From NCBI GenBank assembly GCA_029261295.1, contig JAJDBP010000007.1, positions 248,001 to 312,000 of the forward strand: DNA of 64,000 nucleotides. The letters are read 5' to 3'. Positions 1-64,000 of this stretch are shown one piece after another (positions within the stretch are counted from its first letter, which is position 1; each line of letters starts with the position of its first letter). The position numbers and the translations under genes are program-made. The notes below the pieces were generated by a model. That model saw nothing but the letters and a program-made list of their open reading frames with translations. It searched no databases and was not told where the DNA came from. The stretch comes from Nitrospirales bacterium (GTDB taxonomy: Bacteria > Nitrospirota > Nitrospiria > Nitrospirales > UBA8639).

Positions 1-950
1 GCGGTAGCTAAAATCGTCAAACTTCCACCGAATTCAATATTTCTGGCAGCCCCGAAAAACCGTTTGGGCCGTTGCAACGCATTCGAATCCAACCCCCCTG
101 ACAACACTTTCCCACTAGGTGGCGAAATCGTATTATAGGCACGTGCTAAACGGGTCACACTATCCAATAAAATTACCACGTCACGCTTATGTTCAACCAA
201 GCGCTTGGCCTTTTCCATCACAATTTCAGCGACCTGCGCATGCCGTTGAGGCGGTTCGTCAAATGTTGAGCTGATCACTTCAGCCGCCTTGACCTGTCGT
301 TGCCAATCAGTCACCTCCTCAGGACGTTCATCAATCAGCAAAACAATCAGGACAATTTCAGGATGATTGGCGATTATGGAACGAGCCACAGCCTGCAGAA
401 GCATGGTCTTTCCCGTTCGGGGAGCCGCAACAATAAGGCCACGCTGCCCTTTCCCGATAGGCGTGGTTAATTCCATCACTCGCGTGCAATATTCTTCTCG
501 ATCAAACTCTAAATTGATTCGTTCTTCGGCATATAATGGCGTCAAATTATCGAACAAGATCTTATCGCGTTGGACTTCCGGTTCATCATAGTTGATTTTT
601 TCAACTTTTAAGAGTGCAAAATATCGTTCACCATCCTTTGGGGGACGGATCTGCCCGGACACAATATCCCCAGTTCGGAGATTAAACCGACGAATTTGCG
701 AAGGGGAAATATAAATATCGTCAGGACCTGGCAAATAGTTTGAGTCAGGAGCTCTGAGAAATCCAAACCCATCAGAAAGCGTTTCTAACACGCCCTCCCC
801 AAATATCACGCCATTTTTTTCACTCTGGCCTTGAAGAATAGAGAAAATTAGCTCTTGCTTTCGCAAATTTGGAGCCCCATCAATCTTGAGGCCTCGCGCT
901 AGATCGTTTAATTCTCCAATAGATTTCTGCTTCAATTCGGCAAGATGCAT
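1..950 (-). CDS. rho: Transcription termination factor Rho (partial, C-terminus beyond window)
   Basis: ATP-dependent RNA helicase that ends transcription of untranslated RNA. The visible 316 codons begin [20 protein letters not shown], a typical Rho N-terminal helical domain. They continue through the cold-shock RNA-binding domain (about residues 50-120, with GFGFLR and [16 protein letters not shown]) into the RecA-like ATPase core. The P-loop APRTGKT lies near residue 175, followed by [12 protein letters not shown] and [15 protein letters not shown]. The left window edge removes the rest of the ATPase domain. The start is the first ATG of the conserved N-terminus. The gene reads leftward and is divergent from the DUF2203 gene. 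Identity is certain from the conserved core. Confidence 0.97.
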
Positions 951-1455
951 AAGATTACTCCATAGGTTAACCGGAAGGATTTCCCAATACATGTCTTTGG
1001 GAAAAAAGGTTGGAAAGGATACACATTCGGAAGTTCTTGATTATGACCAATGTACAAATTTGCTGGAGGTCCTATCGGGGTTGATGATAGTCAACCCGCG
1101 TATTGTTTAATTTAGGAAGAATACTCAGGGCGAATGAGGAACGACACTTGTCTACGGCAGCCGCAATGTCCTCTTTACGATTTGGGTTAAAACTAAATGG
1201 GTTAAAACTAAAAAGTCCGGGAAGTTAATTAGGCGGATATAGCTTTTTTAATTTTGGGCAGGTCTTGATGTCTTATGTATCTCACACATGATTACCTTGT
1301 CAATAGTTTTATTATCGGTAGAACCAAGAAAAAACTTAAGCCCGTTGATTTTTTCAATGGAATTTTCCAGAAAAGTAGGAGGTTGGCACCCTTCTATCTA
1401 GTATGGTAAACCATCCTTACGATAATTGGAAGCTCACCGGAGGGACCCTTCCCTA
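951..1455. other. Intergenic region upstream of rho, with hairpin and tandem 15-mer
   Basis: No supportable gene. On the rho side there is a hairpin with 8-bp arms at 980-987 and 997-1004 (TTTCCCAA / TTGGGAAA, 9-nt loop), which would lie in the rho leader RNA. A perfect tandem duplication of the 15-mer TGGGTTAAAACTAAA occupies 1183-1197 and 1198-1212. Rho mRNA leaders are autoregulated in some bacteria, but nothing here proves that. Confidence 0.5.
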
Positions 1456-1872
1456 ATGTCAGAATCAGGTTTTCCCTTTTCAAGCGAACGAATCTTCACT
1501 CTCGCTGAAGCCAATGCTTTAGTCCCCGAATTGGAACAGCATTGGACCTCCATAAAAGAAGGGCGCCAGATCCTTATTGAGACGAGAGACGAAGTCAAAA
1601 AGGCCAGCGCTCAAGCGTCTTCGGGCGGGGGTACAGTTGTTGGAGTGAAATATATCAAAGGCTTACAAGATATCAATGGAAGCTTGCATGCCATTCAAGA
1701 ATTGGGGGTGGTCATTAAAGATGTGGAAATTGGCCTCTGTGACTTCCCTTTTATGTACAATGATAAATTGGTCTTTTTATGCTGGAAATCTGGGGAAGAC
1801 CAAGTATCGTGGTGGCATGATATTGATAGCGGATTTAACAACCGACAACCCATAGACCAGCCAGAGCCCTAA
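1456..1872 (+). CDS. DUF2203 family protein
   Basis: 138-residue soluble protein of unknown function. It has the DUF2203 hallmarks: an N-terminal FTLAEANALVPELE, a central ELGVVIKDVEIGLCDFP, and a C-terminal LCWKSGEDQVSWWHDIDSGF block. The family name describes conservation only; no activity is established. The reading frame is open back to a TTG at 1426. The ATG at 1456 is preferred because CCGGAGGG (1437-1444) lies 11 nt upstream. There is no signal peptide or membrane segment. It reads rightward, divergent from rho, and is followed at 120 bp by the YciI-like gene. Confidence 0.85.
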   Translation: MSESGFPFSSERIFTLAEANALVPELEQHWTSIKEGRQILIETRDEVKKASAQASSGGGTVVGVKYIKGLQDINGSLHAIQELGVVIKDVEIGLCDFPFMYNDKLVFLCWKSGEDQVSWWHDIDSGFNNRQPIDQPEP

Positions 1873-1991
1873 TCTTCTCACTGGCCACCCCGGCTCTTTC
1901 TACCTTCTTCTTCAAATCACGATGGAATATTTGGCTTTTCGCCAATGATAGAGATAATCCTCAATCCTTTATAAATTTTAGAGATGGAAAA

Positions 1992-2273
1992 ATGAGTCCC
2001 ATGAAGTTTGTCATTTTAGGGAAAGACGGTCCTGAGGGAACGATCAAACGGCCCTTGTATCGTGAGGCCCACCTGAAACGGCTTGAGCAATGGGCACAAC
2101 AAGGCAAGGTAGTGTTAGCTGGACCCTTGACTGATAAAACCGGGAGCTTAATTGTGGTTGAGGCAGATTCTTTGGAAGAGGTTCAAACGTTTGCCAATGA
2201 AGATCCCTACATGATTCATGGAGTCTTTTCTGAAGTCACGGTTCATCCATTTAAGCAAGTCTTCCCTGAATAA
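1992..2273 (+). CDS. YciI-like protein
   Basis: 93-residue ferredoxin-fold (dimeric alpha-beta barrel) protein of the YciI family. It matches in length and in the pattern KFVILGKDGPEG..REAHLKRL followed by GKVVLAGPLTDKTGSLIVVEADSLEEV. YciI proteins are small cytosolic proteins that are often fused to or near metabolic enzymes; the substrate is unknown here. The ATG at 1992 has GAGATGG 4-5 nt upstream; a second ATG at 2001 is possible. It converges with the EVE-domain gene on the other strand. Confidence 0.85.
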   Translation: MSPMKFVILGKDGPEGTIKRPLYREAHLKRLEQWAQQGKVVLAGPLTDKTGSLIVVEADSLEEVQTFANEDPYMIHGVFSEVTVHPFKQVFPE

Positions 2274-2334
2274 TCCTTATAAAATAAGACACAAATTGTT
2301 TGATGGTCCTGCTTGAAATCGTGAGCCGGAGGTT

Positions 2335-2796
2335 CTAAGTAACCAGAGAACAGACACATTGCCATTCTTCGTGACGGACGGGTTGGACAGAAAGACGAGA
2401 GCCTTTTCGAAGAAGCTCCATACCTTCAAGACCTGTAATGGTCCGCAAAAATTCCAAGGACAGCGGCTTCGAAAAGACCTTGAGCAATTTAATATCGACG
2501 AGAAACCACCGAGGTGCCTCTGATGAACTTTTGGGATCGTAATAGCGGCTTTTTTTATCAAAAGCATAGGGATCAGGATAGGCAGCCTTCACAATTTCGA
2601 CGGTTCCGACAATAGACGGAGGATCGGCATTGCTATGGTAAAAAAATCCCCGATCCCCAATGTTCATAGATTTCAAAAAATTGCGAGCTTGATAATTGCG
2701 CACCCCTTCCCAACAAGTGGTTTTGGCTGGCGATTTCGCCAAATCATGAATAGAAAAACTCGTGGGTTCGGATTTCAATAACCAATACTCAGGCAT
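2335..2796 (-). CDS. EVE domain-containing protein
   Basis: 153-residue single-domain EVE protein, homologous to thymocyte nuclear protein 1. The hallmark N-terminus is MPEYWLLKSEPTSFSIHDL, then CWEGVRNYQARNFL, GDRGFFYHSN and IVGTVEIVKAAYPD. EVE domains belong to the PUA-like fold and can bind modified bases in nucleic acids; the ligand of this one is unknown. Length equals the usual bacterial stand-alone form. ATG start; no clear Shine-Dalgarno. Convergent with the YciI gene. I see no neighbouring restriction genes that would suggest a defence role. Confidence 0.9.
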   Translation of the reverse strand: MPEYWLLKSEPTSFSIHDLAKSPAKTTCWEGVRNYQARNFLKSMNIGDRGFFYHSNADPPSIVGTVEIVKAAYPDPYAFDKKSRYYDPKSSSEAPRWFLVDIKLLKVFSKPLSLEFLRTITGLEGMELLRKGSRLSVQPVRHEEWQCVCSLVT

Positions 2797-2953
2797 AATC
2801 TACAAGACGGGACATTCCCAAAAAAATGGAGCCACCTTCTCAGATCAGAGGTGGGACACATCATTATAGATAGTCACAAGACTGAGAACAATCACGTTTT
2901 CATAAGGAACTCACCGGCTCTATTTTTCGTAAATTTCTCACTCTCTCATTGCC

Positions 2954-3379
2954 ATGATTGATCAATTTATCCAATTTGCTGAAACGTGGATTTCCAAGGA
3001 AATGTGGGTAGGCCTGATTGCCTTTTCGGTCATCGCCTTTGTAGGCACACTCGTCGCCATTCCAGCAATTCTTATCCGACTCCCTTCAGACTATTTTCAA
3101 AACCATCACCACAAACCCTGGTTTGCCAACCATCACCCTGTGGTTCGAACCCTCGGGCTAATCGCAAAAAATCTGCTAGGAATCATTTTTTTGCTGGCAG
3201 GAATTGCCATGTTATTCTTACCAGGGCAAGGTCTGCTGACCATGCTGTTGGGCATTCTATTTATCGACTTTCCTGGCAAACATCGCCTGGAAAAAAAGCT
3301 GATTCAGCATCCGAAGATTCTGCAGGCCATCAATGCGTTCCGGGAAAAAGCCGGGAAACCACCTTTCATATTTGAATAA
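2954..3379 (+). CDS. Small membrane protein, PGPGW-like family
   Basis: 141-residue inner-membrane protein. One hydrophobic segment lies near residues 18-42 (GLIAFSVIAFVGTLVAIPAI). A helical hairpin follows at about 72-102, with AGIAMLFLPGQGLLTMLLG as its turn. The LPGQGLL turn followed by GILFIDFPGKHRLEKKL resembles the PGPGW putative transmembrane family (LPGPG..LLLGL). The C-terminus is amphipathic and basic. Function is unknown. It lies 84 bp upstream of cstA on the same strand and may be cotranscribed with it. Confidence 0.65.
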   Translation: MIDQFIQFAETWISKEMWVGLIAFSVIAFVGTLVAIPAILIRLPSDYFQNHHHKPWFANHHPVVRTLGLIAKNLLGIIFLLAGIAMLFLPGQGLLTMLLGILFIDFPGKHRLEKKLIQHPKILQAINAFREKAGKPPFIFE

Positions 3380-3463
3380 GCCACACACATCATTTCTTTT
3401 CTGAACTTCCTCTGAAGCCTCAACGGTTTACTCATCTAAGGTCCATTGATAGGATAATGCTCC

Positions 3464-5413
3464 ATGACCATATTGCATAAACTTGGATGGGCGGGGCTGG
3501 CGATTCTTTGTGCCGTCGCCTTTGGCCATGTAGTCGGATTCCTCAATCCTCATGAAAAAGTCAACGGGCTGTGGCTGGTCGTCGCAGCTTCCTGTTTTTA
3601 CGTCCTGGCCTATCGGTTTTATGGACGATTTTTAGCTCGAAAGGTGATGGATCTCGATAACCGTCGACGAACACCAGCCTATCGATTAGAAGATGGAACC
3701 AATTTTTATCCAGCCAACAAATACATCCTGTTTGGTCATCATTTTGCCGCAATAGCTGGAGCCGGGCCCCTGCTAGGTCCCGTCCTCGCTTCCCAATTTG
3801 GCTTTCTTCCTGGATTTTTGTGGATTGTCGTGGGTGCCGTGCTAGCTGGCGCTGTCCAGGATTTTATTATCCTTGTCGCTTCCATGCGACGGAATGGACG
3901 CTCTCTACCAGAAATCGCACATGCCGAATTAGGTCCAGTTACGGGATTAGCCACCGCTGTCGCGGTACTGTTCATCGTGGTCGTCGCACTCGCTGGCTTA
4001 GGGCTAGCTGTCGTCAATGCACTGTATGACAATGCCTGGGGGACCTTCACCATTGTCATGACCATTCCAATTGCTTTTGTCATGGGGCTGTACTTACAGA
4101 AATTTCGTCCAGGCCAAGTCGGAGAAATGACCTTCATTGGGCTGATATTATTGGTCCTTGCCATAATTTTCGGGCGAGCCGTTGCACAATCGGAGTGGGC
4201 TGAATGGTTTATGTGGGACCGCACCACACTCACATGGTGCCTTGCTTCTTATGGATTTCTGGCCTCCGTCCTGCCGGTGTGGATTCTTCTGGTCCCTCGA
4301 GATTATCTGTCGACCTATATGAAATTAGGTGTTATTGCTCTACTCGGAGTCGGAGTAATCGTGTTAGCCCCAACAATTGAAATGCCGAGAACCACTGAGT
4401 TTATTAGCGGAAACGGCCCCATCATTCCCGGCACACTTTTCCCATTTCTGTTTATCACCATCGCCTGCGGCGCCATCTCCGGCTTTCATTCGCTCGTATC
4501 ATCAGGCACTACCCCAAAACTTATCAGCCAGGAGTCCCAAGCCATTGTGGGATACGGGGCAATGCTCTTAGAAAGTTTTGTCGGTGTCATTGCGCTAATC
4601 GCCGCATGCCTTTTAGTTCCTGGAGATTATTTCGCGATCAACACACATCTCACATTAGAGACCTTGGAAAGCATGGGGTTCCCCACCGCCCATATCGCTG
4701 AACTGTCAAACATGGTTGAAGTTGATGTGTCTGGACGCCCCGGAGGGGCCGTATCCTTAGCAGTGGGAATGGCCTCAATTTTTTCAGGACTGCCTGGCAT
4801 GGCTGGGCTCATGGCATACTGGTATCAATTCGCCTTATTATTTGAAGCCCTGTTTATTTTGACGACCATTGATGCGGGGACCCGGGTAGCCCGTTATCTG
4901 GTCCAAGAACTAGGGGGACGAGCTTATGCCCCTCTCAAACAGATCAACTGGTGGCCAGGAGTATTAGGGGCCAGTCTTTTCGTTGTGGGGGCCTGGGGAT
5001 ATCTCATTGGGACGGGAAGCATTGCGACAATTTGGCCGATGTTTGGCGCAGCCAATCAATTATTAGGCATGCTCGCACTCTGTATTGCCACGACCGTTCT
5101 GATTAAAATGGGGAAGACATCTTACCTATGGGTCACGGTCCTCCCCATGATATTTGTCGGAATTATCACCCTGGCTGGATGCTATGAACTCTTTGTCCTA
5201 TTTGTGAGTCGCGCAACTTCCGGCGAAAGCACACACACATTGACGATGACGATAAACGCAATTTTAGTAGGGGTCGTAGCACTATTGGCCATTATTGTCC
5301 TGATCGATAGTGCTCGCAAATGGTATGGCTATCTCGTCCACAAACACCCCTTAAATACTACTGAAGTCTTTGAGGGAGAAGGCATTAATATTCCGGCTGG
5401 TCCCTGCTGTTAA
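3464..5413 (+). CDS. cstA: Carbon starvation protein A (CstA) family transporter
   Basis: 649-residue polytopic inner-membrane protein of the CstA family, known in enterobacteria as peptide and pyruvate transporters. Diagnostic stretches are FGHHFAAIAGAGPLLGPVLA (residues ~90-109), LPEIAHAELGPVTG, PVWILLVPRDYLSTYMKLG and SGFHSLVSSGTTPKLI, then FGAANQLLGMLAL near the C-terminus. At least a dozen hydrophobic segments are visible. Length is somewhat shorter than the ~700-residue E. coli protein. The stop is followed at 39 bp by yajQ. The substrate in this organism is not deducible; peptide uptake during carbon limitation is the family-based expectation. Confidence 0.93.
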   Translation: MTILHKLGWAGLAILCAVAFGHVVGFLNPHEKVNGLWLVVAASCFYVLAYRFYGRFLARKVMDLDNRRRTPAYRLEDGTNFYPANKYILFGHHFAAIAGAGPLLGPVLASQFGFLPGFLWIVVGAVLAGAVQDFIILVASMRRNGRSLPEIAHAELGPVTGLATAVAVLFIVVVALAGLGLAVVNALYDNAWGTFTIVMTIPIAFVMGLYLQKFRPGQVGEMTFIGLILLVLAIIFGRAVAQSEWAEWFMWDRTTLTWCLASYGFLASVLPVWILLVPRDYLSTYMKLGVIALLGVGVIVLAPTIEMPRTTEFISGNGPIIPGTLFPFLFITIACGAISGFHSLVSSGTTPKLISQESQAIVGYGAMLLESFVGVIALIAACLLVPGDYFAINTHLTLETLESMGFPTAHIAELSNMVEVDVSGRPGGAVSLAVGMASIFSGLPGMAGLMAYWYQFALLFEALFILTTIDAGTRVARYLVQELGGRAYAPLKQINWWPGVLGASLFVVGAWGYLIGTGSIATIWPMFGAANQLLGMLALCIATTVLIKMGKTSYLWVTVLPMIFVGIITLAGCYELFVLFVSRATSGESTHTLTMTINAILVGVVALLAIIVLIDSARKWYGYLVHKHPLNTTEVFEGEGINIPAGPCC

Positions 5414-5452
5414 TGAGATGATGGGCTAGCCAATACTACCGAGAGGAATTCC

Positions 5453-5950
5453 ATGGCTGATAACTACTCATTCGATGTGGTCTCACGTATCGACATGCAG
5501 GAAATGAAAAATGTCGTTGATCAAACCTTGAAGGAAATCGGACAACGTTACGACTTTAAGGGAAGCAAGAGCGAGCTCACGCTCAAAGAAAAAGAGAAGC
5601 AATTAGTCGTACTCTCCGATGACGATTACAAACTGAACGCCGTGCTGGACATTCTGAAAAACAAATGCATCAAACGCAATGTGTCATTAAAGGGTTTAAC
5701 CTATGGCAAAGTAGAAGAGGCCTTAGGGGGAACCGTTCGCCAAACAATCACCATTCAGAGTGGATTGCCGGATGACAAGGCTAAAGCCATTACCAAATCC
5801 ATTAAAGAAGCCAAATTCAAGGCTCAGGGACAAATACAAGGTGATCAAGTCCGGGTACAAAGCAAAAGCAAGGATGAGCTTCAAGCTGTCATGACTCATC
5901 TCAAAGCGCAAGATTTTGAGCTCGATCTCCAGTTTGAAAATTACCGGTGA
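5453..5950 (+). CDS. yajQ: YajQ family nucleotide-binding protein
   Basis: 165-residue cytosolic protein, exactly the usual YajQ length. It starts MADNYSFDVVSRIDMQEM, with the conserved EIGQRYDFKGS motif, RQTITIQSGLPDDKAKAI in the second repeat, and the C-terminal LQFENYR. YajQ proteins have two ferredoxin-like halves; some members bind cyclic di-GMP and act with transcription factors. The binding ligand here is inferred only from the family. GAGAGGAATTCC precedes the ATG, giving a good ribosome site. It follows cstA with a 39-bp gap. Confidence 0.95.
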   Translation: MADNYSFDVVSRIDMQEMKNVVDQTLKEIGQRYDFKGSKSELTLKEKEKQLVVLSDDDYKLNAVLDILKNKCIKRNVSLKGLTYGKVEEALGGTVRQTITIQSGLPDDKAKAITKSIKEAKFKAQGQIQGDQVRVQSKSKDELQAVMTHLKAQDFELDLQFENYR

Positions 5951-6147
5951 ACGCCCATAAATCTGTTCCTTTTAATTTTCCGAGTTCTGCCCTCTATGGA
6001 AAATCCGAGGTAACGGCCATCAATCCATTAGCCTTCCTTATTCTCTAGAATCGACAGAGAAGAAGCCGACTGGCGTCCTCATTCGTTCTCCTGGTAAAAT
6101 CTTTTAATATCCTCATCCAACAAACCCATACACCAAGGAGGTGTCCT

Positions 6148-6888
6148 ATGGTAAAAGAAGGACGAATAGCTAGATCGACACTTTTAGCTTTTTCCCTGCT
6201 ATTCCTGGGAGGTTGTAGTAGCTGGGGAACCCCACCACCTGTTTCTCCTACACTCAAACCTTTCGTAGCTCAGGCCTCTCCGGCTGAAGAGACCACTCTA
6301 TCCCAACCTCTCGTTCTTGGAGTGGCCTGGCTACAACCTTCCGCTAGCGAGGTACCTCTTCCAGAACGTGGGACTCAGCGACTAATAAATCAAATTCGTG
6401 AGCATTTTTCGGAACCAGGTACCTCCATACGAATTTCAAGCATAGACACGGTCACCTCAGCCGATCTCGTGACATTACGAGCCCTTGGTAAACAGCAGAA
6501 CGTGAGTCATATGCTCGTCGTAGCCCCAACCCTCCAAGAGGTCACAGTACCTGAAAAATTTGGCGTTCCAAGAGGGAACTGGCTTGGAACACGAACAGAA
6601 AGTCGGGCTTTTCTTGAGGCAGTGGCAATTGACCTACAGTCGGGGTTGCCAATATTTGAAGCACAGGGAAATGGGCAGGCCGCCCTAGAGACGCTGGAGT
6701 ATGGCTCATTTGGGCCATTCCCACGAATTTTTCGAGGCCTGTACGCTCCCGGGGATGGGAGTGTTTTTTATCCTGAAGGGGGAAGAGAAAATTTTCCAGC
6801 TGACGAGGTTCGAATCTATTCCTCTAACTACGCTCTGGCAGGATTATTATGGAAGTTAGATATGATCAAAACCTCAACCCCTTCATGA
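6148..6888 (+). CDS. Hypothetical lipoprotein
   Basis: 246-residue predicted lipoprotein. The signal peptide is RIARSTLLAFSLLFLGGC, with lipobox LGGC (Cys at residue 23), followed by a Pro-rich tether. The mature part contains a Rossmann-like or flagellar/LpoB-type alternation (GTQRLINQIREHF, ALGKQQNVSHMLVVAPTL, AIDLQSGLPIFEAQGNGQA). This pattern resembles proteins that assess lipoprotein-bound ligands, but I do not recognise a family. AAGGAGG lies just upstream of the ATG. It converges with the next lipoprotein gene across a perfect 34-bp palindrome. Envelope location is well supported; function is unknown. Confidence 0.8.
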   Translation: MVKEGRIARSTLLAFSLLFLGGCSSWGTPPPVSPTLKPFVAQASPAEETTLSQPLVLGVAWLQPSASEVPLPERGTQRLINQIREHFSEPGTSIRISSIDTVTSADLVTLRALGKQQNVSHMLVVAPTLQEVTVPEKFGVPRGNWLGTRTESRAFLEAVAIDLQSGLPIFEAQGNGQAALETLEYGSFGPFPRIFRGLYAPGDGSVFYPEGGRENFPADEVRIYSSNYALAGLLWKLDMIKTSTPS

Positions 6889-6970
6889 CCTTAAAACGGA
6901 TATTTCCTAAAGGGAATTCAAGAAGCAATTACCAGTCAAATAATTGAGGAGAAAGAGAAATCTCATTTTG

Positions 6971-7004
6971 GAAGGTAGGTGGGCCATATGGCCCACCTAC
7001 CTTC
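6971..7004. repeat. Perfect 34-bp palindrome between convergent genes
   Basis: Two 17-base arms (GAAGGTAGGTGGGCCAT and its exact reverse complement) meet without a spacer. As RNA this forms a very stable hairpin from either strand, in the gap between two convergent lipoprotein genes, so it may end transcription both ways. Neither side has a U-tract, which is unlike a standard intrinsic terminator. Confidence 0.85.
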
Positions 7005-7139
7005 TAAGAAACAACACTGAGACAAAAAGGGGGTTCCAACTTGAATGAGAAATAATATTTCGGTTATCGGACATAACTTCGCGGGTCCTACCTACTAGGA
7101 AACTGCCTGGGACTAATACAAATCCCACATAAATTTCTA

Positions 7140-8297
7140 TTATTTTTTCGGAGATTTTGAACGAAGACCAGGGTGGATCTCGGCTCGAATGGTATGGGTG
7201 CCAGGCGGAAGTCCTTCTGAGAGAATGATCCCAACAATCAGCTCTCCGTTCGACTTCTTTTTGATGAGGGGTAGCCGTCCACGGATTTCAGCCGTACGTT
7301 TTTCTCCTGGTTTAAGAGAACCCAGGGGAACAGGGAGGGAAACCACTCGCTTAAAAGCCTGTATCAGCACTGGGGTGCCACGAAGTTCTACATAGGCCGA
7401 TGGAATGGTCGAGTCACTCACATTCTGTATTTGAAGCAATAATTTTACAGCCTCTCCGCCCTCTATCACCAAATTTCTATTCGCATCAACAAATTTAGTT
7501 CGAAACTGCACAGAAGGTTCGGATACTGGCGAAACAGATGAAAGTGGGGCCGGTTGAGCTCTTGTAGGTAGCGTCCCAGTTGCAGAGGTAGAGAGTCCAG
7601 GATTGGGATATGTGGGTTGAGCTACTCCTGCTGGTCCTTGTTGCCGTTGAGCTACAAGATTTTGGGCAGCAATTTGTAGCCTGCCGCTTTCTCTCAATTT
7701 GTCTACGAGTTTATCAGAAATTTCATCAATGGCTTCGTCTATAGGAATGCCTACGCCGATCGGTTCACAATCTTTTCCGCCTTCATCAGTGCCGACCTTC
7801 CAATCACCATGCCCTTTGAATGTTTCAGCGTACAATTCTTTTCCAGTGCCGTTTTCTTTCAAAATAGCACGAATTCTAAGGGTTGCCTTCGCTGGATATT
7901 CCGCATCAGATTCTAATCGCGGAATATTGAGATCATAGGTTCTCTCGAGCACGGTATATTGAAGAATCGCATCTACATAATTCCCCAAAGTCAGATCCTC
8001 TCGATCAACCACCTGTTGAAAGATTTTCTGAGAATCCTCGAACAGCATCTGACTCAACTGAGTCCCCACCTGATAGACTTTGGGCGCTCCACAGGCATCA
8101 TTGTAGGAAAACGCCGCTTGTTGAACTGAGGAGTCTAGTTCAAGTTTAACTCGAATGGGAACAGAGGGATCTTTCTTTTCATCTTCAAATTCCAACCGTG
8201 GGAGGACGATTTTTGAGCACGAACTGAGTAACACAAGAAGGCCAAAGAGGAAAACACAAAATTTAAAATGGAGTGAAGTAACTAATCTATTATTCAT
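7140..8297 (-). CDS. Hypothetical lipoprotein with C-terminal Ig-like region
   Basis: 385-residue predicted lipoprotein. The signal peptide has a hydrophobic core FCVFLFGLLVLLSSC with lipobox LSSC (Cys at 27). Residues ~45-210 look like an LPS-assembly or LpoB-type alpha/beta domain (QVGTQLSQMLFEDSQKIFQQV, ETFKGHGDW, DEAIDEISDKLVDKLRE). A Pro/Ser/Thr-rich linker follows, then a C-terminal beta-rich domain (~270-385) reading like a CARDB/Ig-fold module (NLVIEGGEAVKLLLQIQNVS, then KPGEKRTAEIRG). Similar two-part lipoproteins are, from memory, common in Nitrospira. The function is unknown. Start ATG at 8297 with no strong ribosome site. Confidence 0.75.
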   Translation of the reverse strand: MNNRLVTSLHFKFCVFLFGLLVLLSSCSKIVLPRLEFEDEKKDPSVPIRVKLELDSSVQQAAFSYNDACGAPKVYQVGTQLSQMLFEDSQKIFQQVVDREDLTLGNYVDAILQYTVLERTYDLNIPRLESDAEYPAKATLRIRAILKENGTGKELYAETFKGHGDWKVGTDEGGKDCEPIGVGIPIDEAIDEISDKLVDKLRESGRLQIAAQNLVAQRQQGPAGVAQPTYPNPGLSTSATGTLPTRAQPAPLSSVSPVSEPSVQFRTKFVDANRNLVIEGGEAVKLLLQIQNVSDSTIPSAYVELRGTPVLIQAFKRVVSLPVPLGSLKPGEKRTAEIRGRLPLIKKKSNGELIVGIILSEGLPPGTHTIRAEIHPGLRSKSPKK

Positions 8298-8529
8298 AGT
8301 AAAAAGGAAAACTTAGTCAGCACCAATCTTGATACAAACGTAGGGATAATAACTTTATGGGCATTGATTTCTTCTCAATGATTTAAAACACGGATGCAGG
8401 AAAGGAAGAATTTTACTGAGGTTCATCTATACAGAGAAACAGCCTTTACATTAATTCATACAATATACCCTAGATGGTGTTTCCGATGGAAGGCAACTCC
8501 CAATTAATTACCAAACTATCCCCATAAAA

Positions 8530-8567
8530 AAACAGGGCCTCTGATTTTTAAATCAGAAGCCCTGTTT
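8530..8567 (-). terminator. Intrinsic terminator of the porin gene
   Basis: Arms AAACAGGGCCTCTGATTT and AAATCAGAAGCCCTGTTT (18 bp, one mismatch) with a 2-nt loop. On the minus strand the stem is followed by a run of seven T at 8531-8525. It lies 56 bp after the porin stop codon, so it fits as that gene's terminator. Confidence 0.85.
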
Positions 8568-8622
8568 GAGTATTTACTGACGAACGAAGCTAGACCTCGT
8601 TCTTCACAATGTTAACCAATAA

Positions 8623-10104
8623 CTAAAATTTGGTGATCCACCAAATGTAGGCCCAGTCTTGATCATCATTGTCCGTAAGGCCGGCAGAACCACAGGATGA
8701 GCAAGAGCTGCTTTTGCTCTTGTCAATGTAGCTACCCGTGAAGAAATGACCATACCCCATATTCACGGTACTGGCTCCACCAAATAATTTATGCACATAC
8801 ACGATATTCAATTCTTGTCCAATTTCATTAATACTGTTTCCGAGTCTGGTGGTTGCCTGACGACCTTGGCCTGCATTATACCAATGACCATCTGCATCAG
8901 CGAGACGGTGCCACCAGAAATGCACTTTGAAGGTGCCATTAGCCGAAGGCTTCACACTAAATTGAGGACCAAATGACATCATGTTTTTCCAACCCATGAG
9001 ATCCATGTACCCATAGTGTAAATGGTTGGTTGGCCAGAAATTTTCAAATGTCGTTCGTCCACCAGTTGCCGCACCATTTTGTCCGCTACCAGTTGCATAA
9101 TCAAACTCAAAGGCAATTCTTGGTTTCATGGGAACTGGAAGGCTCACACCGACATTTGCCGCTAAGGCTTGTGCGCTAATAGTACGTCTATTTGCTCCGG
9201 GTTGTCCCCCATTTTCTTGTCGTCCCGTTTGATAGACATATTCCAACGTATAATCAACAATGCCCGGCTTCCCGTTCACACGGACACCTAACATGTGGCG
9301 TTGTTGATCAGCTTGGAGACGTCCAGTGCTTGTAGTACTGGCACCAGTATTTGTCCGTTCATCCATCACCCAAATCCAGTAGGGTTCAATGGTGTGTTTA
9401 GGAATACTTTTGATGGTGTTATAGAATAGGATGAAATCACTGTCTTTGGCACCCGTTGCGCCAGACCCGGCCTGACATAAGCTGGTTGGGTTGCCGCAAT
9501 CATCATCCGCCATTCTGAACCATCCCAAGATATGGCTGGTTTTAGCACTCGAGGCATAGTCAAAACGTACCCCATCAAACGACCACCCTACGTTACTCCA
9601 ATCAAAATGTCCGAGAATACGTTGGTTGCCCAACACCAGTTTTTGACGCCCGATTTTCGTGTTGAGCCCAGGCACGACTATATTCCGAACAACGATGTAA
9701 CCTTCACGAATACCAAAAGAGGTCCCGTGAATACCGCCAACCGTGTTAAAACCAATGGCTCCTGCAGGAGCTCCGGTACCACCGGTATTGGTGGTTAAAG
9801 TTGTCTGCCCACCCCATACCCTAGAATCTTGCATCAAAATCCGATAACCCAAGTCAGGTGTAATATCATGGGTTATACCGAGCTGGGTGTTTTGTACGAT
9901 AAAATTGTGGGTTGAAGAAACTCCACCTCCACCAAAATTCGCATTATTTCGATACTCTGCCCGAGTAGCCACCCGGCCATCGACTTTTACTTTGTCGCCG
10001 GTGACGGCAGCAAACGATGGATCAGCCGTTATGAGGCTCGCCCCAAATGCACCGGTGAACGCCACCGCTGCTGCTAGAAAACAAGGAATGAGTTTTTGTC
10101 TCAT
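8623..10104 (-). CDS. Alginate-export-family outer-membrane porin
   Basis: 493-residue beta-barrel protein with a signal peptide (residues 1-33, ending PSFAAV). The family marker is the block PGLNTKIGRQKLVLGNQR followed by ILGHFDWSNVGWSFDGVRFD, matching the AlgE-type alginate export domain. Aromatic alternating strands run to the C-terminal WWITKF, ending in Phe as barrel proteins do. A CSSCGSAG loop near the C-terminus may form a disulfide. AGGAGGGG precedes the ATG. In nitrite-oxidising Nitrospira such porins are thought to be general solute pores rather than alginate exporters, so I assign the fold, not the substrate. It has its own terminator and a long leader, suggesting strong expression as a single gene. 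Confidence 0.8.
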   Translation of the reverse strand: MRQKLIPCFLAAAVAFTGAFGASLITADPSFAAVTGDKVKVDGRVATRAEYRNNANFGGGGVSSTHNFIVQNTQLGITHDITPDLGYRILMQDSRVWGGQTTLTTNTGGTGAPAGAIGFNTVGGIHGTSFGIREGYIVVRNIVVPGLNTKIGRQKLVLGNQRILGHFDWSNVGWSFDGVRFDYASSAKTSHILGWFRMADDDCGNPTSLCQAGSGATGAKDSDFILFYNTIKSIPKHTIEPYWIWVMDERTNTGASTTSTGRLQADQQRHMLGVRVNGKPGIVDYTLEYVYQTGRQENGGQPGANRRTISAQALAANVGVSLPVPMKPRIAFEFDYATGSGQNGAATGGRTTFENFWPTNHLHYGYMDLMGWKNMMSFGPQFSVKPSANGTFKVHFWWHRLADADGHWYNAGQGRQATTRLGNSINEIGQELNIVYVHKLFGGASTVNMGYGHFFTGSYIDKSKSSSCSSCGSAGLTDNDDQDWAYIWWITKF

Positions 10105-10530
10105 TTTCCCCTCCTGTTAGTTAAAATCCCATTTGAACAGGGACAAACAATTGCACAGCTCCCAGAACATTTCATCATTTCCGTACAAATCATTTGTGCT
10201 CCACTGCCCACCCTAGTTACCATTTTCCCTTTTTTACTTATTTATAGAACACAACACGTTGTGAATTTAAAATAAGGCACTAAACCAATCACGCAGGAGT
10301 GCGAATATAGTGCCATTTATGTCTACTTGAGCTAAGTTACTAAAATATAATGTGTTTTTTGTGATTTCTCTAAATAGATTAACTTGGCTTTATCGCTTGA
10401 ATGCTACGATGGTTGTAAAAATCCAACACCAAATAATTTATTCAGTTTTTTAGTGCTCTCAATTTGATATGTTGGATTTTCATTCCGAAGGACTGGAACG
10501 GACAATTTATTTCCCAAGATTCGATCTCCA
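10105..10530. promoter_or_regulatory. Porin upstream region with inverted repeat CACAAC-AC-GTTGTG
   Basis: No gene in 426 bp. AT-rich DNA containing a 6-bp inverted repeat with a 2-bp spacer at 10250-10263, about 150 bp upstream of the porin start, of the size of a repressor or activator site. A promoter for the porin is expected here but I cannot assign -35/-10 boxes with confidence. Confidence 0.35.
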
Positions 10531-10818
10531 CTAAACCGGCCTTGGACCACCTGGCTCCGTGGCTTGATCTGTTGCTCCTTTAATGTGCTCTTCAGCTTCC
10601 TTCATTGACGATTCCAAGTCTTGTTCTACTGATTTCAACTCTTGGGTAATCATATTGATTTCTGGTTCGACTGATTGGCGAAGATCTTCGGTCGTCTCCT
10701 TAAACCCTTTGACTGCCTTCCCCACCTGTTTGCCGATTTCCGGTAATTCCTTTGGGCCAAAGAGCATGAACGCGATGACCAAAATGATCAGGACTTCCAT
10801 TGCTCCTAAACCAAACAT
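10531..10818 (-). CDS. tatB: Twin-arginine translocase subunit TatA/TatB-type
   Basis: 95-residue single-span protein. The N-terminal membrane helix MEVLIILVIAFMLFGPKELP is followed by the amphipathic helix IGKQVGKAVKGFKETTEDLR and a long acidic helix. FGPKELPEIG is the standard TatA/B hinge. The longer charged helix (to residue ~80) and ELPEIG make it TatB-like, but A and B subunits are hard to separate by eye. The start ATG has AAGGAA upstream. A second TatA-type gene lies 119 bp upstream on the same strand. No tatC is present in the window. Confidence 0.85.
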   Translation of the reverse strand: MFGLGAMEVLIILVIAFMLFGPKELPEIGKQVGKAVKGFKETTEDLRQSVEPEINMITQELKSVEQDLESSMKEAEEHIKGATDQATEPGGPRPV

Positions 10819-10937
10819 GATCTTGATTCCTTATCGCGAGGCTTTCCACATGGGCCATGGAGAGATGATCGACATGAATATCGTGTCCTTGTACACTGAG
10901 CAACGCCAGATTCACCGTACCAGCCTTAGGTTCAAGG

Positions 10938-11234
10938 TTATCCCTGTTTGGGCTGCGTCGATTCCATTGGTGGCTGAACTGAAGCCTCTTGTGGTGGAAC
11001 CTGTGTGGCCTGGGGTTGACTGTCGACCTGTTGAGGCGGTGGTGGGGCTTGCGCCACGTCGGCTTCTTCATTGGGTGTGACATCCAAGGCGTCCGCTTCG
11101 GCGACAGATTTTTTAAAGCCCTTAATGGCCTTACCTAGCCCTTCGCCTAATTGAGGTATTTTCCCCGCACCAAAGATAATTAACACAATAATGAGGATGA
11201 GCATGAGCTCCATCCACCCAAATGATCCAAACAC
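10938..11234 (-). CDS. tatA: Twin-arginine translocase subunit TatA
   Basis: 98 residues: one membrane helix (MELMLILIIVLIIFGAGKIP), the hinge FGAGKIPQLGEGLGKAIKGF, and an unstructured Pro/Gln-rich tail with runs such as APPPPQQ. TatA oligomers form the protein-conducting element that exports folded proteins with twin-arginine signals. FGAGKIPQLGEGLG is more TatA-like than the downstream neighbour. The start is a GTG at 11234. It lies directly upstream of the tatB-like gene, so the two are probably cotranscribed. The tail is longer and more Pro-rich than in many TatA proteins. Confidence 0.9.
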   Translation of the reverse strand: MFGSFGWMELMLILIIVLIIFGAGKIPQLGEGLGKAIKGFKKSVAEADALDVTPNEEADVAQAPPPPQQVDSQPQATQVPPQEASVQPPMESTQPKQG

Positions 11235-11504
11235 CTACAACCTCAATGTTTTGTTATAAAGATAACAGAATCTCTAAAAAAGTCGGCGAAGTATACACAA
11301 CCTACAAGCAAAAATCCACCTTTCCAGGTCCCCTAATTACACATTTTTACCGCCTTAGAACGTGTTTGATAAAGAGGTCTGTGTATGAACTAAGCTTCAA
11401 ACGCTTAGCAGGGGAAGAAATGAGCATCACCACAATCGTAACCACGTAGTCTCAACCATCACGCTGCATAACGAGAAGAACAATTGCGGGAGACAGCAAT
11501 AGTC

Positions 11505-12935
11505 TCATTTTCCAACAAACGAAAAGTGCATGTAGTCCACGGGTTGAGGCGGGAATTGCATCATAGCCTTGATCCCTTCCAGATCGTACCCTAATTGTTC
11601 CAAGGCTGGCTTGGCTGCCAAAAGTTCAGATTCCGTCAGATAGGCAATCGTGTCGGGTACGCCCTGACTCGGCAACCCTTTCAACAACCTCTCTAATTCT
11701 GCTCGCTCTTTTGGCGGCGTACTTTCGGTAATCGGAAATTCAATTTGTCTTTGATAGGGAGAGTGGTAGGTCTGATTGACGGCCGTTAATGTGCGAAGAA
11801 TAAACGCATCAAGTTGCCATGGCTCACCTTCAGGGGGAAATGGGTGGGAAGCCAAAAGATCCATCACACTTAACACATGTGCTCCTAGGCTCCTTGACAC
11901 AAAATCTCGCTGCGACTCAATGATGCCGGTTTCAATGCCAAGGTGTATTGCCACGGCTTGAAGTAACTGGAAATTGACCATGAAACTAAATTGGCCACCT
12001 TGTACGGTGAAACAAGGCTTTTCCGGATCGTTGAGCACGCGGGGGTCAGCTGTTCCGGCGTCAAAACTACTAAATCCAATGGCCCCTGGAGCCAGAAGCC
12101 GTTGCGCTTCCTTTAGACTCTGACATGCTCCCAGGTTGTAGGGTACCAACACTTCTTCATCAATGCTTTTGAGAAACTCCGTGACCGTACGCCGAAAGGG
12201 TAATTCTTTCGCATCAACAGGCTGATATTCCCGCTCCCATACTAAATCACCGAGGAAAGAGGCAAAGGTGGGCAGCGTTTCTAAATTAACCTGATCAAAT
12301 GCCTCGACAAACTTGGGCCAATCAGGAAATTCTGCCAACCGCTTTTCATCTAAATTCGGGCGAAGCTGCTCTTCCTTGATCTCCCCTTCTTTCCGCAGTA
12401 CCAACTTGGTCGGCAACTCGCTCCATAATTCATTACAGATAATACGATCCACCGTACCATCCCCAAACGAGGCCAGATCTTCAACCGATTGACATTCAAA
12501 CGACACGCGATCTTGGTGCTTGGTTAAATCGGCATTCTGTTTAGCTTGTTCTAAGAGCACGGGCTCTTGTTCAACGCAGATATATTGAATTCTTGGAAAG
12601 ATGACCTGCTCTTTGTCCAATTCCTGTAGACGATCTAAAAAACATGCGGCCAAATTTCCATTTCCTGCACCCCACTCCATCACCACTAACGGAGCTGAGC
12701 GTCCTTCTCCGCCTGTTGTTTGTATTCGCGCGGCACATTGTCGCCAATAATCTTCCGCTAATGCGTACCCAAGACGAAAGTCTGCCGCCGCGAACGTCTG
12801 ATAAAATTCGCGCACACGAGTTCCCAGCAATCCGTAAAACAGGCGATTGATATGGGCTTGCCAAAGGTCAACAGGTTTAAAGTCTCCAACAAGTTGGGGA
12901 AGCGCATCGGGATCATTGGCAGTTTGAGCACTCAT
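11505..12935 (-). CDS. MidA-like SAM-dependent methyltransferase
   Basis: About 476 residues. The class I methyltransferase motif I is VMEWGAGNGNLAACFLDRL, followed by an acidic motif II region IQYICVEQEPVLLEQAKQ and the motif IICNELWSELPTKLV. This WGAGNG..ICNEL pattern is that of the MidA (NDUFAF7, DUF185) family, which in mitochondria methylates an Arg of a complex I subunit. Whether this protein acts on NADH dehydrogenase is unknown. The frame is open to an ATG at 12980; the ATG at 12935 gives MSAQTANDPD and a more usual N-terminus, but neither has a clear ribosome site. The C-terminal ~200 residues are not recognised. Confidence 0.75.
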   Translation of the reverse strand: MSAQTANDPDALPQLVGDFKPVDLWQAHINRLFYGLLGTRVREFYQTFAAADFRLGYALAEDYWRQCAARIQTTGGEGRSAPLVVMEWGAGNGNLAACFLDRLQELDKEQVIFPRIQYICVEQEPVLLEQAKQNADLTKHQDRVSFECQSVEDLASFGDGTVDRIICNELWSELPTKLVLRKEGEIKEEQLRPNLDEKRLAEFPDWPKFVEAFDQVNLETLPTFASFLGDLVWEREYQPVDAKELPFRRTVTEFLKSIDEEVLVPYNLGACQSLKEAQRLLAPGAIGFSSFDAGTADPRVLNDPEKPCFTVQGGQFSFMVNFQLLQAVAIHLGIETGIIESQRDFVSRSLGAHVLSVMDLLASHPFPPEGEPWQLDAFILRTLTAVNQTYHSPYQRQIEFPITESTPPKERAELERLLKGLPSQGVPDTIAYLTESELLAAKPALEQLGYDLEGIKAMMQFPPQPVDYMHFSFVGK

Positions 12936-13193
12936 AAATTTAGACCTATCATCTTTCTCACAATCATGAATAAAAGCCATTCAAGTAGGCATAGATAAAA
13001 ATGCGTAGAGACCGCGAAAATTCTAACAAAGCCTCTTTTGACCTCGCAAGACAAGACACTCCAGAGGCTTGACCAGGCATCATCTCCAGCGGTAGAGGAA
13101 GAGCAGCTTTTTCAACTATGTTCGAAGTTCATAGGACTCTACGGACTAAGGAACGATGCGAAACTATCCTCTTTGAATGCGACTGCCCTAGCG

Positions 13194-13862
13194 ATGCTAT
13201 CCATGCGCGACCGTATACCCATTTTCCTTTTATCGATTGGGATAGGAAGCGTTCTTGCCGGCATGCTCTTCCTAACCCTGGGGACATCCAGTCTAGCAGA
13301 GGAGCCCAGGACTTCCTCCCCCTCGCCTGTCTTTCAACCCCAAGAAACACAACATGGCTTTGCGGAGTTTGATTCACCCCCAGATTTTTTTGAAGATGAC
13401 GTGCCAAATGAAGGATCAGCACCCTATAAAGACTACTCCAGCTCTCCGAATCTACCCTCCTTCGATCATAAACCTGGAGGTCTATTCGAAAGTTTGGTCT
13501 TTGCTGAAAGCTTTGAAGAAGATCGAACCATTCGCGGGGGGCATATTCTGGTACCCGTCAATCCAACTGACACCTTTCCCCAGTCAGCGAAGTCCATCTA
13601 TTTGGTCTTTGGTGTCCATGAACATCTAGCTCCGTTTCAAATAATTGGGCGCCTCTTTCCGGAGGAAGTTTTTGGTAAAGACGACAATGAATGGATTGAT
13701 GAAGATCGCGCAGACCTTGCCTTAGAAGATGACAGCGGCTACCTGAAGTTTTTCGCCCAAGACGGCAAATGGCAACCAGGGCACTATCGAGTAGATGTGT
13801 ATGTGGGGTACATGGTGAACACCATGAATAAAATGGGGACCATGCGTTTTGTAATAGAATAG
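13194..13862 (+). CDS. Hypothetical secreted or membrane-anchored protein
   Basis: About 222 residues from the ATG at 13194. RIPIFLLSIGIGSVLAGMLF followed by SLAEEP gives a signal peptide or anchor. An acidic Pro/Ser-rich region follows, then a folded C-terminal domain (~110-222) with RGGHILVPVNPTDTFPQSA, IYLVFGVHEHLAP and QPGHYRVDVYVGYMVN, which reads like a beta-sandwich accessory domain. The frame stays open to a TTG at 13038, so a longer cytosolic N-terminus cannot be excluded; no start has a good ribosome site. I do not recognise the family. It is divergent from the methyltransferase gene. Confidence 0.6.
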   Translation: MLSMRDRIPIFLLSIGIGSVLAGMLFLTLGTSSLAEEPRTSSPSPVFQPQETQHGFAEFDSPPDFFEDDVPNEGSAPYKDYSSSPNLPSFDHKPGGLFESLVFAESFEEDRTIRGGHILVPVNPTDTFPQSAKSIYLVFGVHEHLAPFQIIGRLFPEEVFGKDDNEWIDEDRADLALEDDSGYLKFFAQDGKWQPGHYRVDVYVGYMVNTMNKMGTMRFVIE

Positions 13863-14079
13863 GGTGGCAAAGCGACCCATTGAACGCCTGCCAGTTTCAT
13901 TCAATTTTTTACTGGGGCTCAAAAAACCCATTCTTGACGGATCTTGGAATTTGCCGTAAGGTATTGAGGAATTTACCCTAAGCATAACTAAGGGTATTCC
14001 TAAAGTAACCCTGGCCAGCCCGCTTTGTAATTTTTTTTTAAATTCCTTTTGCCATAAAATTTAGATTGCGAGAATCAAC

Positions 14080-14343
14080 GTGTTAAAAAAAAGTGGTGGA
14101 TACCTTCTCCTCTTCATTTTCATTGGTGGGTTGTTGGGCAGCATTCTTGGGGAAATTCTCCAGATTGTTTCTCCACAGGGTGCCGTGCGCGACATTTTTG
14201 GAGAAGCCCTGAGCTTAGGCTTAGACCCACCAGTCAGCGTCAATCTGGTCCTTCTGAAATTCACGCTGGGTTTTCTCCTCAAAATCAATCTCCTCAGCGT
14301 TCTCGGAATGCTGTTGGGTGCCTATCTCTATAAACATATTTAA
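14080..14343 (+). CDS. DUF4321 family membrane protein
   Basis: 87 residues with a GTG start. It has two membrane helices: residues 6-28 (GGYLLLFIFIGGLLGSILGE) and 65-84 (LLSVLGMLLGAYLYK). They flank an amphipathic loop with the motif FGEALSLGLDPPVSVNLVLL. This is the pattern of DUF4321, a small family of unknown function found in Nitrospirota, Deltaproteobacteria and Firmicutes. It converges with uvrB and is followed by a REP-like hairpin with a T-run. Confidence 0.8.
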   Translation: MLKKSGGYLLLFIFIGGLLGSILGEILQIVSPQGAVRDIFGEALSLGLDPPVSVNLVLLKFTLGFLLKINLLSVLGMLLGAYLYKHI

Positions 14344-14381
14344 TCCCACGAATTCTTTTATCGATTGAAAATTATCTCATT

Positions 14382-14403
14382 AAAGGTTCCTGACACCTTT
14401 TTT
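14382..14403 (+). repeat. REP-like hairpin with T-run (copy 1), possible terminator
   Basis: AAAGGTTCCTGACACCTTTTTT folds with arms AAAGGT/ACCTTT and a 7-nt loop followed by T. Its core AAGGTGTCAGGAACCTT (reverse complement) recurs with one change at 20507-20523. The form is that of REP sequences mobilised by RAYT transposases; here it could also end transcription of the DUF4321 gene. Confidence 0.55.
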
Positions 14404-14416
14404 GGATTTGGTTTTT

Positions 14417-16414
<1,998 letters not shown>

Positions 16415-16502
16415 GATTGTCCTCCCAGCAATGTACCATAGGTGCAGGAGAGGAGGCAGATAGGTATCAATAAAAACAGGTGGAGATTGGGAAAAGCAGA
16501 GG

Positions 16503-16520
16503 AAAAGCTGATGGGCTTTT
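16503..16520 (-). terminator. Weak possible terminator after fhs
   Basis: AAAAGC and GCTTTT arms with a 6-nt loop just beyond the fhs stop. The U-tract on the fhs strand is interrupted, so the call is tentative. Confidence 0.3.
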
Positions 16521-16531
16521 TCAATATTCTG

Positions 16532-18211
16532 CTAAAACAAACCAACGATGTGGCCGTCGTCGTCTAGACCAATCGCTTCAGCGGCAGGCACGCGAGGCAG
16601 GCCGGGCATCGTCATAATATCGCCAGTAATGGCCACGATGAATTCGGCACCCATGGCCAAGCGTACTTCTCTAACTGGCACGGTAAAGCCGGTGGGTGCA
16701 CCTTTTAGGGAAGGATTAGTGGAAAAGCTGTATTGCGTTTTGGCCATACACACGGGGAAATGACCATAGCCATGTTTTTCTAATTCGGTGAGACGAGTTT
16801 GAGCTGTTTGAGGAATCTCCACATCATCGGCACGATAAATCTCTCGCGCCACAATCCTCATTTTTTCCGCGAGTGGAAGATCATCTGAATATAACGGGGA
16901 AAACTTGGAGGCGCCTGCATCAACCACTTGCTTAACCGTTTCTGCCAACTTCGCTGCGCCCTTTCCTCCTTGAGCCCAATGGCTGGAGAGCACCATACGT
17001 ACACCCAATTCCTGGCAGGAGCGCTCGACCAATTCCAATTCGGCTAGGGTGTCATGAGTGAATTGATTGATCGCCACGACAGTTGGCACACCAAATTTTT
17101 TGATGTTTTCTAAATGCCTCAATAAATTTGGCAATCCTTGCTTGAGTGCCACAAGGTCTTCATGCCCAAGAGAAACTTCCTTGGCACCGCCATGAAGCTT
17201 GAGCGCTTTAATAGTCGCCACCACCACCGCGCAAGCCGGCTTGAGTCCCGCTTGTCTGCATTTGATATTGAAAAATTTTTCGGCCCCAAGATCCGCCCCA
17301 AATCCGGCTTCCGTCACCACATAATCAGCCAGCTTCAACGCCATCTTTGTGGCAACAATAGAATTGCAGCCATGGGCGATATTCCCGAATGGCCCACCAT
17401 GTATTAACGCAGGATTATTCTCCAATGTCTGAACCAGATTTGGCTGGAAGGCCTCTTTCAGCAATGCCGTCATTGCCCCTTCCGCTTTAATGTCCTTCGA
17501 AAAAATCATGTCCTTATCTGCTGTTCGACCAACCTTGATATTCCCTAATCGCCGTTCCAAATCTTTTAGATCTGAAGCCAGGCAAAGAATCGCCATAACT
17601 TCCGAAGCCGCCGTAATGTCAAAACGACCCTCACGCGCATAACCATTGGCTTTTCCACCCAACCCCGTCACAATGTTTCGCAGAGACCGATCATTGACAT
17701 CCAACACGCGTCCCCACGTCACTCGTCGCGGATCAATTTGCGGCTTGTGCCCCCAGTGGAGATGATTGGAAACCATGGCTGCCAGTAAATTATGCCCGGC
17801 GGTAATCGCGTGAAAGTCCCCGGTGAAATGCAAGTTAATGTCGGTCATCGGAGCCACCTGCGCATACCCGCCACCACAGGCTCCGCCTTTCATCCCAAAA
17901 CATGGCCCTAAACTTGGTTCACGAATGGCCACGATGGCTTTAGCACCAATATGATTCAACCCATCCGTCAACCCAATGGAAGTTGTGGTTTTTCCCTCAC
18001 CCGCTTTTGTGGGCGAAATGGCTGTCACGAGAATGAGCTTGCCATCAGGTTTGTCACGAAGGGAATCCAGGGTGGAAAGAGGGAGCTTCGCTTTATGTTT
18101 GCCATACAATTCGAGGCTGTCAGGATCCAACCCCAATTTGTCCTGCGCAACTTCCTTAATAAGTCGCAATGAAGCTCGGCTGGCAATTTCAAGATTGATC
18201 GAAGAACTCAT
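16532..18211 (-). CDS. fhs: Formate--tetrahydrofolate ligase
   Basis: 559-residue cytosolic enzyme joining formate to tetrahydrofolate with ATP to give 10-formyl-THF, the entry of formate into one-carbon metabolism. Motifs seen are the P-loop-like [16 protein letters not shown] (about residues 66-81), [23 protein letters not shown] (abridged), [18 protein letters not shown], and [16 protein letters not shown]. The C-terminus includes [13 protein letters not shown]. Length equals the family norm. Nitrite-oxidising Nitrospira and many acetogens carry it; the pathway use here is not shown. It stands alone on this strand. Confidence 0.97.
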
Positions 18212-18292
18212 AAGTTAGTCACTTAAAGATTTACGATCATAACAAGACAATCGGCCTTCTTCATTACAATTTTTTTCATATGGCCCAAAAAC

Positions 18293-19663
18293 TTGGTATT
18301 CCCACCCGGTCTTTGTTTAGAAGAATTCCTCCACCATTTTCTGACTCTCGAGCATCTCGTTTATTTAGATGATGAACCGGGGGCTCCCAAGAGCAAAAGA
18401 AGGTTGTCCATGATTGCGAGACCTGACCCCCAAGCCTACTATCCCTATGGTGAAACATTCACGAATACAGGCACTGCCGATGTGGCCTACAAATACACGG
18501 GGAAAGAACGCGATGGCTCGACGGGGCTCTACTTCTATGAGGCCCGCTACTATGATGGGGCGCTGGGGCGGTTTATCTCAGCAGATACCATTGTCCCGGA
18601 TCCCCTCAATCCACAAGCGTTAAACCGTTATGCCTATGCGGCCAATAACCCCATCCTCTACAACGACCCTTCTGGGCATTGTCCTTGGTGTATCCCTGTT
18701 GGATTTGCTATCGGAGCCATTGTTGGGGGAGTGGTATCCGGTATCCAAAGCGATTGGGATATTTATGCCACAACGACCGGGGCTTTATTTGGTGGCTTTT
18801 CAGGTGCAGTTGGAGGGGCTGTGGGACCCGCAGTAGGTTCGTTTTATGCAGGATACTATGGAGCAATTGGCACCGGAATCGGACTAGCAGCTGGCGGAGC
18901 GGCAGCTGGCGGAACTAATGCGTTATTTTATCGAATGTCGGGTTATGATACGAATATTGGATTGGCCATTGCTGCGGGTGCAGCTGGTGGATTGATATCT
19001 GGAGGATTCATCGGCATTGGAAGCCATTTAGGAGGGGATGGTCTCGGAGCTATTGTAGGTGCATTTGCTGGAAAGATTGCTAGTGCCCCTGCCGCAGGAG
19101 CGGTAAACGCAGCAATTTCTGGTAATGACCCCGGTCAAGGGGCCCTTCTCGCATTGCGAGATGCGGGCCTCAGCATCGGAGCAACATTTATTATTGCCCT
19201 AACTAGAATTGATTCTTCTGGACTAGGTCTTTCTAAATTTGCACCTGATGGACGCGTTGAGGTCTCCAGCCCTTCAAGCGGCAGACCCTTTAATTCAACC
19301 GCAGGTATGACTGGGAGCTTGCAACCAGAACGTCATGTTCCTGGCGCATTGAATATATCTTTGAATCTTGCTGTAGCACTTACCCTAACAGCAGAAGATG
19401 TGGCGGCGGCTAACTCTATCATTGATGGAGCTGGGTTAATATCTACTGCAGCATTTATAATGTACGGGGGGCCAGGACCAAATGGAATACCCTCTCCTGA
19501 CTCATTAATAGCTAGGCAATTGGGGTTAAATCTAAGCCCTGCAAATCGTCTACTACTTCAGGGGGCTAGGCTGTCAATTAGAATTCCAGCGGTGGGACTA
19601 ACATTGGCTGGTTCAGCTATGATTGGTACAGGCATTTATCATTTTGCTCCTAAACGTGAATGA
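18293..19663 (+). CDS. 5'-truncated RHS core with glycine-rich C-terminal tail
   Basis: The open frame (456 codons from a TTG; first ATG at 18410) begins inside an RHS element. Hallmarks are YYPYGETFTNTG, KYTGKERDGSTGLYFYEARY, GRFISADTIVPDP, and LNRYAYAANNPILYNDPSGH, which end the conserved core at about residue 135. The tail (about 320 residues) is not conserved RHS: a long Gly/Ala-rich stretch with many small-xxx-small motifs, consistent with membrane-inserting helices, then a unique C-terminus. Full RHS proteins are 1000+ residues, so the N-terminal repeats and any export signal are missing. It may be an orphan RHS tip kept as a reservoir, or a relic. The next gene fits an immunity protein. 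Confidence 0.8.
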   Translation: MVFPPGLCLEEFLHHFLTLEHLVYLDDEPGAPKSKRRLSMIARPDPQAYYPYGETFTNTGTADVAYKYTGKERDGSTGLYFYEARYYDGALGRFISADTIVPDPLNPQALNRYAYAANNPILYNDPSGHCPWCIPVGFAIGAIVGGVVSGIQSDWDIYATTTGALFGGFSGAVGGAVGPAVGSFYAGYYGAIGTGIGLAAGGAAAGGTNALFYRMSGYDTNIGLAIAAGAAGGLISGGFIGIGSHLGGDGLGAIVGAFAGKIASAPAAGAVNAAISGNDPGQGALLALRDAGLSIGATFIIALTRIDSSGLGLSKFAPDGRVEVSSPSSGRPFNSTAGMTGSLQPERHVPGALNISLNLAVALTLTAEDVAAANSIIDGAGLISTAAFIMYGGPGPNGIPSPDSLIARQLGLNLSPANRLLLQGARLSIRIPAVGLTLAGSAMIGTGIYHFAPKRE

Positions 19664-19676
19664 TAGCTCAAAAAGA

Positions 19677-20336
19677 ATGAACCCTTTTCTTTCAGCGTTG
19701 ATTTTTGTTCCACTCCTTTTCTCCCTACTCGTATCAATTGGATGCTTATACCTTCTAGGAACAGGAGATTTTGGGAAAGATGTTATCATCTACCTTATTT
19801 TATCTAGTGTTTTTTTTGCTTATCTTTTGAAGTTGTTTGTGAAAACCCTTTCCCCAAAAGGGGCTCTCCTTGAAATCCAAGGGGTAGAGAATATAAGTCA
19901 AGAGCTAAATATATCTTTGACCAATCAGGATGTTTTTGCTACCTATTTTGTTTTAATATGTGGTGGCTTTATTTTTTATGATTATACCACTATTAAAGGG
20001 CTACTTGGGGTATTTACATTTTGCATGGGAATATTTCTTATCTCGTCGGGTATAGTAATTATTCTTAGCAAAACACCAATTAAACAATCAGTTGAATTTC
20101 AAATAACGCGTTCGACCTTGCCGAGCAATAAGAATATTTATTTTTCATTTGCGGCAATTTTGGCCATAGGGATTCTTTCTTCCTATAACTATTTTTCAAG
20201 TTGGCAACATATTTCAAGCTTAGACATCGCCGGTGTAATTTTTTTACTCGTAAGTTCAATGATCTGGCTACATCTTGTTGATAGCAGGGAAGCAAAAAAT
20301 TATTCCAAAAAGAAATATGAATACTCAAAGGAATAA
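19677..20336 (+). CDS. AT-rich multi-pass membrane protein, possible immunity protein
   Basis: 219 residues from the ATG at 19677, starting 14 bp after the RHS stop. Six or so hydrophobic segments are visible: residues 5-27, 36-55, ~85-105, 110-128, ~160-178 and 185-203. The charged tail ends NYSKKKYEYSKE. GC in two counted lines is 32-35%, well below the RHS core before it, as is typical of immunity genes beside polymorphic toxin tips. No family recognised. Role as immunity partner is inferred from position and composition only. Confidence 0.6.
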   Translation: MNPFLSALIFVPLLFSLLVSIGCLYLLGTGDFGKDVIIYLILSSVFFAYLLKLFVKTLSPKGALLEIQGVENISQELNISLTNQDVFATYFVLICGGFIFYDYTTIKGLLGVFTFCMGIFLISSGIVIILSKTPIKQSVEFQITRSTLPSNKNIYFSFAAILAIGILSSYNYFSSWQHISSLDIAGVIFLLVSSMIWLHLVDSREAKNYSKKKYEYSKE

Positions 20337-20741
20337 ATAAAAATAAGTTTTTTGGGGTTTAAAAATTTCAATAGGAACTAAATTTTCGTTTGGAGTCCGG
20401 TCTTGCCTTAACGCATTCCTTCAAGCTTTCCCTCTAACCTTTTTCCCCGCTGCAGCCTCCATTTTCTAGCGGCCTCTCCTTCCATCTTTACTGTGGGTGA
20501 TTGATTAAGGTATCAGGAACCTTATAAAAATTCCTTGCCTACATTTTACCCTTCAACAGAGCCTGTTACTCATATACATCCCCAAAGGGGGATAACCTCA
20601 TTCTGGATTCTTGCTGGATTCGGATTAACAACCACTCTATTTTCCTAAAAGCCTTTCACTTAATTTTTCCAGTTTCTCATTATATTTCAAATTCCTCACC
20701 TTTAATTGGTATTCCCGCACTAGTTTTGTTATGACAAGAGT
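20337..20741. other. Non-coding gap with REP-like core (copy 2)
   Basis: No gene seen in 405 bp. AAGGTATCAGGAACCTT at 20507-20523 matches the reverse complement of the 14382-14403 hairpin core in 16 of 17 bases. The rest is AT-rich and pyrimidine-rich without clear signals. Confidence 0.5.
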
Positions 20742-22079
20742 ATGTTGAAATTTTTCACGCCATTATTCCTGTTTTTTTTCCTCCTGACTGGGAACTTCAG
20801 CCTCAGCTCCGCTCAGGATTTTTCCATTGGACAATCGGTCATTCTTAAAGCCAAGAAACCAAAGGGCGTGCCTCTGCATCGCGAACCAAAGCCTAGCTAT
20901 TTACAACATATTCCTGACGGAATAGTAGCTACCATTAGAAGCACTGCTCAAAATGGTCATTGGCTATCGATTCAATTGCCCTCTGGAGACGTTCATTGGG
21001 TCCACAAAAAATACGTGCAAACCCAGACACCCATACTGACCCCAATCTCTCCCAATAACCCATCTGTTCCCAAAATTTCTTCTATTTCCAAGACTATTAT
21101 AGGAGGTGAGGAAGAGATCTGGACGAACAAGGAGCACTGTCAGGCAGCACTTGAAAGTGGGCTTCGAATGGCTGAAGGCTCATCTGAAAAATTACGTGTT
21201 GCAACTTGGAATTTGCGTTGGTTCCCTATTGGGTCTGCACCTGATCAATTCCAAGCTTCCGCTGAGCCCACTGATTTGGACTGGCTCATTTGTGCGATTC
21301 GCTGGATGCAGGTCGATGTGTTGGCGATTCAAGAAACATTGGCCACGCCTCAAGCCAAACAGGCCTGGAAAACTCTCGCACACACATTATCTGCACAGAC
21401 GGGAGACACCTGGCGATTTCACCAACAAACTTGCGGGAGACCCGAGGGGCATCATATCGGTCTACTTTGGAATGATTCTAGTGTGACTCTCTCGAAATTT
21501 GACAGCTTGTGGCAATTGAATGCGAAAGCCAAGTCTGCCAGAAAACCCTGCAGCTCTGGCTTAAGACCAGGGCACTATGCCTTTGTGCAATCACGCGAAA
21601 AAGAAGGCGCTGACTTTCACCTCATTGCGGTCCATTTAAAATCCGGGCCTACAGTCTTTGCGGTAGAGCAGCGGCAAAAAGCCTTAAACGGCATTGATAA
21701 GGCCGTTGCCCCATTATTGAAACGGGATCAGGATGTCATCATTGTCGGGGATTTTAATACGATGGGGGCGGGAGATCGGCACTCCCAAAAATCTGAACTC
21801 AAATATCTGCGCCGGTTCGTGGGCAAGGAAAAACCTGGTTTTTCAGATCTTCCCATGCAACCCCAATGTTCACATTATTTTCGGGGGCATGGGGGACAGC
21901 TTGATCACGTCCTCGTCACAAAGGCCATGAAGGAAATTACGGTTAAAGCCGTACAGGTCACAGGATATTGCGCTCTGGCAGGCTGTCAACGTATCCGAGG
22001 GGATTACCCACTGGCCTATCGCCGGTTATCGGACCATTGCCCGGTCGTGTTGGAGATTGCAAACCACGATGCTGACTAA
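20742..22079 (+). CDS. Exported SH3b + endonuclease/exonuclease/phosphatase protein
   Basis: 445 residues. Signal peptide 1-24 (LFLFFFLLTGNFSLSSAQ), then a bacterial SH3-like domain (~27-92, with PKGVPLHREPKPS and WLSIQLPSGDVHWVHKKYV). The EEP (DNase I/exonuclease III-like) domain spans ~148-440. Catalytic blocks of EEP are present: LRVATWNLRWFP (Asn), VLAIQE (Glu), IIVGDFNTMGAGDRH (Asp/Asn), QLDHVLV, and RLSDHCPVV (Asp-His). The enzyme is therefore a metal-dependent phosphoesterase acting outside the cytosol; candidates are secreted nuclease or phosphatase. Substrate unknown. Cys pairs in CALAGCQRIRG may form disulfides. Convergent with the CDF gene. Confidence 0.85.
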   Translation: MLKFFTPLFLFFFLLTGNFSLSSAQDFSIGQSVILKAKKPKGVPLHREPKPSYLQHIPDGIVATIRSTAQNGHWLSIQLPSGDVHWVHKKYVQTQTPILTPISPNNPSVPKISSISKTIIGGEEEIWTNKEHCQAALESGLRMAEGSSEKLRVATWNLRWFPIGSAPDQFQASAEPTDLDWLICAIRWMQVDVLAIQETLATPQAKQAWKTLAHTLSAQTGDTWRFHQQTCGRPEGHHIGLLWNDSSVTLSKFDSLWQLNAKAKSARKPCSSGLRPGHYAFVQSREKEGADFHLIAVHLKSGPTVFAVEQRQKALNGIDKAVAPLLKRDQDVIIVGDFNTMGAGDRHSQKSELKYLRRFVGKEKPGFSDLPMQPQCSHYFRGHGGQLDHVLVTKAMKEITVKAVQVTGYCALAGCQRIRGDYPLAYRRLSDHCPVVLEIANHDAD

Positions 22080-22142
22080 GCCATTGGCATAGTGCAGATT
22101 CTCTGCTATTGATCAAATCCCTTTGTGCCCACAACGCAACGT

Positions 22143-23084
22143 TTAATTGAGTGTTTCACTTTCATTCTCTTTCGCCTTACGCTGGCGGCGTTCCGCTTCG
22201 ACAAAGACTCTTTTCACGAGTGGATGCTTGGCCTTAATCGTGATATCCAATTGAGCCACACATTCTTCGACAACTTCCGAGGCCACCCCATCACGAAAAT
22301 CCACACTCAAATTCACCAGGATAAACTCCGGTCCCATATGCATGGTGAGCACTTCATTCACATGAGTGACCCCAGAAAGTTCGGTAGCCAGCTCCCGAAT
22401 GCTTTGGACCACTTCTCGATTGGCGCTTTCACCAATGAGCAACCCTTTGGTTTCGTACGCTAACCAAATGGCGGTTCCTCCCAGGATCAACCCAATAATA
22501 AAGGTGGCAATCCCGTCGAAATAGGCAATTCCCGTCAATTGCCCCAATAAAATCCCAAAGAACGCGACAAGCAACCCTAACACCGCCGCCGAATCTTCAA
22601 ACAAGACCATGAAGATAGTGGGGTCTTTTCCTCTTTTCACCGCCTCCACATACGTCCATTTCCCTTTCGACCGAGAAAACTCTTTAAAGGCAAAAAACCA
22701 GGCCGCGCCTTCAAACAACAAGGCAAGCCCTAGCACGACGTAGTTGATCAACGGGTCTGTCACAGGTTCAGGATGAAGTATATGAAGCACCCCCTCATAC
22801 AACGAAATACCTGAACCTAACGCAAAAATTAGAATCGCAACGACAAAGCTCCAGAAATATACTTCTTTGCCATGCCCGAAGGGGAATTTTTCATCAGGCG
22901 GCTTTTTGGCTTTATGGAGGCCATACAACAACAGGCCTTGATTCCCCGTATCGACCAGCGAATGAATTCCTTCAGCCAACATGGCCGAACTTCCGGTGAA
23001 AACAGAGGCGGCGAATTTGGTCACCGCAATGAGGGCATTTCCGATTAAGGCGGCATAAATAACTTTTTTTGAGGAAGAGGCCAT
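22143..23084 (-). CDS. Cation diffusion facilitator (CDF) family transporter
   Basis: 313 residues with about six membrane segments and a C-terminal cytosolic domain. Metal-site motifs are LAEGIHSLVDTGNQ in helix 2 (HxxxD) and FEDSAAVLG in helix 5 (ED instead of the usual HxxxD). That pattern, with the long intervening KGKWTYVEAVKRGKDPTIFM, is typical of the ZnT9/SLC30A9-like branch. CDF proteins export Zn, Fe, Mn or Co in exchange for protons; the ion cannot be read from the sequence. The C-terminal ferredoxin-like domain includes LTMHMGPEFILVNLSVDF. Start ATG at 23084. Confidence 0.92.
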   Translation of the reverse strand: MASSSKKVIYAALIGNALIAVTKFAASVFTGSSAMLAEGIHSLVDTGNQGLLLYGLHKAKKPPDEKFPFGHGKEVYFWSFVVAILIFALGSGISLYEGVLHILHPEPVTDPLINYVVLGLALLFEGAAWFFAFKEFSRSKGKWTYVEAVKRGKDPTIFMVLFEDSAAVLGLLVAFFGILLGQLTGIAYFDGIATFIIGLILGGTAIWLAYETKGLLIGESANREVVQSIRELATELSGVTHVNEVLTMHMGPEFILVNLSVDFRDGVASEVVEECVAQLDITIKAKHPLVKRVFVEAERRQRKAKENESETLN

Positions 23085-23432
23085 ACGTTTTCTTGAGAAC
23101 CTGATTATTTTTGACTACGGCAAAAGAAACTCTTTCGTCTCCAGTATATGAGAATAGTAAAATAGATCAACGCATGTCTCCTGCTCCGTTTCTATTCCAA
23201 AAAATTCTCCAGAAAGCATGATTTTTTGAGGACCACTCCCTAGGCATACTATACCTATGACCATGAAAACAGAATTGACACTAGATGTAGCATTCAACTA
23301 TATTTTTCAAGTTACTATTCTGATGACTCGCCCTGCTTCTTCGCCATTATATTTCTACCGTGGTTTTCCAACAATAGTTCTAGGTGTAATACCCTATTAA
23401 TATTTGTCCCCAAACCTAATGGGAGGCACATA
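23085..23432. other. Gap between divergent genes
   Basis: 348 bp without a gene. Promoters for both the CDF gene and the 85-codon gene should lie here, but I see no confident boxes or repeats. Confidence 0.4.
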
Positions 23433-23690
23433 ATGGCGACACAATCCAAAAACCAGCATGCAGTAGCTATTTACCAAAAGGGCCGCAAAAAAGGATTCGA
23501 GCACTGGTTTGTTGATGTATCGTGCAATCTGCTGTTGGCGCGCACCTATGGGCCGTTTCCTAGTAAAGATGAAGCATTACGATTTTTAGACGGGGCGGAA
23601 TTAGAATTACGAAAACTCTTGGATTTTGAGCTTCGAATCAAGTCAGGCCGGTATAACCTAGGTATTCCTCAACGACAAGACCAAGGTTGA
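23433..23690 (+). CDS. Hypothetical small protein (85 aa)
   Basis: Starts ATG with GGGAGG 7 nt upstream, a strong ribosome site. The sequence (for example KKGFEHWFVDVSCNLLLART, then FPSKDEALRFLDGAELELRK) suggests a compact cytosolic alpha/beta domain of the kind that binds nucleic acid or protein, but I recognise no family. It stands alone, 246 bp upstream of the large AAA-WD40 gene on the same strand. Confidence 0.65.
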   Translation: MATQSKNQHAVAIYQKGRKKGFEHWFVDVSCNLLLARTYGPFPSKDEALRFLDGAELELRKLLDFELRIKSGRYNLGIPQRQDQG

Positions 23691-23936
23691 TGACTTGCTC
23701 AAGACGTAAAGAGTAAAATACCTGTTATCTCTGTCACCAGGCAGAAGATGAGTTAGTGTCCCTAGTACGATCATGGTCATTCCCCCCCATAACTGCCTAT
23801 TGTATTTTCAATGTTTAGCTTTGAATCCAAACCCTTGACTCACTCTGGTTTGTAAAGATGGCAAAGGCGTTCAACCTCATGGAAAACTCCAAACCTTTCA
23901 TTCTGTCACCCAAGTTGTTTCCGTCCATGTATTGTT

Positions 23937-26900
23937 ATGGCATCTAAAAATCACCCAGAATTTTCCAGTGGTCGTACGGTCAAGGCAAGAGATCTTCAAT
24001 ACATACCGCGTCCAGCAGATGCCCACTTATTGGATCACTGTCAAAACGCCAGACCAGCGTATATCCTTCATTCTCCCCAAATGGGGAAATCAAGTTTAAT
24101 TGCCCATACGGCTGAACAACTCAAGGATTCCGCTCATCACGCTGTCCTCATTGACCTAAGCCAATTCCCCTTGCCTCCGCGCGAAGAGGAATGGTTCCAC
24201 AAAATTGTTCGTATTCTCGATGACAGCCTAGACCTCACGACCGACCCCGTTTCATGGTGGGAGGACCAACAGGCCTTATCACCACCTGTCAGACTGACCC
24301 AACTGTTGACTGAAATCATCCTACCTGAACTATCAGGCTCCCTGATTTTATTCATTGATGAAATTGAACGAACAGCAACTCTACCCTTCCGAGAACATTT
24401 CTTTGAATGGTTAGCCCGGTTGTATGAATCCCGTGGGACGAATTCCATCTTATATCGTCTGTCATTTGTGGTCTGTGGGGTCGCGACTCCTTCCCAACTG
24501 ATCCCTGAAGACTGGCCCCTCTTATTCCAATGGAGCCATCGTGTCGTCCTTTCAGATTTTACGCTCCAAGAAGCCCTCCTTCTCGCTGAAGGGTTGAGTC
24601 TTCCAACCGAAGCCGCCACTGATGCGGTCCAATGGATCTACCGCTGGACAAACGGACACCCCTATCTCACGCAGTTACTTTGCCAACTGTTGGAAGGACA
24701 ACATCGGATGGTCTGGCAGGAGGATGAGGTTGATGAATGTATCCAACATTTCATTACTAGTCCCCAAGGTCTTCGAGAACCCAACTTTCAGTTTGTCCGG
24801 ACAGCCTTAACAGAACCAACCACCACAGGAGAGTCTCTCCTTGAACCCTACCTTGATCTCCTAGAAGGTCGGACAGAAAATCTGAAAACCAATGAATCGG
24901 CGCTAGAACAACTTCGTTTAGTCGGGGTGCTCCGTGAAGACGATGAGGATATCGTCATTCGCAATCTCCTCTATCAGAAAGTTTTTTCAACATCATGGGC
25001 CAAACATCATCTACCTCCCCCAATTTCTCCAACCCCAATACAAGCCCAACAGCCACCGGCTCCACTGCCTCAACCTCCAACGCCTCCCACTACTGAGCCA
25101 GCTAGCGTTCCCGCACCACCGGTGCGACAACAGTCCTATGTTTTGGCAGCCAGTATTTTCTTAGTGGGAGTCGGGTTGCTTCTATGGTTCTTCCAAAATC
25201 CCTTTACTCAACTCCGCCCTGAACCAGCGCAAGAAGTCGCATCCGCAGCCCTTGAGCGAACACCTCCGCCTTCCAACAACACCGATTTACGAGAAAATGC
25301 TCTGGCTCTATCTCAAGCCCAAGAAAAAATTGAGGCCCTTGAGGCGACCATAGTTCGTTATCAACAATTGTCATCTGGGGAAGTGGATAGCCTCACGGAC
25401 CAACGTACCCAATTGGAGTCCCAACTCACGTCAAAAGATCAGAAACTTTCTGACCTGACATCTCAGATCCACACCCTAGAAGCCATCCTGGCCAATCAGC
25501 GGGATGACCATGAAGCCGTCATCGCTGAAATTCAAGCCGATCGCGCCCAATTACAATCGAACGCCAACAGCACCGCGAAGGAATTGGAAACAGCCCAAGA
25601 AGAAGTGAAAAACTTGCAAATGGCTGTCCTTAAAAAATCAGCACTTTCTCCGTCTGAAATCAATAAATTGATGGCGGACCGCTCCAAATTAGACTCTGAA
25701 CTCAAAACCGCCAACAGAGAACTCGCCCTTTCTCATGAACGAGCCAGGGGCTTAGAAGCTCGACTCCATCAACAGCAACAGTTTACCCAAACGGAAAGAC
25801 AGCGTTTACTCGACGATCGTACCAAACTAGAGGCGCAAGTTAGGGCTGCAGAATCTGGCTTATATGAGACACGTGGAATCTTAAAGGCCACTGAAACGGC
25901 AGCTAAAGAACAGGCAAAGTTAGCTCAAACAGAATTGGCTCGCGTACAACAAGATCGTACGGACTATCAGGAAGAACTTCGGCTGACCAAACAATCTTTG
26001 GCAACCCTCCAAACACGAAGTGAAGAACTGACCATTGCGCTCGCAAAAAAAGAACAAGCCGTTCAGGAAGTTCAACAGAAAAAAGGGACTCTGGAAAATC
26101 AAGCCAATATGCTCACGACCAGTCTTTCCGAGAAAGAAGAGGCCATTCAGCAGGCTCAACAAACGATTAACTTACTGAAGGCTGACCTGCAGGAGACAGG
26201 AGACTTGGCGTCTCAAACCCAGAATCAATTGGCCCAAGAACACAAAGCCACCACTGAACAACAGAAGGCCCAAGAAGCAGTACTTTCTACTCTGCAGGAG
26301 GAACGAGATCAATTAACGACGAAACTGACTCAAGCACAACAAGAACTCAATACCACCAAAACTCAGATGGCATCGGTATCCGACCAGCTTCTCCATGTTC
26401 AGGAGACCGCCATTTCCAGTAAGAACGCGCTTACATCCATACATGCTTCATCTTCTGAACAAATCAAACGATCAGAAGAAGAGGTGGCCAAACTTTCCTC
26501 AACCTACAATGATATACAAAATCAATTGCAGCAACGCCAAAACGAATTAGACCTCGCAAAAAATAAAATTGAAGAATTAGAAAACACTGTCAGTGCCAGC
26601 GCCCAAATAAAGAATCAGGCCCAACGGTCAGCTCAAGAACGTGATAAATTCTCAACCCAACTCAATGAAACCCAGCAACAATTGGCCATGGCTCGAAACC
26701 GCATACAAACCCTTAAACATTCCTTACAAACAGCTAAAAGCGCTGGAACGAGAAGCCCTGCCTTATCAGGCCTTCGTAAACCGTTGGAATCCGATTCAAC
26801 TCAGAACAAGTCCCTTGCCAAAGCTGTTACGACTATAACCAATACACTTGAGCAAGTACCTAGTTCCTTACAAACAGAGACGAGTCATCTCCTTTGGGCT

Positions 26901-28145
26901 CGCCAAGCATTCTTGTTTAGCGTACGCAGTGGAGGAAAAGACCTTGCCATTATTGATCAATCTTTACGTCAAGGGTTGCATGCCTCCCCTCTGCAGCTCA
27001 ATGGGGTATCCGGTCGAATCCATTCCCTCGCCTTCGATCCCTTTGGAGGGCATCTCGTTGCAGGAACCAGTGAAGGAAAGATTCTTTTGTGGGCTTTGAG
27101 GAATCCTGGACGGCCCCCTCGAACATTAGCCGGCCATACCGCAAGTGTCGTGGCGACAGCAGTGAGCCCAGATGGAAGAAATCTGGCGTCAGGAAGCCTC
27201 GATTCCACCATTCGAATATGGAACCTGGCTCAGCTAGACTCCCAACCTCGTATCCTCCAGGCCCATACCAAAGGCGTCACAAGCTTGGCCTTTCGTCCAG
27301 ATGGAAAACAACTTGTCACCGGGAGCCAGGACCAAACCATTCGATTATGGGATTTAACCAAAAAACAGCCTAGGGCAAGCAAGCTGGGGACACACGATGG
27401 GCGAATCAATGCCATTGCCTATACACCAAACGGGCACACTCTTCTTTCCGGGGGAGATGATTTAACTCTTCGAGTGTGGGACCTTCAACGAACCGATAGT
27501 CCACCGAAAATTTTCCGAGGCCACAAACAAGCGATTTCCTCCATCGCTATCCATCCCTCAGGTTGGATGGTGGCGACAGGGAGTCGAGATCGTCGCATTG
27601 GAATATGGAATCTTCGCCAACCATTGGCTTCCCCTACCTTTCTGACCGGTTCGGCAGGGCGAATTGCGCACGTTCAATTTAATACCGATGGAACTTCGGT
27701 GGCCTCAGTCGGCTCCGATAAATCCTTACGTATCTGGGATTGGAACAATGCCAGCCAACCTCCGATACAATTCCCTAAACACAAAGGCACGCTCGAAGCC
27801 ATGGCGATCAGTCCCGATGGGCAATCCATTGCTGTGGGGGGAAGCGGCCGAAGTATCACCCTTTGGTCTGGCACTGAACAACTGGCTCATACGGTCTGTG
27901 ATACGGCAAAGGAAAATCTTTCCTTTGGAGAATGGAAAAGCCTAGTAGGAAAGGATATTCCCTATGAGCGAACCTGTCCGAATTTACCCCTCCATCCTTC
28001 CTTCTTAGAGGAGGGTAAACGACTCGCCAAACAAGGTTCACGTGACCAAGCTCAATCCATTTTTGAACGTGCGAAACAGCTAGACCCCTTTTTAGAACTT
28101 GACCCTAAAAAAGAAGTAGAAAAACTCGCGGCTCGCTCATCCTGA
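23937..28145 (+). CDS. Membrane-anchored AAA / coiled-coil / WD40 giant protein
   Basis: 1402 residues in four parts. (1) AAA-like STAND-type NTPase (residues ~15-370): P-loop HSPQMGKSSLIAHTA at ~43-57, Walker B SLILFIDEIERTA at ~133-145, and a winged-helix-like end. (2) Pro-rich linker and one membrane helix at ~399-418 (VLAASIFLVGVGLLLWFF). (3) A coiled coil of ~490 residues (~448-940), rich in Gln/Glu/Leu. (4) Seven WD40 repeats (~1020-1312), each ending in forms like TIRIWNL or LRVWDL, forming one propeller. A short TPR-like tail (KQGSRDQAQSIFERAKQL) follows. With the NTPase N-terminal of a single span, the coiled coil and propeller may be periplasmic. STAND ATPases with WD40 sensors are signal-responsive switches; the trigger is unknown. 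Confidence 0.88.
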   Translation: MASKNHPEFSSGRTVKARDLQYIPRPADAHLLDHCQNARPAYILHSPQMGKSSLIAHTAEQLKDSAHHAVLIDLSQFPLPPREEEWFHKIVRILDDSLDLTTDPVSWWEDQQALSPPVRLTQLLTEIILPELSGSLILFIDEIERTATLPFREHFFEWLARLYESRGTNSILYRLSFVVCGVATPSQLIPEDWPLLFQWSHRVVLSDFTLQEALLLAEGLSLPTEAATDAVQWIYRWTNGHPYLTQLLCQLLEGQHRMVWQEDEVDECIQHFITSPQGLREPNFQFVRTALTEPTTTGESLLEPYLDLLEGRTENLKTNESALEQLRLVGVLREDDEDIVIRNLLYQKVFSTSWAKHHLPPPISPTPIQAQQPPAPLPQPPTPPTTEPASVPAPPVRQQSYVLAASIFLVGVGLLLWFFQNPFTQLRPEPAQEVASAALERTPPPSNNTDLRENALALSQAQEKIEALEATIVRYQQLSSGEVDSLTDQRTQLESQLTSKDQKLSDLTSQIHTLEAILANQRDDHEAVIAEIQADRAQLQSNANSTAKELETAQEEVKNLQMAVLKKSALSPSEINKLMADRSKLDSELKTANRELALSHERARGLEARLHQQQQFTQTERQRLLDDRTKLEAQVRAAESGLYETRGILKATETAAKEQAKLAQTELARVQQDRTDYQEELRLTKQSLATLQTRSEELTIALAKKEQAVQEVQQKKGTLENQANMLTTSLSEKEEAIQQAQQTINLLKADLQETGDLASQTQNQLAQEHKATTEQQKAQEAVLSTLQEERDQLTTKLTQAQQELNTTKTQMASVSDQLLHVQETAISSKNALTSIHASSSEQIKRSEEEVAKLSSTYNDIQNQLQQRQNELDLAKNKIEELENTVSASAQIKNQAQRSAQERDKFSTQLNETQQQLAMARNRIQTLKHSLQTAKSAGTRSPALSGLRKPLESDSTQNKSLAKAVTTITNTLEQVPSSLQTETSHLLWARQAFLFSVRSGGKDLAIIDQSLRQGLHASPLQLNGVSGRIHSLAFDPFGGHLVAGTSEGKILLWALRNPGRPPRTLAGHTASVVATAVSPDGRNLASGSLDSTIRIWNLAQLDSQPRILQAHTKGVTSLAFRPDGKQLVTGSQDQTIRLWDLTKKQPRASKLGTHDGRINAIAYTPNGHTLLSGGDDLTLRVWDLQRTDSPPKIFRGHKQAISSIAIHPSGWMVATGSRDRRIGIWNLRQPLASPTFLTGSAGRIAHVQFNTDGTSVASVGSDKSLRIWDWNNASQPPIQFPKHKGTLEAMAISPDGQSIAVGGSGRSITLWSGTEQLAHTVCDTAKENLSFGEWKSLVGKDIPYERTCPNLPLHPSFLEEGKRLAKQGSRDQAQSIFERAKQLDPFLELDPKKEVEKLAARSS

Positions 28146-28378
28146 GTGCTTTTCCAAACCCCATCCGGAAAGTTTCCCTTTAAGCCGGTAGCATTATGGC
28201 GTTTCTTTTCTAGAGAAAGCTGCGGCCTGTTCTATCAAAAGGTGGAAGCTGACTCAGATCTTAGTTGGCGGATTTTGATGAACGCCTCATTTCCTGCCGA
28301 CAAGAAATACGGACATTGGGATACAAGAGAAAAAACGAAAGAAGGACAGAAGAATTGAGAAGCTCGCAGACGGTAAGA

Positions 28379-29200
28379 CTAGGCCTGAATTGATTTTTTG
28401 AATCTTTTGGCAGCCAAGAGTCCCAACAAGCCAGTTCCAAATAGGAGAAAAGTTTGAGGCTCTGGGATTGGATTGGTTCCCGGAGGAAGTCCCGGCTCAC
28501 CTCCCCCACCATTATCAGGCGGTTCCACCACTATGGGCGGCGGCGGAGGGGGAAGAATCTGAGGGAAAATACCCATGTCAGTATCAATAGAAAAATTTAA
28601 AGATGCCCTGGGATTGAGTCCACCAGCATTTAAAAACTCTATTTGTAATCCAGCAAAAAGATCGCCTAAGGGGGCTGCACCAGCCACTCCAACTGGCTTC
28701 AGATAGGTAGCTTTAATATCCAACCCAATAGTTTGGTCAATAATATTAAATGGGGTCCCAAATCCCGAAGCAATGGTGGTTTTATCTTTTCCCATCACAT
28801 CAAATATTGTATTTCCCATTTCTCCGTCAAAAACTACCTTGGTCAGCGCTTGCATCGAGCGGTTTTCTAATTTCCAATTGAAGGCAGCATTATTAGGTAC
28901 CCCTCCCGATGTATCCCCGGCATAAGTGTTTCCAGATTGAGTAATAAACCAGTCAGGAAGAACAGCACCACCGCTATTGAGCCCCAAGGCATTCCAAGTA
29001 CCAATCTGAAAACTTGCGTCACCGAAAAAAACAGTCACCTCCATACCAGCCATATCCGCACCTGTGACATCGATATTAGAAAACCCAGTGATATTTTTTG
29101 GACCAGAAATATCAGACATCCTCGTTAAGGTATCGCCCCATGCCCTCGCTCCAAAAAATATGAGGCCAAGGAATACCACCGCTGTAATAGTCTGTTTCAT
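28379..29200 (-). CDS. PEP-CTERM protein
   Basis: 273 residues. Signal peptide at the ATG 29200 (MKQTITAVVFLGLIFFGARA). The mature region is beta-rich (for example FSNIDVTGADMAGMEVTVFF). A Pro/Gly linker (PPPPPPIVVEPPDN) precedes the sorting tag PEPQTFLLFGTGLLGLLAAK, ending with a basic cluster KRFKKSIQA. PEP-CTERM proteins are cut and anchored or released by exosortase, often with exopolysaccharide. No exosortase gene lies in the window. The frame is open to a TTG at 29239, less likely. Confidence 0.9.
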   Translation of the reverse strand: MKQTITAVVFLGLIFFGARAWGDTLTRMSDISGPKNITGFSNIDVTGADMAGMEVTVFFGDASFQIGTWNALGLNSGGAVLPDWFITQSGNTYAGDTSGGVPNNAAFNWKLENRSMQALTKVVFDGEMGNTIFDVMGKDKTTIASGFGTPFNIIDQTIGLDIKATYLKPVGVAGAAPLGDLFAGLQIEFLNAGGLNPRASLNFSIDTDMGIFPQILPPPPPPIVVEPPDNGGGGEPGLPPGTNPIPEPQTFLLFGTGLLGLLAAKRFKKSIQA

Positions 29201-29413
29201 AACGAACAAGCCAACGTTAAAAAATTTTATTCTTAACAAGATATGAATATAAAAAAATTCGATACCTTGGAGGTTAGTGCAAGTATTTTACAGTTAATGC
29301 AAATATTTCTGCAATCTCTGATTTTTCTGGCTATTACTGATATGAGAAAAAACTCTTCCTAGCCCAATTGCTACAAAAAACTATTGATTAATAAAGAGTT
29401 TCTACCATTCAGT

Positions 29414-31936
29414 CTATTGAATTTGGATATCTCCTCCACCTTGAACCTCCAAAATAGCCGAATTGGCTCCTATATTGACGGTATTGGTGCTAGTCAGGCC
29501 CACAAATGGATTGTAGCCTGGTGGGGCTGAAAAACTAGTAGAATCCCCGGCGACCTGTAAGCTTGGATTTGTAGGAAATGGGTTAAAACATCCTCCTCCA
29601 GCACATAAATTATTTGAAATATTCAGGGTATTCGTACCGGCACCAAATTCCACCAAAGCACCATTAGTCAGGGAAAAGTTCGATCCGGGCCCAAGAACAC
29701 TAGCTAAAACCCCTCCATTCAATGTCAAGCTGCTGCCTTGATTAAGAAAAACCAAATTTCCATTCACCATCAGCGACCCACCAGCCGTTACGCTAAATAA
29801 ATTCCCATTCACAACCATAGAACTTGAGTTTAAAGAAACAAGTGCATCACCAGGAAGGAGGTTGGCGACTAACTTGGCGTTCTGTCCGGCCACCCGCCCA
29901 AAATTAGCATCGGTTGTCAATGTTCCTCGAATCATGGCTATCAAAGGTGATGAGGCCTCCAAAAGGGTTTGGTCGAGGCCTGATGTTGAAGTCGAACCAA
30001 CGAATACTGCATTGGAAACTTGGACGTCTCCGTCTATAACTTCAATTACCGGTGGGACATCGGCCCGTGTACTAGGCACATCAGTGGGACCACGCAAAGT
30101 CCCATCTAAAACTGCGAGCAGGGATGTTGAAAGACCGGCACTTTCGGATTCAATACGACTTCCATCTAAAATAGCTAAGGCTCGATCTTCAATATTGACC
30201 ACCGCAGGATTTTGAGGTTCACCAAGTATTGAAATCGCGGATGACTGAATGGGAAGGCCAAGCACAGACGGTAATCCAGAAAAACTTCCCTGGGTTTTTT
30301 GCTGTAGGGCTAACTCCACCCGTGTATTGACGAGAACGACGCCTTTTTTCAAGGTAACCGTACTATTATCCCCTGGCGTAGGATCAATTGAAGAGGCGCT
30401 GCGAACCTGAATGGAGGCATCTACTCCCGAATCTGGATCAGGATTTTCAAATGAACCGGTATCTCCCACACTTAAAACATTTTCAAAACATTGCAAATCT
30501 GTTTGGCAGGGAAGAGATCCGCCATTTTCCGGTAAAGACGGAGGGGAGAGAATATTGTCAGGATCAATTAAAGGAGACCTAGCAAATTGAGCCAATTGCT
30601 TCGCCTGTTCCTCTCGTTCCATGCTCTCGACTCCCAATAGCACATTGGAAGTTGTCGGCAGATCATGACTTGAAAAATTCAAAGGCAGTTGTTGGTTGGA
30701 AGGGCTGCCTGAACCTTCCGGGCTAAGATCCTTAACCACTAAATCATTCTGTGGAGTCTTTCCAAAATGTGGAGCATCAGCCAAGAATCCGTTATCGGCG
30801 ATAAGCAATTCCTTATCTGCGGTAAAGCTCCCATCAACAAAGGTTAATAGGCCAGGTCCTCCCGCCACACCATCTGGAGGTAGGAGCGTCCCAATAGTTT
30901 GAATATTTGTGCCAGGATTTAAATCTCCACCGCCACCGCCACTTCTTGGAGGTTCGGTTACATCACATTGCCCTGGAATTTGACAGGGAGGTTGAGGAAT
31001 CTGTGGGATAAAATTCGGACCGCTTGGACCTCCAAAGTTAGCAGCCGTCGTGGCTAAAATAACCTGTTCATCTACTTCCCCATCTTCAGAATCGGTACCC
31101 ACCAAGGCACGCTCTAGGGCTAGGGCTTGCGCCATTTGTTTTTTCTTGATCAGCTTTTTGGCCTCTTCGGGAATCTCACAATGCTGGCCGACGGCACAAA
31201 TCGTCCGCCAGTCAGCTATCTGATATTCATCTCCCATAGCTCGTAACGCCCCATTAAAGAATCCCACACATTGTCCAAGTGGAACTTCTTTGTGTTCACG
31301 AACCCCTGCTTGTTGACCAGGATAGTCTACGTACAAGGTCCCCTCTTTCACGCAAAAGGTTTCCAAAAGGGCGACTTTTCCAGATGGAGTTGATTGAGCT
31401 TGAAGACTGGTCCGAATCAAGAAAGGATTTCTGGGCACGGAATCCTTAGCCGTATCTCCTAAGGTCGGTTGGACCTCCGCAGTAATCAGTCCCCCGTCGG
31501 TTGTTGCGCGAATGTTCGGAGTGGAGACCGTGAGTGATTTTTGAGCGGTTCCTTTGAGTGGAAGCGACCATTCCACGGCCCCTACCTGTAGGTCTATGGT
31601 CAGGCCTTCCTCACCCTTCTGCCCTAACATTGCCTCAGAATATTCTTGGACGGTAAGGAGGCCTTGGTTGTCGATTAACAGCTCAGCAACGGATTCTTCT
31701 TCTGTGGTAATGACATCACCCATGGCCAAAGAAGACCGATAGTTCGGGGAGTAACCAGGCAGATCCTTCGTTCCTGGGATAACAGTCACGACTCCACGCA
31801 AACCGGCGATTCTGGCTTGGCTGGTTGATGCCCCTTGTTGAGCCCAGGCCTGAGAACTTTGAAAGACAACCAACCACGAGGGTCCGATGACTTGAAATGC
31901 TACTAAAGAAGCAAGAATAATTTTTTGAAGAATCAT
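29414..31936 (-). CDS. FecR-domain surface protein with repetitive beta region
   Basis: About 840 residues. Signal peptide (IILASLVAFQVIGPSWLVVF, cut after AWA). FecR-type domain at ~40-170 (ARIAGLRGVVTVIPG, DVITTEEESVAELLIDNQG, LSVSTPNIRATT-like block near 155). A Cys-containing region follows (ICAVGQHCEIPEE), then a Pro/Gly linker. The C-terminal ~320 residues are rich in Asn/Ser/Gly with strand-like repeats (VVNGNLFSVTAGGSLMVNGN), as in beta-helix adhesins. There is no PEP-CTERM tag. FecR domains outside iron signalling occur in many secreted proteins. The ATG at 31936 has GGGAAAAGG in front; a GTG at 31990 also fits. Function: probably cell-surface, unproven. Confidence 0.7.
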   Translation of the reverse strand: MILQKIILASLVAFQVIGPSWLVVFQSSQAWAQQGASTSQARIAGLRGVVTVIPGTKDLPGYSPNYRSSLAMGDVITTEEESVAELLIDNQGLLTVQEYSEAMLGQKGEEGLTIDLQVGAVEWSLPLKGTAQKSLTVSTPNIRATTDGGLITAEVQPTLGDTAKDSVPRNPFLIRTSLQAQSTPSGKVALLETFCVKEGTLYVDYPGQQAGVREHKEVPLGQCVGFFNGALRAMGDEYQIADWRTICAVGQHCEIPEEAKKLIKKKQMAQALALERALVGTDSEDGEVDEQVILATTAANFGGPSGPNFIPQIPQPPCQIPGQCDVTEPPRSGGGGGDLNPGTNIQTIGTLLPPDGVAGGPGLLTFVDGSFTADKELLIADNGFLADAPHFGKTPQNDLVVKDLSPEGSGSPSNQQLPLNFSSHDLPTTSNVLLGVESMEREEQAKQLAQFARSPLIDPDNILSPPSLPENGGSLPCQTDLQCFENVLSVGDTGSFENPDPDSGVDASIQVRSASSIDPTPGDNSTVTLKKGVVLVNTRVELALQQKTQGSFSGLPSVLGLPIQSSAISILGEPQNPAVVNIEDRALAILDGSRIESESAGLSTSLLAVLDGTLRGPTDVPSTRADVPPVIEVIDGDVQVSNAVFVGSTSTSGLDQTLLEASSPLIAMIRGTLTTDANFGRVAGQNAKLVANLLPGDALVSLNSSSMVVNGNLFSVTAGGSLMVNGNLVFLNQGSSLTLNGGVLASVLGPGSNFSLTNGALVEFGAGTNTLNISNNLCAGGGCFNPFPTNPSLQVAGDSTSFSAPPGYNPFVGLTSTNTVNIGANSAILEVQGGGDIQIQ

Positions 31937-32356
31937 CCTTTTCCCGAACTTAAAGGATTTTTGTAGATTTTTAGATCTAGGATGGACCACATTCTATCCT
32001 TATACTGATGATTCAGATAAATCTCTAAGGGTTTCTATCAAATTTTTCAACTTCTTGTCTATTACACGAAAGACCTACCAGTTCTTCAATCTCCCTTTCT
32101 TTTTCCCTCATTTCCAGCACTTCATGCACCTTTTCTCCTAGATTCAGGACAACCTACACCGTTCTGCTTTATTTGTTTCAGAATTTTCATCTAATTCTGG
32201 ACATGGAAAGATTGGGAGATTGCTCCAGGTCACCAACCTTTTTCCATTTTCCTGCAATGAAATTCCCACAACAATTAATTCCTCATCCAGGAAGACCGAA
32301 ACATTTCAGTATCTTCTTGAGCTTTAGGAATTCAATTTTTTGTTGGGATCAATTCA
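31937..32356. other. Gap between divergent genes
   Basis: About 420 bp of pyrimidine-rich DNA without a convincing gene; presumed promoters for the FecR-domain gene and the HELHH lipoprotein gene. No clear boxes. Confidence 0.35.
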
Positions 32357-32725
32357 ATGAATCAAACTCAGCACCTTTCAAAAAAGTTTTTAAAAAGTCT
32401 CCTGCTTATTGGAGGGATTTTTCTGTGCCTAAGCAATCTGATTGGATGCGCAGAACAGGGCCGCTATATGGAAACCCATGAGATTTCTCATCTCAAAGTG
32501 GTGTTTTTAGATGATCAAAGCCTGCAAGAGATGTGGGAAACCAAAACAGGTCAACCTGGCACCCAGTTTCAACCATGGATGCAGGGAAATTTGGCGTCAG
32601 TCAAAACCATTCGAGGGTTTTATGATTTTTCTACGGAAACCCTCTACTGCCCAAAATGGAACTATGAAGTGTGTGGGCATGAACTTCATCATGCCGCCCT
32701 CGGACACTTTCATCCCAACCATTAA
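32357..32725 (+). CDS. Small lipoprotein with HExxH-type motif
   Basis: 122 residues. The signal peptide SLLLIGGIFLCLSNLIGC has lipobox LIGC (Cys at 31). Near the C-terminus lies CGHELHHAALGHFHPNH: an HExxH zinc-peptidase core with further His residues. The spacing is HExxH-x3-G-x2-H, one residue longer than the metzincin motif. YCPKWNYEVCGHEL suggests a Cys pair next to the site. At 122 residues it is too short for a classical peptidase domain, so it may instead be a metal-binding lipoprotein. It converges with the following gene, 16 bp apart. Confidence 0.7.
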   Translation: MNQTQHLSKKFLKSLLLIGGIFLCLSNLIGCAEQGRYMETHEISHLKVVFLDDQSLQEMWETKTGQPGTQFQPWMQGNLASVKTIRGFYDFSTETLYCPKWNYEVCGHELHHAALGHFHPNH

Positions 32726-32741
32726 AAACATCGGGGAATAA

Positions 32742-33308
32742 TTAGCTCTCACCTTGAGGATTTCGCTCGTCCTGTCCTGCGCCAGTAGGTTGGTCTTTTA
32801 AAAAGGGTTTCAAGAGATCGTAGTTTTGACGAAGTAATGCGGCATCGTGATCCCACGCTTCCATAAACAATGCAAATCGTGCCTTTTCATATCTCCCTGG
32901 CATCCATGCCATGGCAAAAAGATTCCCCTCATCCGACCAATACACTTGCATCACGGATAATTGCTTTCCCAGTGCATTGGTGATCTTAAAACGCGATCCA
33001 ACATCCGAGTGCGGCGGTTTTCCAGGAAATCCTGTTTGGACACGAATCCCACCAAAGGCATACGTGACATATAAATGGATTTTCGATAAATGCTTCGCTC
33101 GTATGCCGGCTTCAACCCGATCACATTCATATCCAAGAAATTCAAGATGTTCGAGAATCGGTTCTTTTTCTGTGGTTGTGCGATTTTCCGCATGAACGAC
33201 GGAACCCATAAAAATGACCAGGAGGCCATACACGGCCATCATGGCTATTTTGCTCCCTCTACTCTGCCTCTGCCGACATTGGGTGACTCTTTCCTGATCT
33301 CTTTTCAT
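32742..33308 (-). CDS. Hypothetical exported protein
   Basis: 188 residues from the ATG at 33308, which has GGGGGAG 5 nt upstream; an in-frame ATG at 33323 lies before that site and is less likely. The N-terminus is basic (QCRQRQSRGSK), then a membrane segment IAMMAVYGLLVIFMGSVVHA ending AHA-type cleavage. The mature part has IHLYVTYAFGGIRVQTGFPG and VMQVYWSDEGNLFAMAWMPG. Not recognised. It converges with the HELHH lipoprotein. Confidence 0.6.
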   Translation of the reverse strand: MKRDQERVTQCRQRQSRGSKIAMMAVYGLLVIFMGSVVHAENRTTTEKEPILEHLEFLGYECDRVEAGIRAKHLSKIHLYVTYAFGGIRVQTGFPGKPPHSDVGSRFKITNALGKQLSVMQVYWSDEGNLFAMAWMPGRYEKARFALFMEAWDHDAALLRQNYDLLKPFLKDQPTGAGQDERNPQGES

Positions 33309-33596
33309 CGTTGTCTCCCCCATTCTTCTGATCCGTCAAATTGAATATTGGCCAATTTTTTGATGTCCGGTGCAACTCCACCAAATATTATCCACAAGGG
33401 AATTGTATTTTTGGGTTATTTTCAAGCCTATGGAAATTGACAAATTGACTAAAATCTCTGTAAACCCTTGCCCTTATTGTAGGCATCGTTCTAACCTGAA
33501 GTAAATTTTTCTGTTCGGGTAGCTCTCAACTCCCGGATTTGGTGAACACTCAGGATACGATTTTTCTCAAATAATTTTTCCCGAATAGGATTGGTT

Positions 33597-35264
33597 ATGC
33601 GCGAACAGAGATTTCAAAAATTCTCTTTTTTTCTCCTACCTATCATGGTCTTCACCATCCTTGGTTGGGAATTACCCGCAGTATGGGCACAACGTGCCGA
33701 TGCCAATGTCCTAGCCGCTAACGCCGCGATTGCCTATGACGATAACCAATACGATGAAGCTCTCGGGCTCTTAAACCAAGCCCTCGCCCTGGACCCTCAA
33801 CATGAACGAAGTCTTTTTTATCTCGGCCTCGTGTATCTCGGAAAAGAAAACCCAAAGAAGGCCATTGAACCTTTAGAGAACGTCCACCAGCTTCGTCCCA
33901 ACGACCTCAACATTCAACACCACCTGGGTGTCGCCCATTTTGCTGCGGGTAATTATGACAAAGCCCATCCATTTCTAGAGACCGTATACGAAAATAATCC
34001 CGATACGGAAAACATGGGGTACTATGTCGGGTTTTTACGATACCGTGACAAGGAATATGGAAAAGCCGTTGAAGCGTTTGAAAGCAACCAAACACCCAGT
34101 GCCGACATTCAGCAGCTCAATGGCTTTTACCGCGGCCTCGCCCTTGGAGTCCTCGGACTTCCAAACGAGGCCCTGAGTGAATTAGAGCAAGTTCAACGAA
34201 CCCAAACAATATCCCCTCTCACCCAATCGTCTATCCGTATTCGTGAAGCATTATCAGCTGGACAACTCTTCGGTGGGCAAAAACGTTTTCGATTTCAGAT
34301 TAGCGTAGGCGGATTCTACGATGACAATGTCAAAATCAATCCTGACTCCACTGGCACTATTCCCATTCTCAATCCTCCGAATGATCCGAATCCGATTCTT
34401 GTTAGTCTCCGAAAACGAAATACCACAGCACCGGGTTTTTTGGGGACACTCCGTGCAGATTACTCGTTTTTTCGACAAGGTCCCTTTGAAGCCACGGCCA
34501 CATATTCGTTCTTCCAAACTCTCCACGGAGAGGGCATGGATGAATTCAATATTCAGGACCATTTGGTCGGAGTGTCTGGATTCTACCGAGGAGTCGTCGC
34601 GAATCTCCCATTTCAAGTGGGAGTACAATATTCCTATGACTATTTATTCTTAGACACGGACGGATTTTTATCTCGCCATACACCAACAACGAACGCCACC
34701 GTGATCCTACCGACCTTCACCTTGCCTGGAATTGGGACGGTCGGGAATCTCACCACCGCCTTATATCGCTATCAAGTACAAACATTTTTTCGCGAGGTGG
34801 GGAACCAAGATATCCGGTTTGCAGGAGAACTACGAGACGGATACAACAATACACTAGGGATCATCCATGCGTTTCGTTTCGCCAGCGATAAATTCTTGGT
34901 ACGAATTGGCTATCAATACGACAATGAGAGCACCGAAGGGGCAGCATTTTCTTATCGAGGAGACCGTCTCCTCACCGGCGCTCAACTCCAACTACCTTGG
35001 GGGAAAATGAGCTTGCGATATGACTACGATGTGCATTGGCGAGATTATAAAAACAACCAGACAACCCTATTTTTTACAAACCGAAATGGAAGACTCACGA
35101 AGCGGAACGACCGTCAACAAACGCACCTGGTTCAACTGACCAAGCCCCTCCCCAAGAACTTCTCTCTTACAGCCCAATACCAGGGCATTCGAAGTAAATC
35201 CGATATTCCCCTCTATGATTACACTAAAAATTCCTGGACCTTAATTCTCACCTGGAAATACTAG
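33597..35264 (+). CDS. TPR-domain outer-membrane beta-barrel protein
   Basis: About 555 residues. Signal peptide (SFFLLPIMVFTILGWELPAV, cut after WAQ). At least four TPR repeats at ~45-200 (for example YDDNQYDEALGLLNQALALD, KAIEPLENVHQLRPNDLN). The C-terminal barrel (~225-555) has alternating strands with FRFQISVGGFYDDNV, then SWTLILTWKY at the end. This TPR-plus-barrel layout resembles surface lipoprotein assembly modifier (SlaM/Slam-like) and exopolysaccharide export proteins, but I do not see enough to choose. A TTG at 33591 precedes the ATG 33597; AGGA is 6 nt before the ATG. Probably acts in envelope or surface-structure export. Confidence 0.75.
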   Translation: MREQRFQKFSFFLLPIMVFTILGWELPAVWAQRADANVLAANAAIAYDDNQYDEALGLLNQALALDPQHERSLFYLGLVYLGKENPKKAIEPLENVHQLRPNDLNIQHHLGVAHFAAGNYDKAHPFLETVYENNPDTENMGYYVGFLRYRDKEYGKAVEAFESNQTPSADIQQLNGFYRGLALGVLGLPNEALSELEQVQRTQTISPLTQSSIRIREALSAGQLFGGQKRFRFQISVGGFYDDNVKINPDSTGTIPILNPPNDPNPILVSLRKRNTTAPGFLGTLRADYSFFRQGPFEATATYSFFQTLHGEGMDEFNIQDHLVGVSGFYRGVVANLPFQVGVQYSYDYLFLDTDGFLSRHTPTTNATVILPTFTLPGIGTVGNLTTALYRYQVQTFFREVGNQDIRFAGELRDGYNNTLGIIHAFRFASDKFLVRIGYQYDNESTEGAAFSYRGDRLLTGAQLQLPWGKMSLRYDYDVHWRDYKNNQTTLFFTNRNGRLTKRNDRQQTHLVQLTKPLPKNFSLTAQYQGIRSKSDIPLYDYTKNSWTLILTWKY

Positions 35265-35681
35265 ATTCTTCCAAAAAGTACTTCGAGGGGTTATCCAACT
35301 ACTGCAGTTCATACTTTTAGAGGATCCTCGCTCGAACCTCGCCTCATTAAATTGGAGGTTTTTCTTCCCCTAAGGGTTGCCAATCTCATCCCTTAGAAGC
35401 TTCTGCTTTCAATCAGCTTCAAAACAGCCCCCACTTTCGATTAAAAAATATTTCTAATCCTTTCTGCTTCACCCCTCAACAGCCGTCTTTCTCACACAAC
35501 GGCCTAGATCCTCCAACAACCGACACAAGCAATATCCTGTTTCACCCCCCTCTTTCCCTCACCATCCCTTCACGTAATTTGTTTTTGGTTTTGTGACCTT
35601 GTGTATTTTTTTTCAGTCTGCGTATTGTCCGTTGGCCCAAGATCTGTAATTTTTTGTTATTTTTTTTAAGGAGCACAATTT
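35265..35681. other. Pyrimidine-rich gap with possible weak terminator
   Basis: 417 bp, rich in C and T, with no gene. AACCTC at 35335-35340 pairs with GAGGTT at 35355-35360, followed by T; a weak terminator for the TPR-barrel gene. A strong pyrimidine bias continues to the next start, where AAGGAGC is the ribosome site. Confidence 0.35.
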
Positions 35682-36362
35682 ATGTTCAAGCAGCGATCCC
35701 GTTCATTCTTCGTTTCCTTAGGACTCACCATCCTTCTCACTTCTCTTGCTTGGACGCCCACCCATGCCACCACGATGGTCTTTATCAATGAAATTCATTA
35801 TGACAACGCGGGGGGAGACATCGGAGAGGCCATTGAAATTGCAGGACCGGCAGGGACTAATTTATCTGGATGGTCGATCCTTCTGTATAACGGAAACGGT
35901 GGGGGAGGCTATAACACGATTAACTTATCTGGAAGTATTGCCGATCAACAAAACGGATTTGGGACTTTGGCTTTTTTGCAAGCTGGCATTCAAAATGGGG
36001 CACCAGATGGACTGGCACTCATTGATGCCACAAACACCGTCATCCAATTTCTGAGTTATGAAGGATCGTTTATGGCTACAAATGGAGTAGCTAGCGGTAT
36101 GACAAGTACCGACATTGGTGTAATTGAGCCAGGAACGACCCCTGTGGGAAATTCTTTACAACTCACAGGCACGGGAACCATGTACGAGGACTTCATGTGG
36201 ACCGCGGCCATGAATCATACGTTTGGCTCCATTAATACAAGGCAAACCTTTATAGGCAGTTCCCAACAACCTGTTCCGGAACCTTCTACCTTTTTTCTCT
36301 TAGTTTCCGGGTTATCCGGTCTCAGCTTCTGGCGTTGGAAACGCAAACAGCAACTCAACTAG
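35682..36362 (+). CDS. Lamin-tail-domain PEP-CTERM protein
   Basis: 226 residues. Signal peptide (LGLTILLTSLAWTPTHA). The lamin tail domain (~30-150) begins MVFINEIHYDNAGGDIGEAIEIAG, abridged as FINEIHYDNAGGD. It continues WSILLYNGNGGGGYNTINLSG and the FLSYEGSF block, as in secreted LTD proteins associated with nucleases or surface anchoring. The C-terminal tag PVPEPSTFFLLVSGLSGLSF then WRWKRKQQLN is a PEP-CTERM sorting signal. Likely an exosortase substrate displayed at the surface. A good intrinsic terminator follows. Confidence 0.9.
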   Translation: MFKQRSRSFFVSLGLTILLTSLAWTPTHATTMVFINEIHYDNAGGDIGEAIEIAGPAGTNLSGWSILLYNGNGGGGYNTINLSGSIADQQNGFGTLAFLQAGIQNGAPDGLALIDATNTVIQFLSYEGSFMATNGVASGMTSTDIGVIEPGTTPVGNSLQLTGTGTMYEDFMWTAAMNHTFGSINTRQTFIGSSQQPVPEPSTFFLLVSGLSGLSFWRWKRKQQLN

Positions 36363-36375
36363 ACCTCATTGTTTT

Positions 36376-36936
36376 TCAATGGGCTTCCCGACCTCGGGAG
36401 GCCCTTTTCCTTTTCATCCCCCTCAATATAAGAAGCCAACATGCCACTGGGATGCCAAGCCAGATGAGTTCACTCAGCAACACCCCAAGCCCCCACGATG
36501 AAAAAAATTGGGTGAGCCCAATGGGAGAAACAGTAATGGGCCTCCAGGGAAAGAAATAACGTGTGGCATCGAATGGGGCAAAAAAGGCAATGCCTAATCC
36601 CCCATCAGTCAACGCATCTAGAAGACCATGAGACATGGTGACGAGTCCAAAATAGATAGCCAGAACACCATAGTGTTTACTCCAAAATGAGCTATGGGGA
36701 ACCAGAAAGCAAGGAACGACCAGGCCTACCAGCACGGCAAATGCGATTGAATGCGTGATCCCTCGATGACCGAGAACATGTTCATAAGGGATACCCACCA
36801 ACAACCCAAGCACATCCGCATCCGGGAGTACACAACAGAATACCGAGAAGACCCAAAACCGAGTTGAAATCCAAGTTGTATCCACAGTTTTGCCCATGGC
36901 ATAGGCAACGGCTACATGTCCAAAAGCTGACGCCAT
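36376..36936 (-). CDS. YdjM-like membrane-bound metal-dependent hydrolase family protein
   Basis: 186 residues, multi-pass. The family motifs are VFCCVLPDADVLG (Asp pair), HRGITHSIAFA (HRG.THS) and SHGLLDALTDGG. These give a putative metal site at the membrane, as in the YdjM/LexA-regulated inner-membrane hydrolase family. The basic C-terminus (GMKRKRASRGREAH) is written across the terminator of the convergent gene. The catalytic substrate is unknown for the family. Start ATG at 36936. Confidence 0.85.
   Translation of the reverse strand: MASAFGHVAVAYAMGKTVDTTWISTRFWVFSVFCCVLPDADVLGLLVGIPYEHVLGHRGITHSIAFAVLVGLVVPCFLVPHSSFWSKHYGVLAIYFGLVTMSHGLLDALTDGGLGIAFFAPFDATRYFFPWRPITVSPIGLTQFFSSWGLGVLLSELIWLGIPVACWLLILRGMKRKRASRGREAH
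36381..36410 (+). terminator. Intrinsic terminator of the LTD PEP-CTERM gene
   Basis: 11-bp stem GGGCTTCCCGA / TCGGGAGGCCC (one G-T pair) with a 2-nt loop, then TTTTCCTTTT. It lies inside the last codons of the convergent YdjM-like gene, so it encodes protein on one strand and a terminator on the other. Confidence 0.85.
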
Positions 36937-37016
36937 CTATGTTTCCCTTGTCTTCTTTCTTAATGTCATCACAAAAATTATTTCGTCAATATTTTCTCAT
37001 TGATGGCCTAAGCGTT

Positions 37017-37052
37017 CCTCTCCTTTGTAAGGAGAGGCTAGGTGAGGTAGAG
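37017..37052 (+). repeat. REP-like hairpin, copy A
   Basis: CCTCTCCTT-tgt-AAGGAGAGG stem (9 bp, 3-nt loop) followed by CTAGGTGAGGTAGAG. The same stem-plus-tail plan (GGTTGGGGTGAGGGT-like tail) recurs at 39132-39167 and, inverted, at 41151-41186. Confidence 0.6.
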
Positions 37053-37130
37053 TCTTATTAAATCATCAACACGAAAAACACAATCAGCCATTCACCGCGT
37101 CAACACACCGAAGCTTTGAGGAGGATCTCT

Positions 37131-39107
37131 TTGTCCGGGAACCCTTTCTTTCTCTTATTCGCAACACTCGACTCCCCTTGCACCAAAAACCGATTCCTCG
37201 CTCATTGCCCAAAAGGGACTGTCCAAATATTAGCAGGCCTGATCTCCCTGTTATGGGCCATTGGAAGTTCCGCAGGGTGTTCACCAATCCCAAATGATCA
37301 ATCGCCTACCGCCACTGAATCCATTACCATTGCCGATTCATCAAAATCTACTCATGATTCCTGGCACCGCACTTCGCAGTATCTCACAATGCGAGATGGC
37401 GTCAAGATTGCGGTGGACCTCTACCTCCCTGACGATCTACAGCCAGGAGAACAGATCCCCACGATGATTCACCAAACTCGCTATTGGCGAGCCTTTGAAT
37501 ATCGTTGGCTCATTTCTCTCTTCAAAGACAAACGTTCACGTGGAATCATTGGGAATTATGCCGAACGCTTTCTCCAGCAGGGGTATGCGTGGGTCGATGT
37601 CGACGTGCGAGGTTCGGGGGCATCCTTTGGCAACAGGCCAATGGCTTGGTCGCCTGCCGAGATCAAAGACGGCGCTGAGATTGTGGACTGGATAATTTCC
37701 CAGCCCTGGTCGAATGGAAAAGTCGGAGCAATGGGTATTTCCTATAGCGGTGGCACGGCCGAAATGTTACTGGTCAATCAACATCCGGCAGTCAAAGCCA
37801 TCGCTCCCATGTTTGCGGGCTTCGATCTCTATACTGAAATTGCATTTCCAGGCGGCATACATTTGAAATGGTTTACCGAAACCTGGAGCTATATCAATAA
37901 CCAACTTGACCATAATGAACTGCCCTTCGCGGGATGGGTCGCTAATCTATTTGTGCGCGGGGTTCATCCGGTGGATGAGGACACGGATCATCAACTCCTC
38001 ACGATGGCCGTCAAAGAACACGAGGTCAATTGGAGTCCATTTAAGGAAGCCTCGGGACTGACCTTTCGCGACGACCCTCCACCCTCCCGACAAGCAACGA
38101 CGATAGATTCATTAAGTACACAAACCTTTGCCAAAGAAATTGAACAATCTGGTGCGGCGATCTACAGCTATAGTGGGTGGTTCGATGGCGGTTATGGCTT
38201 AGCGGCCATAAAACGTCATCTCCAACACAAGAATCCTGAAAACAAATTAATCCTTGGACCTTGGGATCATGGAGGAAAACGACAGATCAGTCCCTATGCA
38301 ATCGGACCAGCTAAATTTGATCATGCGCAAGAGTTACTGAACTTCTTTAATCAACACCTCAAAAACTATCAAACGGGCACTCACAACGAAACGCCTATTC
38401 AGTATTACACAATGGGCGCCGAACGATGGAACACCACAAGACATTGGCCTCCACCATCCTCGCCCACCCCATTCTTTTTGCGCACGAACAATAATCTCTC
38501 TGTGAGCCCGCCTCAGAAGGAATCACCCCCAGACACGTATCATGCCGACCCCACGGCAGGAACCGGCCCACATTCCCGTTGGAACACGTTGGTCGGTATT
38601 TCATTGAAAGACCCGTACCCTGATCGCCAAGAACAAGATGAAAAGTTGATGCTCTATACATCAGACGCTCTTCCCGAAGACCTCGAAGTCACCGGGCATC
38701 CTGTGGCTACCGTCTACCTCTCAGCAAATGCCAAAGACACGACGGTATTTGTCTATCTGGAAGACGTCACACCTGAAGGCCAAGTGCATTATGTGACGGA
38801 AGGTGAATTACGAGCCCTGCATCGAAAATTACAACCAGAGAGTTCAACCCCTCCCCTTCCCCTCCGCACCTTTCGGAAGAAAGACCAGGCCCCCCTCATT
38901 CCAGGTGAAGTCGTCCCGCTCACCCTGGACTTACTCCCCGTCTCCTACCAATTCAAGAAAGGTCATCGCCTTCGCGTGGCTCTAGCAGGAGCCGACAAAG
39001 ATCATTTTCAACTCCTAGACGCCCCTCCACCCACATGGCAAATCTGGCACACCCCCAATCACCCCTCACACATTACGCTACCGGTTATTTCAATTCCTTC
39101 CAATTAA
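37131..39107 (+). CDS. CocE/NonD family (S15) serine hydrolase
   Basis: About 658 residues from TTG 37131. GAGGAGG (37118-37124) is 6 nt upstream. The N-terminus has a hydrophobic segment ILAGLISLLWAIGSSAGC with a lipobox-like SAGC, so it may be a lipoprotein. The alpha/beta hydrolase core carries the nucleophile elbow GISYSGG (Ser at ~204, GxSYxG as in cocaine esterase/X-Pro dipeptidyl peptidase). DVRGSGASFGNRP precedes it, and the acid and His (ILGPWDHGG) follow. The C-terminal jelly-roll domain is visible (VTGHPVATVYLSANAKDTTV and GHRLRVALAGADKDHF). Substrates are esters or dipeptides in the family; unknown here. Confidence 0.9.
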   Translation: MSGNPFFLLFATLDSPCTKNRFLAHCPKGTVQILAGLISLLWAIGSSAGCSPIPNDQSPTATESITIADSSKSTHDSWHRTSQYLTMRDGVKIAVDLYLPDDLQPGEQIPTMIHQTRYWRAFEYRWLISLFKDKRSRGIIGNYAERFLQQGYAWVDVDVRGSGASFGNRPMAWSPAEIKDGAEIVDWIISQPWSNGKVGAMGISYSGGTAEMLLVNQHPAVKAIAPMFAGFDLYTEIAFPGGIHLKWFTETWSYINNQLDHNELPFAGWVANLFVRGVHPVDEDTDHQLLTMAVKEHEVNWSPFKEASGLTFRDDPPPSRQATTIDSLSTQTFAKEIEQSGAAIYSYSGWFDGGYGLAAIKRHLQHKNPENKLILGPWDHGGKRQISPYAIGPAKFDHAQELLNFFNQHLKNYQTGTHNETPIQYYTMGAERWNTTRHWPPPSSPTPFFLRTNNNLSVSPPQKESPPDTYHADPTAGTGPHSRWNTLVGISLKDPYPDRQEQDEKLMLYTSDALPEDLEVTGHPVATVYLSANAKDTTVFVYLEDVTPEGQVHYVTEGELRALHRKLQPESSTPPLPLRTFRKKDQAPLIPGEVVPLTLDLLPVSYQFKKGHRLRVALAGADKDHFQLLDAPPPTWQIWHTPNHPSHITLPVISIPSN

Positions 39108-39131
39108 TTACCCTTTCCCTTATAAAAACTT

Positions 39132-39167
39132 CCTCTCCATTTAAGGGAGAGGATTGAGGTGAGGGTA
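39132..39167 (+). repeat. REP-like hairpin, copy B
   Basis: CCTCTCC-attta-A/GGGAGAGG stem followed by ATTGAGGTGAGGGTA. It lies just after the S15 hydrolase stop and belongs with copies at 37017 and 41151. Confidence 0.6.
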
Positions 39168-39251
39168 AAGGCATACCCCGAACTTAAGCAGTCCGCAAAT
39201 AGAAGCACAGACTTCGTCTTCTAGCCACATTTCTTCGGGTATACTATTCCT

Positions 39252-40145
39252 ATGCCCTTGAAACAAAAACGACGAACGGCCAAACCCTCCCGCCAGAAAA
39301 AGAAACCCACGTTTCAAATACCCCTCACCATACTCTGGCGTACTGTTCGAAAATGTTGGCATGGGTGTCGAGCATTCTTGAAGGCCGTGTGGGCCTCCCC
39401 GCCACTCGCTCGTGCAATCATCATCCCGATCCTTCTCTTCCTTCTGTGGTTCGGGACGAACTGGCTCTATCACACATTGAATAAACCCAGTGAGATATTC
39501 TTCCCCTTAGACCGTTCACTCAATAAGCACCCGGTCGAAACATGGAAGCAATATGAGCCGCTCTTCCGTGAAAATTCCACAGCAATCATCACACCTGATT
39601 TTTTAGCTGCGCTGGCACAAGTCGAAGGCGCAGGAAACCCCGTTGCACGAACGTATTGGCGCTGGCAACTCAGCTGGAATCCCTTGGAGTGGTACAGCCC
39701 GGCTTCAAGCGCAGTCGGTATGTTTCAGATTACAGAAGGAACATTCGGGGAAGCGAAACGCTATTGTATCCATGATCACAAAGTAGTTGAAGAGGGAGCC
39801 TGGCATGATTGGCAATCATGTTGGTTTAACAACCTCTATACACGTGTCGTGCCGAGTCATGCGATTGAATTAACCTCAGCATATCTTGATCGCCGGGTCA
39901 CCGAATTATTAGGACACAGCCGACTCAAGACAACTACACGGCGGCAAAAGCAAGATCTTGCTGCGGTTATTCATCTCTGTGGCGCCGGGGCCGGGCGGGC
40001 GTATGTAGCCCGTGGACTCAATCTAGCAGCCCATCAGCAATGCGGGGCTCACAATGTCAGCCGCTATTTGAAACGCTTGAACGTGTTAAAACAAGGTTTC
40101 GATAAACCTAGAGATAGGAGCAAAACTATCCGCCAAGCACGCTAG
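39252..40145 (+). CDS. Lytic transglycosylase SLT-domain protein
   Basis: 297 residues. A basic cytosolic N-terminus (KQKRRTAKPSRQKKKP), then a membrane anchor at ~57-75 (IIIPILLFLLWFGTNWLY), then a periplasmic SLT-like domain. The catalytic Glu sits in FLAALAQVEGAGNP (about residue 125), followed by SSAVGMFQITEGTFGEAKRY and, later, HLCGAGAGRAYVARGL. It would cleave peptidoglycan from the inner-membrane side. Not obviously part of a secretion or flagellar operon. The C-terminus is again basic. Confidence 0.85.
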   Translation: MPLKQKRRTAKPSRQKKKPTFQIPLTILWRTVRKCWHGCRAFLKAVWASPPLARAIIIPILLFLLWFGTNWLYHTLNKPSEIFFPLDRSLNKHPVETWKQYEPLFRENSTAIITPDFLAALAQVEGAGNPVARTYWRWQLSWNPLEWYSPASSAVGMFQITEGTFGEAKRYCIHDHKVVEEGAWHDWQSCWFNNLYTRVVPSHAIELTSAYLDRRVTELLGHSRLKTTTRRQKQDLAAVIHLCGAGAGRAYVARGLNLAAHQQCGAHNVSRYLKRLNVLKQGFDKPRDRSKTIRQAR

Positions 40146-40182
40146 ACCACCACGAAAATCTGCATGGCACATTCTGCGGCAT

Positions 40183-40836
40183 CTAGGCATTGGAAATTCG
40201 TGGCTTAATTAAAAAGACGCCATCTCGAATCGTGAGTAGAACAGCAGAAACTCGTGGTTCCGCATGAACGAGGCGATTGAGTTCTTGAATCGCTTCGGTT
40301 TGGGAATCAGGAGCAGGACTTTTCAACACCTCGCCACTCCAGAGAACATTATCAATCAAGATCACTCCGGTTGGTGCAATCAAATCTAACGCCCGCTGAA
40401 AGTACTGCACATAATTAGCTTTATCCGCATCAATAAAAATGAGGTCGAACTGCCCCTTTAATTCTGCCAAAGTTTCCAGCGCTGGCGCCAATCGCAATTG
40501 AATTTTGGAACCATGAGGACTTTCTGCCCAATACTTTTTGGCTAGGGTCGTTGATTCCGGATCAATATCGCAAGTGATGACTTCTCCACTTTCGGGAAGA
40601 CTTTCCGCAAAACACAACGCGCTATAACCGGTGAACGTGCCGATTTCCAATACTCGTTTGGCACCTACTGTCATGGCCATCACTTTCAGAAATGAGCCTT
40701 CCAAAGGCCCTACCACCATTTGTGGTAATTCCATCGTGCGGTAGGTTTCTTCGCGAAGCCGGCGACAAATTTCTGATTCAGAATGGGAATGGGCTTCTGC
40801 ATAGGCTTCCACTTCGGGTAATACCATGGACTTCAT
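40183..40836 (-). CDS. O-methyltransferase (CCoAOMT-like)
   Basis: 217 residues, class I SAM-dependent O-methyltransferase of the catechol/caffeoyl-CoA type. Motif I VLEIGTFTGYSALCFAESLP, acidic motif CDIDPES, metal-site LIFIDADKANYVQYF and ILIDNVLWSGEV are all present. The last gives the Asp-Asp-Asn metal site of this family. AGGAGGATG precedes the ATG closely. The acceptor is unknown. No pathway neighbours help. Confidence 0.93.
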   Translation of the reverse strand: MKSMVLPEVEAYAEAHSHSESEICRRLREETYRTMELPQMVVGPLEGSFLKVMAMTVGAKRVLEIGTFTGYSALCFAESLPESGEVITCDIDPESTTLAKKYWAESPHGSKIQLRLAPALETLAELKGQFDLIFIDADKANYVQYFQRALDLIAPTGVILIDNVLWSGEVLKSPAPDSQTEAIQELNRLVHAEPRVSAVLLTIRDGVFLIKPRISNA

Positions 40837-41241
40837 AAGATCATCCTCCTAAAAAATACTTATCACAAAAAATATAGAAACTCATTTTCCTCTTGAGACC
40901 TCGAGTACGGCAACCATCAACAGAAAAAATATTATAGGGAGAAGCGCACTACAGCGGTCATCAGAAATAATTCGGATTGAGCCACCATAACGAAGGTAGG
41001 GGATGACTACGGAAAAAGACTCTCGCCGTTTCCCCACTACAAGGTAAGCAGGGGAGAATTGCCAATCTCGAAATAACTATCGTACAGTGCACCGGATAAA
41101 AGTCAGAGGCCATAATGACTATAGTCATTGGCTGTTCGAAGAGGGCCATCACCCTCACCCCCAACCCTTTCCCTGAAAGGGCGAGGAGCTCAGAAGCCTA
41201 GCAAATCAAAGTTAACATTCAATGAAAAAAGGAATATCTTA
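40837..41241. repeat. Gap with REP-like hairpin copy C
   Basis: No gene upstream of the M32 start. The inverse of the repeat family is at 41151-41186: ACCCTCACCCCCAACCCTTT, then CCCTGAAAGGG. Reversed, this matches the stem plus GGTTGGGGTGAGGGT tail of copies A and B. Confidence 0.55.
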
Positions 41242-42780
41242 ATGGCTACTTCGGGTTCGCTTGATTCCCTAACATCCAAACTTCGAGAGATTCATCATCT
41301 CAGCGACGCGGCAGCCGTTCTCTCGTGGGATCAAGAAACCTACATGCCATCAGGAAGCGGGGGCATTCGAGCGGAGCAGCTCGCCACTCTTCAAACCCTG
41401 GCCCATAATCAATTTGTGTCACCTGAAATGGAAACACTACTCGGCTCTTTTCTGGATCTCGAGACAGGAACCATTCTTCCCAAACACCAAGCATCCCTTG
41501 ATGGCACCGCTCAAGCTCTCCTTCGTGAAACCTGGCGAGATTTTTCCCGGGCGAAAAAGCTCCCATCTTCCTTTGTGAATGACCTTGAACGAGAATGTTC
41601 CCTCGCTCAACAAGTCTGGGCTGAGGCACGAAAGACCAACGATTTCCAACGGTTTCTCCCTAACTTAGAGCGCCTCGTGAGTTTCAAAAAGAGAGAAGCG
41701 GATTATTTGGGGTTCACCGACTCCCCGTACAATGCCTTATTGGATACCTTTGAACCAGGTTCAACCGTTGCCCAGCTCCGCCCTCTCTTTGCGGAATTGC
41801 GTACCCATCTTATTCGTCTACTTGATCAGATTCGAAACTCAACGGTGCAACCCAATACAAGCCTGCTCACACAATCGTTTGACACATCCAAACAGGTCGA
41901 CTTTGGCCGATTGGTACTCAAGCAAATGGGGTATAATTTTCAACGCGGGCGTTTGGACCTTTCTGCCCATCCCTTTACGACCGCCTTTCATCCCACCGAT
42001 GCACGAGTCACCACACGTGTCTTTGAAAACGATATGCCCTCCTGCCTGTTCAGTTGCATTCACGAGGGCGGACATGGCTTGTACGAACAAGGCTTATCTC
42101 CCAAACATTATGGGACACCATTGGGGGAGGCTATATCCTTAGGGATCCATGAAAGCCAGTCACGTCTGTGGGAAAATAGTGTGGGCCGTTCACAAGCGTT
42201 CTGGAAATATTTTTACCCGAAATTACAGGAAGCCTTCCCAGAACAACTTGGTACGGTACAGGCAGAGGAATTTTATTTGGCAATCAACCAGGTAGCTCCG
42301 TCGTTGATCCGAGTCGAAGCTGATGAACTCACCTACAACCTGCACATCATGGTGCGCTTTGAAATTGAACTGGAAGTCATCGAAGGGCGAGTGTACGTGG
42401 ACGATTTGCCGGAACTCTGGAATGCCAAAATGGAAGAATATTTAGGGATGACTCCAACGAGTGATGCCGAAGGGGTCTTACAAGATGTTCATTGGTCATT
42501 CGGGGCATTTGGATACTTCCCCACCTATACCTTAGGCAACCTCTATGCTGCTATGCTGTTTCACCAAGCCAAGAAAGATGTCGAGAACCTTGAGCAACAA
42601 ATCGGCGAAGGAAATTTTCTACCCTTAAAAAATTGGCTCAATGATCGTGTACACCAATGGGGGCGACAATATTCTGCCAATGAACTCATTCAACGAATCA
42701 CAGGTCAAACTCTCACGCCCCAACCCTTTATTCAAGATCTTGAAGAAAAATTCAGCAACCTGTATCAATTCCCGACCTAA
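41242..42780 (+). CDS. M32 family carboxypeptidase
   Basis: 512 residues from ATG 41242 (AAAAAAGGA 8 nt upstream). A longer frame back to 41128 exists but lacks a ribosome site. Metal-dependent cytosolic carboxypeptidase Taq type. The zinc motif is HEGGHGLYEQGL (HEGGH, residues ~274-278). It is followed by GTPLGEAISLGIHESQSRLW, the conserved M32 block with the third ligand and active-site residues. DDLPELWNAKMEEYLG and YTLGNLYAAMLF near the C-terminus match the family. It removes C-terminal residues broadly except Pro. Length is the usual 500. Confidence 0.96.
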   Translation: MATSGSLDSLTSKLREIHHLSDAAAVLSWDQETYMPSGSGGIRAEQLATLQTLAHNQFVSPEMETLLGSFLDLETGTILPKHQASLDGTAQALLRETWRDFSRAKKLPSSFVNDLERECSLAQQVWAEARKTNDFQRFLPNLERLVSFKKREADYLGFTDSPYNALLDTFEPGSTVAQLRPLFAELRTHLIRLLDQIRNSTVQPNTSLLTQSFDTSKQVDFGRLVLKQMGYNFQRGRLDLSAHPFTTAFHPTDARVTTRVFENDMPSCLFSCIHEGGHGLYEQGLSPKHYGTPLGEAISLGIHESQSRLWENSVGRSQAFWKYFYPKLQEAFPEQLGTVQAEEFYLAINQVAPSLIRVEADELTYNLHIMVRFEIELEVIEGRVYVDDLPELWNAKMEEYLGMTPTSDAEGVLQDVHWSFGAFGYFPTYTLGNLYAAMLFHQAKKDVENLEQQIGEGNFLPLKNWLNDRVHQWGRQYSANELIQRITGQTLTPQPFIQDLEEKFSNLYQFPT

Positions 42781-42965
42781 TCCCTTCCAAACACTCATTC
42801 CAATTCAATGCTTCTAAAGGGCTTTTGCCCTTTTCAGGACAAATCCCTCGACTCCTTGCTGATACATTCTCCTCATCCATAGGCTCCCCAAACTATTTAT
42901 GGAAATTCCTGCCATTAGGCTCGATTCCCTTTATCTCATTCTTTTTTTCTGAAGGAGTTTTTACT

Positions 42966-43274
42966 ATGAATTTCAAATTCAAACCGCTTTCCCAATTGAT
43001 GCTAGCCCTTTGCCTATCTCTAGGATTATTTCTACCTATGACTGGGGCTCTGGCCGGAACCAAAGCGGATTTGAATACCGCGACCATTGAACAACTGGAA
43101 GCCGTGAAAGGGATCGGACACGATACCGCACAAAATATTTTAGACTACAAAAAAGCGAACGGAAATTTTGCAACGATGAATGATTTAGAAACCGTGAATG
43201 GGGTAGGAACCGTCCGATTAAAAGCCTTGAATGAGGCCTTTATGGTGGAAGCTTCAAAGAAGAATCAGAAATAA
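42966..43274 (+). CDS. Secreted helix-hairpin-helix protein (ComEA-like)
   Basis: 102 residues. Signal peptide (LSQLMLALCLSLGLFLPMTG, cut after ALA), then a ComEA-type HhH pair: KADLNTATIEQLEAVKGIG and FATMNDLETVNGVGTVRLK. GAAGGAG 8 nt before the ATG sets the start. Such small periplasmic HhH proteins bind DNA in natural uptake or are of unknown role. No other competence gene is present in the window. A strong hairpin follows. Confidence 0.88.
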   Translation: MNFKFKPLSQLMLALCLSLGLFLPMTGALAGTKADLNTATIEQLEAVKGIGHDTAQNILDYKKANGNFATMNDLETVNGVGTVRLKALNEAFMVEASKKNQK

Positions 43275-43302
43275 ACCGCGAGATTGAAAAAACCCTTCTG
43301 AG

Positions 43303-43339
43303 AACCGTTTCCCTTTTCTTACAGGAAAGGGAAACGGTT
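43303..43339. terminator. Hairpin between convergent genes
   Basis: AACCGTTTCCCTTTTC / GGAAAGGGAAACGGTT, 15-16 bp with a 5-nt loop, between the HhH gene and the Panacea-like gene. On the minus side a T-rich stretch follows at some distance; it can serve both genes. Confidence 0.7.
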
Positions 43340-43379
43340 TAGAGATCAATCCCTCCAAGCATCAGATTATCAGCCCAAT

Positions 43380-43952
43380 TTAATAGCCCATAGCCTTATT
43401 GAGATTTTTGGCCTGTGCTGTGGTCAGAGTCAAAGCTTCGGTTGTCTCGATACGAGAGGGCACCAACATAATGGTATGAAAAGAAATATCACGAATCGGC
43501 AATTTTTCTTCTGGATTATCTGCGGGGCTTAATTCCACGGCCTCGACCGAACTCATAATCTCACTCGTATCTTGAACCCCATAGGTATCGACCACCATGC
43601 GAATGATCTCCATCACTTGCTCATTCACTTCATGGCCTTCCACCACTTTATCGATTAACTCCACTACGGTTTCCGCATCTCCGGTAATATCAAAATTTTG
43701 AATTCGTTCTTTGCGACGCAAAAACAACAAATCATTATCCACATCCTTACTGAAGGCCCCATAGGGAAAACGCACAAATTCCCAATGTAAGCCCTTTAAT
43801 CCTTTCCCAAACATCTGCAACTCTGCCAAAAACAACAACTGTTGGAGCTTCACGTCACTCATGAGCCCCCCAGGATTTTCCATCGCTTCAATCAAATGCA
43901 ACGTATAAATTAAGAACGCACGATCACTAGTGACTTCTACGGGTTTTCGCAT
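43380..43952 (-). CDS. Panacea (DUF4065)-like protein
   Basis: 190 residues. The middle reads SDVKLQQLLFLAELQMFGKG, then HWEFVRFPYGAFSKDVDNDL, which follows the Panacea pattern (K[LM]QKLLY..., ...YGP). In PanAT toxin-antitoxin systems this domain is the neutralising antitoxin. Here neither neighbour is an obvious toxin: a secreted HhH protein and a Fur regulator. It could be an orphan antitoxin or a domain with another role. Divergent from fur. Assignment to the family is moderate. Confidence 0.55.
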   Translation of the reverse strand: MRKPVEVTSDRAFLIYTLHLIEAMENPGGLMSDVKLQQLLFLAELQMFGKGLKGLHWEFVRFPYGAFSKDVDNDLLFLRRKERIQNFDITGDAETVVELIDKVVEGHEVNEQVMEIIRMVVDTYGVQDTSEIMSSVEAVELSPADNPEEKLPIRDISFHTIMLVPSRIETTEALTLTTAQAKNLNKAMGY

Positions 43953-44058
43953 AGAGACTCCACAACGTTTTCTTGGCTTGTGATATTCAAAAAAATGCCT
44001 TGACCAAATGAGGCCCTTGGGGTTTAATAGCCTTTCTCAATTTCCGAGATTTCAGGCC

Positions 44059-44493
44059 ATGTCCAAACCCATCAAAGAACTCGAACTTCTCAAAAATCAT
44101 CTCGCTAAACATAGCCTCAAGCTCACCCGGCAGCGAGAACTCATTCTGACGACATTCCTGAAAATGGAGCATGTCACAGCCGAGCAGTTATATCATATTT
44201 TAGCCAAGAAAGACCCCCATATCGGCCTTGCCACTATATACCGAACCCTCAAGCTTTTCTGCGACACTGGCTTAGCACAAGAACGCCATTTCGGAACCCA
44301 AACGCAATTCGATAACGTGGCTCACAAAGGCCATCACGATCACCTGATTTGTACAGGGTGCGGGAAAATTGTGGAATTTAATAACTGCCAAATCGAAGAC
44401 TTACAAGAGGCTGTAGCCCGAAAAAACGGCTTTACCATCGAAACCCACAAACTCGAACTCTATGGCCTCTGCGCCAATTGTCAGCCTGCCTAA
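44059..44493 (+). CDS. fur: Fur family transcriptional regulator
   Basis: 144 residues from the ATG at 44059; a longer form from 44008 adds 17 residues. DNA-binding winged helix (LTRQRELILTTFLKMEHVTA, GLATIYRTLKLFCDTGLAQE). Metal sites: HHDHLICTGCGKIVEFN with CxxC, then LYGLCANCQPA with the second CxxC. The HHDH motif is the Fur regulatory site. In the presence of Fe2+, Fur represses iron uptake. It is just upstream of fbpABC, with a Fur-box-like site at the fbpA start. Perhaps it is Fur itself; a Zur/PerR member cannot be excluded by eye. Confidence 0.92.
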   Translation: MSKPIKELELLKNHLAKHSLKLTRQRELILTTFLKMEHVTAEQLYHILAKKDPHIGLATIYRTLKLFCDTGLAQERHFGTQTQFDNVAHKGHHDHLICTGCGKIVEFNNCQIEDLQEAVARKNGFTIETHKLELYGLCANCQPA

Positions 44494-44574
44494 GCTTATT
44501 TCAACCTCAGCAGTCGTATTCATTTGTTCGTACAATCTTGCCCCTTGAAGGAAATCCATAGTAAAGTGTACATT

Positions 44575-45630
44575 ATGAAAATGATTATTCAAATCGTTAG
44601 GAATTTCACAATAATACCTTATCTTTCAATACTTTTGGTCATGGGGTTATTGACTCTTGAACCTATTCATCTTCCAAAATCGTCTGCAGCCGAAACCGTG
44701 GTTGTCTATTCCGGTCGCGCCGAGCGATTAATTAAACCCGTTCTTGATCATTTTGAAAAGACGACGGGTACGTCCGTCCAACTCCTCACGGCAGGTAGCA
44801 CTGAATTAGTGAACCGGTTACGTGCGGAAAAAACTCGAACACCTGCTGATGTGTTTATCACGAATGAAGCAGGAGCATTGGAATTGGCCAGAAACCTGAA
44901 CTTACTCCAACCGATTACCCTTCCGGGAATCAAAACAATTATTCCTGAAGCCTTCCGTGCTCCCGATAATAGTTGGATTGGGCTTTCAGGACGGATGTGG
45001 GTCATTGTCTATAACACCAACATGGTAGATCCTTCTCATATCCATTCTCTATTAGATTTAGCGACACCATCCTGGAAAGGGAAATTAGCGATTCCTACAG
45101 CCAATAGCGAGTATCTTCAAGCCGGGGCCTCGATGGTTTTGGCGGCCAAAGGAAAACAAACGTCCAACAACTTTTTACAAGGCATTCGTGATAACGCCGA
45201 CAATGAAGTGTATGGGAAAAATCGTCAGATAGTAGATGCCGTCGCTAAAGGTAAAGTCAGTGTTGGCATTGTGAACCACTATTATATTTTCCGCCATTTG
45301 GCCAAAGACCCCCAAGCCCCCATTGCCCCTCTTATCACTGATCAAGAAGAAGGCGGCATGGGCAGCATCATGAATGTGGCCGGTATTGGCCTCACAGCCC
45401 ATGCGAAACATGTGTCTGCAGCGAACCAATTGATTGAATTTTTAATGTCTCCGACCGGACAAGAAATGTTTGCTCATACCAATAAAGAATATCCGGTGAA
45501 TCCTTCCGTGAAAGCTGATCCTGCAGTACCACCCGCTTCATCCTTTCGGGCTTCAACGATTCCCCTCACTCGGTTAGCCGAACTGCGTGAACCCATCATC
45601 CAAGAGATCCAACGCCTGGGTCTTCGCTAA
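44575..45630 (+). CDS. fbpA: Fe(III) ABC transporter substrate-binding protein
   Basis: 351 residues from ATG 44575. Sec signal (YLSILLVMGLLTLEPIHLPK, then SSAAE). Periplasmic ferric-binding fold: TVVVYSGRAERLIKPVLDHF, ADVFITNEAGAL, GLSGRMWVIVYNTN. The FbpA/FutA iron ligands are present as paired Tyr in NHYYIFRHL (Y236-Y237). It delivers Fe3+ to the FbpB permease. Next in the operon, after a palindromic repeat, comes fbpB. Confidence 0.94.
   Translation: MKMIIQIVRNFTIIPYLSILLVMGLLTLEPIHLPKSSAAETVVVYSGRAERLIKPVLDHFEKTTGTSVQLLTAGSTELVNRLRAEKTRTPADVFITNEAGALELARNLNLLQPITLPGIKTIIPEAFRAPDNSWIGLSGRMWVIVYNTNMVDPSHIHSLLDLATPSWKGKLAIPTANSEYLQAGASMVLAAKGKQTSNNFLQGIRDNADNEVYGKNRQIVDAVAKGKVSVGIVNHYYIFRHLAKDPQAPIAPLITDQEEGGMGSIMNVAGIGLTAHAKHVSAANQLIEFLMSPTGQEMFAHTNKEYPVNPSVKADPAVPPASSFRASTIPLTRLAELREPIIQEIQRLGLR
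44577..44595 (+). promoter_or_regulatory. Fur-box-like site overlapping fbpA start
   Basis: GAAAATGATTATTCAAATC matches the 19-bp Fur consensus GATAATGATAATCATTATC in 13 of 19 places. It begins at the G of the fbpA start codon, an unusual position. Confidence 0.45.
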
Positions 45631-45631
45631 T

Positions 45632-45785
45632 GGGAATGTTGAAAAAAGCCACCAACGGCGTTCCCTGCCTTCGCCGCAGCGGCTTCGCGCAGGCAGGTCG
45701 CATTTGGTCGTGGTCACGTACTGAGCGTACGCTCCGCCCGCCAAAATGGCTGCGGCCTTGCTGGGTGATTTTTTTGACCATTCCC
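45632..45785. repeat. MITE/palindromic repeat between fbpA and fbpB
   Basis: About 154 bp bounded by imperfect inverted repeats: GGGAATGTTGAAAAAAGCCA at left, and the reverse complement of the right end reads GGGAATGGTCAAAAAAATCA. Inside are smaller hairpins (CCTGCC...GGCAGG, CGTAC...GTACG). From memory it resembles a palindromic repeat common in Nitrospira. It lies in the fbpA-fbpB gap and could form an RNA hairpin that tunes expression. Confidence 0.65.
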
Positions 45786-45811
45786 GTAGGCTATTAACAG
45801 GGCGCTCCTAC

Positions 45812-47389
45812 ATGGTTCGCCATATCCAACTGACTCCACTTTCTTTTTTGGGGATTGGCATTGCCACGCTCCTGACGTTTCCTCTGTTGTATGTAGCCTA
45901 TTCAGCTTTCACCGGTGATCTTTCGCAGGCCGGGAACCTCTGGAATACACGACTCCCTGAATTAGTCACTAATACGATTTCCCTGGCAATTGGTGTTTCC
46001 ATCGCCACGCTCACTCTTGGGGTTTCTACGGCATGGCTTATCACGCGCTATCAATTTTGGGGGCGGGCATTTTGGGATTGGGGATTTGTGTTGCCATTGG
46101 CCATTCCTTCTTTTGTGTTGGCCTATGTGTACACGTATTTATTAGACAGGGGCGGACCAGTCGAACAATCCTGGCAATGGCTCGCCGGTGCAGATGTCCA
46201 TCTCCCCTCTCCCTATAGCTTTACTGGGGCTCTTGTGGTCATGACATTGAATACGTTCCCCTATGTGTATCTCTTAGCTCGTGCGGCGTTTCAAAATTTC
46301 AACCTCTCTTTTGAAGAAGCCGCCCAAGCCATGGGTGCCACACGCTGGGAAACATTTTTTCGCGTCTCCCTTCCGCTTATTCGACCCGCCTTAGTGGCCA
46401 GTATGTTTTTGGTGGTCCTTTACGTAGTATCGGATTTCGGAGCCGTCTCCCTTCTGCGATTTCAAACCTTTACCTACGCCATCTATCAACAAATCACTGG
46501 ACGATTTGATTATCAATCTGCGGCCCTGCTGAGCTTACTCTTAGTCACTTTTGCCCTCGTGTTTTTATTTGCCGAACGATGGTTCCGCCAACAAAGTCGG
46601 TTTTACCAGACGTCAGGCCGTGTTCGAACTGCCACGCCAAAACCCTGTTCGATGGGTCAGAACCTGGCGATTACCCTCTCATTCTTGATGATTTTTGTGG
46701 CAGCGTTTGGGCTGCCGGTCTTTTTACTTATTCAATGGACACTCACCGCTTGGACGAATGGGGAAGTGGGCAGCTCTTTTTGGACCTATATTGGAAATAG
46801 TGTCGTTCTTTCAGCTACAGCCGCAACCGCGGCCTTGGCATTGGGCACCCCTCTTGCGTATTTGGCTTCTCGCTTTCCATCCAAACTCCATATCGCCTGT
46901 TTGCAGGGCGCGTATATCGGATATGTCCTTCCTGGACCTGTTGCCGCATTGGCGCTTCTCATGTTGTTTACGGATGTGATTCCATTTCTGTACGGCACCG
47001 TATTCGTCCTGATTTTGGCCTACCTGATCCATTATCTGCCGGCCGGCTTACAAGCGATGGAATCGGCACTCCAACAAGTGAACCCAAACTTGGAAGAAGC
47101 AGCACGCAACCTCGGATCTAAAGGATTTCGAACGTTTTTTCAGATCACCTTTCCCCTCGTTCGAAAAGGGTTTTCGGCTGCCTGGCTCCTCATGTTTCTC
47201 CTCTGCATAAAAGAACTGCCGGCCACATTGCTCTTACGCCCAATAGGATTTGATACGTTGGCGGTGCGCGTTTGGTTGGAAGCCAGCGAAGAGCTGTATC
47301 AGCTTGCCGCCCCTCCAGCCTTGCTCATTGTAATTTTGTCAATTCCAGCCGTCTTCCTCTTATCCAAAAAGAATTGGCAGGCGGGTTAG
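45812..47389 (+). CDS. fbpB: Fe(III) ABC transporter permease
   Basis: About 525 residues from ATG 45812, with 12 expected membrane helices in two permease halves. Two EAA motifs, EEAAQAMGATRWETFFRVSL and EEAARNLGSKGFRTFFQITF, mark the ATPase contacts. Fused FbpB-type ferric permeases have this architecture. The frame extends upstream into the repeat element but lacks a ribosome site there. Confidence 0.93.
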   Translation: MVRHIQLTPLSFLGIGIATLLTFPLLYVAYSAFTGDLSQAGNLWNTRLPELVTNTISLAIGVSIATLTLGVSTAWLITRYQFWGRAFWDWGFVLPLAIPSFVLAYVYTYLLDRGGPVEQSWQWLAGADVHLPSPYSFTGALVVMTLNTFPYVYLLARAAFQNFNLSFEEAAQAMGATRWETFFRVSLPLIRPALVASMFLVVLYVVSDFGAVSLLRFQTFTYAIYQQITGRFDYQSAALLSLLLVTFALVFLFAERWFRQQSRFYQTSGRVRTATPKPCSMGQNLAITLSFLMIFVAAFGLPVFLLIQWTLTAWTNGEVGSSFWTYIGNSVVLSATAATAALALGTPLAYLASRFPSKLHIACLQGAYIGYVLPGPVAALALLMLFTDVIPFLYGTVFVLILAYLIHYLPAGLQAMESALQQVNPNLEEAARNLGSKGFRTFFQITFPLVRKGFSAAWLLMFLLCIKELPATLLLRPIGFDTLAVRVWLEASEELYQLAAPPALLIVILSIPAVFLLSKKNWQAG

Positions 47390-47456
47390 TCCTCAGTACA
47401 ATACACTTTGAAGGGTATGTGAGACCTCTTCTTATTGAAACGCTGCCAAGGGATTC

Positions 47457-48533
47457 ATGTCTTCATCCTCTAACACCTCTTCTCCAACCCCAATGTTGGA
47501 GTTACGAAACATGACTTGCGGATATCAGTCCGATGTCCCAACCGTTCGAAGTCTGACTCTCCACCTTCAGGCAGGAAATATCCTGTGCTTATTAGGACCT
47601 TCAGGATGCGGGAAAACAACGACTCTTCGGGCCATTGCAGGTTTTGAAAAACTTTCCGCTGGAGAAATCCATTTGCAAGGTGAGGTGTTAGCGTCCACCT
47701 CTGTTCACCTTCCTCCTGAACAACGACGAGTCGGGATGATCTTCCAGGAATATGCCTTGTTTCCCCATATGAATGTCGAGAACAACGTGGCGTTTGGGCT
47801 CTATCATTGGAAGGCTTCTGACCGTCAGGCTCGCGTGCAGGCCATGTTGGACTTAGTAGGACTACAGGGACTTGAGCACCGTTTTCCACATGAACTCTCT
47901 GGCGGGCAACAACAACGTGTGGCCATTGCCCGAGCCCTAGCTCCTAAACCCCTCATGCTGTTACTCGATGAACCCTTTAGTAACTTAGACCCGGACATGA
48001 CCATCAAAATGCGGAAGGAATTGTACCGAGTACTTCGGCAAACGCAAACGACGGCCATTTTGGTGACCCACGACCATGAAGAAGCCTTTGCGATGGCCGA
48101 TCAGGTGGCGGTGATGCAAAACGGGGTGCTAGTGCAATGTGATACGCCTGAGACTATTTATCAACAGCCCTCATGTTCGTTTGTGGCAGAATTTATTGGG
48201 CAGGCTAATACCATTCCTGGCATCATTCAAAACGGGAAAATTGAAACAGAAATTGGCACAATTCCCAATCAGTCGGATTTTGAGAGCCAGAGTCGGGTCT
48301 TAGTCATGGTTCGTCCAGATGATATTCAATTTACCCCATCTGAATCGGGCCCTGGTCGGATTGAAAGCCGGCAATTTCAAGGGTCACAAACCCTCTATTC
48401 TATTCGATTGAAATCCGGCCAACTCATTCACTGCTGCATGAAACCAATTCCTGTGTATAATATAGAAACATCTGTCATTGTCCATGTTACGACATCACAT
48501 ACCATTCTTTTTCCACAACCCGCTCTTTCGTAG
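47457..48533 (+). CDS. fbpC: Fe(III) ABC transporter ATP-binding protein
   Basis: 358 residues. ABC ATPase with Walker A CLLGPSGCGKTTTLRAIAGF, signature HELSGGQQQRVAIARALAPK, Walker B LMLLLDEPFSNLD, and H-loop LVTHDHEEAF. The C-terminal TOBE-like domain has VMVRPDDIQFTPSESGPG. It powers FbpAB. Follows fbpB with a 67-bp gap. Confidence 0.95.
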   Translation: MSSSSNTSSPTPMLELRNMTCGYQSDVPTVRSLTLHLQAGNILCLLGPSGCGKTTTLRAIAGFEKLSAGEIHLQGEVLASTSVHLPPEQRRVGMIFQEYALFPHMNVENNVAFGLYHWKASDRQARVQAMLDLVGLQGLEHRFPHELSGGQQQRVAIARALAPKPLMLLLDEPFSNLDPDMTIKMRKELYRVLRQTQTTAILVTHDHEEAFAMADQVAVMQNGVLVQCDTPETIYQQPSCSFVAEFIGQANTIPGIIQNGKIETEIGTIPNQSDFESQSRVLVMVRPDDIQFTPSESGPGRIESRQFQGSQTLYSIRLKSGQLIHCCMKPIPVYNIETSVIVHVTTSHTILFPQPALS

Positions 48534-48553
48534 AGTGAAAGGAGGTTTTCCAC

Positions 48554-49222
48554 ATGACACCTAAACACAGCAGACAAAGTGTTCGATTGCTCCCTATCTG
48601 GGCGGGAGTGCTCAGCTTGGTATTGGGATTTCCCTTGCTCGCACTCGCAAGTGGGTATGGGCATAGCGGCGGGAGTGCCCACCATTCCTCAGGAAAAACA
48701 TCCCCGCATGGGTCAGGCTCCATGGGACATGGCAAAGGCTACCCTGGTGGAGGGATGCATGGCGGACATGGGGCAAAAGGGGGAAAGCATGGTGGAAGCC
48801 ATGGTCCACACCAAAGTGCCTCAAAATTCATTGATCATATTTTAAAATTTAAAGATGGCATGGCCATTACGGATGATCAAGCGAGCAAGCTTCAAGCGAT
48901 TAAGACGAACTTTGAAAAGACGAAGATTAAAATGAAAGCCGACATCCAATTGACGAGTTTGGATCTGCATGAACTCTTGCGAGATGACAAAGGATCTCTT
49001 AATGACGTTGAAGCCAAGTTAAAAGATCTTTATGACACCCGAGCTGGAATGTATTTCGCCTCAGTTAAAGCTAGTCGGGATGCAAAGGCGGTCTTAACTG
49101 CTGAACAACGCGCTCGAATGAAAACCGTTCATGACCGGATCAACGCCTATAAAGGTTCGGGCACAGGAGGCAAAGGGCATCCTGGTGGGTACAAACATCA
49201 TGGGAAAGAACAAAAAAGTTAA
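48554..49222 (+). CDS. Spy/CpxP-like His-rich periplasmic protein
   Basis: 222 residues. Signal peptide (IWAGVLSLVLGFPLLALA). The mature N-terminus is Gly/His/Ser-rich (HGGHGAKGGKHGGSHGPH), likely metal-binding. A helical Spy-like domain (~95-195) carries FKDGMAITDDQASKLQAIKT and LTAEQRARMKTVHDRINAYK (the LTxxQ motif). The C-terminus is again Gly/His-rich. AGGAGG precedes the ATG. It follows fbpC by 20 bp, so it is probably the last gene of the iron operon, with a strong terminator after it. Confidence 0.88.
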   Translation: MTPKHSRQSVRLLPIWAGVLSLVLGFPLLALASGYGHSGGSAHHSSGKTSPHGSGSMGHGKGYPGGGMHGGHGAKGGKHGGSHGPHQSASKFIDHILKFKDGMAITDDQASKLQAIKTNFEKTKIKMKADIQLTSLDLHELLRDDKGSLNDVEAKLKDLYDTRAGMYFASVKASRDAKAVLTAEQRARMKTVHDRINAYKGSGTGGKGHPGGYKHHGKEQKS

Positions 49223-49250
49223 CACCTCATTCTGTTCCGTTCAGTCCTGA

Positions 49251-49286
49251 AAAAAAGGGGGGCCTTATGGCCCCCTTTTTTATTTT
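49251..49286 (+). terminator. Intrinsic terminator after the Spy-like gene
   Basis: A-tract, GGGGGGCC, TTAT loop, GGCCCCC and a T-run: a strong terminator (one bulged G) that also reads on the minus strand for the convergent glycosyltransferase. Confidence 0.85.
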
Positions 49287-49323
49287 CTTGGCTCATGGCA
49301 AAGGGTTGTTCTACTGAACGAGG

Positions 49324-50229
49324 CTAGGGCCGGAGGGCTCGAAGCCAACGAGTATATCCACGCAGCCGAAAAGGTTCTTTTTGAATAGCTGCCACGTAGT
49401 GCTGACGAGCCTCTTGCCATCGACCTTGTCCTTCATCGTACGCACCTTTCAGAAGAGACAAGCTGCTCCATTCGCGATTGAGGGCAAGCTGCTGTTCCCG
49501 GTTGAGAGTTGGACGTTTCTGAACTCGCGCAAGAAAACGCTCACGACTCGAAAGAACTTTTTCTCCAAGCTTGGCTTCTCTGGTTGGTTTCGCATCGTTA
49601 TGTTGAGCCTGCTGAAATTTGTGTACCAATGTCCGATCAACACATTCAAATTTTACTACGTCATACAATCGAAGGATAAGATCTGAATCTTCAGAAACCC
49701 ATAATTTCGAATCAAACCCCCCTACCCGTTCAAGCAGAACCCGAGAGACAACCGTTGTCGACAATAAAGGCGCGTGTCCACCAGAAAAGGCTTTGTGCAG
49801 AGAATCACAGCTTTGTCCGGCTTTCGCATGTTGGATAACCCTTCCCATTCGATCAATCACCTCATAATTGGCATGAACCAATCCTGATTGTGACTTTTCT
49901 CTTAGAATGGTCACTTGCGTCTCCAGCTTGTCTGGAAACCAGATATCATCACAATCGAGAAACGCAATATAGTCCCCTGTGGCTGCCTTGATGCCTACAT
50001 TCCTCGCCTGAGCCGGACCGGCATTATCTTGATGGAGACACGTCAGGTTAGATCGATTGGCGAATTGAGACAGAACTCCTTGGGTATCATCCGTCGACCC
50101 ATCATCAATAATGATAATCTCAGCATCCTTCCATGTTTGAACGAGCACACTCTCCACGGCTCTCACAATAAAGGATGCCCCGTTAAAAACAGGGATCACG
50201 ACACTGACGAGCGGGTTTTTAGGCATCAT
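49324..50229 (-). CDS. Family 2 glycosyltransferase
   Basis: 301 residues, GT-A fold. SVVIPVFNGASFIVRAVESV, IIIIDDGSTDDTQ, GPAQARNVGIKAATGDYIAF and LDCDDIWFPDKLE (the DxD metal site) mark the donor site. It transfers a sugar from a nucleotide donor to an unknown acceptor, probably a surface glycan. A helical C-terminus (~235-301). No other glycan genes are adjacent. Two ATG codons at 50229 and 50226 are possible starts. Confidence 0.93.
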   Translation of the reverse strand: MMPKNPLVSVVIPVFNGASFIVRAVESVLVQTWKDAEIIIIDDGSTDDTQGVLSQFANRSNLTCLHQDNAGPAQARNVGIKAATGDYIAFLDCDDIWFPDKLETQVTILREKSQSGLVHANYEVIDRMGRVIQHAKAGQSCDSLHKAFSGGHAPLLSTTVVSRVLLERVGGFDSKLWVSEDSDLILRLYDVVKFECVDRTLVHKFQQAQHNDAKPTREAKLGEKVLSSRERFLARVQKRPTLNREQQLALNREWSSLSLLKGAYDEGQGRWQEARQHYVAAIQKEPFRLRGYTRWLRALRP

Positions 50230-50354
50230 GAAATGAGTGATTTGCGACTATCCAAAACAGATTCCCTTGATCCAGCATACTCTCACTCTATCGCGAACTA
50301 TAGCTGAGTGTCATGAATGGCTGACACACATACTCTCAATACAAAGACCACAGT

Positions 50355-50381
50355 AAAAAGGGGCCTCAAAGGCCCCTTTTT
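50355..50381. terminator. Bidirectional intrinsic terminator
   Basis: AAAAAGGGGCC / GGCCCCTTTTT perfect 11-bp arms with a 5-nt loop; on the minus strand it follows the NTF2-like gene by 30 bp. Confidence 0.9.
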
Positions 50382-50410
50382 GCTAACCTCGATCACCCAC
50401 TTAGGGGAAG

Positions 50411-50797
50411 TTAGGATGACGAGGTTGTTTCAGCCATCATCTGTTGCTTCACTTCTTCGGGAAAGAGCGCTGAATCAAAGAAAAGACGAGCGCGCTTCAC
50501 CTTATCGCTTTCAAATTCCATGACCTCCACCATAGGAATGGTAGCCTGAAATGGCGCCGTCACCTTCCAATCAAAAACATGAACAAGAGTCTGACCTTCT
50601 GCCACCACTTCACAATTTTCAGTCGTACATTCAAACGCACATTGCTTCATACACTCCAAGGCCTCATTGGCACTTCGCATTTCCATCATAGGGCCTCTGA
50701 AGGTGTAGTCGTCATGAATACAGGCTCGAAAGGTCGATTCGTCCTTTTCCTGCCAAGCTTTGGTCATGCGCTTGGCTACTTCGATCATGGTGCTCAT
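50411..50797 (-). CDS. NTF2/SnoaL-like protein
   Basis: 128 residues with the cone-shaped fold of the nuclear transport factor 2/SnoaL superfamily. The N-terminal helix VAKRMTKAWQEKDESTFRAC, then YTFRGPMMEMRSANEALECM and a strand LVHVFDWKVTAPFQATIPMV. Cys-rich for its size. The function is unknown; many are small-molecule isomerases or cyclases. It is divergent from an HxlR regulator, which may control it. Confidence 0.75.
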   Translation of the reverse strand: MSTMIEVAKRMTKAWQEKDESTFRACIHDDYTFRGPMMEMRSANEALECMKQCAFECTTENCEVVAEGQTLVHVFDWKVTAPFQATIPMVEVMEFESDKVKRARLFFDSALFPEEVKQQMMAETTSSS

Positions 50798-50998
50798 GTG
50801 TGTGCTCCCTTGTGAAATATGTTATGAATAAACGTGAACGTTGCCTATTCCCGGATTTCGAAATTTTCTTTTGGAAGTTAGAATTATGAAAATTGTTGCA
50901 GGCATTGAATGATATCCATTGAATACTTTTAATATGCAAGTAACGGAGATATACTACAATTAATAATTGCTTTTTGCAAGTATTATTTTAAGAAAAAA

Positions 50999-51460
50999 AT
51001 GCCTGAGAAAACAGCACATTACAGTCGGTCCACCTGCCCATTGGCTTGCGCTCTTGACCTTATTGGTGATCATTGGACTCTTCTCGTCATCCGAGACCTC
51101 ATGTTCTTAGGGCGGCATGAATACAAAGATATGCTCAATGCCGAAGAAGGGATTTCTAGCAATATTTTATCGGATCGCTTAAAGAAACTAGAGGAGAATG
51201 GACTCATCGATTCGATCCCCCATCCGAAAAGTGGCAGAAGGAAACTTTACTATTTACTTCCTAAGGGGAAAGATCTCATTCATGCCCTGACCCACCTTGC
51301 TCAATGGTCGGACAAGCATTTACATGACCTCGTCGACATTCCTCCTGAGAAACGAGCCATGCTACTCAAACATCCGGACAAGCTTATTGGGATCGTATTG
51401 AATGATTTGGAAGAATGGGAAAAGACGTTTCTGAGGAATACTCGGGGAAGTACCCAGTAA
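50999..51460 (+). CDS. HxlR family transcriptional regulator
   Basis: 153 residues. Winged helix-turn-helix with the HxlR hallmarks: CPLACALDLIGDHWTLLVIR (Cys near N-term), NILSDRLKKLEENGLID and GRRKLYYLLPKGKDL. Many HxlR proteins sense aldehydes or oxidants through that Cys. Divergent from the NTF2-like gene and 27 bp upstream of the YnfA-like gene. Confidence 0.92.
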   Translation: MPEKTAHYSRSTCPLACALDLIGDHWTLLVIRDLMFLGRHEYKDMLNAEEGISSNILSDRLKKLEENGLIDSIPHPKSGRRKLYYLLPKGKDLIHALTHLAQWSDKHLHDLVDIPPEKRAMLLKHPDKLIGIVLNDLEEWEKTFLRNTRGSTQ

Positions 51461-51487
51461 GCTCTTCTTTATTGAAGAAATTTCTCC

Positions 51488-51820
51488 ATGAACACGGTAA
51501 CAATCTATCTTACGGCCGCAATCGCAGAAATTGGCGGGTGCTTTGCGTTTTGGACCTGGTTCCGGTTGGGACGATCACCATGGTGGGGTCTCGTCGGCAC
51601 CATAAGCCTGGTCATCTTTGGCATGTTGCTCACTCGCTCCGAGACGGTCTTTGCAGGGCGAGCCTTTGCAGCCTACGGCGGGGTATATATTGCAGCTTCT
51701 CTGTTATGGCTCTATGTCGTCGAACGAGTGGTTCCTGATCGATGGGATCTCATTGGTGCCGCAATTTGTCTTCTCGGGGCAGGGTTAATCTTGTGGGGCC
51801 CACGACCGCTTATTCAGTAA
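51488..51820 (+). CDS. YnfA (UPF0060) family membrane protein
   Basis: 110 residues with four membrane helices. The UPF0060 pattern is [40 protein letters not shown], then [18 protein letters not shown]. Distantly SMR-like; function unknown. Follows the HxlR regulator at 27 bp and may be cotranscribed. Confidence 0.93.
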
Positions 51821-52317
51821 CACCTGGGGAACTGAGAGATATTATAATCATGGAGTTTATTCTAGGTATTCTAACTCAGGCCTGATCTGACAGACACTGT
51901 CAGGTTGCCCCAAAGCGGACGTTTAGACCGATGATTTGATGACCAATTCAACGATCGCAAAAACTACCAACCGGTTTTGAAACTGAGACCTTTTATTGCG
52001 AAAACACTTTTTGGGTTCAATCTACCTGCTATGTGAGGTCTCATGATCAAATAGCTTGGTATGAAGATCCGCCAAGCATTGATATTCGATCCCCTCGTTC
52101 CGTCTATCATCTGCCAAAAATTGTAAACAACGCGACGAAATCTCACACATGAAGGAGAAAGTTGCCCCTAGTAAAGAGCGTCGGTACAAGAATCGGCAAG
52201 GCAATCGCCCAACGATTCATCGATACAGGTGCCTTGAGGATAAAATTATTGAATGGACATCAGAAATCGCGTCCAGGCGCCTAAATAAATTTGTAGTAAA
52301 AACCGATACCACGGGTT
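51821..52317. other. Gap before the GC-rich histidine kinase
   Basis: About 497 bp without a supported gene. CTGACA-gacac-TGTCAG at about 51888-51904 is a small hairpin. The base composition rises toward the kinase gene, and the boundary may be an insertion edge. Confidence 0.35.
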
Positions 52318-54261
52318 ATGGCCTCACTCTCGAAACACCCCATGCTTCTCCGGTCCACCGTGCCCGGCGAGGCTCCTCGAATCAACCCAGCCTTTACCGA
52401 CGAATATGGTCTGACTCTCGAGGATTTGCTTTCGAAACCTTGGCTCGATTGGATACATCCAAGCGACCGTCAGGCCTTGCAACATATACTCGACACAGGG
52501 GAAGGCCAAGTACTCGCGCGGCATTTGACCAAGAAAGATGACTGGCGGATGTTGCGCTGGCGCGTCAAAACAGATGCTGGGCGTGTCGTGGCACTCGCAA
52601 TGTCCCATCGTGCCACCGAGACCGAAGTAAAGATACCGGAACCGTTGACTTCTCAGAAGTCGTCGTTGGCCGAAACGCTCGAAAGAATGGTTCGTATCGT
52701 CGAATCCAAGGCGGACGGATGCCGGTGTTCAATCTTGTTAATGGAGTCGGACGGCGAACACGTGGCCGTCGGCGCAGGACCAAGCTTTCCGAAGGAATAC
52801 AATTGTGCGGTCCAGGGGCTGCGATTCGGGCCGACGGTGGGATCGTGTGGAACGGCAGCGTTCTGGAATGTGCCCATCGTCGTCGAGAACATCGCCGAGG
52901 ACTCGCTATGGAAAGATTTGCGTGGTGCCGCGGAAATCGCGGGGGTCGGTTGCTGTTGGTCAGTGCCGGTCACCGGGGCGACAGGCGAGGAAGTGTTAGG
53001 CGCCATGGCATTGTACAAAAACGAACCTGGTGCACCTGGTCTCCATGATATGGAATTACTTGAGATTTCAGCACGCATGGTCGGTCTGGCGATCGAACAC
53101 GACCGATTGGAGCAACAACTGCGTGAGGCGACGAAGACGGAGGCCATCGGCGTGCTCGCCGGCGGCATCGCTCATGACTTCAACAATATGATGGCTGCCG
53201 TGATGGGGAACGCAGAGATCGTCACTTGTTCGCTCCCTCAAGATTCGCCCGTCAGAGTGAATCTCGAAAGGATCGTTTCGACTAGTGTCGCGGCATCCGA
53301 CCTATGCAAGCAGCTGTTGGCGTACGCCGGCCGAGGTAACAGTATGAAGGAGACGCTTGACTGCAACCCCTTGGTGAAGGAGCTCGGAGAGCTCATGGTG
53401 GCCGGACTCTCGAAGAAGGTGTCGATGGTGTTCGAGATCGACGAATCACCGCACAGCATCGTTGGCGACCGTAGTCATCTGCGTCAGGTTTTCATGAATT
53501 TGATGACGAACGCCTCCGATGCGATCGAAAACAACGAGGGGCGAATCGTTGTGGGCAGCAAGTCTGTCTCGCTGGGCCGTGAAGACATGGAGATGCTCAA
53601 TTCCCATCCACGGCTGGAGCCGGGTCAATATGTATGCGTGTGGGTCAGCGACACAGGAGCGGGCATGAGTCCGGAAACACGGGCGAAGATCTTCGATCCA
53701 TTTTTCACGACGAAACCCAGTGGGCACGGCCTTGGTTTGGCCGCGGTATTGGGGATCGTGAAATCTCATAAGGGTGCCATTTCCGTAGACAGCACACTCG
53801 GTGTTGGCACGACCTTCTCTGTGTGGCTGCCACTCGTTTCGTCGACACCGGATCTCGAGGTAGTTACGTCAACGACTCAAGTGGTATCGGAGGGCTCTCG
53901 GATTCTTGTTGCTGAGGATCATGCGAGTGTGCGGATGGTGCTCGTTGCCCATCTCGAAAGTGCCGGATACACTGTCGTCGAAGCCGAGGATGGACAAGAG
54001 GCGGTGGACGTATTTCGGCGTGACCCCGACAAATTCGATTGTGTCCTGCTGGACCACAACATGCCGAAGATGGATGGGGAAGAAGTCTTGGTGGAGCTCC
54101 AGAAAATTCGCAGCGACGTTCGAGTCGTGTTGAACAGCGGGTTCGCCGAGGATGAGATGTTGGTGAGATTCAAAGGCGCGGGGCTAGCGGGTGTTCTCCA
54201 CAAGCCTGCACCCAGGAACGTCTTGCTCGACAAGATCGAGAAGGTTCTAGTGTGTTCTTAG
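52318..54261 (+). CDS. Hybrid sensor histidine kinase (PAS-GAF-HK-REC)
   Basis: 647 residues. A PAS-like N-terminus (~20-100), a GAF domain (~115-265), then HisKA with H-box [16 protein letters not shown] (His 286). HATPase motifs: [25 protein letters not shown], and [15 protein letters not shown] receiver at the C-terminus (~525-647) with phosphoacceptor Asp 579 in [15 protein letters not shown]. No membrane segment is visible, so a cytosolic sensor. Two counted lines are 57-72% GC, versus about 45-50% around it: probably recent transfer. No response-regulator gene is adjacent. Confidence 0.9.
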
Positions 54262-54490
54262 GCGAAGTGCTTCAGTCGCATGTGTACAGTAAGGTCAACT
54301 TCTGTTCCCTTCCCGAATAAGAACGCTCAAAAGATCCGCAGGGCCGGTCGGTTGATGTATAAGGCAGAATGTCTGCTTCTGGCCGAGGCTGTTTGAGAGC
54401 GATAGATTGGGGAGGTTTGAACGTCTGCTTTCGGAATAGGTCACGGTCAACTCTTACACTTCCAATCAGGAAAGCTCTTGGCAAATACAT

Positions 54491-55531
54491 CTAGGGCTCT
54501 AATCGCAACCGAGATTGAAGCCCAGAAGAAACCTTCACTTTCCCTTGAGCATTCACTATCACTCCTTCTACACCTGGCAATGATTCAATCAAGGCCATGC
54601 CTTTTTCTGGTCCCATGACAAAAATGCCGGTATCTAAGCCGTCAGCCATGACCCCTTCTTTGGCAATGATCGTCACGCTTTGGCAGCCCCGAGCAGGCTG
54701 CAGCGTCGTCGGATCGAGGATATGGTGATAACGAATACCATCCTTCATGATAAATCGTTGATAATCCCCAGCCGTCGACACGGCTTCATTCTCGAGCTCG
54801 ATGCGCCCTAAAATTTCCCCCTGATCTTTTCGTGGGTGCTGTATCCCAAAGATAAATCGTTCCTGGTCTGGTAGGCGTCCGAAGGTTTTAATATCGCCTG
54901 AAAGCGCGACCACTCCTGCCGTCGCTCCTACTTTCTTCATGACCTCGACCACTAAATCAGCTGTATAGCCTTTTCCAATACCACCAACATCAATTTGCAT
55001 CCCCTTATCTTTGAGAAAGACCGTTCCAGCCTCTTCATCAAGAACCACCTTGGCCAGCGAGGTGAGTGGGCGCACCATATCTAATTCTTGGTGTGTAGGA
55101 ATCCGTCCTTCCTGACTCACATTCCACGCCGTCACTGCAGGGCCCACGGCAATATTAAAACCCCCTTCAGTAAACTCAGCCATACGCAATGAGGCATTTA
55201 GCACTGCCATATTTTCTGCCCCGACCTGAACGGGACGTTGTCCTGCCGCGGCATTAACTTGTGAGAGTTCACTCGTAGATTTCCAGGTGCTCATGAGTTG
55301 TTCAATCCTTTGAATTTCCTTTAGACCCTCGGCTACTGCGCTCTTAGCTGTTTGTTCATCGGGGGCCACTCCGGTCACAAAAACTAGTGTTCCCATCAAA
55401 TACTGACTTCGCTTGATAAGCACCTCTTTGGCATGGCCTACTCCAAAAGCCACAGTCATGCCAACGAGTATGACCATGAAAAGGATTCCTCCTTTATGTA
55501 AAGTTGATGGCCTTCTCATTGAACGATTCAT
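54491..55531 (-). CDS. apbE: FAD:protein FMN transferase (ApbE)
   Basis: About 346 residues from ATG 55531 (GGAGA 6 nt upstream). Exported (GILFMVILVGMTVAFGVGHA). It moves FMN from FAD onto Thr/Ser of target proteins. Conserved blocks: IDVGGIGKGYTADLVVEVMK, ALSGDIKTFGR, RYHHILDPTTLQPARG and DGLDTGIFVMGPEKGMALI. It shares the divergent cluster with the SGAT-motif protein at 58690, the obvious target. Downstream of a lipoprotein gene in a two-gene unit. Confidence 0.95.
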   Translation of the reverse strand: MNRSMRRPSTLHKGGILFMVILVGMTVAFGVGHAKEVLIKRSQYLMGTLVFVTGVAPDEQTAKSAVAEGLKEIQRIEQLMSTWKSTSELSQVNAAAGQRPVQVGAENMAVLNASLRMAEFTEGGFNIAVGPAVTAWNVSQEGRIPTHQELDMVRPLTSLAKVVLDEEAGTVFLKDKGMQIDVGGIGKGYTADLVVEVMKKVGATAGVVALSGDIKTFGRLPDQERFIFGIQHPRKDQGEILGRIELENEAVSTAGDYQRFIMKDGIRYHHILDPTTLQPARGCQSVTIIAKEGVMADGLDTGIFVMGPEKGMALIESLPGVEGVIVNAQGKVKVSSGLQSRLRLEP

Positions 55532-55597
55532 TTTTCTTCTCCAATAACCCAATACGCTTTTTTCTCAACGGATAAGGTCCTGATTATCTTTGCTCGG

Positions 55598-56191
55598 TCA
55601 TCTCCGATAAAAATACTTGGCTCGAGGCTGGGAAGGAGCGACCGCAAAAAGACGATTCTGATTAGTTCCAGGTTGAGGGGTTGAAACCATCAAGGCCTTC
55701 TCCCCAAGTTCGGGGTGCAAGAGAAGTAGCTGCTCCCAATCAGGTACTCCCGTGAACACATCCAATTGGAGCATTCTGACCGTTTTGGGTGCATCAATCC
55801 GTAATCGCCAAATCCCCAAGTAATTCGTTTTATCAGGAAAGACATCAAAGTTCATATCGGTATACGATTCTGACCGAAAGGGCCCTTCGCCAATTTGTAT
55901 CCGAAGCACGTGATAGTGACCGGGAGACAACCTCACCACAAACCTCTTTGCCTTTTCTCTCACATGGACTCTTATCAATTCTCCTGTTCCTTCATTCCTC
56001 ACATCAAAAAATCGAACCTGGGCCTCTGTCTGATGCTTTCGGAAGTACGGACCCTTTGGCTCTAAGTGAAGAAAACCAACTACAACTGGCCCCCTTTTCA
56101 TTTCCTCTTCACTGTCTTTTAATGCCGAGGTTGGACACCCCATCACCAGGAGCCAACCAAGTATCAGAACACGAACTGTCCACCAAGACAT
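55598..56191 (-). CDS. Hypothetical lipoprotein (ApbE operon)
   Basis: 197 residues. Lipoprotein signal VRVLILGWLLVMGCPTS (lipobox VMGC). The mature part is beta-rich: VVVGFLHLEPKGPYFRKH, FVVRLSPGHYHVLRIQIG, and DVFPDKTNYLGIWRLRID, reading like a DUF of surface-attached carboxypeptidase-regulatory-like fold. No family recognised. It is the first gene of the leftward unit with apbE, opposite the porin-FMN unit, so a role in the same envelope system is likely. Confidence 0.7.
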   Translation of the reverse strand: MSWWTVRVLILGWLLVMGCPTSALKDSEEEMKRGPVVVGFLHLEPKGPYFRKHQTEAQVRFFDVRNEGTGELIRVHVREKAKRFVVRLSPGHYHVLRIQIGEGPFRSESYTDMNFDVFPDKTNYLGIWRLRIDAPKTVRMLQLDVFTGVPDWEQLLLLHPELGEKALMVSTPQPGTNQNRLFAVAPSQPRAKYFYRR

Positions 56192-56426
56192 TGAGCACTC
56201 AACCTTTCAAGACTATCGCTTCACTCCATTGAGGTTCGCATTTTTTGTATTAGCCTTCAGGTGTGCGATTTTTTGGTGCTCATGGAATAGCGTCATTGCT
56301 CCAATTATCTACCAAAATCCTCTGATTTGGGGAAGATTGCTACTTTCTACCGAAAACCGCTTAGACCCTTTGTTTTCAAATAAATTCCTCTTTGGGGATT
56401 GACAAACTCGCCTGCATTTCTTTATT

Positions 56427-56445
56427 AATAATGGTTATCAATATC
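56427..56445. promoter_or_regulatory. Fur-box-like site 1
   Basis: AATAATGGTTATCAATATC matches 15 of 19 positions of the Fur consensus, in the shared control region of the two divergent units. Confidence 0.6.
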
Positions 56446-56454
56446 AATTAGCTT

Positions 56455-56473
56455 GGAATTCATAATCATTCTC
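56455..56473. promoter_or_regulatory. Fur-box-like site 2
   Basis: On the minus strand GAGAATGATTATGAATTCC, 13 of 19 matches to the Fur consensus, nine bases from site 1. A tandem pair is common in Fur-controlled promoters. Confidence 0.5.
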
Positions 56474-56503
56474 AATTACTACGCACAATAGATTGTATTT
56501 TTC

Positions 56504-56728
56504 ATGGATGCAAGTCAGGTTCAAACGGAAAACACCAGTTCAAAATCAGGTCTGTCTGAGGCTCGGTGTGAATGTGGGCAGCTAGTCGCCAAGTTAGGAG
56601 TTGGAAGTCTTGAGTTGAAGTGCAAGCGCTGTAAACGTCTTGTTTCTATCCCTTTTTCTTCCCTTTCTCACTCCGAAGTAACGGTCTCGCTCTGCACCAC
56701 CACATCCTCCACAGGCACATCTTCCTAA
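56504..56728 (+). CDS. Com-like small zinc-ribbon protein
   Basis: 74 residues. A four-Cys zinc ribbon, ARCECGQLVAKLGVG then ELKCKRCKRLVSI (CxC...CxxC). It resembles phage Mu Com, a translational regulator (IRCKNCNKLL...CPRCKR). Flanks are Ser/Thr-rich and probably disordered. No phage genes surround it. As the first gene after the Fur-like sites it may regulate the downstream porin mRNA; this is inference. Confidence 0.6.
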   Translation: MDASQVQTENTSSKSGLSEARCECGQLVAKLGVGSLELKCKRCKRLVSIPFSSLSHSEVTVSLCTTTSSTGTSS

Positions 56729-56828
56729 CCGTTTGATTGACTTGCGATAAAACCAGAGGGCCTCTGAGCTCCATTTTTCATTCACCTCAGAGGGCCAAGG
56801 AGTCCCAAATTTTTTGGGAGTATCGATA

Positions 56829-58253
56829 ATGAACGTTTGGATAATGTTTAGAGTAGTTGTGAGCATCAGTGTTCTTGCCGGGATACCAGGCATGAGTGAG
56901 GACGCCCAAGCAAGAGATAGAGACGCTGCAGATTCGGCACCAGTCAGCGTGCTTTCGAAGGAAGAGATCGAACAGATCACTGAACAAAAAGTCGAAGAGT
57001 ATATGCGCCAACTTTCCCAACCCCCTCCGACGACGGATTTCTCTAACGTGCAAATTCGAGGCTTGGGACAAACCAACCAATCACAAAAGAGAATTCAACA
57101 AGGCAGTGGGGATTGGGTCACGGGAGGGAGTGTTCTTGAGGGTGGACGAACGGTGTATGCTAAACCCTTTGTCCGTGTCCCCAAAACGATCGTTGGGGGC
57201 TATATCGACTTCACCATTTCAGATTGTAATAACGCGAATGCCCGAGATTGCTCAGAAGGATTGGAGTTCGACCAAGAGCGCTTTGTGCCATTCTTTTATT
57301 CTCAAGTCACTGACCGGTTGAGTGTTGCCGCTGAAGTCGAAATTGAACATGGCGGTCCTCAAAGCAATCAGGGAGATGGCGATGTCAAAATCGAATTCGC
57401 CACCATGGACTATCGGTTTGAAGATTGGATAAACCTCCGCGGTGGCATCATATTGCTTCCGGTTGGTCGGTTCAATCTTGTCCACGACTCCCCGCTCAAT
57501 GACCTCCCTCTTCGTCCTATGGTCAGCCGCTTGATTATACCTTCGACCTTTGCTGAATCAGGAATTGGCTTTTTCGGGACCGTGTATCCCACGCAGCTTT
57601 CTAAAGTCGACTACGAATTTTATGTGACCCAAGGATTTACAGGAGGAAGCAGCTCCCCAGGTGGGGCCACCTTTGGAGAGGGCGGATATCGAGGAAGTCG
57701 AGGAAGCTTCAAGACAGATAACAATCAAAATAAAGCCATCGTGAGCCGCGTGTCGGTCAGTCCTATTCTTGGGATCGAAGTGGCAGGCTCAGTGCATCAT
57801 GGCAAATGGGATAATGAAGCCAAGCACAACCTGACCATTTTGGCTGTCGACGGCCTGATTCAACGAGGACCATTTGAATTGCTTGGAGAGGCTGGCTGGA
57901 CACGAATTGGCGGCGGTTCCAAAAATCCTATGACCACCAACGGAACCCCTCCCAAGCGAATGAAAGGGTATTTTGTCCAAGGCAATTACCATTTCATGCC
58001 TGTGATACTGCAACAATGGGCTCCAACTTACTTTGGAGATTCCTCAACGTTCACTGCCGTCGTGCGATGGGGGGATGTGGACACCAACACTCAACGGAAA
58101 AGAAATCAAAATGATTTGCAACGCTTGACGCTCGGCTTCAATTTCAGACCCGTTGAAGATTCTGTGATCAAATTTGCATGGACCTTTAATGACCATAAGA
58201 TTATGCCGGAATCTCGCAATGGCTGGCAGGTTTCCATGGCAACCTATTTCTAA
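56829..58253 (+). CDS. Outer-membrane porin (OprO/P-like) of the FMN cluster
   Basis: About 474 residues from ATG 56829 (GGGAG 8 nt before). Signal peptide (MFRVVVSISVLAGIPGMSED, cut near AQA). A short coiled segment (EIEQITEQKVEEYMRQLSQ) as in trimeric porins precedes the barrel. Strand motifs include AVEIEHGGPQSNQGDGDVKI, INLRGGIILLPVGRFNLVHD, and the C-terminus NGWQVSMATYF, ending in Phe. SDCNNANARDC may form a disulfide loop. Likely the outer-membrane conduit for the substrate, perhaps a ferric chelate. Confidence 0.8.
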   Translation: MNVWIMFRVVVSISVLAGIPGMSEDAQARDRDAADSAPVSVLSKEEIEQITEQKVEEYMRQLSQPPPTTDFSNVQIRGLGQTNQSQKRIQQGSGDWVTGGSVLEGGRTVYAKPFVRVPKTIVGGYIDFTISDCNNANARDCSEGLEFDQERFVPFFYSQVTDRLSVAAEVEIEHGGPQSNQGDGDVKIEFATMDYRFEDWINLRGGIILLPVGRFNLVHDSPLNDLPLRPMVSRLIIPSTFAESGIGFFGTVYPTQLSKVDYEFYVTQGFTGGSSSPGGATFGEGGYRGSRGSFKTDNNQNKAIVSRVSVSPILGIEVAGSVHHGKWDNEAKHNLTILAVDGLIQRGPFELLGEAGWTRIGGGSKNPMTTNGTPPKRMKGYFVQGNYHFMPVILQQWAPTYFGDSSTFTAVVRWGDVDTNTQRKRNQNDLQRLTLGFNFRPVEDSVIKFAWTFNDHKIMPESRNGWQVSMATYF

Positions 58254-58255
58254 TC

Positions 58256-58696
58256 ATGAAAAATTTGTTCATCAGGAATAGTCTTTTCCTCATATTGCTA
58301 ACGGGGTGCGCTGGCTGGACCAGCGCGCCTCAACTTGCGACCACATGTCCGCCTGAGGATACCTGGAGTATTGCACTGGCTAGTCTGCAAGAGTTTGAAC
58401 TGCGTCGCATCGATAAGGCCAACGGAGTGATTGAGACGGAATGGATTGCCGTCCATAACCAGAAGACCGCCCGTAGTGGACTCTTTCAGCGAAGTATGAA
58501 CGAAGAACGAGCACGATTTATTCTCAATATTGCTCCCGAAAATCAAGGCAGCATGATCACGGTTAAACAAATCCGAGAATTTTGGTCACCGCAAGGCGTG
58601 CAATCTCGCGCATGGCGACAAATACCGCCCCATGAAGAACAAGAACGTCAACTCGCAAACCGCATTGAAACCCGGCTCAAGAGGCAAGCATGTTAA
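58256..58696 (+). CDS. Small lipoprotein in FMN cluster
   Basis: 146 residues. Lipoprotein signal (NSLFLILLTGC, Cys 18). TCPPEDTWSIALASLQEFEL, then RIDKANGVIETEWIAVHNQK and ITVKQIREFW suggest a BamC/NlpB-like alpha/beta lipoprotein. It starts 2 bp after the porin stop and overlaps the FMN-protein start, so translation is coupled. Confidence 0.75.
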   Translation: MKNLFIRNSLFLILLTGCAGWTSAPQLATTCPPEDTWSIALASLQEFELRRIDKANGVIETEWIAVHNQKTARSGLFQRSMNEERARFILNIAPENQGSMITVKQIREFWSPQGVQSRAWRQIPPHEEQERQLANRIETRLKRQAC

Positions 58697-59409
58697 TGTT
58701 TATTCATTCATCCATCGTTCAAAAATTTTTCCTTGCAAGCGTCATGATTTTTCTTTTGGGCACAGGCCTTTCTTCCTTGCAGGCCGCAGAACCCCATCCT
58801 GAGAAAATTTGGGATCAAGAGCTCAAACGTTGGCTCACACCCGAAGAACTCGGGCATATGGAAATCTTCTTCACAGAGAACGAAGCAGCCAAAGTGATGT
58901 TTCCCGACTCGGAACACATTCGTCGAGAAACCCTTTCCCTTTCCGCTGAACAAAAGGATTTAGTGGAACAGCGCATTGGCTGGAAATTTCCAGAAACTTC
59001 TTTTCCAGTGTATATAGGCGAAACCCAGGGAAAGATCGATGGCTATGCCCTGGTCCAAAATACTATCGGCAAACATCGCCCTATTACGTACATGGTTGGG
59101 GTGGATCCCGAAGGGGAAGTGACGAATTTTGAAGTGTTAATCTATCGCGAATCACGAGGCAACGAAATCGCGACAAAGCGATTCAATTACCAATACCAAG
59201 GCAAGGACGCCCGAGATCCCATTCGCATTAATCGAGACATTATCAATATTTCTGGAGCCACAATGTCGGTTCGATCAGCAAGCGCAGGCGTGAAGAGAGT
59301 TCTTGTTCTCGTTGATGAATTTTATTTAAAACCTCTCGGATTGGGAACGAACACCCTGGTGGCTGGAAGTACAGAAAAAGGATTTCTAGAATCTCTTCTC
59401 GGGTTTTGA
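58690..59409 (+). CDS. Exported FMN-binding protein with flavinylation motif
   Basis: 239 residues. Signal peptide (KFFLASVMIFLLGTGLSSLQ, cut after AA). The FMN-binding domain (~100-210) ends in the flavinylation motif IINISGATMSVRS, with Thr 191 as the acceptor of FMN from ApbE. The 8-residue motif SGATxS is that of NqrC/RnfG-type proteins. Before it, GYALVQNTIGKHRPITYMVG and VLIYRESRGNEI. No heme CxxCH motif. It overlaps the lipoprotein gene (ATGTTA). It likely carries electrons across the periplasm to an acceptor such as ferric iron. Confidence 0.9.
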   Translation: MLMFIHSSIVQKFFLASVMIFLLGTGLSSLQAAEPHPEKIWDQELKRWLTPEELGHMEIFFTENEAAKVMFPDSEHIRRETLSLSAEQKDLVEQRIGWKFPETSFPVYIGETQGKIDGYALVQNTIGKHRPITYMVGVDPEGEVTNFEVLIYRESRGNEIATKRFNYQYQGKDARDPIRINRDIINISGATMSVRSASAGVKRVLVLVDEFYLKPLGLGTNTLVAGSTEKGFLESLLGF

Positions 59410-59426
59410 GTAAAGTACTTTCCTGA

Positions 59427-59939
59427 ATGCGAAATTTTAATGCACGATTTCGCCTCCGCGATACTGACCGTCACGTTCGTTTAGTCTATACCTGGTTTCT
59501 TCTCCTCATGCTCGCCGGTTTTGTCTTTACCTTCGTCTGGGCTCACGACATGACTCAACTCACACCCAAAGGGCTTGCCGCCCATTATCGGGGCTCGGAT
59601 GCCAACTTTGGTGAAGCCATGTCATTCGGACAACTATCAGAAACGATGCATTTTCACCTATTCACCATGCCTGTCGTGTTTATGATCCTGGTACATGTCC
59701 TCTATTTGACGATGATCAGCCCATTTCTCAAGGTTTTGACCACCTGGATTTCATTTTTAGGCGTCACACTCGATCTAATTTCGCCTTGGCTCATTACCTA
59801 TGTATCCCCCATCTTTGTCCTCACCATGTTGACCGGAGATTTATTGATGGTCATTGGATTTCTCATCATGTTTGTCGTGCCCATGTATGAAATGTGGTGG
59901 CAAAAGGCGGCCTTTATGATGCCCGAGGATGACGACTAA
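59427..59939 (+). CDS. His-containing inner-membrane protein of FMN cluster
   Basis: 170 residues, four membrane helices (~20-40, 78-97, 105-125, 130-155). His at 40, 75, 77 and 90 lie near helix ends (WAHD, ETMHFHLF, LVHVLYL), a pattern fit for heme b, but not a known cytochrome motif. The acidic tail is EDDD. It starts 17 bp after the FMN gene. As the only inner-membrane protein of the unit, it may pass electrons from quinol to the FMN protein. I recognise no family. Confidence 0.7.
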   Translation: MRNFNARFRLRDTDRHVRLVYTWFLLLMLAGFVFTFVWAHDMTQLTPKGLAAHYRGSDANFGEAMSFGQLSETMHFHLFTMPVVFMILVHVLYLTMISPFLKVLTTWISFLGVTLDLISPWLITYVSPIFVLTMLTGDLLMVIGFLIMFVVPMYEMWWQKAAFMMPEDDD

Positions 59940-60440
59940 CCCCTTCCACCATCATCCTCGACAGCCCTAATCAATGATCCATCTTCTCCTTTTTTAAATA
60001 ATATTTGTGGCCTCTACCAACAGGATCCACGATTCATCACCCTTTCATATGTTCGTGTCCAACAAGAACACTTGGCAGGCCATGTCTGCTCAACCGCTTC
60101 TGTTCACGACAATTCGCAAGGAGCCTTTTTTGTCGGACGAGATTGGGGTCTCACAGAAAAGCCTGACTTTTGCCTTTTGCCTCAAAGAATGTCACAAGAA
60201 GAAAAGATGAGAATTTCATGAGAATCAAATTAAAAAATCATGAGAGTAGATTCGAGAATAGGGTTGTAGAGTTGCATGCTCCTGTTACCAAAACCCACTA
60301 AACATCATACTGAAAGAGTCTTCTCTGAATATGAAGACGTACTACAAATATTTTTCTTTCAATTTTTCTTCCCACTTTATTCACCGGGAAGGTATATGCT
60401 ACAAGCCATCGTCTTAAAACCTTCGATGGGAGAACTCAAC
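59940..60440. other. Gap between FMN cluster and beta-barrel gene
   Basis: About 501 bp. Small frames occur but have no ribosome site or family. The barrel start is placed at 60441. Confidence 0.4.
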
Positions 60441-61340
60441 ATGGCAACAAAGGGTTATTTGATTTTAAAATATGTCCTTGCAAGTGCCTTAATCGGACTG
60501 ATGAGCTTTCCACTCTTGTCTAGCGCCCAAGAGTCTGATCCAACCTGGCAAATTTCAGCCAATCCGTCCTATAGCCGAGGGGATTATGGAGGCGACACCA
60601 CAACCTCTGCTTTCTACTTGCCCTTTTCTGTGAAACGCTTATTTAGTTTTGGAGAGCTTTCCGTCACCGTCCCTTTCGTCACCATTACCAGCAACGACCT
60701 GATAACCTTTGTGGGCGGTGATCGTAGTGGCGGTGGGGGAAGCAACAGCGGTTCGGGAAGCAGTAATAGCGGATCTGGCAGCAGTGGACCATCCGATGAT
60801 GATGACGACGATGATGATGACGACGAGTTCACAACAAAAAGAACGAAAAAAACGGAAAGCGGATTGGGGGATGTCACCCTCTCGGCTCGCTATTATCTTT
60901 TAGACGAGCAAGAATGGATCCCCTCCATAAATTTAACCGGCCGAGTCAAATTCCCCACGGCGAACGAGAAAAAAGGTTTGGGAACTGGCGAATTTGATGA
61001 GGGCTTTGGAGTTGAGTTGGCAAAGTCTCTCACGAGAGATCTGATTCTTTACTTAGACGGTGGATACACCTTTCTGGGTGACCCCAAGGGCAGAAATTTT
61101 CGAAACCAATGGAATTACGATGTGGGCCTGGGGTATTACATTACTGATGATTTACGCACCAGCGTGTTTTATGAGGAATTTCGAGCGGTGGTAAAAGGGA
61201 TTCCGAATCCACGCGACCTTTATGGTGATCTGAGTTATCGAATCACCAATGCGATTCGCCTCACTATTGGCGGGTTCGTGGGTCTTTCAGAAAGTGCGGC
61301 GGATTTTGGACTTTCAGGGGGACTGCGCTTTAGATTTTAA
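60441..61340 (+). CDS. Outer-membrane beta-barrel protein with Asp10 loop
   Basis: About 299 residues from ATG 60441 (GGGAGA 7 nt upstream). Signal peptide (VLASALIGLMSFPLLSSA). Strands of a transport-type barrel: FSFGELSVTVPFVTIT, LILYLDGGYTFLGD and a C-terminal GGLRFRF with terminal Phe. A Gly/Ser linker leads into ten consecutive Asp (residues 119-128) written as mixed GAT/GAC, then a basic TKRTKK. The insert sits in an extracellular or periplasmic loop and could bind Ca2+ or other cations. It ends 3 bp from the convergent RD-rich gene. Confidence 0.75.
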   Translation: MATKGYLILKYVLASALIGLMSFPLLSSAQESDPTWQISANPSYSRGDYGGDTTTSAFYLPFSVKRLFSFGELSVTVPFVTITSNDLITFVGGDRSGGGGSNSGSGSSNSGSGSSGPSDDDDDDDDDDEFTTKRTKKTESGLGDVTLSARYYLLDEQEWIPSINLTGRVKFPTANEKKGLGTGEFDEGFGVELAKSLTRDLILYLDGGYTFLGDPKGRNFRNQWNYDVGLGYYITDDLRTSVFYEEFRAVVKGIPNPRDLYGDLSYRITNAIRLTIGGFVGLSESAADFGLSGGLRFRF

Positions 61341-61343
61341 ACG

Positions 61344-62384
61344 TCAATCATCTCTGCCACCCCGCCCACGACCGCTGGAGTCACCTCCCCGATCACCACG
61401 ATCTCGTTGGAAATCAGAGTTCTCTCGAGACTCACGTCCACGATCAAAGCGCTCTCGTGACTCAATGCGATCCCTCTCTCTTCCGGATCGATCATCTTTT
61501 TCACTATTTCGTTCACGATCAAATCGTTCTCTGGACTCGTTACGATCTCGATCCTTGTCTCTTTCGGATTGATCATCTCTTCGGCTTCGTTCACGATCGT
61601 TCTTTTTCGAGGAATTGCGATCTTCTTTGCGAGACTCTCTGTCCCCACCACCGCGTCCTGAACCGGACCCGCGATCACGGTCGAAAATTTTGTCGGGGCG
61701 TTCCCCTCGTTCAACGGCTTTTTTAATATCCTGAATGCGATTACGGTCAGCTCGAAATTCCTTTCCACGCTTTTTGATTTCTCTGCCGAGATCGAGCAAT
61801 TCATTCGATCGAAACCCCTGCCGCAAAGCCTCTCCTACTACCGGAATGGCTTCTTTGCCGGAAATGCCCCCTTCCTTCGTCAAGGCCAACCCCTTGGCTC
61901 CAAAGGCCAGTTCCTCCTGATTCACTCTACTTTTTCCTCTAGAACGTCCTAGCGATCGCACTTCGTCAACAGTTACCCCTCGACCTAACGCTTCAGCCAT
62001 GACTTCGGTTGCTCGGGAGTTACCTCCTTTTTCAGATCCACCTGAATTCGCATCCCGCAAAACCTCACGAGCGTCACGAAGATTTCCCACCATATCCCGA
62101 ACAACCGGTTGAATGCGTTCCGGGGATGCGCCTTTGGCCAAGCCCTCTTTAATCTTATTCATGATCGGACGTTCTGGAAGACCTTGGTCTATGGCCTTTT
62201 GCGCATGTTCAAGCAGTCGATCAATTGATTCCGGCGCATGCCCTCTGGCTTGCCCCAACCGATTAATGTCTTGAACATCTTTGGCAGGTAAGGAGGCAGT
62301 TTGTCCCACATAAGGACAGAGAATAATCACTAGGATAGTTAATCCAAAGCTCAATTTTTTCATCATATGCATGCTTTGTTTCAT
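61344..62384 (-). CDS. Secreted Arg/Asp-rich repeat protein
   Basis: About 346 residues from ATG 62384. Signal peptide (LSFGLTILVIILCPYVGQTA). A helical middle (~30-210) with recurring ALGRGVTVDEVRSLGR-like units. The last ~110 residues are almost only R, D, E, S, G and N (FDRDRGSGSGRGGGDRESRK; two ESRERFDR units), likely disordered. It follows the CBM48 lipoprotein in the same direction. Not recognised. The polyampholyte tail may bind surface or matrix polymers. Confidence 0.7.
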   Translation of the reverse strand: MKQSMHMMKKLSFGLTILVIILCPYVGQTASLPAKDVQDINRLGQARGHAPESIDRLLEHAQKAIDQGLPERPIMNKIKEGLAKGASPERIQPVVRDMVGNLRDAREVLRDANSGGSEKGGNSRATEVMAEALGRGVTVDEVRSLGRSRGKSRVNQEELAFGAKGLALTKEGGISGKEAIPVVGEALRQGFRSNELLDLGREIKKRGKEFRADRNRIQDIKKAVERGERPDKIFDRDRGSGSGRGGGDRESRKEDRNSSKKNDRERSRRDDQSERDKDRDRNESRERFDRERNSEKDDRSGRERDRIESRERFDRGRESRENSDFQRDRGDRGGDSSGRGRGGRDD

Positions 62385-62415
62385 TAGGAATGCTTGGGTA
62401 TCAATGGGTACAACC

Positions 62416-62796
62416 CTATCGCACAACTACGACTCCATTTTTTTGTCCAAATCCGTCATCAACATAATCATCTGCCAGAGGAGGGACGACCCATTGCTCA
62501 CCATTCACGACAAACATAAATACATGTTCTCCAGATGATAACGGCACCACCACAGACCATCGTTCCCCATCCTCCTGTATCAAGACATTTGCCGTATGCG
62601 ACCAATCATTAAAATCGCCCACTACCGCAACAGATTGCACGTTGGGAAGCACCAAAGAAAATTCTACGCCGCCCTCTATTTGCTGGGACACCACAGGCAC
62701 TGGTGAAGAGGAGGCACAGGCGCCCAGAAGACCATGGGCCAACCCAAATACAAACAGAAAGAATATTGAAGGAAGAGATTTCTTCGAGACCATCAT
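62416..62796 (-). CDS. CBM48-like glycogen-binding lipoprotein
   Basis: 126 residues from ATG 62796. Lipoprotein signal (IFFLFVFGLAHGLLGAC, lipobox LGAC). The rest is one AMPK/isoamylase-type carbohydrate-binding domain: VQSVAVVGDFNDWSHTANVL and HVFMFVVNGEQWVVPP. The same fold sits at the C-terminus of the adjacent anti-sigma factor, so the two may share a ligand. Confidence 0.85.
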   Translation of the reverse strand: MMVSKKSLPSIFFLFVFGLAHGLLGACASSSPVPVVSQQIEGGVEFSLVLPNVQSVAVVGDFNDWSHTANVLIQEDGERWSVVVPLSSGEHVFMFVVNGEQWVVPPLADDYVDDGFGQKNGVVVVR

Positions 62797-62846
62797 ATCT
62801 CGGAAAGAGTACCCAACCGATGGCAAACCAGCAAGTACGTAGACTT

Positions 62847-63581
62847 CTAGAGAGCATGAGAAACATCCAATACGGCATTTTTGGCTCCAAACCCATCGGA
62901 ACTATATTCGCCGGCAAATGGATCAGTGATCCATTCTTGGCCATCGACGACAAACATATAATGATAGCGCCCCGGCTTAACTTGGAGCGTCACCGTCCAT
63001 GCCCCGTCTTCAGTTCGTTGCAAGGGTGTTTCTTGTGGCTGCCACCCATTGAAATCTCCGGCCACCGCCACGGATCGTGCCTGAGGCTCCAGCATGACCA
63101 ATCTGACCATCACTGGCTTATCACCTTGTGGTGGCAAACTAGCCTTCATCACGGAAGAAATCGGCACCATTTCCTGTACACTAGGAATCACCGGTTGCTT
63201 GACGATCCACAGCATACCGATAAGAAGACAAGCGGCTGCCATGGCCATAGCTGGATTCCACTGTAGGACCCGTGGAGCAAACAAGACTGACCAGAACGGG
63301 TCCCACCATTTTTGGCCTGCGGGAGCGGAGTCCAATTGTTTCAAAATCTCAGTTTTAAATCCCGGCGGTACAGCCATTCGAGGCAATTGGGACGAATGAA
63401 GAAGCATCTGCTCAGTTGCTAAGACCTGCTTGCGCAACATCGGATCTCGATCCATCTCCGTGAGAAAATCTATCCGCTCTTGTGGTGCCAAATCTTGGTC
63501 CACAAAGCGTTGGACGAGCCAATCCCTTTCGTCCATGTCGTCCTGATCCTCAGGAGGGTCTGGATAGTATGAAGAGGTCAT
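62847..63581 (-). CDS. Anti-sigma factor with C-terminal CBM48-like domain
   Basis: About 244 residues. AAGGAGG lies just before ATG 63581, which overlaps the sigma stop (ATGA). The N-terminus (~1-105) is an acidic helical anti-sigma-like region without the zinc HxxxC motif. A membrane helix at ~112-130 (MAMAAACLLIGMLWIVKQ) follows, then a glycogen-binding domain: RSVAVAGDFNGWQPQETPLQ, and YHYMFVVDGQEWITDPFAGE. The domain is outside the cytosol, so binding there could release the sigma factor. Confidence 0.85.
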   Translation of the reverse strand: MTSSYYPDPPEDQDDMDERDWLVQRFVDQDLAPQERIDFLTEMDRDPMLRKQVLATEQMLLHSSQLPRMAVPPGFKTEILKQLDSAPAGQKWWDPFWSVLFAPRVLQWNPAMAMAAACLLIGMLWIVKQPVIPSVQEMVPISSVMKASLPPQGDKPVMVRLVMLEPQARSVAVAGDFNGWQPQETPLQRTEDGAWTVTLQVKPGRYHYMFVVDGQEWITDPFAGEYSSDGFGAKNAVLDVSHAL

Positions 63582-64000
63582 AAATCCTCCTTGAGCCACT
63601 CAAGCTCTTGCGAGAGTTTGATTCTGGCTTTATACACTCGCATTTTCAGAACATCCCTTCCGACTCCGAGAACCTGAGCCATCTCCTCATAATCCATCCC
63701 CTCGACATGCTTCAGAACAAACGCCACTCGATAGAGGGGTGACAACAGTTGAATGGCCTGTTCCACATGATACGCCGTTTGCTTGTCGGATGCTCCATGT
63801 TCTGGCGTTCGTTCATCAGGAAGGTCCATGATGGGATCGCTCCCATCGTTTTCTTTTGGCTTAAATATTTCTCGTTCTTGCCGCCGTCCCTGCGTTCTCA
63901 AATAATCCTTCGCTTTGTTCACTGCTATGCGGTGGAGCCATGTGGAAAACCGGCTATCAGCCCGGAAATTAGTGATAGACTTAAATGCCGAGACAAATGC
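63578..64000 (-). CDS. ECF RNA polymerase sigma factor (partial, 5' end beyond window)
   Basis: The right window edge cuts the N-terminus. Visible: region 2 end (SRFSTWLHRIAVNKAKDYLR) and region 4 (LSPLYRVAFVLKHVEGMDYE, EMAQVLGVGRDVLKMRVYKA). The stop overlaps the anti-sigma start by ATGA, so the two are translationally coupled. It directs RNA polymerase to a set of promoters not visible here. Confidence 0.93.
   Translation of the reverse strand, partial: AFVSAFKSITNFRADSRFSTWLHRIAVNKAKDYLRTQGRRQEREIFKPKENDGSDPIMDLPDERTPEHGASDKQTAYHVEQAIQLLSPLYRVAFVLKHVEGMDYEEMAQVLGVGRDVLKMRVYKARIKLSQELEWLKEDL

Follow-up and report, generated by a model that had tools for sequence, protein, structure and literature searches.

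Flavin-based, Fur-repressed iron assimilation has already been described as a kind (PMC8238504), and a Fur-regulated ApbE/DUF2271 operon is known from Caulobacter (CC_3059-3063; PMC3751524). P19-FTR1 clusters with an FMN-binding protein have also been described, mostly from Gram-positive organisms (PMC8238504). No mention of Nitrospir* or of porins was found in the flavinylation surveys PMC8238504 and the preprint of PMC11334425. This agrees with an earlier note on the DNA studied here, which held that the link of ApbE-dependent flavinylation to a porin, Fur control and a putative heme-type membrane protein is not a named system, although the general kind is known.

The window, which is the whole stretch of 64,000 nucleotides analysed from a Nitrospirales bacterium, carries this cluster in two divergent units. 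The cluster combines an ApbE and its probable FMN_bind substrate with a porin, a zinc ribbon, two lipoproteins and a small membrane protein, tm170.

Gene content and conservation

Seven open reading frames were found at the coordinates given in the note. Two lie on the reverse strand, namely apbE (54491-55552), encoding an FAD:protein FMN transferase, and lp197 (55598-56191), encoding a putative lipoprotein with lipobox Cys19 that is lineage-specific. The forward unit begins with a small Com-like zinc ribbon (56504-56728; CxCG/CxxC, without a signal peptide), followed by the porin (56829-58253), which has an N-terminal signal and a coiled-coil-like helix, the lipoprotein lp146 (58256-58696; Cys18, with further conserved cysteines 31 and 146), the exported FMN_bind protein (58690-59409) and tm170 (59427-59939). 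The last is a four-helix inner-membrane protein of 170 residues with invariant histidines that may carry electrons to the flavin protein. The lipobox cysteine was kept in all orthologues of both lipoproteins (C18 in 69/69 for lp146 and C19 in 19/19 for lp197).

Conservation was counted in 78 Nitrospirota loci, each gene being scored where the flank suffices. The FMN_bind gene was found beside tm170 in all 72 loci scored, the porin accompanies tm170 in 58 of 59 and the zinc ribbon in 55 of 56, while apbE adjoins in 47 of 47 and lp146 in 68 of 70. The conserved core consists of the zinc ribbon, porin, FMN_bind protein and tm170 together with ApbE; lp197 is optional (16/47 loci). Gene order is conserved in Nitrospirales, and the module also occurs farther out in the phylum, as in locus L172 with the run fur-zinc ribbon-porin-FMN-tm170. 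Both the gene content claimed in the earlier note (ApbE, an SGAT-motif FMN protein, a porin, two lipoproteins and a histidine-containing membrane protein) and the co-occurrence of these genes in other Nitrospirota were thus borne out.

Fur sites and promoter

A sigma-70-type promoter for the zinc ribbon-porin unit (TTGACA-N18-TATTAAT; 56399-56429, forward strand) can be read from the sequence in the intergenic region shared by the divergent units. Its -10 element is overlapped by a predicted Fur box, AATAATGGTTATCAATATC (56427-56445, forward strand), which matches the E. coli consensus at sixteen of nineteen positions and scores highest within the window, where shuffling expects none as good. 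A second Fur-box-like site (56455-56473, forward strand; 14/19) is weak alone, since about 1.6 such sites per 64 kb are expected by chance. The TTGAC/TATTAAT arrangement recurs in 38 related loci, and the Fur-like sites of 48 out of 55 loci beat shuffling at p<=0.05. Another Fur-like site near fbpA (44571-44595) was dropped as it overlies a likely start codon.

When the 4.06-Mb genome was scanned with the E. coli Fur consensus at up to three mismatches, only two sites were found, one at the cluster promoter and the other upstream of a bfd-like gene; the reversed-pattern control gave none. The motif was observed at only three places in N. defluvii: the module cluster, bfd (PF04324) and an AraC-TonB operon. 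Fur control of the cluster, which the earlier note had read from the shared sites, is strongly supported in silico.

It is very improbable that the module instead takes up another metal or an anion (Mn, Zn or phosphate) under a Fur-family regulator other than Fur. The source genome does contain three Fur-family genes, a ZIP-like gene lies near the AraC-TonB site in N. defluvii, and the porin shows weak Porin_O_P similarity. Against this, the same motif stands at bfd and TonB genes, the linked transporters are of the FTR1, FeoB and FbpABC types, and a ferritin-like gene occurs near the module in both N. defluvii and L173.

ApbE, the FMN_bind protein and their fusion

The ApbE protein matches PF02424 over almost the full profile (positions 1-265 of 266; 3.3e-77) and has an N-terminal export signal with a hydrophobic stretch at residues 22-38. 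The FMN_bind protein, which also has an N-terminal signal, matches PF04205 at 6.5e-9, and its closest solved relative is RnfG (2.6e-8). A genome search returned a single match for each of these two families. Within the segment DIINISGATMS of the FMN_bind protein, Thr191 (codon 59260-59262) is invariant across an alignment of 26 sequences and is the predicted site of FMN attachment.

The two genes are separate in the source genome, unlike in twelve loci of sister orders where ApbE and FMN_bind are fused as one open reading frame and a twin-arginine motif, RRxFL in the L118-type fusion, joins both parts of the polypeptide. The position of this motif before the FMN_bind domain indicates that the domain is probably exported. 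Internal start codons are an unlikely alternative to a fusion, as no conserved start codon was found upstream of the RR motif in the twelve fused frames and two of them have no start codon at all inside 25 codons.

Within the order, ApbE also occurs apart from the module, being kept in ten of the 22 genomes without tm170. The FMN_bind profile had no match in these 22 genomes; the co-loss of FMN_bind with tm170 is suggestive only, because this search had no positive control genome.

The membrane protein tm170

Five histidines of tm170 (H40, H53, H75, H77 and H90) are invariant in Nitrospirales, and E72, H75, H77 and H90 are invariant in 38/38 sequences across the class. Some relatives carry a CxxCH motif between TM1 and the HxH helix. 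No Pfam family is matched by tm170, PepSY_TM was found neither in it nor in any of 43 orthologues, and 43 members gave no match at E<=1 to the DUF4405 (PF14358), FezC or MsrQ families. A fold search with the structural model, which is of moderate confidence only, returned nothing beyond the chance level for helical bundles, and neither a PDB sequence search with tm170 nor a plasmid tblastn with a relative gave a match. The comparison with the DUF4405 profile was uninformative because the alignment was mixed, most of the phylum matches resembling cytochrome b. The possibility that the spacing E-x4-H-x12-H mirrors the copper motif of PmoC was set aside.

The earlier note had described tm170 as a putative heme-type protein. 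The CxxCH motif of the relatives speaks for this, whereas Pfam and fold searches do not; with these searches empty and the model of moderate confidence, tm170 is best described as a candidate heme protein. What is new here is a membrane protein without a Pfam family, its CxxCH-bearing relatives and the ApbE-FMN_bind fusion through a twin-arginine motif. We propose tentatively, with confidence somewhat short of even, that tm170 represents a new family of membrane redox partners of flavinylation that includes subfamilies with covalent heme c, and that the ApbE-Tat-FMN_bind protein of the sister orders, a single polypeptide, loads its own flavin in the cytoplasm and is then exported in folded form. 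Such a module would have no need for a periplasmic FAD supply.

The CxxCH motif also bears on a quite improbable reading in which tm170 and the flavin protein form an iron-sparing redox chain replacing a heme-rich path, comparable to flavodoxin for ferredoxin. Fur repression and a flavin carrier are compatible with such a chain, but it leaves the porin, the lipoproteins and the recurrent linkage to iron transporters unexplained, and tm170 may itself require heme.

Porin and zinc ribbon

The AlphaFold model of the porin (pLDDT 64) is a sixteen-strand barrel that matches trimeric porins such as OmpM1 in Foldseek (5e-12). The porin of the window has no Pfam match to Porin_O_P, and this family is matched by 28 of 38 porin orthologues at E<=0.01 (best 7e-8). 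Its likeness is to general and anion-type porins and to no known iron channel, which counts against a role in iron entry.

The four cysteines of the zinc ribbon are invariant in 60/60 sequences, and the ribbon of the earlier note stands; its likeness to Com (PF10122) is weak (E=0.02, 14.7 bits), below the curated cut-off of 22.9 bits. A match to a PHROG 'translational regulator' family (2e-5) was also found, and the protein is perhaps an RNA-level regulator.

Linkage to iron genes and proposed function

The fur gene (44008-44493, forward strand; PF01475, 2.7e-35) lies 10 kb upstream of the cluster and is followed on the same strand by genes for an FbpABC-type binding protein (44524-45630; typed by Pfam), permease (45746-47389) and ATPase (47457-48533), the last two typed from the sequence and from orthologues assigned by Pfam. 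Homologues of fur or FbpAB are linked to the module in 32 of 37 loci with enough flank, and fur itself in L113-L119, L121, L123, L124 and L129. In L119 the genes run fur-cupredoxin-FTR1-zinc ribbon-porin-ApbE::FMN-tm170, in the distant relative L174 FeoB precedes zinc ribbon-porin-FMN-tm170, and in N. defluvii ExbB-ExbD-TonB lies near the module along with the ferritin-like gene. These linkages and the Fur site uphold the suggestion of iron acquisition in the earlier note.

Transporters of the FbpABC and FTR1 types normally go with import of Fe(III) or with uptake coupled to oxidation, and reduction therefore need not be the transported step. As judged from gene neighbourhoods, the clear pointer to Fe(II) is the FeoB-linked relative only. 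The flavin protein might accordingly free iron from a chelate or siderophore by transient reduction, with FbpABC importing Fe(III); of the linked transporters FbpABC is the most frequent, and in N. defluvii ExbBD-TonB stands beside the module. We regard this as unlikely, given that the module itself showed no TonB receptor but has a conserved ordinary porin in its place (58/59), and that FeoB is linked in L174.

On the gene content, conservation, Fur sites, iron-uptake linkage and fusion in relatives observed in silico, we consider it likely that the module serves Fur-repressed, flavin-based iron assimilation in which electrons from tm170 pass to the flavin protein and reduce Fe(III). At low iron, Fur would leave the operator overlapping the promoter and both divergent units would be expressed. 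Periplasmic ApbE would move FMN from FAD onto Thr191 of the exported FMN_bind protein, while tm170 would oxidise membrane quinols, probably by way of a histidine-bound heme, and hand the electrons to this flavin. The porin would admit Fe(III), free or chelated, for reduction by the flavin protein, and the inner-membrane transporter encoded nearby, which may be FbpABC, FTR1 with cupredoxin or FeoB depending on the lineage, would bring in the reduced or released iron. The zinc ribbon and the lipoproteins would also have roles in this scheme.

Significance and comparison with known systems

Nitrospira are major nitrite oxidisers and include comammox organisms, and their enzymes are very iron-rich. 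The module is a near-universal, Fur-controlled candidate system that could close a gap in how Nitrospira obtain iron; no description of such a route was found in the literature searched. It suggests what a membrane family absent from Pfam may do, would extend flavin-dependent iron assimilation by a branch that uses a porin, and provides in the ApbE-FMN_bind fusion a testable candidate for a self-flavinylating enzyme.

Like this module as proposed, the PepSY/DUF2271/ApbE operons of Caulobacter, Shewanella and the FoxB-type reductases unite Fur control and ApbE with a membrane electron donor and a flavinylated periplasmic protein in iron assimilation (PMC8238504, PMC3751524); here, however, the substrate is of the FMN_bind type, the partner is tm170 with no PepSY match, and a porin takes the place of a TonB receptor. 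The P19-FTR1 clusters (Meheust et al. 2021, PMC8238504) place FMN_bind beside FTR1, comparable to the fur-cupredoxin-FTR1 run of L119, whereas no P19 was seen here and the porin, zinc ribbon and tm170 are additional. Like tm170, the flavinylation-associated cytochromes of the DUF4405/FezC/MsrQ type (PMC11334425) are small membrane proteins with conserved histidines and a link to flavinylated proteins and iron. RnfG and NqrC share the FMN_bind fold and the Thr-linked FMN predicted for the flavin protein of the module, but the cluster contains no other Rnf or Nqr part and has a single small membrane partner. Finally, the kinetoplastid ApbE-fumarate reductase fusion (reviewed in PMC12052999) resembles the fusions of the sister orders in having the transferase N-terminal to its own substrate, that substrate being, in the sister orders, an FMN_bind domain preceded by a twin-arginine motif.

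Gene content and conservation

All of the genes named in the earlier note were found at 54491-59939 of the window, with apbE and the putative lipoprotein gene lp197 on the minus strand and the genes for a 74-aa zinc ribbon, the porin (likely start 56829), the putative lipoprotein lp146, the exported FMN_bind protein and the 170-aa membrane protein tm170 on the plus strand. Pfam matches were obtained for ApbE (3.3e-77) and the FMN_bind protein (6.5e-9), whose predicted flavin acceptor, Thr191 (codon 59260-59262), lies within the motif SGATM, whereas tm170, the porin and lp197 gave no significant Pfam match. As the whole genome holds one match to each family, ApbE and the FMN_bind protein are each other's only evident partner. 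Just downstream lies a convergent gene pair (60276-61340 and 61344-62426). One product is an outer-membrane protein that matches Phenol_MetA_deg (5e-10) and contains an Asp run; the other is secreted and has a tail rich in Arg, Asp and Ser. Homologues of the pair also occur together near tm170 in two other loci (L007 and L018).

The neighbourhood, which had been proposed for a search in other Nitrospirota, was recovered there. A tm170 scan returned 78 loci, with titles nearly all Nitrospirota, Nitrospirales or Nitrospira. Counting only loci with enough flank, FMN_bind adjoins tm170 in 72/72, and lp146 (68/70), the porin (58/59), the zinc ribbon (55/56), a divergent apbE (47/47) and lp197 (16/47) accompany it. 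tm170 was found in 56 of 60 near relatives. Class-wide it occurs in 154 of 197 genomes, and a wider profile, with CxxCH-type matches counted in, finds it in 116 of 296 across the phylum. Some Nitrospirales families (L125-L128, L130) keep porin-lp146-FMN-tm170 with no apbE or zinc ribbon alongside, and apbE is located elsewhere in most of these genomes. A second porin gene lies directly 3' of tm170 in three loci (L132:8666-10282, L063:10722-12236, L070:6746-8242).

Fur-box-like sites

In the divergent intergenic region, a Fur-box-like site at 56427, AATAATGGTTATCAATATC, overlaps the -10 element of the promoter TTGACA-N18-TATTAAT. By its score against the E. coli consensus this site ranks first in the window, and shuffling predicts no site of that quality. 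Only two places in the own genome fall within three mismatches of this consensus, the cluster site and one before a bfd-like gene, while a reversed-pattern control gave none. This gene, the nearest downstream, encodes a protein with a CxC...CCGxC pattern that found no match in Pfam, so its name rests on likeness to an N. defluvii protein. A near-identical site, GATATTAATAATCGTTCTC, covers the -10 of a TTGAC promoter in 38 related loci. Allowing up to three mismatches, it has three matches in the N. defluvii genome, of which those at a Fer2_BFD gene (1e-8) and an AraC-TonB operon are independent and that at the cluster, from which the pattern was derived, is not. In a more distant phylum member (L175), an 18/19 Fur box precedes the porin.

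Linkage to iron genes

At 44.0-48.5 kb the window also contains fur together with an FbpABC set. Among the 37 loci whose flank is long enough, 32 have homologues of fur, fbpA or fbpB on the far side of apbE. N. defluvii has the order fbpA-fbpB-fbpC-exbB-exbD-tonB, apbE, porin unit; a ferritin-like gene is close by.

Linkage of fur to the unit itself is seen in sister orders: for example, L113, L114 and L124 have it immediately before the zinc ribbon, with a Fur box upstream of fur, and L123 has it immediately before the porin. In L119 the order is fur-cupredoxin-FTR1-zinc ribbon-porin-ApbE::FMN-tm170, where Pfam typed fur, the cupredoxin and FTR1. Of two more distant phylum members, L172 has fur-zinc ribbon-porin-FMN-tm170, and in L174 FeoB (3e-50) separates fur from the zinc ribbon. 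The L174 region upstream of zinc ribbon-porin-FMN-tm170 (4078-8830, minus strand) comprises fur, a frame resembling FTR1, FeoB and a frame resembling DtxR; fur and FeoB alone are Pfam-confirmed, and the FTR1-like frame was spotted by eye only. With this company of iron genes, an iron-sparing electron chain or a role for a non-iron metal is less likely than the Fur-repressed iron-assimilation module that we favour.

The membrane protein tm170

H40, H53, H75, H77 and H90 are invariant in Nitrospirales orthologues; class-wide, E72, H75, H77 and H90 are invariant (38/38) and H53 is kept in 37/38. For tm170 AlphaFold predicts, with moderate confidence (pLDDT 77), a bundle of four membrane helices, for which no PDB fold stands out. 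A widened search revealed relatives of 236-253 aa that carry a CxxCH motif after the first helix and before the HxH helix; they occur in nine of 16 fetched loci, L131 being a tenth (among others L131:6006-6812, L177:4725-5480 and L178:5124-5849). In L178 three genes stand in a row: one tm170-like, one divergent and FMN_bind-like (hit by the FMN profile, with neither a Pfam match nor an SGAT site) and the one for the CxxCH relative. From the predicted bundle, the CxxCH relatives and this gene row, we infer that tm170 is a membrane redox protein that most likely carries heme.

In the iron-assimilation module, electrons would pass from quinol to tm170, then to the flavinylated FMN_bind protein and on to Fe(III) in the periplasm; iron would cross the outer membrane by the porin and the inner one by an importer that differs between lineages. 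The main alternative uses the same parts, with the flavin releasing iron from chelates and FbpABC then importing Fe(III).

ApbE-FMN_bind fusions

Twelve sister-order loci (L113-L121, L123, L124, L129; for example L118:7395-8906) encode ApbE and FMN_bind as one open reading frame, ApbE first, although several share families and are thus not twelve independent events; in L113 a frameshift splits the ApbE part into two overlapping frames. A twin-arginine motif (e.g. SRRRFL) marks the junction in all twelve, and in ten the segment after it exceeds the hydrophobicity threshold. In these loci the ApbE part lacks a hydrophobic signal at its N terminus, and no conserved start codon just precedes the motif. 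The simplest reading of these sequences is a possible self-flavinylation in the cytoplasm before Tat export: the ApbE domain would remain cytoplasmic and load FMN on its own C-terminal domain, which Tat would export folded.

Comparison with known systems

In its matching passages a 2025 ApbE review reports substrate fusion only for kinetoplastid fumarate reductases, and the words Tat and twin-arginine do not occur in it (PMC12052999). ApbE is absent from the FeGenie iron-gene catalogue paper (PMC7005843), and the N. marina genome paper (PMC8115632) is silent on ApbE, flavin and siderophores alike; these negatives cover open-access texts, and such absence is not proof of an undescribed system. 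Flavin-based, Fur-repressed iron assimilation is known from PepSY-like clusters and from P19-FTR1 clusters with FMN-binding genes (PMC8238504), Caulobacter has a Fur-regulated operon with DUF2271 and ApbE (PMC3751524), and the cytochromes DUF4405 and FezC are linked to flavinylation (PMC11334425). The present module differs from all of these in having its own membrane partner, a porin and a zinc ribbon.
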